Source of the DNA: Amylostereum areolatum
Lineage: Eukaryota > Basidiomycota > Agaricomycetes > Russulales > Stereaceae
DNA length: 64,000 bases
Direction of reading: 5' to 3'
Assembly: GCA_012932865.1 (NCBI GenBank)
Contig: SAXG01000022.1
Coordinates: 1-64,000 of the forward strand
The position numbers and the translations under genes were made by a program. The notes beneath the pieces were generated by a model that made no database searches, was not told the origin of the DNA, and was given only the letters and a program-made list of their open reading frames with translations. This document shows positions 1 through 64,000 of this stretch, one piece after another; position 1 is the first letter of the stretch; each line of letters opens with the position of its first letter.

Positions 1-785
1 TCCTCATCAAGGATGGCGAAGATGCTCACTCATCGCGACCGTGGTCGTTCAGAGCTCCGTGGTCGATAAGATGCTCTGTGGGCTGCTGAAGGACTCTTTG
101 CTCACCTCGGATCTTCCAGCCACCAAAGGAGCTGGTCGTCCGTCGCCCACTCACCTCAATTCCAACAATGCAATTCAACGTCCCAACATCGCATCTCTCC
201 CGCCGCTCCTCCACCGTCCTCTCCGTCCTTCTTCCTGCCTCTTTTCCTCAATCAATCCCCCAAGAACTTGGCAATGAACGGTACCTCTATACCGCCGTCC
301 CTCCCAAACCCCCGCGGTCGCCGCCTTCGAACACATATATTCAATACCCCTCGTCCTTTGTACCAACCCGGCTTGTTACCACCGTCTGAACCTGATCGTC
401 TTACAAACACTGCCCATCTCTCCAACACCGCACTGCGAGGGCGCCTTTCGTGATGTGCAAAAGGCACGGCATGTCAACAATCTGGTCGGTAAGGCCGTTC
501 CCATCCCGATCCATCGACATACTCACAGACCTTTCCTCGTTCCATTCAGATATCGCCGTCAATCACTATGCGATATCTGGCCTCTTCAAGATATACCCAC
601 CGTCTTCGCTGCCACTACTACCACGCCACCCCGCCACCTCAGGCCAACTCTCCTGTTTAATGCACATAGAAGAAACACGCAACTTCCTCCCCCCCAGTCT
701 CTACAAATCACGCATCCTCCCCTCTCACAAACCCCCGTAAATATGGCCAATGCCCCTTCGACCTCTGACGGCGACACAACGGCCC
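1..785. other. No recognisable gene
   Basis: Short overlapping frames occur on both strands, rich in Pro, Ser and Arg, but none shows a motif I recognise. The stretch precedes the cyclin-like fragment and could hold its lost 5' end. Confidence 0.4.
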
Positions 786-914
786 TGCCTCGCTGCGTGG
801 ATCTGTGCACAAGTCTTGCGTCAATCGCGGACTTTGTGCAGTGTCCTGCAGACAGCCTTATGCTACCTGAAAGCCATTCGGCCCAAGATCCCGGAAAAGC
901 TCAACAGAACGTGA
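786..914 (+). pseudogene. Decayed PCL-type cyclin-like fragment
   Basis: A 42-codon plus-strand frame ends in TGA and contains SVLQTALCYLKAIRPKIPEK. From memory this resembles the helix-rich part of fungal PHO85-type (PCL) cyclins, which bind a cyclin-dependent kinase. About 190 bp downstream another frame contains RRMKVVLTGLQLYMLFLNW, which may match the RRxFLAALILASKF stretch of the same family. No single open frame joins the two. I therefore read it as a degenerate host-gene fragment; the assignment rests on pattern memory and is tentative. Confidence 0.3.
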
Positions 915-1189
915 AGGCCATGGCTCCGTGGCGAGCTCGATCAGAGCTACTGTGTCATTCTGGTGCCGAAGCAGGCTACGGCTCGGGGGACGTGCCGAGC
1001 GGTTTTGTGACGGCGGGATTCTCAAGTCTGAATGCGCGTTCATCGTCTGTTGGGGTCGACCTCGTTTCCAGGTGCGTGTGTCTGGTCACCGTCTGCGGTT
1101 GGGAGACGGATGAAAGTGGTACTGACGGGTCTCCAGTTGTACATGCTCTTCCTGAACTGGAGGTTCTCAAAGCGTTGGAGCACTAGCGA

Positions 1190-1834
1190 GCATGAAAGGA
1201 CCTTTCTATGGAGGTCGGTGTCACGCTTGTTCGGGGATGGAGATAGAACTGACCGGGAGCAGGGTACTGCAATGCTTAACGCGCTTCGACTGGCACGCCA
1301 AGCGACGCGTTCAAGAGCGCGCGGGGTCAGAGAGTTCATTTCCTTGCTCCGTCTTTCGCACTCTGTTTTCGACAAAGGACGTTTCTTTTGTTCCACATTG
1401 ACGAACCCCTTACGACTTACGACAGTTACCCGCGGCCGAGGACCTCCTTTCGCAGGAAATGTCCGACGACACCATCTCGATGACTACCCGATTCATGCCC
1501 CTACTACACAGAAGAAGAGCATGGCGCTGCCTACCTTACAAGACAAACACCATCGCCATGCTAACCTCCCCTGGGGGAGGCTCCCCGGTCTTCCAGCACG
1601 GGAGATCAGGTTTGTGAACATGCTCTTTGTGAAGCTCTCAAATGGTTGGTGGTTACGGGCAGGAAAGGAGCCGTTTCCGTATGCATCGGCAGTAGCTATA
1701 TGTAATCATATACATCTGTATGAAACAATATTGACGCCAAGTGGGATTGAAGTCCAAACACCAATGACAACTCAAAGAACTTTGGTGATCATTAATGAAA
1801 CTATGGTAGTAAGAGTCCGACACTGATTAACAAC
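1190..1834. other. No recognisable gene
   Basis: A plus-strand frame covers 1032-1826 but shows no motif I can support beyond the possible cyclin remnant at its start. It is probably degenerate non-coding DNA left of the Gypsy cluster. Confidence 0.4.
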
Positions 1835-2024
1835 TGTCAGAATGTAGCTGAGGTTAAGGCTGGATAAGGCCTCATCTTGCTCGTCATTTTGTAGGAAGCT
1901 CATCATGGAATAACATAATCCCCTTGAGTTCCTAATGGAAGTGCGATCAATGAATTGCCCGAGAATTGCCGGGGGAGGTGGAGTTGCCGGGTTTGCCAAA
2001 CTCGGCCGGGCCTGACAACTGCCA

Positions 2025-3833
2025 TCAGCACCCCAACACTGGCAACAGAGCCGAAACCTTCGGCAACACCCCAACAAAAAGTGTGATATTGCTGATGAGG
2101 AGGATCCCAGCGCAACGTAGGCCATTGATCTCCCAGTCTCGGAAGACTATGGGTCGGTCATCATCATCCTCTGTGAAAATCCGGATAGGTAGAGGTGAGT
2201 GATGGAATGTGCAGACATAAACACCTTGGACTCGGCGTGCGGGGATAAAATACGTAGGAATCGGAGCCCAGGAGACATATGTCGGTTCTGGGAAGGGGTC
2301 ATCCGGGACTAGAGGTGCTTCAGAGGCTTCATCAATTTGGACCTTACATTGTGGTTGGGTCAATGATGGCTTGTGTGGTTCTGTTGCAAGTTTTGTTACA
2401 GCTGGTTTAGAGAGAGTGCAGGAGGGGGAACAGCGGAGCATGTCAACGCAATCTTGCTGCCAGTCTATGGTGGGGTTGTGCTCATCGATCCAGTCTGTTC
2501 CAAGGATCATGTCATGGTCACCGATGTTGGTGATAAAGAACTTAGCTTCTTCCTCATGGTACACCTTTGAGTCTTGTGAGGATATCCGGATTCGCTGGGT
2601 TGTCGCAGCCCATCATGTTCTTGGTGCCATCCACGTTACACATGGGGAATGGGTTTTCTAGTTTTCTCGTGGTCAGCTTCCTACTTTCAGTGAAGCTTTG
2701 GTTGATGATAATTCCTTCTGCACTGCTGTCAAGCAGTGCGTCTGCGTCGATTTGTTAGCCTGTTGCTTGTCCAATCATCTTGAGTTTGAGTGTTATTGAG
2801 GGTGTCTGCCTGTTCTTCGTGACGGTAGAGAGGTGCACACACGATGGATATGATTGCTCACATGAAGTCATGGATGATAGTACAGAAAAGCAATTGTAAG
2901 ATGCCGATGATATAAGTCCTTTGCCTCCGCCAGACAATGCAACTGGGGGGCATTTCAAAAATTCTGCAACTCCAGGATATCCTTCAATAGCGCCGCTGCC
3001 TGCTCCTTATCATCCGCATCCAGATCCTTCAGCTGGCGGGTGATCGCCATGATGGCCTTGGACGGGTCCGGGGCTGCTTTTGCAGTGGGCGAAGCCGTGC
3101 TCGCCGACTAGGGAGGGGTCTTGGATCCAGTTTCCACTGTGCCCACCCGTCGCATGCTTGAGTCGCGGTTGGGGCAGTCACGGGAGATGTGACCAGCTTG
3201 TTGGCATATAAAACACTTGCCTTCACACATCATCTTGGCCCATTCATCATCTGTCAGCTTCGCAGGGTAGGTTGTGGTGTTGGTGAAGGCGCCGACTCGG
3301 TGTGACAAGGAGTTGCTGGTAGAACCGTTCGAGGTGAGCGTAACAGCCCCCTTGGACTGACTGCTCTTCCTCTCCGGGTTCTCCTCCAGCCATTGGTGGT
3401 TGATGCGGTGGGCACGTTCCTTCCACTCTGCAAGGTTGGTGGGGAATGGGTACGATCAGCCCACCTGCTTGCCAAGGTTGCGCTGCAGTCCTTTCTTGAA
3501 GAAGTGGATCAGCGCTTCTTTGTCGTATTCCGACATGGTCACGAGCATCTCGAACTCGGTGATAAAGTCAGTGATGTTCCGTGTGGTCATTGTGAGGTCA
3601 TTAATCTTATGCTGAGCTTCTATCTTTGGCTCGATGGGTATGAAGTCTTTGTTGAACTTCTTGAAGAGCTCCTTGTAGGTGCTGTAGTGGAGTGCCGGGG
3701 CCGGGAGGCTGAGACTTTTGGCATCCTCCTTCCCATCTTTGTTGTCGAAGAGCTCTATGCAGCGATGTGTGGCCCAGGCTTTCACTGTGTCATTGTGACG
3801 ACGGACTCGATTACGTGCCAACAACAACAACAA
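2025..3833 (-). pseudogene. Ty3/Gypsy gag-protease remnant (Gypsy 1)
   Basis: Read from right to left, this is the 5' coding end of a Gypsy retrotransposon in several frames. Gag lies at 3456-3833, with the typical stretch ending in ALIHFFKKGLQRNLGKQV. A CX2CX4HX4C zinc knuckle (CFICQQAGHISRDC) lies at 3174-3215 and would bind element RNA in the particle. A pepsin-like protease follows: LLDSSAEG near 2720-2745 where an active enzyme has DSGA, and the C-terminal landmark DMILGTDWIDEHNP near 2490-2530. Frameshifts separate the blocks and no reverse transcriptase follows, so the copy is dead and truncated at its left end. Its right end abuts an LTR at 3880. Confidence 0.8.
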
Positions 3834-3879
3834 CGCACAACAAAATAAGAAAGAAACTCGAAGTCAACCTCCTTGAGCA

Positions 3880-4349
3880 TGACTACACAGGTCAGCGCGC
3901 AAAGCTGCAGGGGCACTACTTAGGCACTGCAAACAACTAGTCCAAAGACCAAGTTTAGCATTAGTCACGGTTCTAAGATACAGTAGAAACACTGCTTACC
4001 TAGTCCAAAGACCAAGAGGTCGAGATGAGGACTAGGCTTGCTACATGCACTCCTTTTATACTACTAGGGTGACCCACTTCAGAGCCCCTTGACCCACATA
4101 ATATCCTAAGTACAGTAATCATATTCTACCAATCCTGTGTACTGATTCTATGCTGTGCATGTAAGCGGAGTTCCAAAGTCTAAAATCAGGTGATATGTCA
4201 TGTGAAGAGAAACACATGCTTAGTCACGTGACTAACCCAGTCATAATCCTGAGTCCAAAAACAATGTCCTTCCACCGTCATAATAAAATGAAAGGGGCGT
4301 AATTCCCTTTTAAGGAAAACGATAGGGGCTATTGACGTGTGTCGTCACA
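3880..4349 (-). mobile_element. Probable Gypsy LTR (470 bp)
   Basis: On the minus strand it starts TGTGACGACACACGTC and ends in TGTAGTCA. A purine tract (minus-strand reading of the C-rich run at 4350-4362) lies directly upstream, as expected for the polypurine tract before a 3' LTR. This makes it the 3' LTR of the pol remnant at 4510-8247. The left edge is less certain, because no second copy is visible for comparison. Gag of Gypsy 1 begins about 50 bp further left, so either the LTR is shared by tandem elements or Gypsy 2 inserted into Gypsy 1. Confidence 0.55.
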
Positions 4350-4362
4350 TTCCCCCCCCTCC
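4350..4362 (-). other. Polypurine tract of Gypsy 2
   Basis: On the minus strand this is an uninterrupted G/A tract ending exactly at the LTR edge. It is the expected RNase H-resistant primer for plus-strand DNA synthesis. Confidence 0.55.
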
Positions 4363-4509
4363 TAAGGCCTGGTGACCCGATAGGCTAAGCCCGTATGGCG
4401 ACCCATCTCCCATTCGTAATCAGTACCGTTGTCATCGGTAAAGTTTTTCCTTAACCCCCAAGGCAGCGACACGAAGAGCACGGTGTTTAGTTTTCACGGA
4501 GCCGAGGGA

Positions 4510-7500
4510 TTCTGTGTGTAGAAATCCCGGACGGCGTCTTCTGCGTTGACATTTTTTGCCGGTTCCCAGCTATTATCACCTGGGCCATACCCCTTCTACT
4601 GCACCAGGTATTGGAGTTGACACCGGAAGATCCAGCTGTCGATTATCTCCTCCACCTCGTATTTCTCTTCTCTATCAACTTTGACCGGAGGTGGTGGCGG
4701 CGGCAGCTGCCCATTAACTTTGTTGTCTTTCCACGGTGAGAGCTTGTCCACGTGAAAGACATTGTGGACTTTAAGCTGTGGGAGAAGCTTGAGTCGATAA
4801 TCGAGATCACCAACCCGCTCAATCACTTCGTAAGGACTGAGTCGATGTGGGCCTAGCTTATGGCTTGCTTGGTGGATCGAGATGTTCTTTGATGCAAGCA
4901 TGACTTTATCCCCTACTTTGAATTCATGAGGGCAAGTCTGTCCCGGAGCTTGGGAGTTTCTCATGTTCTCCTTATTGAGTTGCATGACAGCTTCAGCATC
5001 TTCGCGCAGCTTACGGAGGTGCTGGTCTAGCTTCGGCATGCACGTTCCTCCACTGACCAGAACTGTAAAGTCCGGGGTATATCTGTAGATCAATTTGAAG
5101 GGTGTGTGTTCTGTTGCCATGTTAAGGCATGAATTGATAACGAACTCGGTGGTGGGCAGGAAATCTTCCCAATCATCCTGCATTTGGTTGCAGAAAATGC
5201 GCAGTTGCTGTTTGACTTCCTTATTCATGCACTCTGTCTGTCCAGTGACTGCAGGATAATAGGCAGTCGTAAGACCGGCGTCTATGCCTAGCCATTCGTA
5301 AAGGGCGCATATCATGCAGGCTGCAAACTGAGGACCTCAGTCCGAGACAAACTTCTTAGGTAGTCCATGGAGCCAGAATATCTCCTTATAGTGTAAGTCT
5401 GCGACACCATCTGCAGTGATGTCCGAAGTTGTGGGAATAGCGTGGACCTGTTTAGTGTAATGGTCCATGTAGGTGGTGATCACATCATAGCCATTAAAAG
5501 GGGGCAGCTGGATGATGAGATCCACCCCAACTGTCTGCCACGCACCTTCAGGGACTTCATGTGGCTGCAGCTGACTTTGTGGATGCTGTGCCAGTTTGTA
5601 GCATTGACACGTATCACAACCCGCCACGTACTTAGTGATGAACATCACCATGCCCAGCCACCAGTAATGGCGGCTGACCAGCTCGAGGGTCCCGTGTTTT
5701 CCAGGGTGCCCTGCCGTGACCGCATTGTGATAGGATTTGAGAATCTCGGTCTGAAGGTCCTTGTTGGCGGGGATGTACAGTTTCCCTTTATAGTATATGA
5801 GCCCGTTGTCCTCCTCCCATTCCAGGGCACCATTGGTCAGCTTACGAGGGCCTTTCTTTTGAAGTGTGTCCAGGCCATGGACTACTTCGGCCTCTCGCTC
5901 ACTCCTCTTAAGTATGCGCTCTGGAAGGTCATCTGGGCGGAAGTGGGTGGCAGCAATGCCTGTGAAGAGCTCTGGCTTCAGCATCGTCACACCGCGGTTG
6001 TCCTCGGATTCTGAGACTGCATGTGTGTTAAGCCTTGAGAGCGGGTCTGCCTGCATCAAGCTTCCGGCCTTATGAGTCATCTTGAAATCAAACCGACTGA
6101 GCCAGATCGACCAGTGCACCTGTCTACGATTAAGGTCTCGCGTGGTCTTCTAGTACTCTAGATTACAATGGTCAGTTACAATTTCAAAAGGCTGAGGCAG
6201 TCCTTCCAGGAAGTGCCGCCAGTCCTTGAGGGCGCATATGACTCCAAGCATCTCGCGGTCTTAGATTTCGTAGTTGTGTTCAGTTTCCGACATTGATTCG
6301 GACAGAAACACAACCGGGTGCCAAAGGCCATCTGACTCGAGCTTTTGGGAGAGCATCCCGCCGGTAGCATATCCGGATGCATCTGATTCAACCCGTGTCG
6401 GACGGTCCGGTTCCCACATAATTAGGATGAGTTCCGACATAAAGGCTTCTTTAAGCTGGTCGAAGGCGTCCTGCTGCTCTGTATCCCACTTCCAGGGGGT
6501 GTCCTTCTTAGTGAGGTCATGCAAGGGCCTTGCGTGCTTAGTGAAGTCCTTGATGAACCGGCGATAGAAGTTGGCGAACCCGATGAACGCACGAACTTCA
6601 CGTAGGTTGCGCGGGGTCGGCCATTCCTTTACCGTGCAGACCTTGGCAGGGTCCATGCCCACTTCTCCTTCTCATATCACTAGTCCAAGGTACTCAATCT
6701 TGGTTTTCTCGAATTTGCATTTCTCAGGATGTAGGTAGAGGTCATTGTCCTGTAGCCGTTTCAGGACTTCACATACGACCTCACGGTGTTCTTTTAGTGT
6801 CTTCGTAAAGATGAGGATATTGTCTAGGTATACCACGACAAGCCCCTTTGCAGTCAGATCTGAGAAGACCGAGTTCATCAGGGCCTAGAAGGTCGCCAGC
6901 GAGTTGGTGAGGCCAAAGAATATTATGCTCGGCTCACAACCCCCGATTCATAGAGAAGGCAGCTTTCCACTTGTCGCCCATCTTAATATGGACATTGTTG
7001 TAGCCCTATTGAACGTCAAACTTCATGAAATATTTGGCCCTGCATAGCCGATTTACAATTTTGGACGCAAGTGGGAGCGGATACCGGTTCTTTACGGTGA
7101 TGTTGTTCAGCTTACAGTAGTCCTAGACCAACCACAGCTTCCCGTCTTTCTTCTTGATGAAGAATCCCCGTGAGGACATTGGAGATTTTGATGGGGTGAT
7201 GTACCCCTTTCGAAGATTGTCTTCAATGAACTTATCCAGCTCTGCCTGCTAGTTGACCAATATGGGATATGCCTTGGACTGGAGGGTCTCGGGTGCGTCA
7301 TCCTTCAGATCAATCCCATGGTTGTATGGCTGGTGCTCAGGAAGTCATTCTGATTCTTCCTCCAAGAAGACCTTTGAGAAGTCCTGATATGGTTCTGGGA
7401 CAATCTCTTCGAAAGTGCGCTGGTGCTTATCACGCCCCACTTCCTCTGTGATATGCTGGGAGTACATATATCCTGCTGCACACCAGACTTTATCAGTGGT

Positions 7501-8247
7501 GTCGTCTAGAACCCCCTGCTTAAAGAGGTAGCACCTCTCTTTTCGATTGGCGTTAATGTAGGAGTAGGGTTCTTCCGGCAGGGAGGGTTCTCCTTCCGAA
7601 GTTTCTCCATCTAGCTGTACTTCACCGTTGGCCCAATCAATGTCCAGGTTCATCCTACGAAGCCACGGAAGTCCGAGGATTATGTCCTCAGGTCCAAGGT
7701 CTGTTACCAGAAACTTGGCCTGTTCTTGTCTATCCCCGACGCACAGATCCAGCTGGGCGTAATGTGTAATGCTCCTAGCCTGGTTCTTTGTGCCATCAAT
7801 GTTGAACAAGGGAATGCCGCGAGCCAGAGGCCGTGCGTTCACCTTGTGCTTCTCCACAAAGTGCTTACTAATAAATAACACTGTTGCCCCTGAATCCACC
7901 ATGGCAGCCACTCGTGCAGTACGGTTTCTCCCTTTTAATAAAACATAAATACATAAATGATTGCCTCCCTTGAGGACTTCTGGTATAGTACAGGAAGAAA
8001 TGCTTTCGTATTCAGATAAATAAGTCGTAGCCATAGGAACCGATGACGATGTAGGAGAGGAAGAAGAACAGGAAGACATTGTGGTAGGGTCGATAAGTTG
8101 CTCGAAACCTGGGGGCGGCTTGTCAGATAGTCCCTGGCGTGAGTACATGGGAAAGGAGGGAAGGTGGGAGGTGCCAAAGGGAAACAGAGTAGGTGTGAAA
8201 CACACTGGGGTCATTTGCTGGGGGTGTACAACAATTTTGTGGGCCAT
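4510..8247 (-). pseudogene. Chromoviral Ty3/Gypsy pol pseudogene (Gypsy 2)
   Basis: A full pol order can be followed right to left. Protease has MVDSGAT and ILGLPWL (about 7640-7910). Reverse transcriptase shows VVYLDNILIF (YLDN in place of YLDD) near 6820 and RAFIGFANFYRRFI near 6580. RNase H shows DASGYATG near 6370. The integrase zinc finger is an HHCC array (GHPGKHGT...CDTCQCYK) near 5600-5700, followed by a DDE core. A C-terminal chromodomain (YEVEEIIDSW) carries its KGYGPGDNSWEP part past a stop. Chromodomains of this clade direct integration to modified histones. In-frame stops lie at 4596, 5337, 6885 and 7123; the first three replace expected Trp, Arg and Gln codons, as C-to-T or G-to-A transitions would. 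The copy is inactive. No convincing gag is attached upstream. Confidence 0.85.
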
Positions 8248-8249
8248 TT

Positions 8250-9850
8250 GGTAGGTTACCGGTAGGCGGGAGGGGCTGCGAATCAGGAGATGATAGAGAA
8301 TGGGAATAAATTGTGGTTTTGGTTGAGTTTTGGTTGGGCGGTAAGGCGTGCGGGGACTGGCTAGGGCGAGGACTGGCAGGTGGGGCAGGCTCCTTCTGAG
8401 GGTACAGTGGGGGGGGAGAAAAAAAAGCGGGTCTTTCGCCTCTAGGGTGTCGTCAGATATACATGGGAGGCCGCCAATCAGGCGCGCGCATGCTCGTATG
8501 CCGCCCAGGCCTAGGAAAAATGGATAAGATGAGGGGGAGGGGGAGATAGATGACAGCTACGCATGGTGCGACGGAAGCAAAAGTGTGATTATTGTAAGGG
8601 GAGAGGAGACAAAGACTGGAAGAGGGACTACTGGATGCCTTCACCTCTCGTTCAGCATACAGGCTCGGAGGGTAGGGGGTGTCGGGACTACTGGCAGTCC
8701 GTCCGTGTGCGTGAGCCTCTCTGCAGCCCAGACAGAGGACGGACGGAGGTTCCCAGGCTCCATTGTATGGTGTCGCGACACGTGGCAGTCTACACCCCTT
8801 GCCGCCGAGGCGCTGTGCACTTGGCGATTGGGTCCGGGATGGCAATGGCGAGTGGGGGACAATTGCAAAAAAGTGGAGAGCCAAGAAATGAAAAGTAGGA
8901 GGGAAAGTTGGAGAGGATAGGTAATGATTGGGGGTTTCAAGGCAGATGAGGGAGGATAGCAAGAAGGAAAAAAGAGCGTATGGTAGAGGAGGGGGAAACC
9001 AACGGGCGCGCTACTTTGACAGAAGCAAAAGCGGGCCCAATCCTGTTCCTTCCACCTCATCCACGGACACGCAGGCCTTGATGTGCGGTTGACGGTGGTC
9101 TTGTCGGCCGGACGCGGCGCATGTAGGACACTACAGGGATGTGACCTTGGAGTGTGTGAGGTGGGAGGAGAGAGTAACAAGTCTGTGGGAAGAGTAGAAG
9201 GGTGAGAGCGCCGACGCGCGCGCTAATCTACGTGAGGCTGTGTCACGGATCACCTCAATCCTTTCCCTTTTTGTTGCATCACGTTCAGTCACATGATTAC
9301 ATTTCCCATCACATGACGTCGCCAGCCTGACTTCTCTTATCTTTCCATCTATGATATCATCGCTCCGGACCACGTCCTCCCCCTTCCTTTTCCTTATTGT
9401 TCTCTCCCACTCGCACCATTCTCACATCATCGATCCTGTACATATATAAGGCTCTCCTCTGCGTCCTTTTTCCTTAGATTGTCCTCTTCGTTCTCCACAT
9501 ACTGCTTCGGCCCTACGCCTGGACTTGGACCCTCTCCTGCCAATCCATCCTCTTTTCTCTCTCTCTCTTTGGGTGACTTGGGTGATCTGCCAGTCGCTGG
9601 ACCGATCCCTAACAGGCTGGCGTGGGTCACGTGGTGCGCGCATGGGACAGTTTGCAAGTGCTAAGTTCGAGTTGATGGCATAGGTACAAGAAGTAATATC
9701 TGGGCAGTGATGGTAGTTTCGGAGGATTAAAGGTGATATAAGTAAGAGCTGGTCTACGAGGAAGCTCGTAGGCACTACCACAACGTAGGCGTAGATGATT
9801 TTTTTGTGTTTTCTGTTTTTGTATCGCAGTCCATATTTATACAAGATGGT
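8250..9850. other. Unassigned stretch, partly LTR- or promoter-like
   Basis: No protein motif is visible on either strand. The right part has LTR-like traits in plus orientation: TGTCACGGATCAC from about 9240, a TATATAAG box at 9443-9450, and TGGTGCGCGC near 9632, where a primer-binding site could start. No partner copy is present, so this is only a hint. The stretch separates a Gypsy pol on its left from a gag on its right, which might belong to one element. Confidence 0.3.
9443..9450 (+). promoter_or_regulatory. TATA-like box
   Basis: TATATAAG followed by a pyrimidine-rich stretch. It may be a polymerase II core promoter within a putative LTR (about 9240-9630), but nothing downstream in this window confirms a transcript. 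Confidence 0.3.
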
Positions 9851-11440
9851 GTAGAAGAAAAAGAAACATGCGTAGTTTTACAAGAGTCCGTAGGAGAAAC
9901 TGTGGAGTCCGTACCACGCTTACCACTCGACCCGGTTGCAGCTGCTTTAGCACAGGTCCATTCTAAAAAGACGCTTTAAGCGCCTCCATCTGCTTCACCA
10001 GCTCCGCTTACTAGCTCATCAATTTCTGCAACAAATCTTCCCCCATGCTGTCCGGGGCTGAAGGGGTCGAACCAGACGAGACTGTAATGTTGCTGTCTAA
10101 TGTGCTTGCGACCTTCTTAACCTGGGGTTTGCCCAGGTACCAGTCCATGCAGATGTTGGCCCGATGGCCCATCTTGCCGTAGTGGCAACAGATGTCGCAC
10201 TCATTCCCGCTGTTCGCCTTTGTGTGGTCTTTCGACCCACACCCATAGCACTTCCCCTGCATCTCCTTACAATAGGAGATAAGGTTCTTGCCATTGCCGG
10301 TTGTGTCGACCTGCATGGCATCCGAGTTGGCTGAAGCCAAAGACTGTCTGGAGGGGCATGAGGGTTCACTTCCCTTGCCACACTTCTTATCGCAGCGGTT
10401 GTGTTGCTGACAGTCAACTTCTGTTGCCCACTTGGCCAGGTCCACCAACGTATCGGTGTTGGCTTGGACATTGATGAGTCCATCCTTCACGTGGTCCGAC
10501 AGGTTATTGTAGAACATGTCGTGGAGATCATTGTCTGACCAGCCGGTTTGCGCTGCGTGCTTGTCAAAGTGGGCCTTGTAGTGGGGAATGTCCATATCCC
10601 CTTGGAAGAGCTCCTTGATCGCTTCTTTTGCGACCAAGGAGACATCAATTGACATGAAGTGTTGTTTGAAGTCGTCAATGAATGTGCCCCAGTTGGCAAA
10701 TGGGGTGTTGCCCACGTTCAGGGCCTTGATATGGGGAAGCACCCACATGTATGCCTTGTCCGTAAGAAAGTCGAGAGCCACCTGGATCCACAGATGGTCC
10801 ACCATTTCCCATTAGTGAGTGTTGGCATTGAGGATGTTGAGCTTTATTCCCATTGTCATTGCCCAGCTCTGGTAGGCAGCCAGGAAGTGGCGAGCTTCCG
10901 GTCCTTTTCCTTTGCCATCGAACTTAGGCGGCGAGGGCACCGCGGACTTGTCTCCCCCCGAGGTCTGCCCTACTGGGTTCAGGTTGAAGTTGGTAATGGT
11001 GTGCGCAAGCGCGCCTTGGCTGTTTGTCATCATTTGGAGAATAGTTCCCAGTGCCTTTGTCTGGTTGGCTGTTATTAGGAGGCCGTTGTTTGTGCCGAGC
11101 GCCGTGTTGACGCCATTCATTGTCATATTGATATCTCCCATGGTGATGTTGATGTCGCCAACCACAGTGTTGATACTGGCCATCGTGTTGTTGAGTTCTC
11201 CAGCGTGGTACCAAGACCTTGGAGAAGCAGTTGTAGCTAATCGGTGTCCATGTCATTCAGTGGGAGTTCGTCGAAGAGAAGTAGGAGGGCGTCGGAGTTG
11301 TTAGGTTGATAGTGGTAGTTGTTGGGTTGATCCCAAAGTTCGAAGTCGACGATAAGATCGGTATCGAGTGGGTCGTTATCTGAATCAAATTCGTCTGGAT
11401 TAAGGTACACAGGCCCGGCTTGTCCTGGTGGTCGAGGGAA
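9850..11440 (-). pseudogene. Gypsy gag remnant (Gypsy 3)
   Basis: Three frame blocks read right to left as one gag. An acidic N-terminal part (DEFDSDNDPLDTD, about 11340-11400) is followed by MASINTVVGDINITMGDIN and SPPKFDGKGKGPEARHF (10812-11183). The capsid-like part has WGTFIDDFKQHF and DMDIPHYKAHFD (10011-10805). The nucleocapsid has a CYGCGSKDH knuckle and a second Cys/His cluster ending in GHRANIC near 10150-10260. A stop at about 11249, a frameshift before MASIN and a stop between the blocks at 10806-10811 show decay. Gag would form the virus-like particle. The right end runs into the pol remnant at 11400 with no LTR between them. Confidence 0.75.
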
Positions 11441-12582
11441 TGTGTTGTAAGATTAAGCAGGGATACTTTTGTCTGCCTAACCAAGGGATTGGCCCCAGCA
11501 GTGCAAACTCCGAACCGAAAGATTCCCAAAGTTGTCGCTCTTGCTTGGTCATCCCTTTTATACATGTGATGAAGTCATTTTCTGGCCCGTTGATCATGAT
11601 TTCCAAGTATAAGGGTGTGATTGTAAGGGTGTGGAATATCTCAGGCTTTAGGAGGATAACATCTTTGTTGTCACTTTCCCCTTTTTTAAGCCCCACCTGT
11701 TAGGAAATGATGTTGAGCTTGCCAATTTGATTGCCCGCTTTGTGGGCTTTGTGTGTTAAGACAAAGTCATATTCCTGTAGTTCTATCAGCCACCTTACTT
11801 GTCAATGGTTGAGCTTCTGTGCTTTGTGGAAGTAGGTTGGGTTAGGGTGATCGGTCCAAATGTCAAATGGTTGCCTTGTGCCCATGAGGTATTGACACCA
11901 CTCGTCCAGAGCCAACATGATCACTAGGAGTTCCTTGTCATAGATTTTATAGTTGTATTTGGTTAGGCTTAATGCTTTAGAAAAGTAATCAACAGGGTGC
12001 CAATGGCCATTGACTTGTTTCTGCAAAAGTACTGCTCCTGTGGCGTAATCAGGAGAGTCGGCTTCAACACGGAATTTCTCATCATCTGTGGAGATGGCTA
12101 GGACTGGTTGCAACATGATTCACTGCTTGATTTTGTCGAAGGCCACTTGCTAGGTGTCTGTCCATTCCCACTCCATGTGGCCAGTGAGCTTGTTCAGTTC
12201 AGGTACAATTCAGCTGAAGTCTGGTATGAAGTGTCTGTAAAAGTTGCAAAATCTGAGGAATAATTGTAGCTGTTTTTTGGACGTGGGAGCGGCCCAATTA
12301 GTGACAGCGTCGACTTTGGTGGGATCCATTTGAACTTTTCCATTGTCTATGATCATGCCTAGGTATTTGATCTCTTCCTTTTTTAAGTTGTATTTTCCCA
12401 GTTTCAGGTACAGGTTATTGCCGTGCAGGATTTGAAGCACCTGTCTGACCATGTGCTTAGGTTGTTTGAGTGTCGCTGTGAAAATGAGAATGTCATTGAG
12501 ATAGATAACAATGCCTTCATGGATCAGGTCTCGGAAGAGGTTGTCCATCATGGCCTAGAAGGTGGCAGGCGAATTTGTGAGG
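11400..12582 (-). pseudogene. Gypsy reverse transcriptase-RNase H remnant (Gypsy 4)
   Basis: The block at 12210-12551 carries the RT palm with IVIYLNDILIF, where the catalytic YLDD has become YLND, and FLRFCNFYRHFIPDF of the connection. RNase H follows at 11802-12116 (EADSPDYATGAVL). A linker typical of the segment before integrase lies at 11400-11696 (VILLKPEIF). A TAG at 12555-12557 interrupts the expected TFQAMM motif. The same codon is TAG at 6885-6887 in Gypsy 2. The upstream part of RT is cut off at 12582 by an LTR, so another element appears to have inserted there. Confidence 0.8.
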
Positions 12583-13040
12583 TGTCAGCAACAACTAGTG
12601 CAACAGCACCAAGTTACGACACAGCTGACTAGAAGATGAAGACGATAGAGGGGAGCCGATCAGACACAGCAACAGACAAGGGAAAGCAAGCAAAGTCAGT
12701 AGAATTGACTAGCTCGAGATAGGGAATATGTCCAGCAAGAGCAAGTCTTATATACACGAGAGGAGAGAGACTTTGGTAAGCAACCAATACACGGCAATCA
12801 GTAAGCAGACCTAGTATAAGTAAGCAGTTGTATGTAAAAGAGCACAGCATGAGTCAGTATTGTACAGCATGAGTCAAGAGAAAGGAGTCAGACCCGGGCC
12901 GAGATGAGTCACGTGGATCCGCGCGGGATATAGATGAACCGGGTCTGGGCCGAAGTGGAGCCGGACCGCTGATAAGCTGACAAGTCCTAAAGCGTGTAAC
13001 CGATGTAAAGTAAAAAGAAAATTATAGACCGTTCATGACA
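12583..13040 (-). mobile_element. Probable Gypsy 3' LTR (458 bp)
   Basis: It begins TGTCATGAACGG and ends GTTGCTGACA on the minus strand. The neighbouring AAGGAAGGGGTGA (13041-13053, minus) fits a polypurine tract. It borders RT of Gypsy 4 on the left and the integrase end of Gypsy 5 on the right, consistent with Gypsy 5 having inserted into Gypsy 4. The flanking pentamer on the left is TGAGG; the matching right flank is not visible. Confidence 0.55.
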
Positions 13041-13182
13041 TCACCCCTTCCTTAGATTCAACATCCTTGTTGTAATCAGATTCAGCTTCTTCTTCCGACA
13101 GGAGTTCCCAACAATTAAGGTGTGTAGGTTTCAGGGCATCCAGATGTTCGCGATGGAAGTTGTCGATTCGTTTCTTGGCATT

Positions 13183-13695
13183 CTAGAGATTGGCGAGAGG
13201 CTCCCAAGTATTGCCATTGTCTGGATAGCCTTTCCATTTGACAAGGTACTTGAAGCCGTGACCAACCGTCTTGGAGTCTATAATCCTTTCAACTTCATAG
13301 ACTTCCTCTCCTTGGACCAACTCTGGAGATGGAGATTCAGGTGCTTTCTGGTTGTCAAAGGTGGGACTATTATATGGAGATAGGAGGGACTCGTTAAAGA
13401 CCAGATATTTTCGTGACCAGGATCCTAGGAGGCGAAGCTTGTAAGCCGATGCTCTGACTTTTTCCAGGATTTCGAAAGGACCGAAGCACTTGTCATCTAG
13501 CTTTTGCATAGGATGTGCCATTTTGATTACGGTTTGGCCATCTCTTGTCTTGGCTTCCAGCCAGATGAAGTTGCCGATTTTGTAATCTATTGGTTCGTCC
13601 TTCTTACAATCGTAAAAGCATTTTTGATCGTCTTGTGCTGCCTTTAGCGCAGAGTGGGCTTCTTCATGGATGTCTCCACTGAGAGCATGGTCCAA
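13183..13695 (-). pseudogene. Gypsy integrase C-terminus and chromodomain (Gypsy 5)
   Basis: The 170-residue frame begins within the integrase C-terminal region: FIWLEAKTRDGQ, KLDDKCFGPFEI and KLRLLGSW match the GPY/F module. It ends in an apparently complete chromodomain (YEVERIIDSK, YLVKWKGYPDNGNTWEPL). The upstream integrase core, RNase H and RT are missing; coding similarity stops abruptly near 13695 at an AT-rich stretch. The frame itself has no internal stop, so this copy looks less decayed than Gypsy 2 and 4, but it is only a 3' fragment. Confidence 0.85.
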
Positions 13696-13699
13696 TTAA

Positions 13700-14240
13700 G
13701 TTGTGGAAAAGTATGCTGAAAAAAACCCTAGAAAGGGTGTACAGAACTTCAGCAAAGTTTCTGAAGAAAGAATAGAGAAAAAAAGGTACCATACTTCTAG
13801 TCTACTTTCTGCAGAAGAATTGTGAACAATATAAGCCTTTTTCCAGTCCAAATCTCAGCAGGATCTCCTCTAAAAGTAGCAAAGACATCTCACACTTCTT
13901 TCCTAAGAAAAAATGGTAGAGACCTTATTCCTATTTCTACTAATGTTTCCCCAGAAGGATTCCACATTATATTACTATAATTCCCTATGACAGAAAGGTG
14001 ACAAGAGTCTAAGAATTTCCACCATTTTTTCCAGACAACTTTCCAGAGAGACACTTTATATGGAGATAGGATGCTTTCTTGCAGGATAAGGGAAATAAAA
14101 TTTAACATGAATACCTGTCATATAGCATCATGGTTTCTTGAGAAATAAGTATGGGTCTAGCTGTGTGACATGTCACTGTCACAAATATAGAGAGGTCACA
14201 ATGTCACACTAAGATGGGTTAGTTTACTTATAGCAAAAGA
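13700..14240. other. AT-rich stretch without genes
   Basis: About 540 bp richer in A and T than its surroundings, with several variants of TTTCTGCAGAAG-like and CTTTCCAGAGAG-like words. No coding motif, terminal repeat or target duplication could be identified. It may be a decayed element that truncated Gypsy 5. Confidence 0.4.
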
Positions 14241-14244
14241 TAGA

Positions 14245-14562
14245 GGGCTAGCAGAGATAGGTAGATAGATAGACATGTAGAATGTGTAGGTAGAATATAG
14301 ACAGATAGATGGGTGGCCTAGACAGGGCAGACAGATGAACAAATAGACAGATAGACAGACATTAGGTAGATGGACTATCAGCATAGATAGACAGATAGAC
14401 AGATGAAGGGACAGGCAGACAGATGGGTGGGCGGGCGGATGGATAGATGGAGTGACAGACAGACAGATAGATACAAATAGACAGACAGACAGATTGATAG
14501 ACACATGGACAGATGGATAACAGATGGATAGACGGACACTAGACAGACGGACAGATAGACAG
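14245..14562. repeat. GACA/GATA simple-repeat satellite, left part
   Basis: A degenerate tandem array built from GACA, GATA and GATG units (for example AGACAGATAGACAGAC). The minus-strand frames rich in Cys, Leu, Ser and Ile are by-products of the repeat, not genes. It continues after the solo LTR at 14563-14868. Confidence 0.85.
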
Positions 14563-14868
14563 TGTCAAGAACGACCGACTAAGGAATGCATCCAATAGCC
14601 TTCTAAGTCGCGACACAGGCAGTGGCTCAAGGAAAGGGGGAATCAGGGAACAAGGGAAGAATAGTACATTGCACTCTAAGCCGGTAAAGACTAGGAGGAA
14701 AGACTAAGGAACTAGATACATGCAGGCCAGCTATATATACTAGGGAGGGGATGTGCACAGACCAAGGGGCACATCAGCGATGCCATCAAAGGGGATTGAT
14801 CCACAGGTATGGGATCAGATAGCGCGAGAAAACAAGGAAAAAGCGGAGCAAAAGGGCGAACCGTGACA
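14563..14868 (-). mobile_element. Solo LTR inside the satellite (306 bp)
   Basis: A unique-sequence island with TG/CA ends (plus strand TGTCAAGAACGACC to CGAACCGTGACA), flanked on both sides by GACAG, a 5-bp duplication. Because the host repeat is made of GACA units, the duplication alone is weak evidence. The clean interruption and the termini support an LTR left after recombination. A TATA-like TATATATA at about 14735 reads best on the minus strand, where the LTR starts TGTCACGGTTCG, as in Gypsy-type LTRs. Confidence 0.65.
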
Positions 14869-15392
14869 GACAGATAGACAGACAGACAGATAGACAGACA
14901 GGCAGACAGGCAGACAACAGATAGACAGGTAGACAGATGGACAGATGGATGGACAGACAGACAACAGACAGACAGACGGACAGCCTGAGATGGACATACA
15001 GATGGACAGATAGACAGATGGACAGATGGACAACAGATAGAGGGACAGACGGATGGGCATGGACAGACATGGACGGACACAAATAGACTGGTCAGATACC
15101 AATGGACACTGATGGACAATGACGGACACCAACGGGCATGGACAGACATTGACAGTCACTAGCAGACACTGATAGGCATAGATGGACATGGATGGATATG
15201 GATGGACACCAACAGACATGGACAGACATGGACAGACACTGACAGACACCAACGGACATGTACGGACACCAACAGATACCAGCAGACATGGATGGACACC
15301 AATGGACATAGACGGACACTAACAGATATGGACGGACATGGATGGACACCAACAGATGGACACGGACGGACACCAACAGATTATGGACAGGC
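14869..15392. repeat. GACA satellite, right part, with higher-order units
   Basis: It starts as simple GACA/GATA repeats and from about 15060 changes to a longer unit built around GGACACCAACGGACATGG with ACAGACATGG spacers, repeated with substitutions. This looks like a minisatellite evolved from the simple repeat. Long minus-strand open frames here are repeat artefacts. Confidence 0.8.
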
Positions 15393-15716
15393 TACAGCCA
15401 CTGTATTACCTAGCATCAATAATTTTTACATTATGTATGTAACTCCATACATGGTTCAGGGCATGAGTGCTTAAGCGCTGAGCGTGGAGCAGTGAAAAAT
15501 ACAGAGAAAACAAAAGAAAAACTCTAGCCACCCACACTCAACCATTTACCCTCGCTCCAAAATCATAGAGAATCCATATATTATATGTACACATTAAGTA
15601 ACACCTTGCCTGCGGCCTCCGCCTTCTCCTGCGCCTTGCCTGCCTACCTGCACTCATGTTCTACCTGCATAATCGCCCGAGTCCCCCTCCGCCACCACTC
15701 TGAACTGCGAGTCCCG

Positions 15717-16247
15717 CTAGTCCCTACGGTTCATTGGAGTCGACGAGTTCGACCACCTTGGATTCGGCTCAGGATCAGTCTGTTGAAGGCTCCCCCTCAT
15801 GCAGAAATCTTTGAACACGAGGCAGTAGACCGTGCGCCCTTGCTGGTGAGGACATAATCCGCGTTCTGGAGCGCCTCGAGCGAGGCTGCCGGTGAAGAAG
15901 AGCATGCTGCGGCCCGGTGGGTGGGTGAAAGGTTCAATGTACAAATCGAGGCTGGAGACAATCTCAGTGGGGATGGCAGATTTGTCGAGGCCGGTGAGGA
16001 AGGCATCGTGCAGGGAGTTGCTCGACACTTGCTGTGAAAGTGCAGAAGAGAGCGTAAGCGCGCTGACTTCGGAGGGCACATGGAATGGCATACCTCCTCG
16101 TCGCGCATGCCGGCGACCTGCCAATTTGTTTTCGGCTCGTGCTTGCTTAGCCATCACCTTGCCCTTGTTGGTCTTGGCTCGCTTGTTCGGTGTTGTGTTC
16201 TCGTTGTTGATGTTCATCCCTCGACACACTTGCACTTCACACTGCAC
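15717..16247 (-). pseudogene. Unrecognised host-gene fragment with a likely intron
   Basis: The minus-strand frame starts with a basic segment (NKGKVMAKQARAENKLAGRR). It then reads through what looks like a short intron (GT at about 16085, AG at about 16033) and resumes as SSNSLHDAFLTGLDKSAIP and DLYIEPFTHPPGRSMLFF. I do not recognise the protein. It lies directly downstream of the NOG1 fragment on the same strand and may be an unrelated captured or truncated gene. Confidence 0.35.
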
Positions 16248-16429
16248 ACCTTCACAATTATAACCACGTGCTCCTGCACACAGCTGGGGTCAATGTGCTT
16301 CAGTGTTTTGATTTAGAGTGATCTTGGCTTTGGCCACCTCGCACTCATTGTCTGAGTGGAACTGTTGTGGAGAAAAAACTTATGGTTAGCATGGTGAGAG
16401 AAGTGATGGCAAGAAAGATATACCATTCT

Positions 16430-17317
16430 CTCGTCGTCGTCGTAGAGTATGGTGGGCTTGCCGCTAAACAGGGGCTTGATGGAGTGGAACAGTTTGCACT
16501 AATCCTCGCCATGAGTAATTCGTACATAGGTTGAAAAGAAAGGTAAATATACCTGCGCCTCGATAGTGTACCCACACTGCTCACTCAGGTCCATGAAATA
16601 CAGTACACAGCTCTTGAGATGTGCTGGCGAGTGTGGTGATGCTCTGCATCTCGATTGTGTTCATCTTCTCCAGAGGGTGGTCGAGGATCCCGGACATATC
16701 AATGACCTGCCATTGGAGGTACTTGTAGTCCAGGTACGTATGGCTGCACTTCCACATCCGCACGAGTGACCTTGTTGATGAAGGATGACTTGCCAACATT
16801 GGGGTAGCCACAGATGAGGAGTGTTTGGGTCAATGGTGGGGAGACAGGAGATATGTTGTCGGACTTGCTCAAGGTAAGCCAGGGGTTCTTTTTGGTGGCG
16901 CATGATCGTGGCCTTGCTGCATACACACAGAGGGTATTAAAAAAGGGGTACAGAAGCAATGGTAAAAAGGATGCACTGACGGGGCACTGCGTGCTTCAGC
17001 TTCTTGTATTAGTATAAACTATCTCCCAATTTGGGCAGGCGCATATAGTCTTTTGTGACTTGGTGGATGAGAGGGCGGAGATTCTAATTCTATGCATACT
17101 CATATCAGCATCATGAATCCGAGAGAGAAGGAGCAAAATACACGTCCAGCATGGGGAAACCAGTCAATATTGCCCCAAGTTTCTCGTCAAAGGTATCCTG
17201 AGTAAACTTGACCTTACGCATGGTGTGAGAGCAGAAGCAGGAGCTCTGAATGCTGCAGCAGAAGATGAGTAAGACATGTGAAGAAGAGGAGAGCGCGTAC
17301 CTTGCAGAAGAGGTCAT
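16430..17317 (-). pseudogene. NOG1-like nucleolar GTPase pseudogene
   Basis: NOG1 is a nucleolar GTPase needed for 60S ribosome assembly. Conserved blocks appear in order on the minus strand: MRKVKFTQDTFDEKLGAILT (about 17220), VTKDYMRLPKLGDSLY (about 17040), [16 protein letters not shown] (about 16870), the G1 loop [20 protein letters not shown] (about 16790), [12 protein letters not shown] (about 16715), then [13 protein letters not shown] and KLFHSIKPLFSGKPTIL. One intron (16499-16552) is still recognisable. It is broken: a TAA follows GDSLY, the segment between VQPY and LDYKYLQ (switch I and the G2 region) is deleted, and the protein stops after the KPTIL strand, before NKxD. A real NOG1 is several times longer. 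Confidence 0.75.
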
Positions 17318-17339
17318 GAAAGTTCGGTGCTGAAAGTCA

Positions 17340-17620
17340 ACAGGAAGTGCGGATTTTCCTTGTTTGCGAGCAGGCAGAGGTCATCAAAGATTGCAAAGGT
17401 GTCGTATGCTGTAAGGCCGATTTCCTTGGTGTGTCTGTTCTGGAGCTTGATCTGCGCGTAGCTTGAAGTTGTGCGTGGCCTGCTCGGGGGAGGATTGGAG
17501 GATTGTGAGCAATGTTTCAGCTGCCTGCAGCAAAGTCAAAGTCAGAATATGTTCTAGAGCAAGGCATACATCACGCACCTTGTGGACTTCAGGGTGCTCT
17601 CTATGTGTCTCGCTTGCCAA
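17340..17620 (-). pseudogene. MON2-like N-terminal fragment
   Basis: Two blocks match the N-terminal DCB region of MON2, a large Golgi/endosome scaffold related to the Sec7 guanine-nucleotide exchange factors. The first is ASETHREHPEVHK (about 17580-17620). It is separated by an apparent intron (GTGCGT to CTGCAG) from AAETLLTILQSSPEQATHNF. After about 10 codons the frame changes to AYDTFAIFDDLCLLANKENP and ends at LTFSTELS. In a true MON2 these blocks should be separated by far more sequence, so most of the gene is deleted. The fragment sits just upstream of NOG1 on the same strand. The identification is from remembered family motifs. Confidence 0.5.
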
Positions 17621-17629
17621 CGACTACTA

Positions 17630-18470
17630 GGGGGATACACGTCAGGGTTTGAGCAGGCAAAAAGAGGGCAAGTATTCAATTCATGTGCGCACGGCTGGGG
17701 TTGGGATCGTTAGTGTTGGATGTAGTAAGTCATGACAATGGTGTCGTACCTGTCCCTTGTCCTTCACCTTGTCCCTCCCTTCTTTCCCTAGCATTCACGC
17801 GCCCCAAACCTCTCCTTTGCCGACCACAATAGGTGTTGTTGATCCTGACAGGAGTACGGGCACGGGCCAGTCCACTGTTTGCTTCCTGTACCGACAGCAA
17901 GGGTTCTTTGAGGGCCGCAATAAAGTTGAGAACCAGGGAAGGATGGAGAAGCCGCAGGCGAGTTGAGGGAGGGCGCTATAAGCAAGACGTCGCTAGTGAA
18001 TGCCCAGCACAAAGGAATGGATTGAAGCAATCGAGCGATTATGGAACAGGGTATAAGCGGGACCTGTCCTCGGAGAGAGAGCCACCTGAGTGGGGGAGAG
18101 AAAGCACGGGAAGGAAGGTCGAGGAGGCACCATGGCGGTGCAACTTGCGACTTGCCTCCGCCCTCTCTATTGTCCTTGCTCTCTTTGCTCTTGAATCTTT
18201 TCGCATTGTCCATGGTCTTTATTCACTAGTAGTGATTATTTCTTGTTCTGACAGTCCTGTGTAGATGCTCCCCTTCATGATTACTAAAAAAAATTGCCGA
18301 GAATTTCCTTGAATTGATGAAGAAGGTCAGTGTGGCGCCTGCTCCTGCAATAAACTTTACTAACCTCTTGATACAGTGCGGTGCCTTTAAGAGGGTCACC
18401 TCCAGACTTTGATCCACCAGACCTGGCGATCCCGCTTAGCCGCCGAAGAGCCTTGAGAAGAAAGCCGTCC
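17630..18470. other. No recognisable gene
   Basis: Frames on both strands (for example plus 17833-18264) show no domain motif. The stretch is enriched in GA-rich segments and may include remnants of the neighbouring gene fragments. Confidence 0.35.
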
Positions 18471-18475
18471 TTCGG

Positions 18476-18643
18476 ATGGTGTACAGTGAAATCTTCGAAG
18501 AAGGCGGCGCCTACTGGCGGAATATTGTGCTTTGGGTGTGCAACACCAACGAGAAGTACAGCGTGGTCAAGCTTCCGGTGGACAACATGCACAAGAAAAG
18601 TTTCTTCCATAAGGTCATGGATAAGGTGTGGCCGCGGGCGTAG
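18476..18643 (+). CDS. Small unrecognised ORF or exon fragment
   Basis: A 55-codon plus-strand frame contains EEGGAYWRNIVLWVCNTN and VVKLPVDNMHKKSFFHKVMD before TAG. The amino-acid composition is protein-like, with well-spaced aromatic and charged residues, and an open frame extends upstream. I do not recognise the family. It is more likely the last exon of a decayed gene than an independent small protein. Confidence 0.3.
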   Translation: MVYSEIFEEGGAYWRNIVLWVCNTNEKYSVVKLPVDNMHKKSFFHKVMDKVWPRA

Positions 18644-18649
18644 TGGGGG

Positions 18650-19400
18650 AGGGGTTCCATGTTTTCTGGAGGGTAGTTTGTAGATTTTTGATGTGTTTGA
18701 ATGAGCCTATGCGATGGTTAGCCAGAGAGCGACACCTCATTTTGCACGTACTTCCTGCCGATGATTACAGGTAGGCCATGTCTTCCAACAGAGATACAGC
18801 AGAAATACGGTATATTTCCCGTACCTGACAACACGTAAATGTCACTGGTCATTCACTACAGCCATCAATACCTGTCAAACCTGCGGAAGAATAAGAATAA
18901 GAGTCTCTCTCAAGCCTACGGGAGCAGTTGGCTCAAGCTTGACAAGCCCCCAAAAGAGGGGCGCGAGCGTAGACTTATGGGTGGCCATGATCTGTAGATG
19001 GTAAGGGAGATGCAATACGAGAGAATTGGGAGCTGAGAATGTTCGCGAGTTTGCCTGTAGAGGAGCCATTTGTGAGATGTGTGGGTATTGTAGTAGCTCT
19101 GGTAGGTGGCATGAGAGATCGGGGTCCAGGGGATCATTGTGCTGGATGTTCTCCATCAGGCTGATGTTGAATGAAGTTTACTAAAGAGATCACCGGTGAC
19201 GAACACGTGGGCGGATGTGACCCAGTGCGCGTTATTGCTGCCTGTAGGTTTGGTCAGAACAGATAGGGTGGTGAGGCAAGAAGAAGGACATACAAGAAGG
19301 AGGACATATAAGAAGGGGGATGCACAAGCAGGTGATGAGAACATGCACCAGGAGGGGTGGCGAAGATGCAAGTCGTATTTCAAGATGGAAAGCTGTAAGT
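18650..19400. other. No recognisable gene
   Basis: Only short frames without motifs. A minus-strand frame at 18875-19156 directly follows the SUN fragment and could be its degraded 3' part, but I see no SUN-domain residues in it. Confidence 0.35.
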
Positions 19401-19409
19401 GTGTAAGTG

Positions 19410-20376
19410 CTAGATACAGGTGAAGGCGGCCCCCCAATTCCCTCGCACTTCAAGAACTACAGTATCAAGCGGGATGTGGTAGGACTCTCTTGTGACAGAA
19501 TCTGTGGAATGGACATAATTGCTATCAATATCCCAATCGGCAAGTACCGTAGGATATATCATATCAAGGTAAAGATCAGCATCGAAAGGAAACAAACAAT
19601 TGTGAGAATGGCAGGAAGAAGAAAGAGCTTCAACATTGGATCTAGGAATAAGACTCCAAAGCGTAAGGTGCCGAGGTGAGGCACATCGAAGATGCTCCTC
19701 CTGTACAAGGCTCACTGTGAAATTAGAGATAGTTATGTTGCGTGAAAGCTGGATCCATATTGCGCCTTCCAAGCCATAAAACGGCCAACAACTCTTGGGA
19801 GAGACGGAGGGGGAGAGAACAGCGGAAGGCAGCATGGGCGGCAGCCTTGCATGGGATATCTCCAAAGCCCACTTGATAATCCAGACGTCAAGACGCTTGT
19901 CCGGTTGGTAGGTTAGGGAAGTGAACGAAGGGAGAATGGAAGCACCCGCGTCTATGTTGCTGAAATCCTAGATGGAAACTGTAGGCATGCTCGGATACTG
20001 GGCAAGGGGAGTTGCGTGGGCCTGGAAAGAGCAGTGTCCCAGGCCAAATACGATGGAGTGATTGTTGAAGGCAGATCCAACTTCAATGTTGTCACACGTG
20101 AGCTTCAGAGAGACGTAATACTTGAGGCCCGGAAGTATGCCTTCTATAATGACGGATTGGTTCCTGTGAACAATGGATACGCCCATGATAGTGATGGCCA
20201 CTAGCATGAGGATACGACTCTGAACGGAGTATAGGAGGGAGAGGATCATGGTGATGGAGGTGCATATTATCTAGGAAATAATTGTGGCTGAATTCTGTCC
20301 ATGGGTGATGTTCTCTGAGCCTGAAGGCAAAAAAGGAAGAAGGGGTGGCGGAATGCCAGAGTGTTCGTTGTGGCAA
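19410..20376 (-). pseudogene. SUN-domain protein fragment
   Basis: The minus strand encodes the hallmark SUN core: SCWPFYGLEGAIWIQLSRNI, then ISNFTV, SPRHLTLWSLI and VVLEVRGNWGAAFTC. SUN proteins span the inner nuclear membrane and bind KASH partners to link nucleus and cytoskeleton; many fungal SUN-like proteins are shorter. Upstream (19968-20249) a hydrophobic stretch, ILMLVAITIMGVSIV, could be the membrane anchor. A stop follows AFTCI where the domain should end in a YRxRxHG strand, and the N-terminal part is in another frame. I read it as a truncated pseudogene; an unmarked intron could restore part of it. Confidence 0.65.
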
Positions 20377-20379
20377 TGC

Positions 20380-21290
20380 TTTAAAAATTCACTAGCCTTG
20401 CCATGGCACGGGTCAGGATTGTCGTGCTCCTCAGTGGCATTGGAGTAAATATCCTAGTCGATGGTTAGCTCAAAGCAATATAGCATACACTTTTCAATGC
20501 ACCTTTTTGTCTCCTCTGCTTGCACATCCCAACGCAAAGGACCATTGCTCATAGAGAAAGTTGTGTTGGCCATAGTCTTTCTTCTGCCTTTCCAGGTGCT
20601 CCTTCTGATCCTGAGAGATGAGGGTCTGCATAGAAAAAAGTATGAGAAGTGCCGACGTGAATAGGGAGAAGATGTGTTATGCATAGGGTGGTTGACCCGA
20701 AGGCGATACAAGATATAATCACGTGCACTTGAAAATAAAAATAAAAGATATATTCACGTGCTATTTGATGTGATAGCTGAGGACATTAACTGGGAGGACG
20801 CCTGAGGACACAGGAGGAAGAAAAACTGAGTTTATCCTCCCGTCGTGTTAAATTAGTCTTAGAGTCAAATCCACCTTCCTGTCATTATACACGCTCATCC
20901 CCATACCCTGCTCATACAACAGATTGATAAAATACATTAAGATGTTCACTCCCTTGACACAACATCACAGACCCTGTTACCATTCATCGACCACTCAGCG
21001 TATGACAACCTCCCCTTCCGGCGGCGCACAAATTTTTACGCACCTGAAACTTGACGATGGCAACGACTAAATATCTTGCCTGTCAGAAGAAAATGTCACA
21101 GCTCTAGGAGGGATGCATCCTCTGGAGCTATTGGCTTGTCCGATGGCTCTGTGACGTGCAGGAAGCGAGCAGCAAGTCTACAACAGCGTAAGAGTCCACC
21201 CACCTGGATACCAAAGAAAGACAAAAACTTACAGACACATGTCCTCTGAGTGCTGTAACGGTATGGCAGGCTTCATTCTGAGCTCTGCCC
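20380..21290. other. No recognisable gene
   Basis: Short frames only (for example minus 20454-20711) without known motifs. Two CACGTG E-box-like words lie near 20721 and 20755. Nothing else could be supported. Confidence 0.35.
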
Positions 21291-21299
21291 TTCATTCTT

Positions 21300-22358
21300 C
21301 ACTCAACTGGAAAAGCCAGTCCAGGTTGTAGAAATTTTCAGGCAGTTTGGTCACGGCCAATCTGATGGTCACTCGATCGCAAGGCTTGCGAATCCTTGGC
21401 CAATTGCCCGAGGACACTGAGCTGTCAGGTTTGAACTTTGTGGCAAGATGAAGGAGATCTAGGAGTCAAATCCAAGGGCAAATTTCCGGGGCGCACCAGC
21501 TTTCATTGATGATGGTATATTGCCTAGTTCCTCCAGCATGATCGGACTCGTCGCCACTGTGGCTGGCATCCCCCATAGCTAAGAGGACAGATGTGAGGGG
21601 TTTGAGCTGCTCGTAATAAAAGCAAACCTCATATTGCCAGTTGCCCAACTATTAGTTCGAAATTAGTAGGTTCATAGTTATAGGCAGCAAAGTTACAGGC
21701 AGCAAAGTTACAGGCAGCGAAGAAACTCACATTTGCGTGGCGCGGTTTCCATGCGGCCTTGACAGCCTTTGTAGACTGTCCTACTTGTGTTTCTGGAGGA
21801 GACAGGTGCATGTTCTTGTAGTAGACTTTCAGCATCTTGATATGGACACTGAACATAGCCGCTATCTTGGCCCTGTCCATTTCGTTGGTATGCCCATTGT
21901 TCACAAGAAAGTCTGCAAAGACCAAAGCTGCTTTCTTGTTGTATTTGGAACTTTGTGTCCCATAGACATCAATCATGAAGTTGTCTGCAGTTGGTGCACA
22001 TGAACCGTCTACTTCGTATTTCTCGACCTGTTTCTGCAAAGGAATCCGGGGGAAGGGAGCCTTTTTGCCTTTATGCCCAAACAGTTCTTCAGCATTAGTG
22101 TGCACACATTCCTGCGGTTCCTAGAAACACACTGAGAGAGAGGCATAAGGATGTTGCATATTGCTCACCTGAAGGGTAAGCCTCTCATAGGAGCGGCTCC
22201 GTTTCTCAACTTTCCCCTCGATGAAGCTGTGCATGGTCGTACGTGGTACTCGTCCTGGGCGCATACACTTCCTGTGGGCTCTTGGCCTTCTGTCCTCAGA
22301 ATCAGAGTCAGATTTGTCCTTGGATTTAGAATGTTTCCATTTTTGGCCGTCCATGGTA
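21300..22358 (-). pseudogene. Basidiomycete repeat-type hypothetical protein, C-terminal part
   Basis: Blocks read right to left: MDGQKWKHSKSKDKSDSDSE (from 22354), FPRIPLQKQVEKYEVDGSCA, AALVFADFLVNNGHTNEMDR, VKAAWKPRHAN, then VCFYYEQLKPLTSVLLAMGD and SGDESDHAGGTRQYTI. From memory the last motif (acidic DESD followed by a TI/W segment) belongs to a multicopy basidiomycete protein often found near transposons, of unknown function. Exons appear to be separated by short introns. ACNFAACNF is a small tandem duplication within an exon-intron boundary. The gene continues to the right of the solo LTR at 22359-22800, which splits an exon between EKSA and MDGQ. Confidence 0.4.
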
Positions 22359-22800
22359 TGTTGAAGATATTCCTTTATGTCTGATTTCTACGCCTTTATT
22401 CTGTTCCATCTCCCTTCTATTCCGCTCCATTCACCCTCTTATCATCTCATTCCACGTCTATACTCTCCACATGCCCTCTCCACTTCACTTACTGTTTGCT
22501 ATTGTACTGTACTTACTGTAGTTCAGCCTGAGCTAGCTTCCCTAGGTTCAGTTTTGAGTTAGTTACCGCTTTAGGTCGATTCTCGGCTTGTTCCGAGTTT
22601 CCTCCCACGCTCCGTGGCCTCTACCTGCAGCCACACGCATCTGCTCCTCCTCAGTCGCTCATTCTGTGCTGCAGGTATGCCCCTTGCTCGTTTCTGTCTT
22701 GTTTCTCAGTCGCTCATTCTGTGCTGCAGCAATCCATTGTTTGTGTCAGTTCTGAGCGTCCCTAGCTAGTTGGCTAGCCCCTTCAACTGTGACTTCAACA
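22359..22800 (+). mobile_element. Solo Copia LTR (442 bp)
   Basis: A divergent copy of the LTR found in Copia A-D, with ends TGTTGAAGATATTCC and GTGACTTCAACA. Flanks are TGGTA on the left and TGGCA on the right, a 5-bp duplication with one mismatch. No internal element sequence remains, so it was probably left by LTR-LTR recombination. It sits inside a coding exon of the surrounding minus-strand gene; removing the LTR with one duplication copy restores a continuous frame there. Confidence 0.9.
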
Positions 22801-25143
22801 TGGCAGATTTCTCAACGAGGGCGTACAGCTTGCTTAACTTGGAGCCCATATATTGAATGTCTTCCTTCATCTCACACTCTGCCTATCAAGCGAGAGTTAG
22901 AAGTGAAAAGGCCAGAGAACGGGAAGCTTACCTTGCCACCTGAGTTCCTGGCCCATCCTTGGCTCGACTCGCCCTGCTGTGGGTGGAGTTAGATTGAATC
23001 GAAGTGCAGCTCGGGGGAGTGCATTGCACCTGAGATATACACCTGTTATCACTGTCTATAGATCCACTTTTTCCTTCTGAAGAATGACCGTTACAAGTGT
23101 AGATGATGTGCGTAGAATTGGACTTACGGCTAATCCGCTGTGAAAGAAGGCGGGCAGATCGCCGCTGCACTGACAGTGAATTGTCCTGCATGACCACATC
23201 ATCATCCTCTACATTTGCCTTGGCACCATCTGGCAATGACGCATCAGAGCTGCGGTGAGAGATCGATGTAGAGGTCAACTGACCCTTCTGTCTTGCGCAA
23301 AGGCGAGCTGACCGACGTTGTGCCGACGGTGATTCGAGGCTGGATGCGCCTGGAGCCTGACAAAGTTGCTGAGGAACCTGTTGGCTAGAAAGCGGTTGTG
23401 GGCTCCACTTGTGGTGAAGACCAGACTCGATCTCTATAGAGCTGGGCGTAGCATGGTGCGGGATGCCGGTCGACCAGGATGGGATTGATTTACAGGCGGG
23501 ACCTTGGTTACCCGTGCTACTGACTCAGCCACCAACGACACTTGCTGAGGATTCTGTTGGCTGATATGGAATTGATCTTGCTGAATCACGGACACATAGA
23601 GAGAAGGTTGGGAGGGGCTGGGTCGAGTGTTGTGTGGGAGCACCAGTCGTAGATCCGACTGCTGTGGGTGGGTGGATTGGGGACGGACTACCAGTGGATG
23701 AAATGAGGTTTGTTGATTGACTGCCATTGTTTGAGGACAGGATGTGGACTCAGCCACAGTGCCAGGTTGAATATCGCGCGGGGATGTTAGCTGCAGGAGA
23801 GACTGTTAGATGCTGTCAAACTGGGGATGGCCATGGTTCATTGGCAGTGGTTTCATAATCCGAGCAAGCTCATTTGCCGATGGTGGCCATTGAAAAGCCT
23901 GCGAGGATGCAAGGCCAAAATTTCCCGATGGTTGTTGAGCTGTAGATGGCCCCGGATGAGGTTGCTGACAGTGTGGAGTCTAACTTGCAATTTTGTAATC
24001 CCAATGGCTTCTAGGATAGCTAAAGCTAAGGCGACCCGTGCACGCCGTGCCAATCATATTGTGAACTTCTAGCTAGCATTGTGGATAAACCATTTGGCAT
24101 TGTCGGCATTGACAGCGGGAGTGGAAGTTGGAAGTCAAAAACGGAAGTCGGAGGGAAAGGGTGGGCAATAGACGGTTGATGAGTAGGAAATGGGGCCTCG
24201 GAGGGGGGTGGATAGAGAAGAGGTCTATTGGTACCAGGCTTGGGTGCATGCACGAGTTGTAGATTGCGAGGGGGGCTTGTGGTATACTGGAGAGAGGTGT
24301 TTGGGAAAGAGAACAGACAGGCGGAGGTGGATGATGGCCGGAAGGTACGTCAGGTATGGGCAGACTGTGAATCAAAGGTACATCATCTTGGTCTGTCTCG
24401 ACGGGAGCAGGTTTGACAGGAGCAGGTTTGACAGGAGCAGGTTTGACGGGAGCAGGTGGATGGTATCGACCATGGGCAACGGACATTTCCCAGTTTGATA
24501 TTGTGCTACTCTCCTCTGGTTCATCTTCGCTCTCCAGCAATTTAGCCTCGAGCATGAGCACGTCTTCCGTAAATGATGTGGATGATGAAGATGTAAAAGA
24601 AGATCTTGCTGAGAACTTCCGAGGAGACGTGTTGAGTATAGGTCGTCGAGTATGCTGGTGTTCGGGCTCAGAGTCTGAGATATGTTCGTAGCCATCAGAT
24701 GCGTCGGGTGTCAGTTCCCGTGCAGGCTGAGAAGATGTGTCGAGTGTTGAATCCTGAGTAGACAAGGCGATAGAACAACAATAACGAACAGCATGCACCA
24801 ACTGGAGCTCAGGCTCAGAATCTGGTGTGTGCTCGTCGCGAGAAACCCCACCAGTCAACTGGCACTCAGGATCAGGGCCAGAAGTGTCGGGATCCCATTT
24901 ATGAGGGGTAGGAGGGACTGGGTTGGGTGTACGCCCCCGTGTGGAAGGGTCAACAGAAGACTGATGTTGGAGTTGGACCGCATGAGCGAGCTCATGCTCG
25001 AACCGAGATTCCAAGGTGACCTCGTAGCATAAAGGGGTTGGGCCGGATGTATGGTGCTCAAGCTCAGGATCTAAGGGCTCAGAACCTATGGCACGTTCAT
25101 CTGGCTCCCATTCCACATTGGTGCCTTTGCGCATAGTATGCAT
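22801..25143 (-). pseudogene. Hypothetical low-complexity protein, N-terminal part
   Basis: Minus-strand coding blocks upstream of the LTR-split exon. A long open frame (24073-25143) is rich in Pro, Ser, Thr and Glu, with a four-unit PAPVK/PAPVE tandem repeat near 24400-24460 and an acidic Ser-rich patch (SFTEDVLML). Further blocks lie at 23434-23757 (Gln/Ser/Pro-rich) and 22928-23278 (RRSARLLSQRISRKS). The last exon part before the LTR reads MKEDIQYMGSKLSKLYALVE. No enzymatic domain is visible. It is probably the disordered N-terminal region of the protein continued at 21300-22358. Exon limits are uncertain. Confidence 0.35.
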
Positions 25144-25149
25144 CCTAGA

Positions 25150-26800
25150 AGGGGGATCCTGCTATATCGAAGTTATGGTAGTAGTTCCATGTGTTGGTGC
25201 GGCCTTGTGAGTGTCAGTAAATTTACATGCAGGGAGGGAATCTCCTCACATATTCTGCACTGTATGAACCATGGACAGTACTTTATAGTCTGGGTGCGGT
25301 CTCTACCGCCCCTCCTATCGTGTCTTCAGATTGACTTAGGGTCGATGCAGCCTGCGCCCAAGGATTTCCAAAGACGGCCTGTCACGGATATTCAGTCCAC
25401 GTTTGGAACTTTTCATAGAGAGACAAACCTGAGTCACATAAGGATCATCTATCTCATAGCCATCCACGTTTATGTATTGATGCCATGATGGTCCATCATC
25501 ATAAATGTTCGACAAGGGCTCCTAAAACCCAGTCAGTTGTAAGCAGCGGCAAGTAAATGCGGGAACAATATGCACAGGATGATCATCGTACCACCTTTTT
25601 TTGGTCGTGAATGTAAGCGTATGCTTGATTGTACTGTTATATTGTCAGCGATATCGGAAAGAAAAGCGGCGAGACAATATGAAGTTGATTGCAGCGGGAC
25701 GTGGAGGTGGAGGGGGCATTAAGCCATACCGGGTGGCAATGCCCGTGTCATAGAAGAAGTGCCCCATCTTGAGACGCTTCGACACAGTCATCGTAGAATG
25801 AGAATTGCTGGGTTCCTCCTTTTGCATGGCATCACGAGGCTCGTTAGGTGATGTGACTCTCTTCACCTTAGCTTTGAATGAAACCCATCAAATTAGACTG
25901 ATTCAAAGCCAATTGCTACACATGTACCGCAACTTTTCAAATTATCAGCACTTTCGTCCGCCAAAGGACGAGAGTCCTCAATATCCTCCATAGCATCTTG
26001 GGCCTCGCCTGTGTCCAAGCCACTTCTGACAGGAGCCTTGAACGTGAATTCCTTAGTTAGACTGAAGACAAGATAACATTGCCGGGCACATACCGCGATT
26101 CTCCAAACTCAAAGCCATGTCAATCTCTATGATTTCATAAAAAAACTGCAGCTGGACGTAGGGAGAAAGCTACTTATATTGGGTTTCTAGCTGAATGAGC
26201 TGAGAGACATTTTGGGCGCACACGTGCATCCTCCGCTGATGGTGATATAGGTTCATCAGAACAAAGGTGGACGGAACAAGACACACCAAAACGGGAAGAG
26301 CACGCTTGCCAGATATTCAGAGAGGCTAGCCTTTTTTGCCAGGCCGTAAAATATACCTGGACAAGGGGTGTGGGCGACACAAGGGCACAACAAGGGGCAG
26401 GCCGTTTCTCATATGTCCATGACATGAAAATATGTAATGGACGGATTTCTGGTCTTTAGAGCGCTGGTACCATAGCACACCCGGCCAAAAGTTGAGGACA
26501 ACATTGTGATTCAGGTTGATCGAAAGATGTATGAATTGATAATGCAAGTTAATTTGGCATAAGTAGTAGATTGGAGCATGAGGTCAGGGTACGTCCGCCA
26601 TGATGTTGGACCAGAGATTTGAGACGTACCAGATGAAGGTCCCTACAAATGAAAACACAACACAAATATAGATGCTGACACCATGAACAAGGATTGTCAC
26701 CCGCAAACAGACCTCTAGAGTGTCGAGTATGACCTAGATATGTGGCTGACGATGAATACACGCCAAGGCATGTTGGAACACTTCGAATGTAGATGCTGTC
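25150..26800. other. No clear gene; possible exon remnants on the minus strand
   Basis: Short minus-strand frames (25645-25866 with a run of prolines, 26174-26425, 26326-26547) look like degraded coding or intronic sequence. I see no recognised motif, terminal repeat or RNA gene. Confidence 0.3.
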
Positions 26801-26808
26801 CCACCCAA

Positions 26809-27613
26809 CTACGGTGGCAGATCGATGGCGGGTTGGTACTCCATCTCAGCTGCCAGAGTGTGATTCCCATCATGCGATAGTACTGAACCGGGGACAATCC
26901 CATCGGCGGGAAACAGTGCACGTTTCCGGTGAAGGTGATCCTTCGACGGCGTGACATTGGGCGTGATCTGAGAGTGGAAATTTGGGGTAGATTGGGAAGG
27001 CGACAAGGGCCTGCTCCTCCGAGTTGCATGTTCCGTCTCTGCCACCAGATCTTCTGCCCATTCCATCTTGGCCGCCAGACTCTCCACTTGCTCCATCTCA
27101 ACCTCTGAAGTGTCGAGAGGGTGCTCGTCCGGCAGAGTGACGCTAGGCGCGAGCTGAGAGAGGTAATTTGGAGAAGACCATAAAGGCGATGAGGGCCTGC
27201 TTCTCGCAAGCCCCATCACACCGGCGGGAGATGGGGTACGGTTGCATTGAGGGTGATTACTCGGTGGCGTGACATTGGGCACAATCTGAGAGCGGGAATC
27301 TGGGAGAGACAGGGAAAGCAACAAGGGCCTGCTCCTCACCCATTCCAGCTCATTCGCCAGAGTACGACCGGTGATCTTCAGCAGCACTGCATTGGGAGCA
27401 ATCATACTGGTGAAAGATGGTAGGGGTTCGCTTTTTTGAAAGTAATGCTTCAGTGGGGGGGGTGTTGGGCACGACCTGAGAACAGAGATTTGGGGTAGAA
27501 CGGGAAGGCGACAAGGGTCTGTTCCTCACCCATTCTATCTCAGCCGCCAGAGTGTCGGAGGAGATACCGCCCGCGGGAGACAGTCTGCCTTGAGTGTAAG
27601 TTTTCGGCAGCAT
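26809..27613 (-). pseudogene. Repeat-containing hypothetical protein fragment
   Basis: Two overlapping minus-strand frames encode at least four degenerate copies of a roughly 45-60-residue unit with the core RPLSPSxSTPNxxSQxxPNV, often followed by KR and preceded by LAAEMEW-like helices. Examples are RSRPLSPSQSTPNFHSQITP and RNRPLSPSRSTPNLCSQVVP. The units are diverged, so the array is old. The frame shifts between units two and four. The function is unknown. The 5' side is cut at 27680 by the Copia E LTR. Confidence 0.4.
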
Positions 27614-27679
27614 GACATTGCGGTGGGTGATACACTCCCGGAGATTCGCTAGTCGTGTTTGGAGGTCTTCCAGAGATAT

Positions 27680-28075
27680 TGTTGAACAGACTTATCCAAG
27701 TCAGTGAGACACTTAGTCGAAGGGATACTTCAAGTGAGGAGGCAGGATGAAATACAAGAGCCTTATATACCCAAACTGCTATGTCATAAGTGCCAATTAT
27801 AACGTGAGCGTGGATATCGGCGCAAGTGGAAAAGGCATAAGAAAGTGGTGCCATAGTGTAGCATAATTAATCAGCGCCAAGAGTGCACTCAGTCATCTAC
27901 CACAGCTTTCATGTGAAAGTGTATAGTAAGAATCACATGCTCTGCACAGCCTTGCACAGCCTTGCACAGCCAATTCCATATTGTTCCGGTTCTTCCCAGA
28001 ACCTTCCATTCCTTTCCGTCACATATTACATAATGTAGTTGAAGCTAGGGATCATCTGCATTACTATCTTCAACA
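27680..28075 (-). mobile_element. Copia E 3' LTR (396 bp)
   Basis: On the minus strand it starts TGTTGAAGATAGTAATGC and ends CTGTTCAACA. The purine-rich tract before it reads CCCATTAAGTGGGAG. Inside is a triple TGCACAGCCT repeat at about 27942-27971. The right-hand (5') LTR survives only as 32 bp at 62186-62217, matching this LTR's end at 31 of 32 bases apart from its last base. Confidence 0.85.
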
Positions 28076-28603
28076 CTCCCACTTAATGGGATGATCGAAA
28101 GCTAGCGACTCTCCTTTGCTTCCACTAAACCCATCCTCCCACTCAAACGGACGTGTGTGTCATAAGGGACAGGCTTGGTCAGAGCATCTGCCACTATATC
28201 CGCTGAAGGGGCATGAACCAAGAAAACCAATCCATCATTGACACATTCCCAAATGTAATGCCAACAAATATCAATGTGCTTTAGACTTTTACCAGTGACA
28301 GGGTTTTGTGCACTAATAAGCGCGCCCCGGTTGTCACCATACAAGGTAAAAGGCACTTGACTCGGGTAGCCAATCTCTTGATAGAGGTTCCTGTACCAAG
28401 CTATCTGTTTTGCCGCTTCTGCCATTGCAACGTACTCCGCTTCATGGGTAGAATGGGATATCGACTTCTGCTTCTTTGACATCCAGGCGATAGTGCCGCC
28501 GGAGTAGATGAAGACGTATGCAGATGTCGAGTGACGATTATCCCTATTCTCCGCCCATGTTGAAAACACAGAGGGACCTTCAGTCATAAAGTGAAACACA
28601 AAG

Positions 28604-28677
28604 TGGACTGGCCGGGGATTGAACCCAGGACCTCCCATATTCTAGAAGGGTGCTCTAACCAACTGAGCTACCTGTCC
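28604..28677 (-). promoter_or_regulatory. tRNA-like Pol III promoter in TRIM 1, 3' LTR
   Basis: 74 nt folding as a tRNA cloverleaf. Acceptor arms are GGACAGG/CCAGTCC (one A-A mismatch), the D arm is GCTC/GAGC, and the anticodon stem CCCTT/ATGGG has one T-T mismatch. The loop CTAGAAT would place AGA as anticodon, and the T arm is CTGGG/CCCGG. The A box TAGCTCAGTTGG and B box GGTTCAATCCC fit the Pol III consensus exactly. AGA is a serine anticodon, yet the long variable arm of tRNA-Ser is absent, so a promoter role is more likely than a translating tRNA. A CTATATCA motif lies 24-31 bp upstream. Confidence 0.8.
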
Positions 28678-28700
28678 GATAGTGGGAACAGGTTGGTAGT

Positions 28701-28708
28701 TGATATAG
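28701..28708 (-). promoter_or_regulatory. TATA-like motif upstream of the tRNA-like unit
   Basis: CTATATCA on the minus strand, centred about 27 bp upstream of the tRNA-like 5' end. Upstream TATA elements at this distance aid TFIIIB placement on tRNA genes in some fungi. The same motif occurs in all eight TRIM LTRs. Confidence 0.5.
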
Positions 28709-28897
28709 AGAATATCACCGAGCTCTGATTGTGTGCAACAGGCCAGGGCTTAGCCTTATTTCAACACACCCCCGTAAGACCAGGCCTGATGTGATCTTAG
28801 GCACTCGCCACTTGTGCCCAACAGTAATCATGAAGGCGGGTGCTGCTACCATGTTGAAAACACAGAGGGACCTTCAGTCATAAAGTGAAACACAAAG

Positions 28898-28971
28898 TGG
28901 ACTGGCCGGGGATTGAACCCAGGACCTCCCATATTCTAGAAGGGTGCTCTAACCAACTGAGCTACCTGTCC
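28898..28971 (-). promoter_or_regulatory. tRNA-like Pol III promoter in TRIM 1, 5' LTR
   Basis: Second copy of the 74-nt unit, in the LTR that would drive transcription through the primer-binding site and internal region. Confidence 0.8.
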
Positions 28972-29484
28972 GATAGTGGGAACAGGTTGGTAGTTGATAT
29001 AGAGAATATCACCGAGCTCTGATTGTGTGCAACAGGCCAGGGCTTAGCCTTATTTCAACAGCCCAATCCGCATCAGAGAAACCAAATAGCTTGTCCTTCA
29101 CTTTGCCATTGTAGCGAATGCGATAGTCCTGTGTACCAACAATGTACCTCAGAACGTACTTTGCCGCTTTCAGATGGGCCAAAGTGGGGTTCGAGCTGAA
29201 CTGTGCCAGCCATGTGACCGCATACGCAATGTCCGGACGAGAACCAATGGCGATGTACATGAGACTGCCAATGAGAGACTGGTAGTACGTTCTAGTGTGC
29301 GGGTCTGTGTCTTTGGTTGCCTTTTCAAGGACAATACCGGATGGCAGGGGAGTGCGAGTGGGGTTCGCTTCAGACATCTCGAAACGGGCAAGCATTTCTG
29401 CTATGTTCCGCTTTCGATCTATCTCAATTGTCTTCTGCTTTCTGTCGTGAATGATTTGAATCCCAAGGAAAGAAAATAATTCCC

Positions 29485-29492
29485 CTAAGTCC
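29485..29492. repeat. hAT target-site duplication, left
   Basis: CTAAGTCC, paired with CTAGGTCC at 51728-51735. The two match at seven of eight bases and lie 22 kb apart. Eight base pairs is the length made by hAT transposases. Confidence 0.85.
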
Positions 29493-29796
29493 TAAGGCTC
29501 CAACTATTTAGTTTATTTACTGTTTATAAACAGTATATACCGTTTAAATTTACTATCTGTTTACTCATTTGGGGTATACAGTTTATAAACAGTAAACTAT
29601 TTAGTAAACAGTAGGTCCAGACCAGCAGGGCTGCCCAAAGCAGGTCATGTGAGCAGGCCTTCTGTTGGTTCCCTGCCCTTGCTATATTGGTCCATAATCT
29701 AAATGCTTCATCCCGAAATGGAAATTCTCACGTGTGAGTTTTGGCACCACACAAAGTGGGCTCGAAAACTTCTCATCCTCCCCACTTCCACTCACC

Positions 29797-32104
29797 ATGT
29801 CTATGGATTCTGAAATCACCATCCGTCAAGACCTTTTCCAGGCCATTGTCACCCTCAGCAAGGCCCTCCCAGCCACAGTCACAGTTGGTGAGAAAAAAGA
29901 TGAAATATATTGCGTAATAACTACAACACAAGGCGAGACAACTTGGGAGACATTCAACCGTCGTATGGACATCCTGTTCGGGGAGGACCGCCGCGACAGT
30001 AATGGCAGGTTTGGGGTGATTCAATAAGGGAAATGTGGCATGGACACTATGTGCAATTACCTGTGTATCGTTGTGGATGATCCAGACATGCTACATGCTC
30101 CGATGGTCTTGAAGCTTGAGCGGCTGAAGGCAGAGCTAGAGTTCCTTTGGTGAGCACATATTCATTTTGAACCAATCAGACACTTACCTATCACAGTTCA
30201 ATGCCCGATCCTGGTCCTGAATAGGCAGAACCAAAGAAGAAAAAGAAGAAGGTCGTGAGAGAGGAGACGGAAGAGGAGGCAAAGATTCATTTGATGCGCG
30301 GGATCGGGAAGGGGCAGTTAGCAGCATTTCTTCACCCGCAAGAAGGTACCGTATTCTTGCCTGACGTGCCGCGGGTTATTAATATTGTTCTAGAATCTGA
30401 ATTGCCGGGGGACTCATGCAAGGACAAACTCTATAAGCTGCCGAAAGACAGCGACGACGATGACGGGTCTGACTTGAGCGTTTCGAGCGTGCACTTGGAT
30501 AACAAGGGTCACGAGATACCTAAGGAGAAGGTCAGTCCTTGTCGTCTTTTAAGAACACCTGTATGCTTACCTGTGGATACTCGTACGCTAACAAGAAACG
30601 GAAACGGGAAGCAGTGGCGTGTGCCGCTGACATGGTGGGAGATGCATCGTCATCAGCCGATTACGACGCAGATCGTGGACCGGAGCTTGAGGGCGGCATG
30701 ACAAAGAAGAAGAAACGGCTGGTGAGGAAGACGGCGAAGGTGAAGCCAGGAAAGAAGGTCAGTGAATGCACTCGGCACTGAAAGTGGGGCCGTACTCATG
30801 ACAGAGTGTACCAGGCCGTCAAAAAACCCAATCCTTCTAGCCGAGCGGCCGCACACAGGAAACACACGTGCAAAGCCTCCAGCAAAGAAGACGCCGATGC
30901 CTCCTCATCTGGAGACGAAACTGAAAAGTCCAATGGCCGGTTGGCTCTGCGAGAGGTTGAACTGCGCGAGGCGGAGCACAGGGAGGCGGGAGCGCAAAGG
31001 GACGGAGCTGCACTGGGAGTTCAAATGCAAGTACTGTGTGAAGTAAGTTTTTGGGCCTGAGAAGGAAAATAGGATACTCACCGCTGGGTTGGATAGCACA
31101 CACACCGTCCTACGCACCGTGAACAAGAACGGCAAGTGGGAAGATGAGGCCACCAAGCCGCCTCTTGGCAATTTTGCAACGCACACAAAATCGCACTCGG
31201 AGGCCGTGCGTATGGCAGCTGAGAAAGAGGCAGCGAAGAAGAGGGAGGAAGAGGAAAAGAAGAAGGAGTGTGCGAGCGGCGGTTTGCTGGCAGCGCGTGA
31301 GATGATGAAGAAGTACGTCAAAGATGGCATCTCGAACCCACGCCTTGAGCTGTCGCAGGCCAGGTTCAACCGCATCTTCGCCGTGTGGCTCCTCAAGTCT
31401 GACCTCCCTTTCCCTCCCTTTCACCACTGGTGAGGCCGAGTCGCTCAAGCATCAAACATACTCATGTTTGATGCCGGTTCTCCCTTCCCTCGGATACGGC
31501 GGTACGCAACATCATTGAGATTTTCATCGGCCTTCGTGACGCCGTCATCAAGGAGCTTGCCATGCGTCGTGACATGGCCTCCGTATTTGCTCACCACTAA
31601 CCTATATCTCAGGCCGTCAAATCAAAGCTCACATACGGAAACGATACCTGGACAACACGAAGCATGATATTCTCGTTTGCGGGCACCCTCGCCAACTGGA
31701 TCAATGAAGACTGGGAGCTCATGGAGCGTCTCATCGACTTTCGGCACCTTGGCGCGGATGAGCACTCGGGTGTAGGATCGGCGAAGGCCCTCTTTGACGC
31801 GATGCAGGGAATAGAGAGTGTGGATAAGATGAGTTGTATTCATCTTCGCTTTTCTTGTACTTACCCAGCCTCTCGTTACCTTTTAGCACTCACCATGGAC
31901 AATGTCTCGTCCAATGACATCTGCGCGCGCGTCCTCGCGCGTCTCATCACAGCAAGATACGACAATGTCCCTTTCCACCCAGAGAATGCACAGATTCACT
32001 GCCTCAACCACATCATCAACCTAGTAGTTCAAAAGATCCTAAGCACCACGAAAGAGGTTGCTGCCGACTACTATTTGCTCCTCAACAAACATCTCCCGAC
32101 GTAC
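29797..32104 (+). pseudogene. hAT transposase, N-terminal and central exons
   Basis: Multi-exon plus-strand gene. The first block MSMDSEITIRQDLFQAIVTL has an in-frame TAA at about 30025. Basic exons follow (KKKKRLVRKTAKVKPGKK), then a BED-finger-like segment (ELHWEFKCKYC, about 31010-31042). An exon then encodes RIFAVWLLKSDLPF, TTGEAESLK and RDAVIKELA. The RNase H-like catalytic part begins with MIFSFAGTLANWINEDWELM and VIDFRHLG-like LIDFRHLG, then LTMDNVSSNDICARVLARL and PENAQIHCLNHIINLVVQKI. Short GT-AG introns separate the blocks. The last exon is cut at LNKHLPTY by Copia A (TSD CGTAC at 32100-32104) and resumes at 38552. Confidence 0.8.
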
Positions 32105-32555
32105 TGTTGAAGTCGCAGTTGAAGGGGCTAGCCAACTAGCTAGGGACGCTCAGAACTGACACAAACAGTGGATTGCTGCAGCACAGAATGAGCGACTGAG
32201 AAACAAGACAGAAACGAGCAAAGGGCATACCTGCAGCACAGAATGAGCGACTGAGGAGGAGCAGACGCGTGTGGCTGCAGGTAGAGGCCATGGAGCGTGG
32301 GAGGAAACTCGGAATAAGCCGAGAATCGACCTAAAGCGGTAACTAACTCGAAACTGAAGCTAGGGAAGCTAGCTCAGGCTGAACTACAGTAAGTACAGTA
32401 CAATAGCGAACAGTGGGTGAAGTGGAGAGGGCATGTGAGGGTATAGACGCGGAATTAGATGATAATAGGGTGAATGGAGCGGAATAGACGCGAATAGAAG
32501 GGAGATAGAACAGAATAAAGGCGTAGAAATCAGACATAAACGAATATCTTCAACA
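32105..32555 (-). mobile_element. Copia A 3' LTR
   Basis: 451 bp, starting TGTTGAAGATATTCG and ending GCGACTTCAACA on the minus strand. It carries the internal 25-bp direct repeat seen in all LTRs of this family. Confidence 0.93.
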
Positions 32556-34976
32556 CTCCCCCGTGATGAGACGCCTACTCGAGTCCCATCATCTCCCTGC
32601 AGCGCACAACGCGCTCACGAGGCAGCGCCTTCGTCAGGATGTCGGCCGGCATCTCGTTTGTCCCCACAAACTTGAGAACAATCCGGCCGGCCTCCACTTC
32701 GTCTCGCAGCCAGTAGAAGCGCAGGTCGAGGTGCTTCATGCGTCCATGATGCTCGGGATTCTTTGAGACGTTGATAGACGACTGATTGTCCGAGTACAGG
32801 AGCGAAGCGCCCTCGACTGTGTAGCCAAACTCAGAGAGCAGGTTGCGCATCCAGACGATCTCCTTGCCAGCCTCGACGGCAGCAATGTACTCCGCCTCGG
32901 TCGTCGACTGTGCGACGAGCGATTGGAGGCGAGAGCTCCAGCTGACAGCGCCAGAACCAATGCGGACGAGATACCCGCCTGTGGAGCGGCCATTGTCGAC
33001 GTTTCCGCCGTGGTCCGAGTCCGTGAACGTGGTGAACAGCTCGGAGTCGTCGCTCGGCCTGTACACGAGCTTCAAGTCCTTCGTACCCTGGAGGTACTTG
33101 AACAGATGCTGGACGGCGCGCCAATGCTGAGGACCTGGGTCCGAGATGAAGCGGCACAGGTTGGAGACGGTGTAGGCGATGTCTGGACGGGTAGCAGTCG
33201 CGATGTAGAGCAGGGAGCCGACGGCGCTGCCATAGGGCACCTTCTGCATGAATTCGTGCTCCGACGCGTTCTGGGGCGACATAGCCTTCGTCAGACGCGA
33301 GCCAGGAAGCATGGGCGTGGTGACAGGGTGGCAGTCGGCATGGTTGTAGCGTGCAAGCGTGTCGACGATGTACTGGCGCTGGGAGAGGAAGAGGGTGCGC
33401 AGAGAGCGGTCTCGAGTGATGTGGATGCCGAGGAGGAAGGAGGTGGGGCCGAGATCTCGCAGCTTGAAGTGCGTGCGAAGAGTGGCGATGATCTCGTCGA
33501 GAACAGGCTCCGAATTCGACGCTAAGGTCCCATCGTCGACGAAGACAGGGAGGAGAACGCGCACAGCGTCGCGCTGGAGCACGTAGATTGACGCGTCGCT
33601 GTAGATGCAGCGGAATCCCATCTTGTCGCACAGGACCTCCATCAGCTTGATCTTCCACAGGCGAGCGGCCTGCTTGAGGCCGTAGATCGACTTCTGCAGC
33701 TTGCAGACCGCGCCAGGAGGACCCTCCTCGAAGCCTTCAGGCTGCTTCATGTAGACCTCCGCATCGAGGTCGCCATTGATGAAGGCATGGGAGATGTCGA
33801 TGGAGCGCAGGTGGAGATCCTCGACGGCGGCGAGGGCGAGGACAGTGCGGATGGCCTGGAACTTGGCAGTGGGAGCGAAGGTCTCGAAGTAGTCGAAGCC
33901 AGGACGCTGGGCAAAGCCCTTCGCGACGACGCGCGCCTTGTAGCGCTCGATGGAGCCGTCCTCCTTGCGCTTGACCTTGAAGACCCAGCGCGATGCGACG
34001 GCGTGCGCGCCAGGGGGAAGGGAAGCGATAGACCAGGTGCCATTGGCTGCATGCGCGTCGAGCTCCTCTCTGCACGCTGCAAGCCACATCTCCGCGTCTG
34101 GACGCTGCATAGCCTGCCTGTAGGAGAGCGGCTCGCCGTCTGCGGATAGAAGGGCAGTCTCCAACGCGGTGTGGATGGCAAAGGCGGCCTCAGGCGTCTC
34201 CTGCGCAGAGTAGACGTCGTCATTCGCCCACGGCTCAGGAGAGTCGCTGTGAGCATCGTCCTCCTCGTCGGATTCGACTGCAGGAAGCGGCTCGCGCACT
34301 TTCGCCTTGGAGGGCACTGGTTGAGGCTGCCAGCTGTTCGATCGCGCCTTGACCACGGCGTCGCGCGTGCTACGGCGCAGAGGACCGGTGGGCGAGGCGG
34401 CGCGCTTCCTCCCTCGAGGAGCAGGCCGCGAAGGACCCGCATGTGGAGAGGGAGGTGCAGGATCGGCTGCAGGCGGCGCAGGAGCGGGATCGGCCGCATC
34501 CTGATCATGCTCATCAGCAGGCGGAGCTGGAGGCAGATCAGGCTCGTCTTGCTCAGCAGAGGACGAGTCGTCGTCTCCCCCGGCATCCAGCACCGGCTGA
34601 GAGGGAGCAGGCTCCGATGGAGGCGGAGGAGGGAAGAGGGGAGCGGAAGGCGAGGGCAGGAGCGGCTTGTTGAGCCTGGAGCGAGGGAAATCGCGCTCAT
34701 CAAAGTCGGCGCGCTCGCAAATGATGACCTTCTTCGCTATAGGGTCCCAGAACTTCCAGCCTTTGTACCCCTCCGGATACCCGATGAAGGCGGCCTTCAC
34801 CATGTGCGGCTGCAGGCCCTTGCGCTTGTCGCGCTGGATATGGACGTATGCGGTGCATCCCCACACGCGCAGACGACTCACATCCGGCTTGGACCCGTGC
34901 CAGAGCTCGAAGGGCGTGGTGTGCGCCTTGTGTTGAAAACACAGAGGGACCTTCAGTCATAAAGTGAAACACAAAG

Positions 34977-35050
34977 TGGACTGGCCGGGGATTGAACCCA
35001 GGACCTCCCATATTCTAGAAGGGTGCTCTAACCAACTGAGCTACCTGTCC
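34977..35050 (-). promoter_or_regulatory. tRNA-like Pol III promoter in TRIM 2, 3' LTR
   Basis: Same 74-nt unit as at 28604-28677, with A and B boxes intact. Confidence 0.8.
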
Positions 35051-35270
35051 GATAGTGGGAACAGGTTGGTAGTTGATATAGAGAATATCACCGAGCTCTG
35101 ATTGTGTGCAACAGGCCAGGGCTTAGCCTTATTTCAACACACCCCCGTAAGACCAGGCCTGATGTGATCTTAGGCACTCGCCACTTGTGCCCAACAGTAA
35201 TCATGAAGGCGGGTGCTGCTACCATGTTGAAAACACAGAGGGACCTTCAGTCATAAAGTGAAACACAAAG

Positions 35271-35344
35271 TGGACTGGCCGGGGATTGAACCCAGGACCT
35301 CCCATATTCTAGAAGGGTGCTCTAACCAACTGAGCTACCTGTCC
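35271..35344 (-). promoter_or_regulatory. tRNA-like Pol III promoter in TRIM 2, 5' LTR
   Basis: Same 74-nt unit, upstream of the primer-binding site of this copy. Confidence 0.8.
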
Positions 35345-38083
35345 GATAGTGGGAACAGGTTGGTAGTTGATATAGAGAATATCACCGAGCTCTGATTGTG
35401 TGCAACAGGCCAGGGCTTAGCCTTATTTCAACACCTTGATGGCGGCGGTGGGCAGGCGGTTGCGGACGTGGATGTAGGCACTGAGCGCTTCTCCCCAGAA
35501 AGACGCAGGCAGGCCGGACTCCGCAAGCATCGCGGTGACACCCTCCTCAATGGTGCGATTTGCACGCTCCGCCACGCCGTTCTGCTGAGGGCGATTGCGC
35601 GTCGTATGACGGCGCTCGATCCCGTGCAGCGAACAGAACTCGTCCATGTTGCGCCCCATGTACTCGCCCCCCTTGTCGTCCTGCAGCGCGAGCAGCTTCT
35701 CGCCTGTCTGCTTCTCGGCCCACGCTTTGAAGTCCTTGAACGCCTCGTACTGGTCCGACTTCTTGCGAAGCAGGTAGACGGCGTAGAAACGCGAGGCGGC
35801 GTCGATGTAGAGGACCCAGTAGCGATAGCCAGAGGCGGTGCGGACTGGAAGCGGACCGTGCAGGTCAGAGTGGACGAGGGCGAGGCGCTTTGTGTAGACG
35901 GTGGTAGAGGAGGGGAACGGGTCGGCATGCATCTTGCCAGCGAGGCAGGGCTCGCAGATAGGGTCGGGCTTCTCTAACGAGTTGAAGACGAGACCGGTGA
36001 CGAGATTCTCGCGCACTATGCGCTGGAGACCAGCGTGGTTGAAGTGAGCCAGGCGGCGGTGCCATAGGGACGCGTCGAGCGGCGTAGAGGCGGCGAGCGC
36101 GGCGGATAGGGCGTAGTGCGACGCTGTAGAGGTGGAACCATCGAGATAGGCGGTGTTCGCATCGTTGATCGTTGCAGTGAACCACACAGCGCCGTCCTTA
36201 GCGAAGGAGACGCGGCTCCCCTTGATGGTGACGACGAACGCCTTATGCTTCGCAAGGTAGAGGACAGAGAGGAGATTATTGCGAAGATGGGGAACATGGA
36301 GGACTCTAGTAAACTCGACGGCACCCTGCGCCTTTCCTGCTACAACCGGATTGAACACCACTGAACCGACTCCTGCACTGTACACCGTCTTTCCGTCTGC
36401 GAGGCGAATGGGCGTGCGAAGGGGACGGTAGGAGGCGAAGAAGTGGCGATGCGGGGTCATATGAGACGTGGCGCCGGTGTCTGCATTCCAATCGACGTCA
36501 GCATCGAGCTGCAGCGGCGAGAGGGGGTCGGAAGGAGCGACACTTGCGGATGCAGCGCTGCCAGCGTGTTCGCCAGCAGGATTGAAGCCGTCAGACGACG
36601 ACGAAGCGGCGTTGGCCTTGTCCCCAAGGCGAGAACGCAGGTCCTTGATCTGCTTCTGATAGCAGGTCTTCTCCTCGTGCCCGCTCTTCTTGCAGAACGC
36701 GCAAGTGAGACGTGGACGCGAGGACTGCCCCTTGGCCTTGCCAGATGCGCCAGACGACGACGCACTGAGCGCAGACGAAGCGTCCGGCTTGAAGAACTCG
36801 GGGTTGCGCTCCCTGTTGGTCTCCTCGCGCACAAACGCGTCCTTGACGCTGTCGGGGTCGAGCTTCTCGAGCAGGAGGAGGGACGAGACGAAGGAGGAGT
36901 ACTCCGAGGGGAGGGCGCGGATGTACGCCATGGTGGTGAGCTCCTTGTCGAGCTCCTCGAGGGTGAGAGACGCAGGGCGAAGGGAACGAATGCGACGCAT
37001 AGCATCGTCGACTCGCGTCGCCATAGCGAGCAGGGACTCGTCCTCCTTCTTGCGGACATTGAAGAGGTCGTCATACGCGTTGAAGCGCGCGCCAGGCGCC
37101 TTCTTGACGTGCAGCGCCTCGAGCTTCGTCCACATAGCAGGGGCGTCGCGCCTAAGGTCGTCCACAGGACCTCGCTGGTCCTTGGAGATGAGGAGGTAGA
37201 TGGCACCCCCAGCCTTGGAGCAGATCGAGGTGTACTCCTTGAGGGCGGCAGCAGCAGTATCCGCCGGCTTGGACGTCTCCCCCAGCACTACAGCGTCCCA
37301 GCCCTTGGTCTGGAGCCAGGCCAGAACCTCGTTCGACCAGTCCTTGTAGTTTTGGCCGGTGAGAGCGTCGATTTTGGGGATAGAGTCGGACATAATGAGG
37401 AATTGGAGAGGATATACGCAAAAAGCGACGATTTGGACGAGCAGAGGTTCGAGGGGGCGCCGAGGGCGATGGGATAGGGCGATGGGGGCGGGTACGACGG
37501 CGATGGGGAGGGTGGATGGTCTAGATGGAGGCCTGAAGAGCGCGTACCGATAGCACAACGCGATGGGAAGCTACACTCGTCCGATCCCAAGGTGAAAATT
37601 TCTCGAAACAGCCTCCTGCAAACAACGAGCTCCTGAGGGCGAACGGCTTCAGCGACGGCTACCGCGTTTGGCGAGGGGGTAGGTAGGGTGGTAGGGAGGG
37701 CTGACGCGAAGCGAGGTAGCAAACGGTTGAAGGGGCGCTGAGGGCGCCTTTGATGTTTGTGGGAGGAGGAGGAGGAAGCGTCACAGGCTGTGGACGCGCA
37801 GCGACAAAAGCGACGGCCTTGGGGCTTGGCACGAAGTTGGATAGGGAGTAGTAGATGCGGAATATGCAAGGGCGAGGCGAACGGATGAAGGGGCGTTGCG
37901 TGCGCGCTTGATGTTGCGAAATGCGCGCCCTGGAGGATGGGGATGGCGTTGGGAGGCGACGGATGGGTCGTTCGACTTGAAACTCGAGGGCTGGGGCCTC
38001 TAGGGATGGTAGGAGAGGTGTGTAGAAGGACGAGGCGAGGGGGGTGCTGTGAGGCGAGATAAAAGCGATGGATGTTGGCTAGA

Positions 38084-38100
38084 GCGCAGGGCCCATAACC
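38084..38100 (-). other. Copia A primer-binding site (half-tRNA type)
   Basis: Minus strand GGTTATGGGCCCTGCGC directly after the 5' LTR. It is complementary to the anticodon arm of initiator-Met tRNA (GCGCAGGGCCCAUAACC), not to a tRNA 3' end. Drosophila copia is known to use such an internally cleaved primer. Confidence 0.8.
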
Positions 38101-38551
38101 TGTTGAAGTCGCAGTTGAAGGGGCTAGCCAACTAGCTAGGGACGCTCAGAACTGACACAAACAGTGGATTGCTGCAGCACAGAATGAGCGACTGAGAAAC
38201 AAGACAGAAACGAGCAAAGGGCATACCTGCAGCACAGAATGAGCGACTGAGGAGGAGCAGACGCGTGTGGCTGCAGGTAGAGGCCATGGAGCGTGGGAGG
38301 AAACTCGGAATAAGCCGAGAATCGACCTAAAGCGGTAACTAACTCGAAACTGAAGCTAGGGAAGCTAGCTCAGGCTGAACTACAGTAAGTACAGTACAAT
38401 AGCGAACAGTGGGTGAAGTGGAGAGGGCATGTGAGGGTATAGACGCGGAATTAGATGATAATAGGGTGAATGGAGCGGAATAGACGCGAATAGAAGGGAG
38501 ATAGAACAGAATAAAGGCGTAGAAATCAGACATAAACGAATATCTTCAACA
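38101..38551 (-). mobile_element. Copia A 5' LTR
   Basis: 451 bp, apparently identical to 32105-32555. It is followed on the right by the TSD CGTAC. Confidence 0.93.
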
Positions 38552-38762
38552 CGTACCTAGACCTTTCGGAGGAAGACGAAGAGCAGCATGCTATGGAAGA
38601 AGAAGCCAATGTCGACGAGGCTTGCGAAGAAGGCATTACAGTCAAGGTCGAGGAAGCTGTGGCGTACACAAAGATGACGGCCGTAGATAAGGTTTGTTCT
38701 CTTTGCGGTTTTTGTCGGTGGTTGCTAATCTCTCTACACAGCTCCGGACAGCGTGCAACAAG
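38552..38762 (+). pseudogene. hAT transposase, middle exon piece
   Basis: Continues the transposase from 32104: YLDLSEEDEEQHAMEEEANV, then VEEAVAYTKMTAVDK, a short intron (GTTTGT to CACAG, about 38692-38741) and LRTACNK. The LRT-C block is conserved in this hAT group just before the R-WNST motif. It is cut after ACAAG by composite B/C and resumes at 50450. Confidence 0.8.
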
Positions 38763-38847
38763 TGTTGAAGATATTCCTTTATATCTGATTTCTACGCCTT
38801 TATTCCGTCCTATCTCCGTTCTATTCGCTTCTATTCCGCTCCATTCA
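38763..38847 (+). mobile_element. Copia C 5' LTR, first 85 bp only
   Basis: Matches positions 1-85 of the 3' LTR of C with three substitutions (for example ATATC for ATGTC near the start). It ends abruptly at CCATTCA, where the end of element B is joined. Confidence 0.88.
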
Positions 38848-39295
38848 TGTTGAAGTCGCAGTTGAAGGGGCTAGCCAACTAGCTAGGGACGCTCAGAACT
38901 GACACAAACAGTGGATTGCTGCAGCACAGAATGAGCGACTAAGAAACAAGACAGAAACGAGCAAGGGGCATACCTGCAGCACAGAATGAGCGACTGAGGA
39001 GGAGCAGACGCGTGTGGCTGCAGGTAGAGGCCATGGAGCGTGGGAGGAAACTCGGAATAAGCCGAGAATCGACCTAAAGCGGTAACTAACTCGAAACTGA
39101 AGCTAGGGAAGGCTCGGGCTGAACTACAGTAAGTACAGTACAATAGCGAACAGTGGGTGAAGTGGAGAGGGCATGTGAGGGTATAGATGCGGAATGAGGC
39201 GATAATAGGGTGAATGGAGCGGAATAGAAGCGAATAGGACGGAGATAGAACGGAATAAAGGCGTAGAAATCAGACATAAAGGAATATCTTCAACA
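38848..39295 (-). mobile_element. Copia B 3' LTR, subtype 2 (448 bp)
   Basis: Starts TGTTGAAGATATTCC on the minus strand. It lacks the GCTAGCT duplication present in subtype 1 (GGAAGGCTCGGG here against GGAAGCTAGCTCAGG). Confidence 0.9.
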
Positions 39296-41737
39296 CTCCC
39301 CCGTGATGAGACGCCTACTCGAGTCCCATCATCTCCCTGCAGCGCACAACGCGCTCCCGAGGCAGCGCCTTCGTCAGGATGTCGGCCGGCATCTCGTTTG
39401 TCCCCACAAACTTGAGAACAATCCGGCCGGCTTCCACTTCGTCTCGCAGCCAGTAGAAGCGCAGGTCGAGGTGCTTCATGCGTCCATGATGCTCGGGATT
39501 CTTCGAGACGTTGATAGACGACTGATTGTCCGAGTACAGGAGCGACGCGCCCTCGACTGTGTATCCAAACTCAGAGAGCAGGTTGCGCATCCAGACGATC
39601 TCCTTGCCAGCCTCGACGGCAGCAATGTACTCCGCCTCGGTCGTCGACTGTGCGACGAGCGATTGGAGGCGAGAGCTCCAGCTGACAGCGCCAGAACCAA
39701 TGCGGACGAGATACCCGCCTGTGGAGCGGCCATTGTCGACGTTTCCGCCGTGGTCCGAGTCCGTGAACGTGGTGAACAGCTCGGAGTCGTCGCTCGGCCT
39801 GTACACGAGCTTCAAGTCCTTCGTACCCTGGAGGTACTTGAACAGATGCTGGACGGCGCGCCAATGCTGAGGACCTGGGTCCGAGATGAAGCGGCACAGG
39901 TTGGAGACGGTGTAGGCGATGTCTGGACGGGTAGCAGTCGCGATGTAGAGCAGGGAGCCGACGGCGCTGCCATAGGGCACCTTCTGCATGAATTCGTGCT
40001 CCGACGCGTTCTGGGGCGACATAGCCTTCGTCAGACGCGAGCCAGGAAGCATGGGCGTGGTGACAGGGTGGCAGTCGGCATGGTTGTAGCGTGCAAGCGT
40101 GTCGACGATGTACTGGCGCTGGGAGAGGAAGAGGGTGCGCAGAGAGCGGTCTCGAGTGATGTGGATGCCGAGGAGGAAGGAGGTGGGGCCGAGATCTCGC
40201 AGCTTGAAGTGCGTGCGAAGAGTGGCGATGATCTCGTCGAGAACAGGCTCCGAATTCGACGCTAAGGTCCCATCGTCGACGAAGACAGGGAGGAGAACGC
40301 GCACAGCGTCGCGCTGGAGCACGTAGATTGACGCGTCGCTGTAGATGCAGCGGAATCCCATCTTGTCGCACAGGACCTCCATCAGCTTGATCTTCCACAG
40401 GCGAGCGGCCTGCTTGAGGCCATAGATCGACTTCTGCAGCTTGCAGACCGCGCCAGGAGGACCCTCCTCGAAGCCTTCAGGCTGCTTCATGTAGACCTCC
40501 GCATCGAGGTCGCCATTGATGAAGGCATGGGAGATGTCGATGGAGCGCAGGTGGAGATCCTCGACGGCGGCGAGGGCGAGGACAGTGCGAATGGCCTGGA
40601 ACTTGGCAGTGGGAGCGAAGGTCTCGAAGTAGTCGAAGCCAGGACGTTGGGCAAAGCCCTTGGCGACGACGCGCGCCTTGTAGCGCTCGACGGAGCCGTC
40701 CTCCTTGCGCTTGACCTTGAAGACCCAGCGCGATGCGACAGCGTGGGCGCCAGGGGGAAGGGAAGCGATAGACCAGGTGCCATTGGCTGCATGCGCGTCG
40801 AGCTCCTCTCGACACGCTGCAAGCCACATCTCCGCGTCCGGACGCTGCATAGCCTGTCTGTAGGAGAGCGGCTCGCCGTCTGCAGATAGCAGGGCGGTCT
40901 CCAACGCGGTGTGGATGGCAAAGGCGGCCTCAGGCGTCTCCTGCGCAAAGTAGACGTCGTCATTCGCCCACGGCTCAGGAGAGTCGCTGTGAGCGTCGTC
41001 CTCCTCGTCGGATTCGACTGCAGGAAGCGGCTCGCGCACTTTCGCCTTGGAGGGCACTGGCTGAGGCTGCCAGCTGTTCGATCGCGCCTTGACCACGGCG
41101 TTGCGCGTGCTACGGCGCAGAGGACCGGTGGGCGAAGCGGCGCGCTTCCTCCCTCGAGGAGCAGGCCGCGAAGGACCCGCATGTGGAGAGGGAGGTGCAG
41201 GATCGGCTGCAGGCGGCGCAGGAGCGGGATCGGCCGCATCCTGATCGACATCATGCTCGTGCTCATCAGCAGGCGGAGCTGGAGGCTGAACAGGCTCGTC
41301 TTGCTCAGCAGAGGACGAGTCGTCGTCTCCCCCGGCATCCAGCGCCGGCTGAGAGGGAGCGGGCTCCGATAGAGGCGGATGAGGGAAGAGGGGAGCGGAA
41401 GGCGAGGGCAGGAGCGGCTTGTTGAGCCTGGAGCGAGGGAAATCGCGCTCGTCAAAGTCTGCGCGCTCGCAAATGATGACCTTCTTCGCTATGGGGTCCC
41501 AGAACTTCCAGCCTTTGTACCCCTCCGGATACCCGATGAAGGCGGCCTTCACCATGTGCGGCTGCAGGCCCTTGCGCTTGTCGCGCTGGATGTGGACGTA
41601 TGCGGTGCATCCCCACACGCGCAGACGACTCACATCCGGCTTGGACCCGTGCCAGAGCTCGAAGGGCGTGGTGTGCGCCTTGATGGCGGCGGTGGGCAGG
41701 CGGTTGCGGACGTGGATGTAGGCACTGAGCGCTTCTC

Positions 41738-42185
41738 TGTTGAAGATATTCCTTTATGTCTGATTTCTACGCCTTTATTCCGTTCTATCTCCGTCCTATT
41801 CGCTTCTATTCCGCTCCATTCACCCTATTATCGCCTCATTCCGCATCTATACCCTCACATGCCCTCTCCACTTCACCCACTGTTCGCTATTGTACTGTAC
41901 TTACTGTAGTTCAGCCCGAGCCTTCCCTAGCTTCAGTTTCGAGTTAGTTACCGCTTTAGGTCGATTCTCGGCTTATTCCGAGTTTCCTCCCACGCTCCAT
42001 GGCCTCTACCTGCAGCCACACGCGTCTGCTCCTCCTCAGTCGCTCATTCTGTGCTGCAGGTATGCCCCTTGCTCGTTTCTGTCTTGTTTCTTAGTCGCTC
42101 ATTCTGTGCTGCAGCAATCCACTGTTTGTGTCAGTTCTGAGCGTCCCTAGCTAGTTGGCTAGCCCCTTCAACTGCGACTTCAACA
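41738..42185 (+). mobile_element. Antisense solo LTR in Copia B pol
   Basis: A complete 448-bp subtype-2 LTR in the opposite orientation to B, flanked by TTCTC (41733-41737 and 42186-42190). The mirror-image insertion lies at 47112-47559 in C, at the same codon. Confidence 0.92.
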
Positions 42186-43561
42186 TTCTCCCCAGAAAGA
42201 CGCAGGCAGGCCGGACTCCGCAAGCATCGCGGTGACGCCCTCCTCAATGGTGCGATTTGCACGCTCCGCTACGCCGTTCTGCTGAGGGCGATTGCGCGTC
42301 GTATGACGGCGCTCGATCCCGTGCAGCGAACAGAACTCGTCCATGTTGCGACCCATGTATTCGCCCCCCTTGTCGTCCTGCAGCGCGAGCAGCTTCTCGC
42401 CTGTCTGCTTCTCGGCCCACGCTTTGAAGTCCTTGAACGCTTCGTACTGGTCCGACTTCTTGCGAAGCAGGTAGACGGCGTAGAAACGCGAGGCGGCGTC
42501 GATGTAGAGGACCCAGTAGCGATAGCCAGAGGCGGTGCGGACTGGAAGCGGGCCATGCAGGTCGGAGTGGACGAGGGCGAGGCGCTTTGTGTAGACGGTG
42601 GTAGAGGAGGGGAACGGGTCGGCGTGCATCTTGCCAGCGAGGCAGGGCTCGCAGATAGGGTCGGGCTTCTCTAACGAGTTGAAGACGAGACCGGTGACGA
42701 GGTTCTCGCGCACTATGCGCTGGAGACCGGCGTGGTTGAAGTGCGCAAGGCGGCGGTGCCATAGGGACGCGTCGAGAGGCGTAGAGGCGGCGAGCGCGGC
42801 GGATAGGGCGTAGTGCGACGCTGTAGAGGTAGAACCATCGAGATAGGCGGTGTTCGCGTCGTTGATCGTTGCAGTGAACCACACTGCGCCGTCCTTAGCG
42901 AAGGAGACGCGGCTCCCCTTGATGGTGACGACGAACGCCTTATGCTTCGCAAGGTAGAGGACAGAGAGGAGATTGTTTCGAAGATGGGGAACATGGAGGA
43001 CTCTAGTAAACTCGACGGCGCCCTGCGCCTTTCCTGCTACAACCGGATTGAACACCACTGAGCCGACTCCTGCACTGTACACCGTCTTTCCGTCTGCGAG
43101 GCGAATGGGCGTGCGAAGGGGACGGTAGGAGGCGAAGAAGTGGCGATGCGGGGTCATATGAGACGTGGCGCCGGTGTCTGCGTTCCAATCGACGGCAGCA
43201 TCGAGCTGCAGCGGCGAGAGGGGGTCGGAAGGAGCGACACTTGCGGATGCAGCGCTGCCAGCGTGTTCGCCAGCAGGATTGAAGCCGTCAGACGACGAGG
43301 ACGCGGCGTTGGCCTTGTCCCCAAGGCGAGAGCGCAGGTCCTTGATCTGCTTCTGGTAGCAGGTCTTCTCCTCGTGCCCGCTCTTCTTGCAGAACGCGCA
43401 AGTGAGACGTGGACGCGAGGACTGCCCCTTGGCCTTGCCAGATGCGCCAGACGACGACGCACTGAGCGCAGACGAAGCGTCCGGCTTGAAGAACTCGGGG
43501 TTGCGCTCCCTGTTGTGTTGAAAACACAGAGGGACCTTCAGTCATAAAGTGAAACACAAAG

Positions 43562-43635
43562 TGGACTGGCCGGGGATTGAACCCAGGACCTCCCATATTC
43601 TAGAAGGGTGCTCTAACCAACTGAGCTACCTGTCC
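43562..43635 (-). promoter_or_regulatory. tRNA-like Pol III promoter in TRIM 3, 3' LTR
   Basis: Same 74-nt unit, boxes intact. Confidence 0.8.
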
Positions 43636-43855
43636 GATAGTGGGAACAGGTTGGTAGTTGATATAGAGAATATCACCGAGCTCTGATTGTGTGCAACAGG
43701 CCAGGGCTTAGCCTTATTTCAACACACCCCCGTAAGACCAGGCCTGATGTGATCTTAGGCACTCGCCACTTGTGCCCAACAGTAATCATGAAGGCGGGTG
43801 CTGCTACCATGTTGAAAACACAGAGGGACCTTCAGTCATAAAGTGAAACACAAAG

Positions 43856-43929
43856 TGGACTGGCCGGGGATTGAACCCAGGACCTCCCATATTCTAGAAG
43901 GGTGCTCTAACCAACTGAGCTACCTGTCC
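43856..43929 (-). promoter_or_regulatory. tRNA-like Pol III promoter in TRIM 3, 5' LTR
   Basis: Same 74-nt unit, boxes intact. Confidence 0.8.
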
Positions 43930-45290
43930 GATAGTGGGAACAGGTTGGTAGTTGATATAGAGAATATCACCGAGCTCTGATTGTGTGCAACAGGCCAGGG
44001 CTTAGCCTTATTTCAACATGTTGGTCTCCTCGCGCACAAACGCGTCCTTGACGCTGTCGGGGTCGAGCTTCTCGAGCAGGAGGAGGGAGGAGACGAAGGA
44101 GGAGTACTCCGAGGGCAGGGCGCGGATGTACGCCATGGTGGTGAGCTCCTTGTCGAGCTCCTCGAGGGTGAGAGACGCAGGGCGAAGCGAGCGAATGCGA
44201 CGCATAGCATCGTCCACTCGCGTCGCCATAGCGAGCAGGGACTCGTCCTCCTTCTTGCGGACATTGAAGAGGTCGTCATACGCGTTGAAGCGCGCGCCAG
44301 GCGCCTTCTTGACGTGCAACGCCTCGAGCTTCGTCCACATAGCGGGGGCGTCGCGCCTGAGGTCGTCCACAGGACCTCTCTGGTCCTTGGAGATGAGGAG
44401 ATAGATGGCACCCCCAGCCTTGGAGCAGATTGAGGTGTACTCCTTGAGGGCGGCAGCAGCAGTATCCGCCGGCTTGGACGTCTCCCCCAGCACTACAGCG
44501 TCCCAGCCCTTGGTCTGGAGCCAGGCCAGGACCTCGTTCGACCAGTCCTTGTAGTTTTGGCTGGTAAGAGCGTCGATTTTGGGGATAGAGTCGGACATAA
44601 TGAAGAATTGGAGAGGATATGCACCAAAAGCGACGATTTTGGACGAGCAGAGGTTCGAGGGGGGCGCCGAGGGCGAAGGGATAGGGCGATGGGGGCGGTT
44701 ACGACGGCGATGGGGAGGGTGGATGGTCTAGATGGAGGCCTGAAGAGCGCGTACCGATAGCACAACGCGATGGGGAGCTACACTCGTCCGATCCCAAGGT
44801 GAAAATTTCTCGAAACAGCCTCCTGCAGACAACGAGCTCCTGAGGGCGAACGGCTTCCGCGACGGCAACCGCGTTTGGCGAGGGGGTAGGTAGGGTGGTA
44901 GGGAGGGCTGACGCGAAGCGAGGGAGCAAACGGTCGAAGGGGCGCTGAGGACGCCTTTGATGTTGGTGGGAGGAGGGGGAGAAAGCGTCGCAGGCTGTAG
45001 AGGCACAACGGCAAAAGCGACGGACTTGGGGCTTGGCACGAAGGTGGATAGGGTGTAGTAGGTGCGGAATATGCAAGGGCGAGGCGAACGGATGAAGGGG
45101 CGTTGCGTGCGCGCTTGATGTTGCGAAATGCGCGCCCTGGAGGATGGGGATGGTGTTGGAAGGCGACGGATGGGTCGTTCGACTCGAAACTCGAGGGCTG
45201 GGGCCTCTAGGGATGGTAGGAGAGGTGTGTAGAAGGACGAGGCGAGGGGGGTGCTGTGAGGCGAGATAAAAGCGATAGGTGTTGGCTAGA

Positions 45291-45307
45291 GCGCAGGGCC
45301 CATAACC
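45291..45307 (-). other. Copia B primer-binding site
   Basis: Same 17-nt complement of the initiator-Met tRNA anticodon arm as in A and D, next to the 5' LTR. Confidence 0.8.
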
Positions 45308-45758
45308 TGTTGAAGTCGCAGTTGAAGGGGCTAGCCAACTAGCTAGGGACGCTCAGAACTGACACAAACAGTGGATTGCTGCAGCACAGAATGAGCGACT
45401 GAGAAACAAGACAGAAACGAGCAAAGGGCATACCTGCAGCACAGAATGAGCGACTGAGGAGGAGCAGACGCGTGTGGCTGCAGGTAGAGGCCATGGAGCG
45501 TGGGAGGAAACTCGGAATAAGCCGAGAATCGACCTAAAGCGGTAACTAACTCGAAACTGAAGCTAGGGAAGCTAGCTCAGGCTGAACTACAGTAAGTACA
45601 GTACAATAGCGAACAGTGGGTGAAGTGGAGAGGGCATGTGAGGGTATAGACGCGGAATTAGATGATAATAGGGTGAATGGAGCGGAATAGACGCGAATAG
45701 AAGGGAGATAGAACAGAATAAAGGCGTAGAAATCAGACATAAACGAATATCTTCAACA
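45308..45758 (-). mobile_element. Copia B 5' LTR, subtype 1 (451 bp)
   Basis: Matches the LTRs of Copia A, including CGAATATCTTCAACA at its end on the plus strand. It differs in subtype from B's own 3' LTR. Confidence 0.9.
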
Positions 45759-46113
45759 AGGCGCAGGGTGCCGTCGAGTTTACTAGAGTCCTCCATGTTC
45801 CCCATCTTCGCAATAATCTCCTCTCTGTCCTCTACCTTGCGAAGCATAAGGCGTTCGTCGTCACCATCAAGGGGAGCCGCGTCTCCTTCGCTAAGGACGG
45901 CGCAGTGTGGTTCACTGCAACGATCAACGACGCGAACACCGCCTATCTCGATGGTTCTACCTCTACAGCGTCGCACTACGCCCTATCCGCCGCGCTCGCC
46001 GCCTCTACGCCTCTCGACGCGTCCCTATGGCACCGCCGCCTTGCGCACTTCAACCACGCCGGTCTCCTGTTGAAAACACAGAGGGACCTTCAGTCATAAA
46101 GTGAAACACAAAG

Positions 46114-46187
46114 TGGACTGGCCGGGGATTGAACCCAGGACCTCCCATATTCTAGAAGGGTGCTCTAACCAACTGAGCTACCTGTCC
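46114..46187 (-). promoter_or_regulatory. tRNA-like Pol III promoter in TRIM 4, 3' LTR
   Basis: Same 74-nt unit, boxes intact. Confidence 0.8.
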
Positions 46188-46407
46188 GATAGTGGGAACA
46201 GGTTGGTAGTTGATATAGAGAATATCACCGAGCTCTGATTGTGTGCAACAGGCCAGGGCTTAGCCTTATTTCAACACACCCCCGTAAGACCAGGCCTGAT
46301 GTGATCTTAGGCACTCGCCACTTGTGCCCAACAGTAATCATGAAGGCGGGTGCTGCTACCATGTTGAAAACACAGAGGGACCTTCAGTCATAAAGTGAAA
46401 CACAAAG

Positions 46408-46481
46408 TGGACTGGCCGGGGATTGAACCCAGGACCTCCCATATTCTAGAAGGGTGCTCTAACCAACTGAGCTACCTGTCC
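46408..46481 (-). promoter_or_regulatory. tRNA-like Pol III promoter in TRIM 4, 5' LTR
   Basis: Same 74-nt unit, boxes intact. Confidence 0.8.
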
Positions 46482-47111
46482 GATAGTGGGAACAGGTTGG
46501 TAGTTGATATAGAGAATATCACCGAGCTCTGATTGTGTGCAACAGGCCAGGGCTTAGCCTTATTTCAACATCTCCAGCGCATAGTGCGCGAGAACCTCGT
46601 CACCGGTCTCGTCTTCAACTCGTTAGAGAAGCCCGACCCTATCTGCGAGCCCTGCCTCGCTGGCAAGATGCACGCCGACCCGTTCCCCTCCTCTACCACC
46701 GTCTACACAAAGCGCCTCGCCCTCGTCCACTCCGACCTGCATGGCCCGCTTCCAGTCCGCACCGCCTCTGGCTATCGCTACTGGGTCCTCTACATCGACG
46801 CCGCCTCGCGTTTCTACGCCGTCTACCTGCTTCGCAAGAAGTCGGACCAGTACGAAGCGTTCAAGGACTTCAAAGCGTGGGCCGAGAAGCAGACAGGCGA
46901 GAAGCTGCTCGCGCTGCAGGACGACAAGGGGGGCGAATACATGGGTCGCAACATGGACGAGTTCTGTTCGCTGCACGGGATCGAGCGCCGTCATACGACG
47001 CGCAATCGCCCTCAGCAGAACGGCGTAGCGGAGCGTGCAAATCGCACCATTGAGGAGGGCGTCACCGCGATGCTTGCGGAGTCCGGCCTGCCTGCGTCTT
47101 TCTGGGGAGAA

Positions 47112-47559
47112 TGTTGAAGTCGCAGTTGAAGGGGCTAGCCAACTAGCTAGGGACGCTCAGAACTGACACAAACAGTGGATTGCTGCAGCACAGAATGAGC
47201 GACTAAGAAACAAGACAGAAACGAGCAAGGGGCATACCTGCAGCACAGAATGAGCGACTGAGGAGGAGCAGACGCGTGTGGCTGCAGGTAGAGGCCATGG
47301 AGCGTGGGAGGAAACTCGGAATAAGCCGAGAATCGACCTAAAGCGGTAACTAACTCGAAACTGAAGCTAGGGAAGGCTCGGGCTGAACTACAGTAAGTAC
47401 AGTACAATAGCGAACAGTGGGTGAAGTGGAGAGGGCATGTGAGGGTATAGATGCGGAATGAGGCGATAATAGGGTGAATGGAGCGGAATAGAAGCGAATA
47501 GGACGGAGATAGAACGGAATAAAGGCGTAGAAATCAGACATAAAGGAATATCTTCAACA
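47112..47559 (-). mobile_element. Antisense solo LTR in Copia C pol
   Basis: 448-bp subtype-2 LTR opposite to C, flanked by GAGAA (47107-47111 and 47560-47564). The duplication is the complement of TTCTC at the mirror site 41738-42185. Confidence 0.92.
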
Positions 47560-50001
47560 GAGAAGCGCTCAGTGCCTACATCCACGTCCGCAACCGCCTG
47601 CCCACCGCCGCCATCAAGGCGCACACCACGCCCTTCGAGCTCTGGCACGGGTCCAAGCCGGATGTGAGTCGTCTGCGCGTGTGGGGATGCACCGCATACG
47701 TCCACATCCAGCGCGACAAGCGCAAGGGCCTGCAGCCGCACATGGTGAAGGCCGCCTTCATCGGGTATCCGGAGGGGTACAAAGGCTGGAAGTTCTGGGA
47801 CCCCATAGCGAAGAAGGTCATCATTTGCGAGCGCGCAGACTTTGACGAGCGCGATTTCCCTCGCTCCAGGCTCAACAAGCCGCTCCTGCCCTCGCCTTCC
47901 GCTCCCCTCTTCCCTCATCCGCCTCTATCGGAGCCCGCTCCCTCTCAGCCGGCGCTGGATGCCGGGGGAGACGACGACTCGTCCTCTGCTGAGCAAGACG
48001 AGCCTGTTCAGCCTCCAGCTCCGCCTGCTGATGAGCACGAGCATGATGTCGATCAGGATGCGGCCGATCCCGCTCCTGCGCCGCCTGCAGCCGATCCTGC
48101 ACCTCCCTCTCCACATGCGGGTCCTTCGCGGCCTGCTCCTCGAGGGAGGAAGCGCGCCGCTTCGCCCACCGGTCCTCTGCGCCGTAGCACGCGCAACGCC
48201 GTGGTCAAGGCGCGATCGAACAGCTGGCAGCCTCAGCCAGTGCCCTCCAAGGCGAAAGTGCGCGAGCCGCTTCCTGCAGTCGAATCCGACGAGGAGGACG
48301 ACGCTCACAGCGACTCTCCTGAGCCGTGGGCGAATGACGACGTCTACTTTGCGCAGGAGACGCCTGAGGCCGCCTTTGCCATCCACACCGCGTTGGAGAC
48401 CGCCCTGCTATCTGCAGACGGCGAGCCGCTCTCCTACAGACAGGCTATGCAGCGTCCGGACGCGGAGATGTGGCTTGCAGCGTGTCGAGAGGAGCTCGAC
48501 GCGCATGCAGCCAATGGCACCTGGTCTATCGCTTCCCTTCCCCCTGGCGCCCACGCTGTCGCATCGCGCTGGGTCTTCAAGGTCAAGCGCAAGGAGGACG
48601 GCTCCGTCGAGCGCTACAAGGCGCGCGTCGTCGCCAAGGGCTTTGCCCAACGTCCTGGCTTCGACTACTTCGAGACCTTCGCTCCCACTGCCAAGTTCCA
48701 GGCCATTCGCACTGTCCTCGCCCTCGCCGCCGTCGAGGATCTCCACCTGCGCTCCATCGACATCTCCCATGCCTTCATCAATGGCGACCTCGATGCGGAG
48801 GTCTACATGAAGCAGCCTGAAGGCTTCGAGGAGGGTCCTCCTGGCGCGGTCTGCAAGCTGCAGAAGTCGATCTATGGCCTCAAGCAGGCCGCTCGCCTGT
48901 GGAAGATCAAGCTGATGGAGGTCCTGTGCGACAAGATGGGATTCCGCTGCATCTACAGCGACGCGTCGATCTACGTGCTCCAGCGCGACGCTGTGCGCGT
49001 TCTCCTCCCTGTCTTCGTCGACGATGGGACCTTAGCGTCGAATTCGGAGCCTGTTCTCGACGAGATCATCGCCACTCTTCGCACGCACTTCAAGCTGCGA
49101 GATCTCGGCCCCACCTCCTTCCTCCTCGGCATCCACATCACTCGAGACCGCTCTCTGCGCACCCTCTTCCTCTCCCAGCGCCAGTACATCGTCGACACGC
49201 TTGCACGCTACAACCATGCCGACTGCCACCCTGTCACCACGCCCATGCTTCCTGGCTCGCGTCTGACGAAGGCTATGTCGCCCCAGAACGCGTCGGAGCA
49301 CGAATTCATGCAGAAGGTGCCCTATGGCAGCGCCGTCGGCTCCCTGCTCTACATCGCGACTGCTACCCGTCCAGACATCGCCTACACCGTCTCCAACCTG
49401 TGCCGCTTCATCTCGGACCCAGGTCCTCAGCATTGGCGCGCCGTCCAGCATCTGTTCAAGTACCTCCAGGGTACGAAGGACTTGAAGCTCGTGTACAGGC
49501 CGAGCGACGACTCCGAGCTGTTCACCACGTTCACGGACTCGGACCACGGCGGAAACGTCGACAATGGCCGCTCCACAGGCGGGTATCTCGTCCGCATTGG
49601 TTCTGGCGCTGTCAGCTGGAGCTCTCGCCTCCAATCGCTCGTCGCACAGTCGACGACCGAGGCGGAGTACATTGCTGCCGTCGAGGCTGGCAAGGAGATC
49701 GTCTGGATGCGCAACCTGCTCTCTGAGTTTGGATACACAGTCGAGGGCGCGTCGCTCCTGTACTCGGACAATCAGTCGTCTATCAACGTCTCGAAGAATC
49801 CCGAGCATCATGGACGCATGAAGCACCTCGACCTGCGCTTCTACTGGCTGCGAGACGAAGTGGAAGCCGGCCGGATTGTTCTCAAGTTTGTGGGGACAAA
49901 CGAGATGCCGGCCGACATCCTGACGAAGGCGCTGCCTCGGGAGCGCGTTGTGCGCTGCAGGGAGATGATGGGACTCGAGTAGGCGTCTCATCACGGGGGA
50001 G

Positions 50002-50449
50002 TGTTGAAGATATTCCTTTATGTCTGATTTCTACGCCTTTATTCCGTTCTATCTCCGTCCTATTCGCTTCTATTCCGCTCCATTCACCCTATTATCGCCT
50101 CATTCCGCATCTATACCCTCACATGCCCTCTCCACTTCACCCACTGTTCGCTATTGTACTGTACTTACTGTAGTTCAGCCCGAGCCTTCCCTAGCTTCAG
50201 TTTCGAGTTAGTTACCGCTTTAGGTCGATTCTCGGCTTATTCCGAGTTTCCTCCCACGCTCCATGGCCTCTACCTGCAGCCACACGCGTCTGCTCCTCCT
50301 CAGTCGCTCATTCTGTGCTGCAGGTATGCCCCTTGCTCGTTTCTGTCTTGTTTCTTAGTCGCTCATTCTGTGCTGCAGCAATCCACTGTTTGTGTCAGTT
50401 CTGAGCGTCCCTAGCTAGTTGGCTAGCCCCTTCAACTGCGACTTCAACA
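50002..50449 (+). mobile_element. Copia C 3' LTR (448 bp)
   Basis: Follows the polypurine tract ACGGGGGAG and ends GCGACTTCAACA, then ACAAG of the target duplication. Confidence 0.93.
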
Positions 50450-51574
50450 ACAAGATCTGCAGCTCACCCGCCCATCGTACGAGCTTTCGCCGCATCGCTC
50501 GTTGGGTATACCGGGATACATGCCTCGACAATGGCCACATAATCCGTGAGCTGATGCCGCGGCACGACATTCGAACTTGGTGAAACTCCACCGATGCAAT
50601 GATGGAGTGTACACTGGTTCTCCGCAAGGTAAGCCACACACCCTTATCTGGCTGCGAGCTAGCTGACAAGTCTGAATAGGCAATTGATCAATGGATCTCA
50701 GAGCACGAAGAGCTCCATCCATTGGTCTTGGGGAGCAATGGCTGGGACTCCGTGCAACGCCTTCACGATGTGCTCAAGGTATATTCTCTGTTCTCTGCTT
50801 ACGCTGTTACAGATCTTTGCGGAGGTTACCGAGATCATGTCGACTAACAAGAACCCAACTCTGCTGTGGGTCCTTCCGATGTACGAGCTCATGCGCGAGA
50901 CTCTTGAGGTCAACATGAAGGATGAAAACCTGCCATGGACATTCCGTGAGGCCCTCACTGCTGGCCATAGCTCATGGTGTACTTCAAGAAGGCAAAAAAG
51001 TCGCATCATACTATTGTTGCAACAGGTATGTTATTATTCTTTCTAAGTTAGTTCTTTTCAGTCTGCCACCCATCCCTGCGCACAGATTGGTTTGCCCGTC
51101 TGGGTGAGCATAAACATTCCCAGGCCCTCACTGTATTCAAGCATGTCTTTGGCACCTCTCTGACAAGTGAACCAACCCGTTCGGCTCTAACAGCCCCCGA
51201 CAATCCTACTAGCGTGCTTAGCAAGGCTGCGCAATGTCCCGAGTGGATAGTTGCTACGCCGGTGTTGCCTACAGCTACAGAGTATTAACACTGGGTATCA
51301 AACGAAGGGGGGCAGGCAAGGAGGGTGCACCATTGGAGTGGTGGCGGGTACGTCTTATGGTTTGTATCTTCGCCTGCATGATATAAACTAATTATCTTTA
51401 CAGGATCATGCAGATCGGTTCCCCATCATCGCACGGATGGCTCGGGACTTTCTTGCCATCTCTGCAACCTCAACATCCCGCCACATCTTCCGTGACACTC
51501 GCTCATCTTTCAAGGCAGAGACTATCACACAACTGATGTGTGCCAAAAAGTGGCTGCAAGACCCCAAGCTCTAG
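50450..51574 (+). pseudogene. hAT transposase, C-terminal exons and dimerisation domain
   Basis: Continues LRTACNK from 38762 with ICSSPAHRTSFRRIARWVY and RELMPRHDIRTW, where a TGA stands in place of the conserved Trp of the RWNST motif. Then DAMMECTLVLRK, a short intron, AIDQWISEHEELHPLVL, TLLWVLPMYELMRETLEV and, in shifted frame, CHPSL and FARLGEHKH. The last exon (about 51405-51574) is the hAT C-terminal dimerisation domain: RFPIIARMARDFLAISATS and LMCAKKWLQDPKL before the stop at 51572-51574. Transitions at Arg and Trp codons and the stop indicate decay. Confidence 0.85.
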
Positions 51575-51727
51575 AAACAGGTCATTACAGATCTCCAGTA
51601 GCATCTTTTTTCAGAAAATCTGTACCATCATATAAATAGTTTATTTACTGTTTATCTACTGTTTATAACAATATACTATTTATTTAGACCTAGAGGGGTA
51701 AACATAAACTAAATGGTTGGAGCCTTA

Positions 51728-51735
51728 CTAGGTCC
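51728..51735. repeat. hAT target-site duplication, right
   Basis: CTAGGTCC, one mismatch from the left copy at 29485-29492. Confidence 0.85.
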
Positions 51736-53862
51736 ATCATCTCAAACCGACTAGCAATGGCACTTTGATGCACTTGATTTCGCTCAGCGAGTTCCCCATT
51801 AATGCCATGTCGTTGACATACAGTATCAAAATGATGACTGTGTTCCCCTCCTGTCGACGATAGATGTATAATCCCGTGTCCGAATAAGTACGGACGAAGC
51901 CCAACTCCTTTAGGAGTGCGTCAATTACCACGTTCCACTGCCTAGCAGCTTGTTTAAGACCATAGATGGCCTTCAGCAGTAAGACGACTTTCTCCAGATG
52001 TGCAGGATCTACGAAACCTTCCGGTTGCTCCATGTAGATTTCTTCCTCCAGTTGCCCATGCAGGAACGCCGACTTGACGTCCATGCCATGTATTTCCCAA
52101 TCTTCTTGCGTGGCCAACGCAAGGCAGAAACGAATTGTTTCGAACCGGGCAACGGGGCTGAAGGTTTCCGTGTAATCCTTGCCGTACTCCTGTTTGAAGC
52201 CTCTAGCGACCATGCGAGCACGAAATAGCGTGTCTGATTTACGCTTGAAGACCCATTTGCAAGTGATAATGTTCGCATCCTTGGGTCTGTCCACCAATCT
52301 CCAAGTTCCCATTTTGTCTAGCACATTTTTCTCATATTGACACGCTTCCCTCCACTGCGTCGCTTCGCGCAATGCCATTGCTTCCCCAAAGGACTGTGGG
52401 TCAGGCGATGCTGCTGTATCCAGCAAAGCCGAAAGCGAAAGTGTTCCTCCCGTTACGTGACGACGACCTCCTCGTCTGCCTATAGTCGCATCAACCTGGC
52501 TAGACCTCCCTGCACCATGCGCATTATCTGGATTATTGTAGCGCGGGTTCAAACCTGCACGATTCCGTCGCGGCCTTTGTTCAGGCGTGACAGGCTCATG
52601 CGAAGGTGGGGAGTAGTCTGCATGTGGGGGGTTTGCCAGAGCGTCGTGGTACCGACTAGTTTGAGGAGTTTGTGGGAGCGGTGTAACTCCCACTGCAGGA
52701 GTACGCGGTGGAGTTTGTAGTGGTGAAGGGGATGGAGAAAGGGTGGTGAGGTCAGAGATGACAGACTCCGTCTCCTTGACCTCTTCCTCTTCATGCTCGG
52801 ATGGTGGGGTTTCAACTTCTTCCTCACCGCCGTCTTTCTTTCCTTCATCTGCTGCAGAACCAGGATCGGCTTGAGTAGGTGCCGATGGTCGAGCATGACG
52901 ATGCTTCTCAGGAATTTCGACATCTGGAACTAAATCTTCCAGACGCACAACAGGTGGCGGCTGAACCGGAGCTGGCAAACTCGGTTTTGCCGGGAAAGAG
53001 GTTTTGTCAAAGTCTACCTTGCCGTAGGCAGCAATGACCATGGTTCTCTTTTCCTTTACCCACAACCGATATCCACTGGCACTGGGTTCATAGCCAATGA
53101 ACGTCGCAGGGAATGTCTTTGCTTGTGATGTTTGTCCTTGACTATGAATGCCTTAGCAGCGCAACCAAATACCCTAAAGTACGTTACATTGGGAATATCC
53201 TTTCCCTTTGTCCAGTGCTCAAGCGGAGTGTGCCACTGTTGGATCCGAGTTGGTGTACGATTGTAAATATGGACAGCAGCTTCGACTGCATACTGCCAGA
53301 ATCCTAAGCTAAGGCCAGCGTGGTGAAGCATAGCCATCGCCTTTTCAAGAATTGTACGATTGAATCGTTCCGCTTGTCCATTGAGTTGTGGCGTATACAG
53401 CACGGACATATGATGTTCTATTCCCAGTTCTTTGAACCGATCCTCGAGTTCCCGACTAGTGAACTCCCCTCCATGATCGGAGTGGAAGATTCCTATTTTT
53501 TCGCCCGTCTGATTTTTGGCCCACACTCTGAAGTGCTCGAATGCTTTCACGAACTCGCTTTTAGTCTTCAGATAGTAGATAGCACCGAAGGACGAACTAT
53601 CGTCGAGGAACGTAGCCATATAGGTATTTCCTTGGATCGATTTTATACGCATGGGTCCTGCGCGTTTCTCTGAAACCAGGAATGTTTGACGTGTTGACTT
53701 TCCCATCTGACAACCATGGCAGTGATCAGAGGGACGAGATGCAGGGTCAACATGTACTCCTTTGACAACGTCTGGCGTTAACTTTGTGAGTGTACCATGA
53801 GAGACGTGTCCAAATCGTTGGTGCATAATTGGAACCATGTCGGGGCTAGCGAGACGGAACAC
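51736..53862 (-). pseudogene. Copia E integrase and reverse transcriptase
   Basis: The right block (53056-53862) holds the pre-integrase finger (MHQRFGHVSHGTLTKL, CHGCQMGK) and the integrase core: ATFLDDSSSF, IFHSDHGGEF and LNGQAERFNRTILEKA. After a frameshift near 53060 the block 51737-53065 has a Pro/Glu-rich spacer and RT: TCKWVFKRKSDTLFRARMVA, FSPVARFETIRFCLALATQ, GLKQAARQWNV and LILYVNDMAL, where the catalytic YVDD is YVND. The RT frame shifts just after SLSEIKCIK and is then cut by the hAT at 51736. It resumes at 29484 with the next expected residues. Confidence 0.88.
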
Positions 53863-53877
53863 TGGAGAAGCGGCGGT

Positions 53878-55491
53878 TCACGCGAGAGCTAACGGAACCA
53901 CGTTGTATTGTCGAGGGGAACGAAATGACTGTAGATGAACGGGGGGAAAAGAAGAACTGTCGAGGACGTACGAGACAGAGCTGATAAGGTGACGCGGCGG
54001 GAGAGGGATTATGTAAGGGGGAAATGACGTAGGAACATGACGTAGTGAAGGAATGTGTAAGTGCACGCTTACAATAATGTCCGCCGTAGTCATTTTGACC
54101 TTCTCCGCTTTCGCCGAGTTGACCATTACTGTGGGCGCAGGGTGTAACATGATCCAGTATACATTTTCCTGCTTTGTGACGTGCCCCATAGTAGTGTCTC
54201 CCTTTGAAATGGTGCGTCTGCCAGACCCACGGAGTTCGATGGTGAAAACCCGTTCCTCAAGCATGCCAACCGAAATGAACCGGTGCATAGCGAGAGGGGC
54301 ATGGAGGACTTTGTTCAGGGTAACCTCCATTCATTTCCCTTCAACAACAGAGACTGCGCGCACCGTGCCAATGCCTATATAGGTCATCTGGCCGCCATTT
54401 CCGAGTGTTATTGGATGCGAGTCCTTTAACGGTGTGTACGACTCGAAATCACCTCGGTGCGGGGTTACATGTTGTGAACAGCCAGAATCCAACATCCAAC
54501 GGGTGTGCCCAGGGGCGATATACCAGGAAACCTTCATGTCATTGGCGTCCGAAGACGAAGACACCTGCAAGGTATTTACAGTAGGTCCCCCGCCGCCGCC
54601 CCCTCCACCTTTCTTCTTCGCCTCTTCCTCATCCTTCTTGCGCTTGCGACATTCAGCCCTTTTGTGGCCAGGCTTGTCGCAGTAGTAACATTTGAGGTCC
54701 TTGTTGTTTTTCTTCTGCGCAGATGACGACGATGAGGATCCTCCTCCCTTTCCTTTTCCTCCTGCCTTGGAGAACGCGAGGGTAGCGACTTTACCCTTGC
54801 GACGAGACTCCTCCTCGATGATGCGAATGAAGATGTCTCCAGAATTCGCCTTGGTGATGTCAGGGAAGGAGTTGAGGATGACAGGAACTAACTCCTGGAA
54901 GGAGTCAGGGAGAGCCTTGAGGACGACGAAGGCGTGGAACATGTCGGATAGTCCGAGACCATTATCGCCTAGGATATTGTACTCCTCCGTCATCTTGTTG
55001 ATTTGAGGACGAAGGGGTTCCGACTCGGAGAGGCGATGTTGTTGGTAGAGATCGAAGCTGGTGAATGCGGTCATGATGCCAGGTCTGGAGTAGATCTCCT
55101 CCAGGACCTCCCAGGCGCCATAGGACGATGTGCAGTACTCTATCTTGCTGTGCACAGCAGTGACGCAAGCAAGCTTGAGAAGACCAAAGGCTGCATCATC
55201 ATTATCTTCCCAGTCTCCTCTGACTTCATTGTAGTCTTCGCCAGAGAGAGTGGAGAATTCTAACTTGGGCGCCGATGTGATTTGGATGGTAAGTTCACCC
55301 TTGGCTTCCGCATCCTTCTTCTTCTTCTCGAAGCCAGTGATCTCTGTGCTCGTTGAGGGACGAGGCTTCTGGCCATTGACGACGTGCCACAGTTTCCTGC
55401 TCTGCAGCAGGTCCTGCATGTTGCGCGACCAGGATTTCCAGTTCGTCGCATCAAGTTTGACGAAGCTGGAAGGGAGCGAGTTTGAAGACAT
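53878..55491 (-). pseudogene. Copia E gag and protease
   Basis: Gag starts MSSNSLPSSFVKLDATNWKS (ATG 55489-55491), a UBN2-type Copia gag, followed by a CCHC knuckle CYYCDKPGHKRAEC near 54660-54700. A glycine run precedes the protease WMLDSGCSQHVTPH near 54450-54495. A stop interrupts after VRAVSVVEGK (54331-54333). The downstream block MEVTLNKVLHAPLAMHRFIS ends in a divergent stretch and a second stop before the integrase part at 53862. Gag would assemble particles and the Asp-Ser-Gly protease would process them. Confidence 0.87.
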
Positions 55492-56022
55492 GATAAGTCT
55501 TGGTGGGATAATCTGGGTTGAGGAGCGGTCAGACCCAGATCCCCAAAGTCGCAAAGAGGCAGCAACCCTCCCCTGTGTCTGTACTCTAAACCAGAAACCC
55601 AAAGGTTCCTGCTCTGCCTCGACATCCATGCGCGCCAATAGTACTTGTATGAACAGTTATAGTATGTGATGCGCAGTTGTAACAGGTGCTCCAGGGTGGA
55701 TTGACTACCTCCCTCTGGATTGGGACACCTAAACTGGTCCGCACTTAAGGGCACCAGCCAACCGTTCACAAGCACCTATAGCGTCACGCTAGGCTCCCCT
55801 AGCGCTTGCCTAATTACCTAAGTATAGTAATTATGTACTGGCTTAGCGACGACACGAGCGTCGCCAGAGGTCCTTCCTGCCAGCTTCCTCAAGTGAGGTC
55901 ACTTGGTTTCAGGGTGCTACGACACTACACATCCTAAGACGTCTTCAGGGTGGCTGGGAACGAAACACCTGCATGCAACCTGGGTAAGTAAAGGACCATG
56001 CCCCTAATGGGCCAGACTATAT
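55492..56022 (-). other. Copia E 5' leader, part next to gag
   Basis: No gene. This is the untranslated leader of Copia E, interrupted at 56022 by Copia D (TSD TATAT) and continued at 61963-62171. A small inverted word, GCGACGACACGAGCGTCGC, lies near 55846. Confidence 0.6.
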
Positions 56023-56473
56023 TGTTGAAGATATTCATTTATGTCTGATTTCTACGCCTTTATTCTGTTCTATCTCCCTTCTATTCGCGTCTATTCCGCT
56101 CCATTCACCCTATTATCATCTAATTCCGCGTCTATACCCTCACATGCCCTCTCCACTTCACCCACTGTTCGCTATTGTACTGTACTTACTGTAGTTCAGC
56201 CTGAGCTAGCTTCCCTAGCTTCAGTTTCGAGTTAGTTACCGCTTTAGGTCGATTCTCGGCTTATTCCGAGTTTCCTCCCACGCTCCATGGCCTCTACCTG
56301 CAGCCACACGCGTCTGCTCCTCCTCAGTCGCTCATTCTGTGCTGCAGGTATGCCCTTTGCTCGTTTCTGTCTTGTTTCTCAGTCGCTCATTCTGTGCTGC
56401 AGCAATCCACTGTTTGTGTCAGTTCTGAGCGTCCCTAGCTAGTTGGCTAGCCCCTTCAACTGCGACTTCAACA
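56023..56473 (+). mobile_element. Copia D 5' LTR
   Basis: 451 bp with termini TGTTGAAGATATTCA and GCGACTTCAACA. It contains two copies of CTCAGTCGCTCATTCTGTGC (at about 56321 and 56378), each ending in TGCAG. Confidence 0.94.
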
Positions 56474-56490
56474 GGTTATGGGCCCTGCGC
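56474..56490 (+). other. Copia D primer-binding site (half-tRNA type)
   Basis: GGTTATGGGCCCTGCGC follows the 5' LTR with no spacer. It pairs with the anticodon arm of an initiator-Met tRNA, as in Drosophila copia. Confidence 0.82.
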
Positions 56491-57181
56491 TCTAGCCAAC
56501 ATCCATCGCTTTTATCTCGCCTCACAGCACCCCCCTCGCCTCGTCCTTCTACACACCTCTCCTACCATCCCTAGAGGCCCCAGCCCTCGAGTTTCAAGTC
56601 GAACGACCCATCCGTCGCCTCCCAACGCCATCCCCATCCTCCAGGGCGCGCATTTCGCAACATCAAGCGCGCACGCAACGCCCCTTCATCCGTTCGCCTC
56701 GCCCTTGCATATTCCGCATCTACTACTCCCTATCCAACTTCGTGCCAAGCCCCAAGGCCGTCGCTTTTGTCGCTGCGCGTCCACAGCCTGTGACGCTTCC
56801 TCCTCCTCCTCCCACAAACATCAAAGGCGCCCTCAGCGCCCCTTCAACCGTTTGCTACCTCGCTTCGCGTCAGCCCTCCCTACCACCCTACCTACCCCCT
56901 CGCCAAACGCGGTAGCCGTCGCTGAAGCCGTTCGCCCTCAGGAGCTCGTTGTTTGCAGGAGGCTGTTTCGAGAAATTTTCACCTTGGGATCGGACGAGTG
57001 TAGCTTCCCATCGCGTTGTGCTATCGGTACGCGCTCTTCAGGCCTCCATCTAGACCATCCACCCTCCCCATCGCCGTCGTACCCGCCCCCATCGCCCTAT
57101 CCCATCGCCCTCGGCGCCCCCCTCGAACCTCTGCTCGTCCAAATCGTCGCTTTTTGCGTATATCCTCTCCAATTCCTCATT

Positions 57182-60100
57182 ATGTCCGACTCTATCCCCA
57201 AAATCGACGCTCTCACCGGCCAAAACTACAAGGACTGGTCGAACGAGGTTCTGGCCTGGCTCCAGACCAAGGGCTGGGACGCTGTAGTGCTGGGGGAGAC
57301 GTCCAAGCCGGCGGATACTGCTGCTGCCGCCCTCAAGGAGTACACCTCGATCTGCTCCAAGGCTGGGGGTGCCATCTACCTCCTCATCTCCAAGGACCAG
57401 CGAGGTCCTGTGGACGACCTTAGGCGCGACGCCCCTGCTATGTGGACGAAGCTCGAGGCGCTGCACGTCAAGAAGGCGCCTGGCGCGCGCTTCAACGCGT
57501 ATGACGACCTCTTCAATGTCCGCAAGAAGGAGGACGAGTCCCTGCTCGCTATGGCGACGCGAGTCGACGATGCTATGCGTCGCATTCGTTCCCTTCGCCC
57601 TGCGTCTCTCACCCTCGAGGAGCTCGACAAGGAGCTCACCACCATGGCGTACATCCGCGCCCTGCCCTCGGAGTACTCCTCCTTCGTCTCCTCCCTCCTC
57701 CTGCTCGAGAAGCTCGACCCCGACAGCGTCAAGGACGCGTTTGTGCGCGAGGAGACCAACAGGGAGCGCAACCCCGAGTTCTTCAAGCCGGACGCTTCGT
57801 CTGCGCTCAGTGCGTCGTCGTCTGGCGCATCTGGCAAGGCCAAGGGGCAGTCCTCGCGTCCACGTCTCACTTGCGCGTTCTGCAAGAAGAGCGGGCACGA
57901 GGAGAAGACCTGCTACCAGAAGCAGATCAAGGACCTGCGCTCTCGCCTTGGGGACAAGGCCAACGCCGCGTCCTCGTCGTCTGACGGCTTCAATCCTGCT
58001 GGCGAACACGCTGGCAGCGCTGCATCCGCAAGTGTCGCTCCTTCCGACCCCCTCTCGCCGCTGCAGCTCGATGCTGACGTCGATTGGAATGCAGACACCG
58101 GCGCCACGTCTCATATGACCCCGCATCGCCACTTCTTCGCCTCCTACCGTCCCCTTCGCACGCCCATTCGCCTCGCAGACGGAAAGACGGTGTACAGTGC
58201 AGGAGTCGGTTCAGTGGTGTTCAATCCGGTTGTAGCAGGAAAGGCGCAGGGTGCCGTCGAGTTTACTAGAGTCCTCCATGTTCCCCATCTTCGCAATAAT
58301 CTCCTCTCTGTCCTCTACCTTGCGAAGCATAAGGCGTTCGTCGTCACCATCAAGGGGAGCCGCGTCTCCTTCGCTAAGGACGGCGCTGTGTGGTTCACTG
58401 CAACGATCAACGATGCGAACACCGCCTATCTCGATGGTTCCACCTCTACAGCGTCGCACTACGCCCTATCCGCCGCGCTCGCCGCCTCTACGCCGCTCGA
58501 CGCGTCCCTATGGCACCGCCGCCTGGCTCACTTCAACCACGCTGGTCTCCAGCGCATAGTGCGCGAGAATCTCGTCACCGGTCTCGTCTTCAACTCGTTA
58601 GAGAAGCCCGACCCTATCTGCGAGCCCTGCCTCGCTGGCAAGATGCATGCCGACCCGTTCCCCTCCTCTACCACCGTCTACACAAAGCGCCTCGCCCTCG
58701 TCCACTCTGACCTGCACGGTCCGCTTCCAGTCCGCACCGCCTCTGGCTATCGCTACTGGGTCCTCTACATCGACGCCGCCTCGCGTTTCTACGCCGTCTA
58801 CCTGCTTCGCAAGAAGTCGGACCAGTACGAGGCGTTCAAGGACTTCAAAGCGTGGGCCGAGAAGCAGACAGGCGAGAAGCTGCTCGCGCTGCAGGACGAC
58901 AAGGGGGGCGAGTACATGGGGCGCAACATGGACGAGTTCTGTTCGCTGCACGGGATCGAGCGCCGTCATACGATGCGCAATCGCCCTCAGCAGAACGGCG
59001 TGGCGGAGCGTGCAAATCGCACCATTGAGGAGGGTGTCACCGCGATGCTTGCGGAGTCCGGCCTGCCTGCGTCTTTCTGGGGAGAAGCGCTCAGTGCCTA
59101 CATCCACGTCCGCAACCGCCTGCCCACCGCCGCCATCAAGGCGCACACCACGCCCTTCGAGCTCTGGCACGGGTCCAAGCCGGATGTGAGTCGTCTGCGC
59201 GTGTGGGGATGCACCGCATACGTCCATATCCAGCGCGACAAGCGCAAGGGCCTGCAGCCGCACATGGTGAAGGCCGCCTTCATCGGGTATCCGGAGGGGT
59301 ACAAAGGCTGGAAGTTCTGGGACCCTATAGCGAAGAAGGTCATCATTTGCGAGCGCGCCGACTTTGATGAGCGCGATTTCCCTCGCTCCAGGCTCAACAA
59401 GCCGCTCCTGCCCTCGCCTTCCGCTCCCCTCTTCCCTCCTCCGCCTCCATCGGAGCCTGCTCCCTCTCAGCCGGTGCTGGATGCCGGGGGAGACGACGAC
59501 TCGTCCTCTGCTGAGCAAGACGAGCCTGATCTGCCTCCAGCTCCGCCTGCTGATGAGCATGATCAGGATGCGGCCGATCCCGCTCCTGCGCCGCCTGCAG
59601 CCGATCCTGCACCTCCCTCTCCACATGCGGGTCCTTCGCGGCCTGCTCCTCGAGGGAGGAAGCGCGCCGCCTCGCCCACCGGTCCTCTGCGCCGTAGCAC
59701 GCGCGACGCCGTGGTCAAGGCGCGATCGAACAGCTGGCAGCCTCAACCAGTGCCCTCCAAGGCGAAAGTGCGCGAGCCGCTTCCTGCAGTCGAATCCGAC
59801 GAGGAGGACGATGCTCACAGCGACTCTCCTGAGCCGTGGGCGAATGACGACGTCTACTCTGCGCAGGAGACGCCTGAGGCCGCCTTTGCCATCCACACCG
59901 CGTTGGAGACTGCCCTTCTATCCGCAGACGGCGAGCCGCTCTCCTACAGGCAGGCTATGCAGCGTCCAGACGCGGAGATGTGGCTTGCAGCGTGCAGAGA
60001 GGAGCTCGACGCGCATGCAGCCAATGGCACCTGGTCTATCGCTTCCCTTCCCCCTGGCGCGCACGCCGTCGCATCGCGCTGGGTCTTCAAGGTCAAGCGC

Positions 60101-61492
60101 AAGGAGGACGGCTCCATCGAGCGCTACAAGGCGCGCGTCGTCGCGAAGGGCTTTGCCCAGCGTCCTGGCTTCGACTACTTCGAGACCTTCGCTCCCACTG
60201 CCAAGTTCCAGGCCATCCGCACTGTCCTCGCCCTCGCCGCCGTCGAGGATCTCCACCTGCGCTCCATCGACATCTCCCATGCCTTCATCAATGGCGACCT
60301 CGATGCGGAGGTCTACATGAAGCAGCCTGAAGGCTTCGAGGAGGGTCCTCCTGGCGCGGTCTGCAAGCTGCAGAAGTCGATCTATGGCCTCAAGCAGGCC
60401 GCTCGCCTGTGGAAGATCAAGCTGATGGAGGTCCTGTGCGACAAGATGGGATTCCGCTGCATCTACAGCGACGCGTCAATCTACGTGCTCCAGCGCGACA
60501 CTGTGCGCGTTCTCCTCCCTGTCTTCGTCGACGACGGCACCCTGGCGTCGAATTCGGAGCCTGTTCTCGACGAGATCATCGCCACTCTTCGCACGCACTT
60601 CAAGCTGCGAGACCTCGGCCCCACCTCCTTCCTCCTTGGCATCCACATCACTCGAGACCGCTCCCTTCGCACCCTCTTCCTCTCCCAGCGCCAGTACATC
60701 ATCGACACGCTTGCGCGCTACAATCACGCCGACTGCCACCCTGTCACCACGCCTATGCTTCCTGGCTCGCGTCTGACGAAGGCCATGTCGCCCCAGAACG
60801 CTTCTGAGCGCGAATTCATGCAAAAGGTGCCCTATGGCAGCGCCGTCGGCTCCCTGCTCTACATCGCGACTGCGACCCGTCCAGACATCGCCTACACTGT
60901 CTCCAATCTCTGCCGCTTCATTTCGGACCCAGGTCCTCAGCATTGGCGCGCCGTCCAGCATCTGTTCAAGTACCTCCAGGGCACGAAGGACTTGAAGCTC
61001 GTGTACAGGCCGACCGACGACTCCGAGCTGTTCACCACCTTCACAGACTCGGACCACGGCGGAAACGTCGACAATGGCCGCTCCACAGGCGGGTATCTCG
61101 TCCGCATTGGTTCTGGCGCTGTCAGCTGGAGCTCTCGCCTCCAATCGCTCGTCGCACAGTCGACGACTGAGGCGGAGTACATTGCTGCCGTCGAGGCTGG
61201 CAAGGAGATCGTCTGGATGCGCAACCTGCTCTCTGAGTTTGGCTACACAGTCGAGGGCGCTTCGCTCCTGTACTCGGACAATCAGTCGTCTATCAACGTC
61301 TCAAAGAATCCCGAGCATCATGGACGCATGAAGCACCTCGACCTGCGCTTCTACTGGCTGCGAGACGAAGTGGAGGCCGGCCGGATTGTTCTCAAGTTTG
61401 TGGGGACAAACGAGATGCCGGCCGACATCCTGACGAAGGCGCTGCCTCGGGAGCGCGTTGTGCGCTGCAGGGAGATGATGGGACTCGAGTAG
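57182..61492 (+). CDS. Copia D Gag-Pol polyprotein
   Basis: A single 1436-residue frame makes all element proteins. I chose the ATG at 57182 (MSDSIPKIDALTGQNYKDWS) because Copia gags begin close to such a NYxxW motif; the open frame extends 159 codons upstream into low-complexity leader. Domains: UBN2-type gag (1-200), CCHC knuckle CAFCKKSGHEEKTC (about 230-243), protease NADTGATSHM (about 304), pre-integrase HRRLAHFNHAGL and CEPC (about 443-482), integrase DDE (HSDLHGP about 508, QDDKGGEY about 571, GVAERANRT about 605). A Pro/Ala-rich spacer follows. RT has ERYKARVVAKGF (about 980) and FVDDGTLAS (about 1114). RNase H has FTDSDHGGNVDNGRS (about 1288) and YSDNQSSINVSKNP (about 1364). All expected catalytic residues are present. 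No frameshift or stop is seen, so activity is plausible. Confidence 0.95.
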   Translation: MSDSIPKIDALTGQNYKDWSNEVLAWLQTKGWDAVVLGETSKPADTAAAALKEYTSICSKAGGAIYLLISKDQRGPVDDLRRDAPAMWTKLEALHVKKAPGARFNAYDDLFNVRKKEDESLLAMATRVDDAMRRIRSLRPASLTLEELDKELTTMAYIRALPSEYSSFVSSLLLLEKLDPDSVKDAFVREETNRERNPEFFKPDASSALSASSSGASGKAKGQSSRPRLTCAFCKKSGHEEKTCYQKQIKDLRSRLGDKANAASSSSDGFNPAGEHAGSAASASVAPSDPLSPLQLDADVDWNADTGATSHMTPHRHFFASYRPLRTPIRLADGKTVYSAGVGSVVFNPVVAGKAQGAVEFTRVLHVPHLRNNLLSVLYLAKHKAFVVTIKGSRVSFAKDGAVWFTATINDANTAYLDGSTSTASHYALSAALAASTPLDASLWHRRLAHFNHAGLQRIVRENLVTGLVFNSLEKPDPICEPCLAGKMHADPFPSSTTVYTKRLALVHSDLHGPLPVRTASGYRYWVLYIDAASRFYAVYLLRKKSDQYEAFKDFKAWAEKQTGEKLLALQDDKGGEYMGRNMDEFCSLHGIERRHTMRNRPQQNGVAERANRTIEEGVTAMLAESGLPASFWGEALSAYIHVRNRLPTAAIKAHTTPFELWHGSKPDVSRLRVWGCTAYVHIQRDKRKGLQPHMVKAAFIGYPEGYKGWKFWDPIAKKVIICERADFDERDFPRSRLNKPLLPSPSAPLFPPPPPSEPAPSQPVLDAGGDDDSSSAEQDEPDLPPAPPADEHDQDAADPAPAPPAADPAPPSPHAGPSRPAPRGRKRAASPTGPLRRSTRDAVVKARSNSWQPQPVPSKAKVREPLPAVESDEEDDAHSDSPEPWANDDVYSAQETPEAAFAIHTALETALLSADGEPLSYRQAMQRPDAEMWLAACREELDAHAANGTWSIASLPPGAHAVASRWVFKVKRKEDGSIERYKARVVAKGFAQRPGFDYFETFAPTAKFQAIRTVLALAAVEDLHLRSIDISHAFINGDLDAEVYMKQPEGFEEGPPGAVCKLQKSIYGLKQAARLWKIKLMEVLCDKMGFRCIYSDASIYVLQRDTVRVLLPVFVDDGTLASNSEPVLDEIIATLRTHFKLRDLGPTSFLLGIHITRDRSLRTLFLSQRQYIIDTLARYNHADCHPVTTPMLPGSRLTKAMSPQNASEREFMQKVPYGSAVGSLLYIATATRPDIAYTVSNLCRFISDPGPQHWRAVQHLFKYLQGTKDLKLVYRPTDDSELFTTFTDSDHGGNVDNGRSTGGYLVRIGSGAVSWSSRLQSLVAQSTTEAEYIAAVEAGKEIVWMRNLLSEFGYTVEGASLLYSDNQSSINVSKNPEHHGRMKHLDLRFYWLRDEVEAGRIVLKFVGTNEMPADILTKALPRERVVRCREMMGLE

Positions 61493-61502
61493 GCGTCTCA
61501 TC

Positions 61503-61511
61503 ACGGGGGAG
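61503..61511 (+). other. Copia D polypurine tract
   Basis: ACGGGGGAG ending at the 3' LTR edge. It differs from the TRIM tract (ACGGGGGTG) at one position. Confidence 0.8.
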
Positions 61512-61962
61512 TGTTGAAGATATTCATTTATGTCTGATTTCTACGCCTTTATTCTGTTCTATCTCCCTTCTATTCGCGTCTATTCCGCTCCATTCACCCT
61601 ATTATCATCTAATTCCGCGTCTATACCCTCACATGCCCTCTCCACTTCACCCACTGTTCGCTATTGTACTGTACTTACTGTAGTTCAGCCTGAGCTAGCT
61701 TCCCTAGCTTCAGTTTCGAGTTAGTTACCGCTTTAGGTCGATTCTCGGCTTATTCCGAGTTTCCTCCCACGCTCCATGGCCTCTACCTGCAGCCACACGC
61801 GTCTGCTCCTCCTCAGTCGCTCATTCTGTGCTGCAGGTATGCCCTTTGCTCGTTTCTGTTTTGTTTCTCAGTCGCTCATTCTGTGCTGCAGCAATCCACT
61901 GTTTGTGTCAGTTCTGAGCGTCCCTAGCTAGTTGGCTAGCCCCTTCAACTGCGACTTCAACA
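61512..61962 (+). mobile_element. Copia D 3' LTR
   Basis: 451 bp, one apparent substitution against the 5' LTR (TTCTGTTTTG for TTCTGTCTTG). Confidence 0.94.
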
Positions 61963-62185
61963 TATATCGTAGCGCGCAGAGGGACGGAGGACAAGAGGAC
62001 TCGCAATGGCTTCTGCCCACCTCAGGGCTCCCTCGCCGTGCTCGTATTACCCCTTCAGGGTGAGGACACAATGCAAGGCCCAGGGCCAAGCAAATTGGGG
62101 AGCGAGTGGGACAAATGAATGTTACTCGCCTTTGAAGAACTTTGTACGACTTGAGGGTTAAATAGATAGGCCAGGGCCCATAACC
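61963..62185 (-). other. Copia E 5' leader, distal part, and primer-binding site
   Basis: Continuation of the E leader after Copia D. At 62172-62185 the minus strand reads GGTTATGGGCCCTG, a 14-nt match to the initiator-Met anticodon arm, directly next to the LTR stub. No coding sequence. Confidence 0.7.
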
Positions 62186-62217
62186 TGTTGAACAGACTTA
62201 TGCAAGTCAGTGAGACG
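62186..62217 (-). mobile_element. Copia E 5' LTR stub (32 bp)
   Basis: The minus-strand end of the LTR (TGTTGAACAGACTTATGCAA on the plus strand) matches 27680 onward. The remaining ~364 bp are absent and replaced by the solo LTR at 62218. Confidence 0.8.
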
Positions 62218-62598
62218 TGTTGAAGATATTCCTTTATGTCTGATTTCTACGCCTTTACTCCGCTCTATCTCCTTTCCATTCGCTTCTATTCCGCTCCATT
62301 CACCCTATTATCGTCTCATTCCGCGTCTATACCCTCACATGCCCTCTCCACTTCACCTACTGTACCCATTTGTACTGTACTTACTGTAGGTCAGCCTGAG
62401 TTAGCTTCCCTAGCTTCAGTTTCGAGTTAGTTACCGCTTTAGGTCGATTCTCGGCTTATTCCGAGTTTCCTCCCACGCTCCATGGCCTCTACCTGCAGCC
62501 ACACGCGTCTGCTCCTCCTCAGTCGCTCATTCTGTGCTGCAGCAATCCACTGTTTGTGTCAGTTCTGAGCGTTAGCCCCTTCAACTGCGACTTCAACA
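62218..62598 (+). mobile_element. Solo Copia LTR with internal deletions (381 bp)
   Basis: Complete termini, but it lacks 55 bp between the two internal direct repeats (GTATGCCC to CTGCAG) and about 15 bp near the end (GCGTTAGCCCC for the usual GCGTCCCTAGCTAGTTGGCTAGCCCC). Flanks are AGACG and GTAAC and do not match. The left side is Copia E LTR and the right side Gypsy, so a deletion-forming recombination is likely. Confidence 0.85.
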
Positions 62599-63119
62599 GT
62601 AACTTGGTGCCTTCGCACTAGTCGTTGCTGACACTTACTCGCTGGTGTATGGGCAGAGCTGCACCAGGAGGAGATCCTCGGCAAGGAAGGCAGGGTCAGG
62701 TCCAATGGTCAGTGTCGAAGCAACGGTAGCTGACACGAGTATGATGTCGGGGTCACCAGAACCAGACAGGGCCAGTGTGGTCTGTGCGGACAATGACGTG
62801 GGAGCCTAGGAGGTCGCACCTCCATTTCTTCAGTGCGAGAATGATAGCAAAATGTTCCTTGTTATGGACAGGATAGTTCAGTTTGGCACCTTTAAATGCA
62901 TATGAGTCAAAGGCAATGGGTCGGGTCGTTTCCCATATGGGGCCCCATGACAGTACGGCACCAGTGCGGAAATCACTGGCATCTGTGGTCACCCAAATCT
63001 TGTTGTCACCTGGGTTGTCGTGGTCAATTGTCGTGAGGCATTCACAGCTGATGACCAGGGACTTGATCGTGTCAAAGGCCACCTGGTGGCTAGGTAGCCA
63101 GGGGGGAACACCTTGTTGG
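62599..63119 (-). pseudogene. Gypsy RNase H fragment
   Basis: The minus strand encodes a Ty3/Gypsy RNase H start: VAFDTIKSLVISCECLT, IWVTTDASDFRTGAVLSWGP with the first catalytic Asp, FDSYAFKGAKLNYPVHNKEH with the Glu region, ALKKWRCDLLGSHVIVRTDH, then a stop after GPVWFW at about 62753. The upstream RT is cut at 63120 by a Copia LTR and the downstream part at 62598 by a solo LTR. The sequence differs from Gypsy 2 and Gypsy 4, so it is a further lineage. Confidence 0.8.
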
Positions 63120-64000
63120 TGTTGAAGTCGCAGTTGAAGGGGCTAGCCAACTAGCTAGGGACGCTCAGAACTGACACAAACAGTGGATTGCTGCAGCACA
63201 GAATGAGCGACTGAGAAACAAGACAGAAACGAGCAAAGGGCATACCTGCAGCACAGAATGAGCGACTGAGGAGGAGCAGACGCGTGTGGCTGCAGGTAGA
63301 GGCCACGGAGCGTGGGAGGAAACTCGGAATAAGCCGAGAATCGACCAAAAGCGGTAACTAACTCGAAACTGAGGCTAGGGAAGCTAGCTCAGGCTGAACT
63401 ACAGTAAGTACAGTACAATAGCGAACAGTGGATGAAGTGGAGAGGGCATGTGAGGGTATAGACGCGGAATGAGACGATAATAGGGTGAATGGAGCGGAAT
63501 AGACGCGAATAGAAGGGAGATAGAACGGAATAGGCGTAGAAATCAGACATAAATGAATATCTTCAACACTCCCCCGTGATGAGACGCCTACTCGAGTCCC
63601 ATCATCTCCCTGCAGCGCACAACGCGCTCCCGAGGCAGCGCCTTCGTCAGGATGTCCGCCGGCATCCTCGTTTGTCCCCACAAACTTGAGAGCAATCCGG
63701 CCGGCCTCCACTTCGTCTCGCAGCCAGTAGAAGCGCAAGTCGAGGTGCTTCATGCGCCCATGATGCTCGGGGTTCTTCGAGACGTTGATAGATGACTGGT
63801 TGTCCGAGTACAGGAGTGAAGCGCCCTCGACTGTGTAACCAAACTCAGAGAGCAGGTTGCGCATCCAGACGATCTCCTTGCCAGCCTCGACAGCAGCAAT
63901 GTACTCCGCCTCGGTCGTCGACTGTGCGACGAGCGATTGGAGGCGAGAGCTCCAGCTGACGGCGCCAGAACCGATGCAGACGAGATACCCGCCTGTGGAG
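63120..64000 (-). mobile_element. Copia H, 3' end only (continues beyond the window)
   Basis: 3' LTR 63120-63568 (449 bp, with small differences from A and D such as a 2-bp loss in GGAATAGGCG), the tract ACGGGGGAG, then minus-strand pol to the window edge. It inserted into the Gypsy fragment; the left flank pentamer is GTTGG and the right end is not in the window. Confidence 0.9.
63588..64000 (-). pseudogene. Copia H RNase H end, frameshifted
   Basis: Encodes LLSEFGYTVEGASLLYSDNQ, SSINVSKNPEHHGRMKHLDL and VEAGRIALKFVGTNE as in Copia D. It then shifts frame because of an extra C near 63667 (GGCATCCTCGTTTG against GGCATCTCGTTTG). The last ~30 residues, normally PADILTKALPRERVV, are therefore altered and the frame runs into the LTR. 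The rest of the polyprotein lies outside the window. Confidence 0.85.

Follow-up and report, generated by a model that had tools for sequence, protein, structure and literature searches.

Helenus elements are TRIMs that carry tRNA-derived sequence in their LTRs (Kojima 2024, PMC10886601). They are reported from rusts and Agaricomycetes; the text of that paper names Amylostereum areolatum among the hosts, although for the Agaricomycetes its Table 1 has Agaricus bisporus and Coprinopsis cinerea alone. Fungal Helenus elements have 5-bp target-site duplications (TSDs) and Copia-like primer sites, and few Helenus elements encode a plausible tRNA. Helenus elements measure 311-1263 bp, and SMARTs measure 292 bp (PMC10886601). 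The locus described here, in A. areolatum (Agaricomycetes, Russulales, Stereaceae), is thus of a kind already known, because Helenus was published in 2024 with this fungus as a named host. Its remaining interest is that of a clean case for Pol III transcription and helper choice: a plausible helper that has an open frame lies next to a very young, many-copy TRIM of the Pol III type, which would allow direct tests of both trans-mobilisation and the proposed Pol III step.

Within the window (the whole stretch of DNA that was analysed, 64,000 nt), positions 28558..29060 form a 503-bp LTR element with TG/CA ends, in which two identical 209-bp LTRs surround an 85-bp interior. The element is flanked by the TSD GCCCA at 28553..28557 and 29061..29065. 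Its sense strand is the minus strand, because the tRNA-like unit, the primer-binding site (PBS) and the polypurine tract (PPT) are concordant and stand in the expected order; their orientation rules out a plus-strand reading. The sense 5' LTR therefore occupies 28852..29060, the internal region 28767..28851 and the sense 3' LTR 28558..28766, all on the minus strand. Read in sense, the interior opens with the PBS, TGGTAGCAGCACC (28839..28851, minus). These 13 nt are complementary to the 3' terminus of initiator-Met tRNA and pair without mismatch with the genome's own initiator-Met tRNA genes once CCA is added to their 3' ends. The interior closes with the PPT, CGGGGGTG (28767..28774, minus), which adjoins the LTR. 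Being shorter than 1000 bp, with two LTRs and an interior bounded by a PBS and a PPT, the element is a TRIM, and its 85-bp interior is too small to encode a helper protein.

Each LTR contains a 74-nt tRNA-like unit recognized by ARAGORN and by Rfam model RF00005, at 28898..28971 in the sense 5' LTR and at 28604..28677 in the sense 3' LTR (both minus); the two units are spaced 294 nt apart. Inside the unit of the sense 5' LTR are TAGCTCAGTTGG (28953-28964, minus) and GGTTCAATCC (28910-28919, minus), which are the A box and the B box as judged against the consensus. The initial annotation had already proposed this anatomy, namely paired 209-bp TG/CA repeats around 85 bp, a 5-bp TSD, a PBS, a PPT and, in each LTR, a 74-nt cloverleaf-like unit with A and B boxes, and every one of these features was recovered; the minus-strand sense and the exact recurrence elsewhere in the window go beyond what it stated. 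Its overall reading, that of a miniature LTR element which lacks coding capacity and whose LTRs hold a promoter sequence of the tRNA type, matches the sequence, and its tentative remark that tRNA-bearing terminal-repeat elements occur in basidiomycetes is right and corresponds to the Helenus TRIMs (PMC10886601). The accompanying suggestion that 503 bp is close to the smallest workable size does not stand, given the published sizes of Helenus and SMARTs.

The likeness to Helenus is extensive. Both LTRs contain tRNA-derived sequence, the length of 503 bp falls inside the Helenus range, and the 5-bp TSD, PBS and PPT are those of a fungal Helenus. Here too the anticodon and the tRNA body disagree, a Copia-type partner is suspected, and the tRNA-like unit is not complementary to the PBS, which excludes the unit as the element's own primer; units of the Ser-AGA type are listed for several rust Helenus families (PMC10886601). 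There are two differences. The PBS matches the 3' end of initiator-Met tRNA, which is a minority choice among fungal families (PMC10886601), and no autonomous element carrying it was found among its 56 places in the genome, so that the primer site shared with an autonomous Copia, seen in several families though not defining for the group, was not recovered here. Judged from the published description, the TRIM is very likely the deposited A. areolatum Helenus. Two other groups are more distant. Cassandra of plants likewise lacks coding capacity and has LTRs that contain a promoter sequence for Pol III (PMC10886601), but it contains 5S rRNA in place of tRNA, lives in plant hosts and has a separate origin. 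The tRNA-derived SINEs (SINE2) share a tRNA-type internal promoter sequence, short length and lack of coding capacity, but LTRs, PBS and PPT are absent from them, and they rely on non-LTR elements for target-primed reverse transcription (PMC10886601). The element is very probably a Helenus-type TRIM that is mobilised in trans by an autonomous element of the Copia type.

The tRNA-like unit scores 56.1 bits against RF00005 in both LTRs (cut-off 29), with near-intact A and B boxes, and lies in sense orientation in both. Its anticodon is of the Ser-AGA type and its variable loop is short, whereas the true tRNA-Ser-AGA of the A. areolatum genome has a long arm; the unit is therefore unlikely to work as a tRNA-Ser. 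Among five host tRNAs compared, the nearest is Ile-AAT, which shares 50 of 74 positions with it, and a pattern chosen from the D arm and anticodon occurs at only six places in the genome, where the matched text is identical to tRNA-Ile. The minimum-energy fold is predicted to be cloverleaf-like, with unremarkable stability (z -1.25, 26 of 200 shuffles being equally good; a host tRNA-Ile gave z -2.07). No constraint on the unit above that on the rest of the LTR was detected in the sampled imperfect LTRs (17 distinct).

The window contains three further exact copies, all on the minus strand and all within Copia X sequence (Copia X being a resident element described below): 34931..35433 with the TSD CCTTG, 43516..44018 with TGTTG and 46068..46570 with TCTCC. 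This brings the exact copies in the window to four, every one of them flanked by a 5-bp TSD of its own. The genome searched comprised 57,130,172 bp in 182 contigs, which is less than the published total (57,567,124 bp in 248 scaffolds, PMC7227769), and short scaffolds may be missing from the searches. Since the best 40 of 105 candidates were scored in the search with the full element, its copy counts are lower bounds: at least 49 matches were found, 43 of those listed matching over 498 or more of the 503 positions and six being partial, and at least 37 copies are exact at full score. The 20-mer at the internal start occurs at 55 places with at most one mismatch (52 exact), and its 56th match, with three mismatches, is at control level (controls 5 and 4). 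The tRNA-like unit itself occurs 151 times at up to three mismatches (control 0). Compared with the 55 internal starts, this gives an excess of about 41 LTRs, which is what recombination between LTRs, or partial copies, would produce. The published A. areolatum annotation gives 457 tRNA genes (PMC7227769); set beside this figure, the 151 TRIM units, if included in it, imply that much of the tally may be transposon. A separate observation on tRNA genes is that the same clusters (such as Asp-His-Met), AT-rich in look, are repeated across contigs C85, C87, C150 and C151 of the genome (G000); perhaps these are mitochondrial DNA fused to nuclear contigs.

Exact copies thus recur in the genome, and 30 of 34 distinct flank pairs (exact copies, loci L001-L041) show a 5-bp TSD; both results place the element beyond chance. 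The four pairs that lack one (L008, L009, L023 and L030) look rearranged; in L023, the sense-upstream flank is that of L026 and the downstream flank is that of L021. No strong base preference was seen in the 30 TSDs, only a mild shortage of A at the outer positions. LTR matches were taken from sampled loci, with overlapping loci counted more than once, and 98 of these 124 matches are perfect. The 17 distinct imperfect LTRs are 94.6-99.5% identical to the window LTR, and two recurrent differences, G48A and T56C, dominate them. When seven weakly diverged LTRs were treated as solo copies, two had a TSD. Most members of the family are very young, older copies forming a tail, and the polished PacBio/Illumina assembly may have somewhat homogenised the identical ones. 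A TSD is present at 27 of the 31 exact-copy loci L001-L031, and in 8 of these 27 (L004, L006, L012, L013, L014, L021, L025 and L027) both flanks are Copia X; three of the four window copies are among these 8. The reason for such insertions may be that copies cluster in regions rich in transposons, with no targeting involved.

Judged from the sequence, transcription of the TRIM by Pol III is likely, and it would make the element a TRIMp3. The transcript would start a little upstream of the tRNA-like unit of the sense 5' LTR, would read part of the time through the TTTT that closes this LTR (28857..28860, minus; a candidate weak Pol III stop) and would end at the corresponding TTTT in the sense 3' LTR (28563..28566, minus; a candidate Pol III stop). 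With such a start and stop, the RNA would carry the tRNA-like unit near both ends, as an R region. The 3' end of initiator-Met tRNA would then prime reverse transcription, and a Copia integrase that recognizes the TGTTGAA...TTCAACA ends would insert the copy. On the sense strand, runs of four or more T occur only at LTR positions 201-204, in both LTRs, so a full-length RNA requires read-through of the first TTTT. Runs of five T are absent from the 503 nt, which is not significant at a T fraction of 0.286. Among the 18 host tRNA genes examined, several of them duplicates, 17 have at least five T within 60 nt downstream, which makes read-through of four T plausible. On the other hand, a run of four is the first downstream T run in 5 of the 18, so that such a run may or may not stop Pol III in A. 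areolatum. The motif TATATC (28996..29001, minus), which precedes the tRNA-like unit by about 30 nt, might contribute to initiation, a role that is uncertain. A TATA-like motif lies near -25 in just 2 of the 18 examined genes, and at -14 or -6 in three more; one at -30, as in the TRIM, is not regular in host tRNA genes, and this counts against a role of the motif with Pol III.

The same motif is also compatible with a Pol II start, and the tRNA-like unit, which shows no extra conservation in the sampled imperfect LTRs, could then be a passenger, for instance a captured tRNA or SINE, that plays no part in making the template RNA. We regard this as unlikely: both boxes are near-intact, the unit is in sense in both LTRs, and the same boxes are kept across many unrelated Helenus families (PMC10886601), which a passenger would not explain. 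Far less probable still, to the point that we give it next to no weight, is that the pairing of tRNA-like units at 294 nt betrays a tRNA gene repeat or a SINE dimer and not an LTR element. The repeated entity is a constant 503-bp unit with TG/CA ends, PBS and PPT, it is bordered by 5-bp TSDs in the great majority of flank pairs (30 of 34), it lacks the poly(A) or simple-repeat tail that is typical of SINEs, and surplus single LTRs exist. A Helenus-type TRIM, probably transcribed by Pol III, accounts for the locus better.

Copia X lies on the plus strand at 56023..61962 between copies of the TSD TATAT, with LTRs at 56023-56473 and 61512-61962 that differ by one mismatch. Its open frame has 1687 codons and, scanned in pieces, contains Copia gag, RVT_2, gag_pre-integrs and SH3 domains above the Pfam cut-offs; in the same piecewise scan the integrase core reached 25.4 bits, under its cut-off of 32.6. 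Copia X and the TRIM have in common their LTR ends (TGTTGAAG...CTTCAACA versus TGTTGAAA...TTTCAACA), the PPT/LTR junction (CGGGGGAGTGTTGAA versus CGGGGGTGTGTTGAA) and the length of the TSD. Beyond the ends and the PPT, local alignments between them were not above those of 100 shuffles, and on this ground we rejected the TRIM as a deletion derivative of Copia X. The junction motif CGGGGGNGTGTTGAA, with any base allowed at the place where the two differ, has 123 matches in the genome (control 0). At this place, the five window junctions of the X type have A and the four window TRIMs have T; among the 100 matches listed, 53 have A and 47 have T, one of the latter (L097) being unrelated. The PBS of Copia X (56474-56490, plus) pairs over 17 nt with nt 26-42 of initiator-Met tRNA, that is, with the anticodon region, away from the 3' end. 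If Copia X is the helper, the TRIM and Copia X thus have the tRNA in common and not its site. Even so, we lean towards Copia X as the best helper candidate.

The mismatch in primer site invites the alternative that the helper belongs to a different Copia family, such as one whose short primer site matches the 3' end of initiator-Met tRNA. Copia X does not have the PBS of the TRIM, and it is not the sole candidate, because at 62185 on the minus strand the LTR end TTCAACA precedes a primer site for the anticodon region of initiator-Met tRNA, in what looks like a second Copia-like family. Searches for the TRIM PBS weigh in the other direction. Its 13 nt occur at 56 places in the genome, 55 of them in the TRIM family itself, and the remaining one (L096) has no adjoining LTR end of the TTCAACA type; no autonomous element with the same PBS is among the 56. 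A search for near matches of the PBS returned 7 matches (controls 4 and 4) and no autonomous element, and a second one returned 52, all with the LTR end and PBS joined without a gap as in the TRIM and, again, no autonomous element. The listed matches to the PPT/LTR motif likewise comprise only the X type, the TRIM type and the one unrelated place. We therefore consider a helper from another Copia family a serious but less probable option, and retain Copia X as the favoured candidate. How the two might cooperate can be suggested tentatively: within the same particles, the TRIM and Copia X could prime from different sites of one tRNA, its intact 3' end and its anticodon region, respectively. Were this so, recognition in trans would depend on the LTR ends, the PPT and the packaged tRNA, not on a common PBS, and the TRIM would avoid the tRNA cleavage that Copia X requires.

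Several further arrangements were seen among these elements. A second Copia element, at 51737-55656 on the minus strand, has a fragmented frame, with RVT_2 and gag domains in separate frames. On contig C41 of the genome (G000), X-type PPT/LTR junctions at 5848, 9576, 13304, 17032 and 20760 are spaced by exactly 3,728 bp, which suggests that shortened Copia X units are arrayed in tandem. In the window, 38848-42726 and 46571-50449 form a 3.9-kb inverted repeat, 99.97% identical, that includes Copia X sequence, and two TRIM copies lie between its arms. At locus L032, near position 2544, a TRIM sits inside the LTR end of a fellow TRIM, with GTTTT duplicated. Finally, locus L099 (G000:C96:474050-474850) holds two partial TRIMs head to head with GATGA on either side; the pair terminates on each side in a sense 3' LTR end, as if it had integrated as a single inverted-dimer unit.
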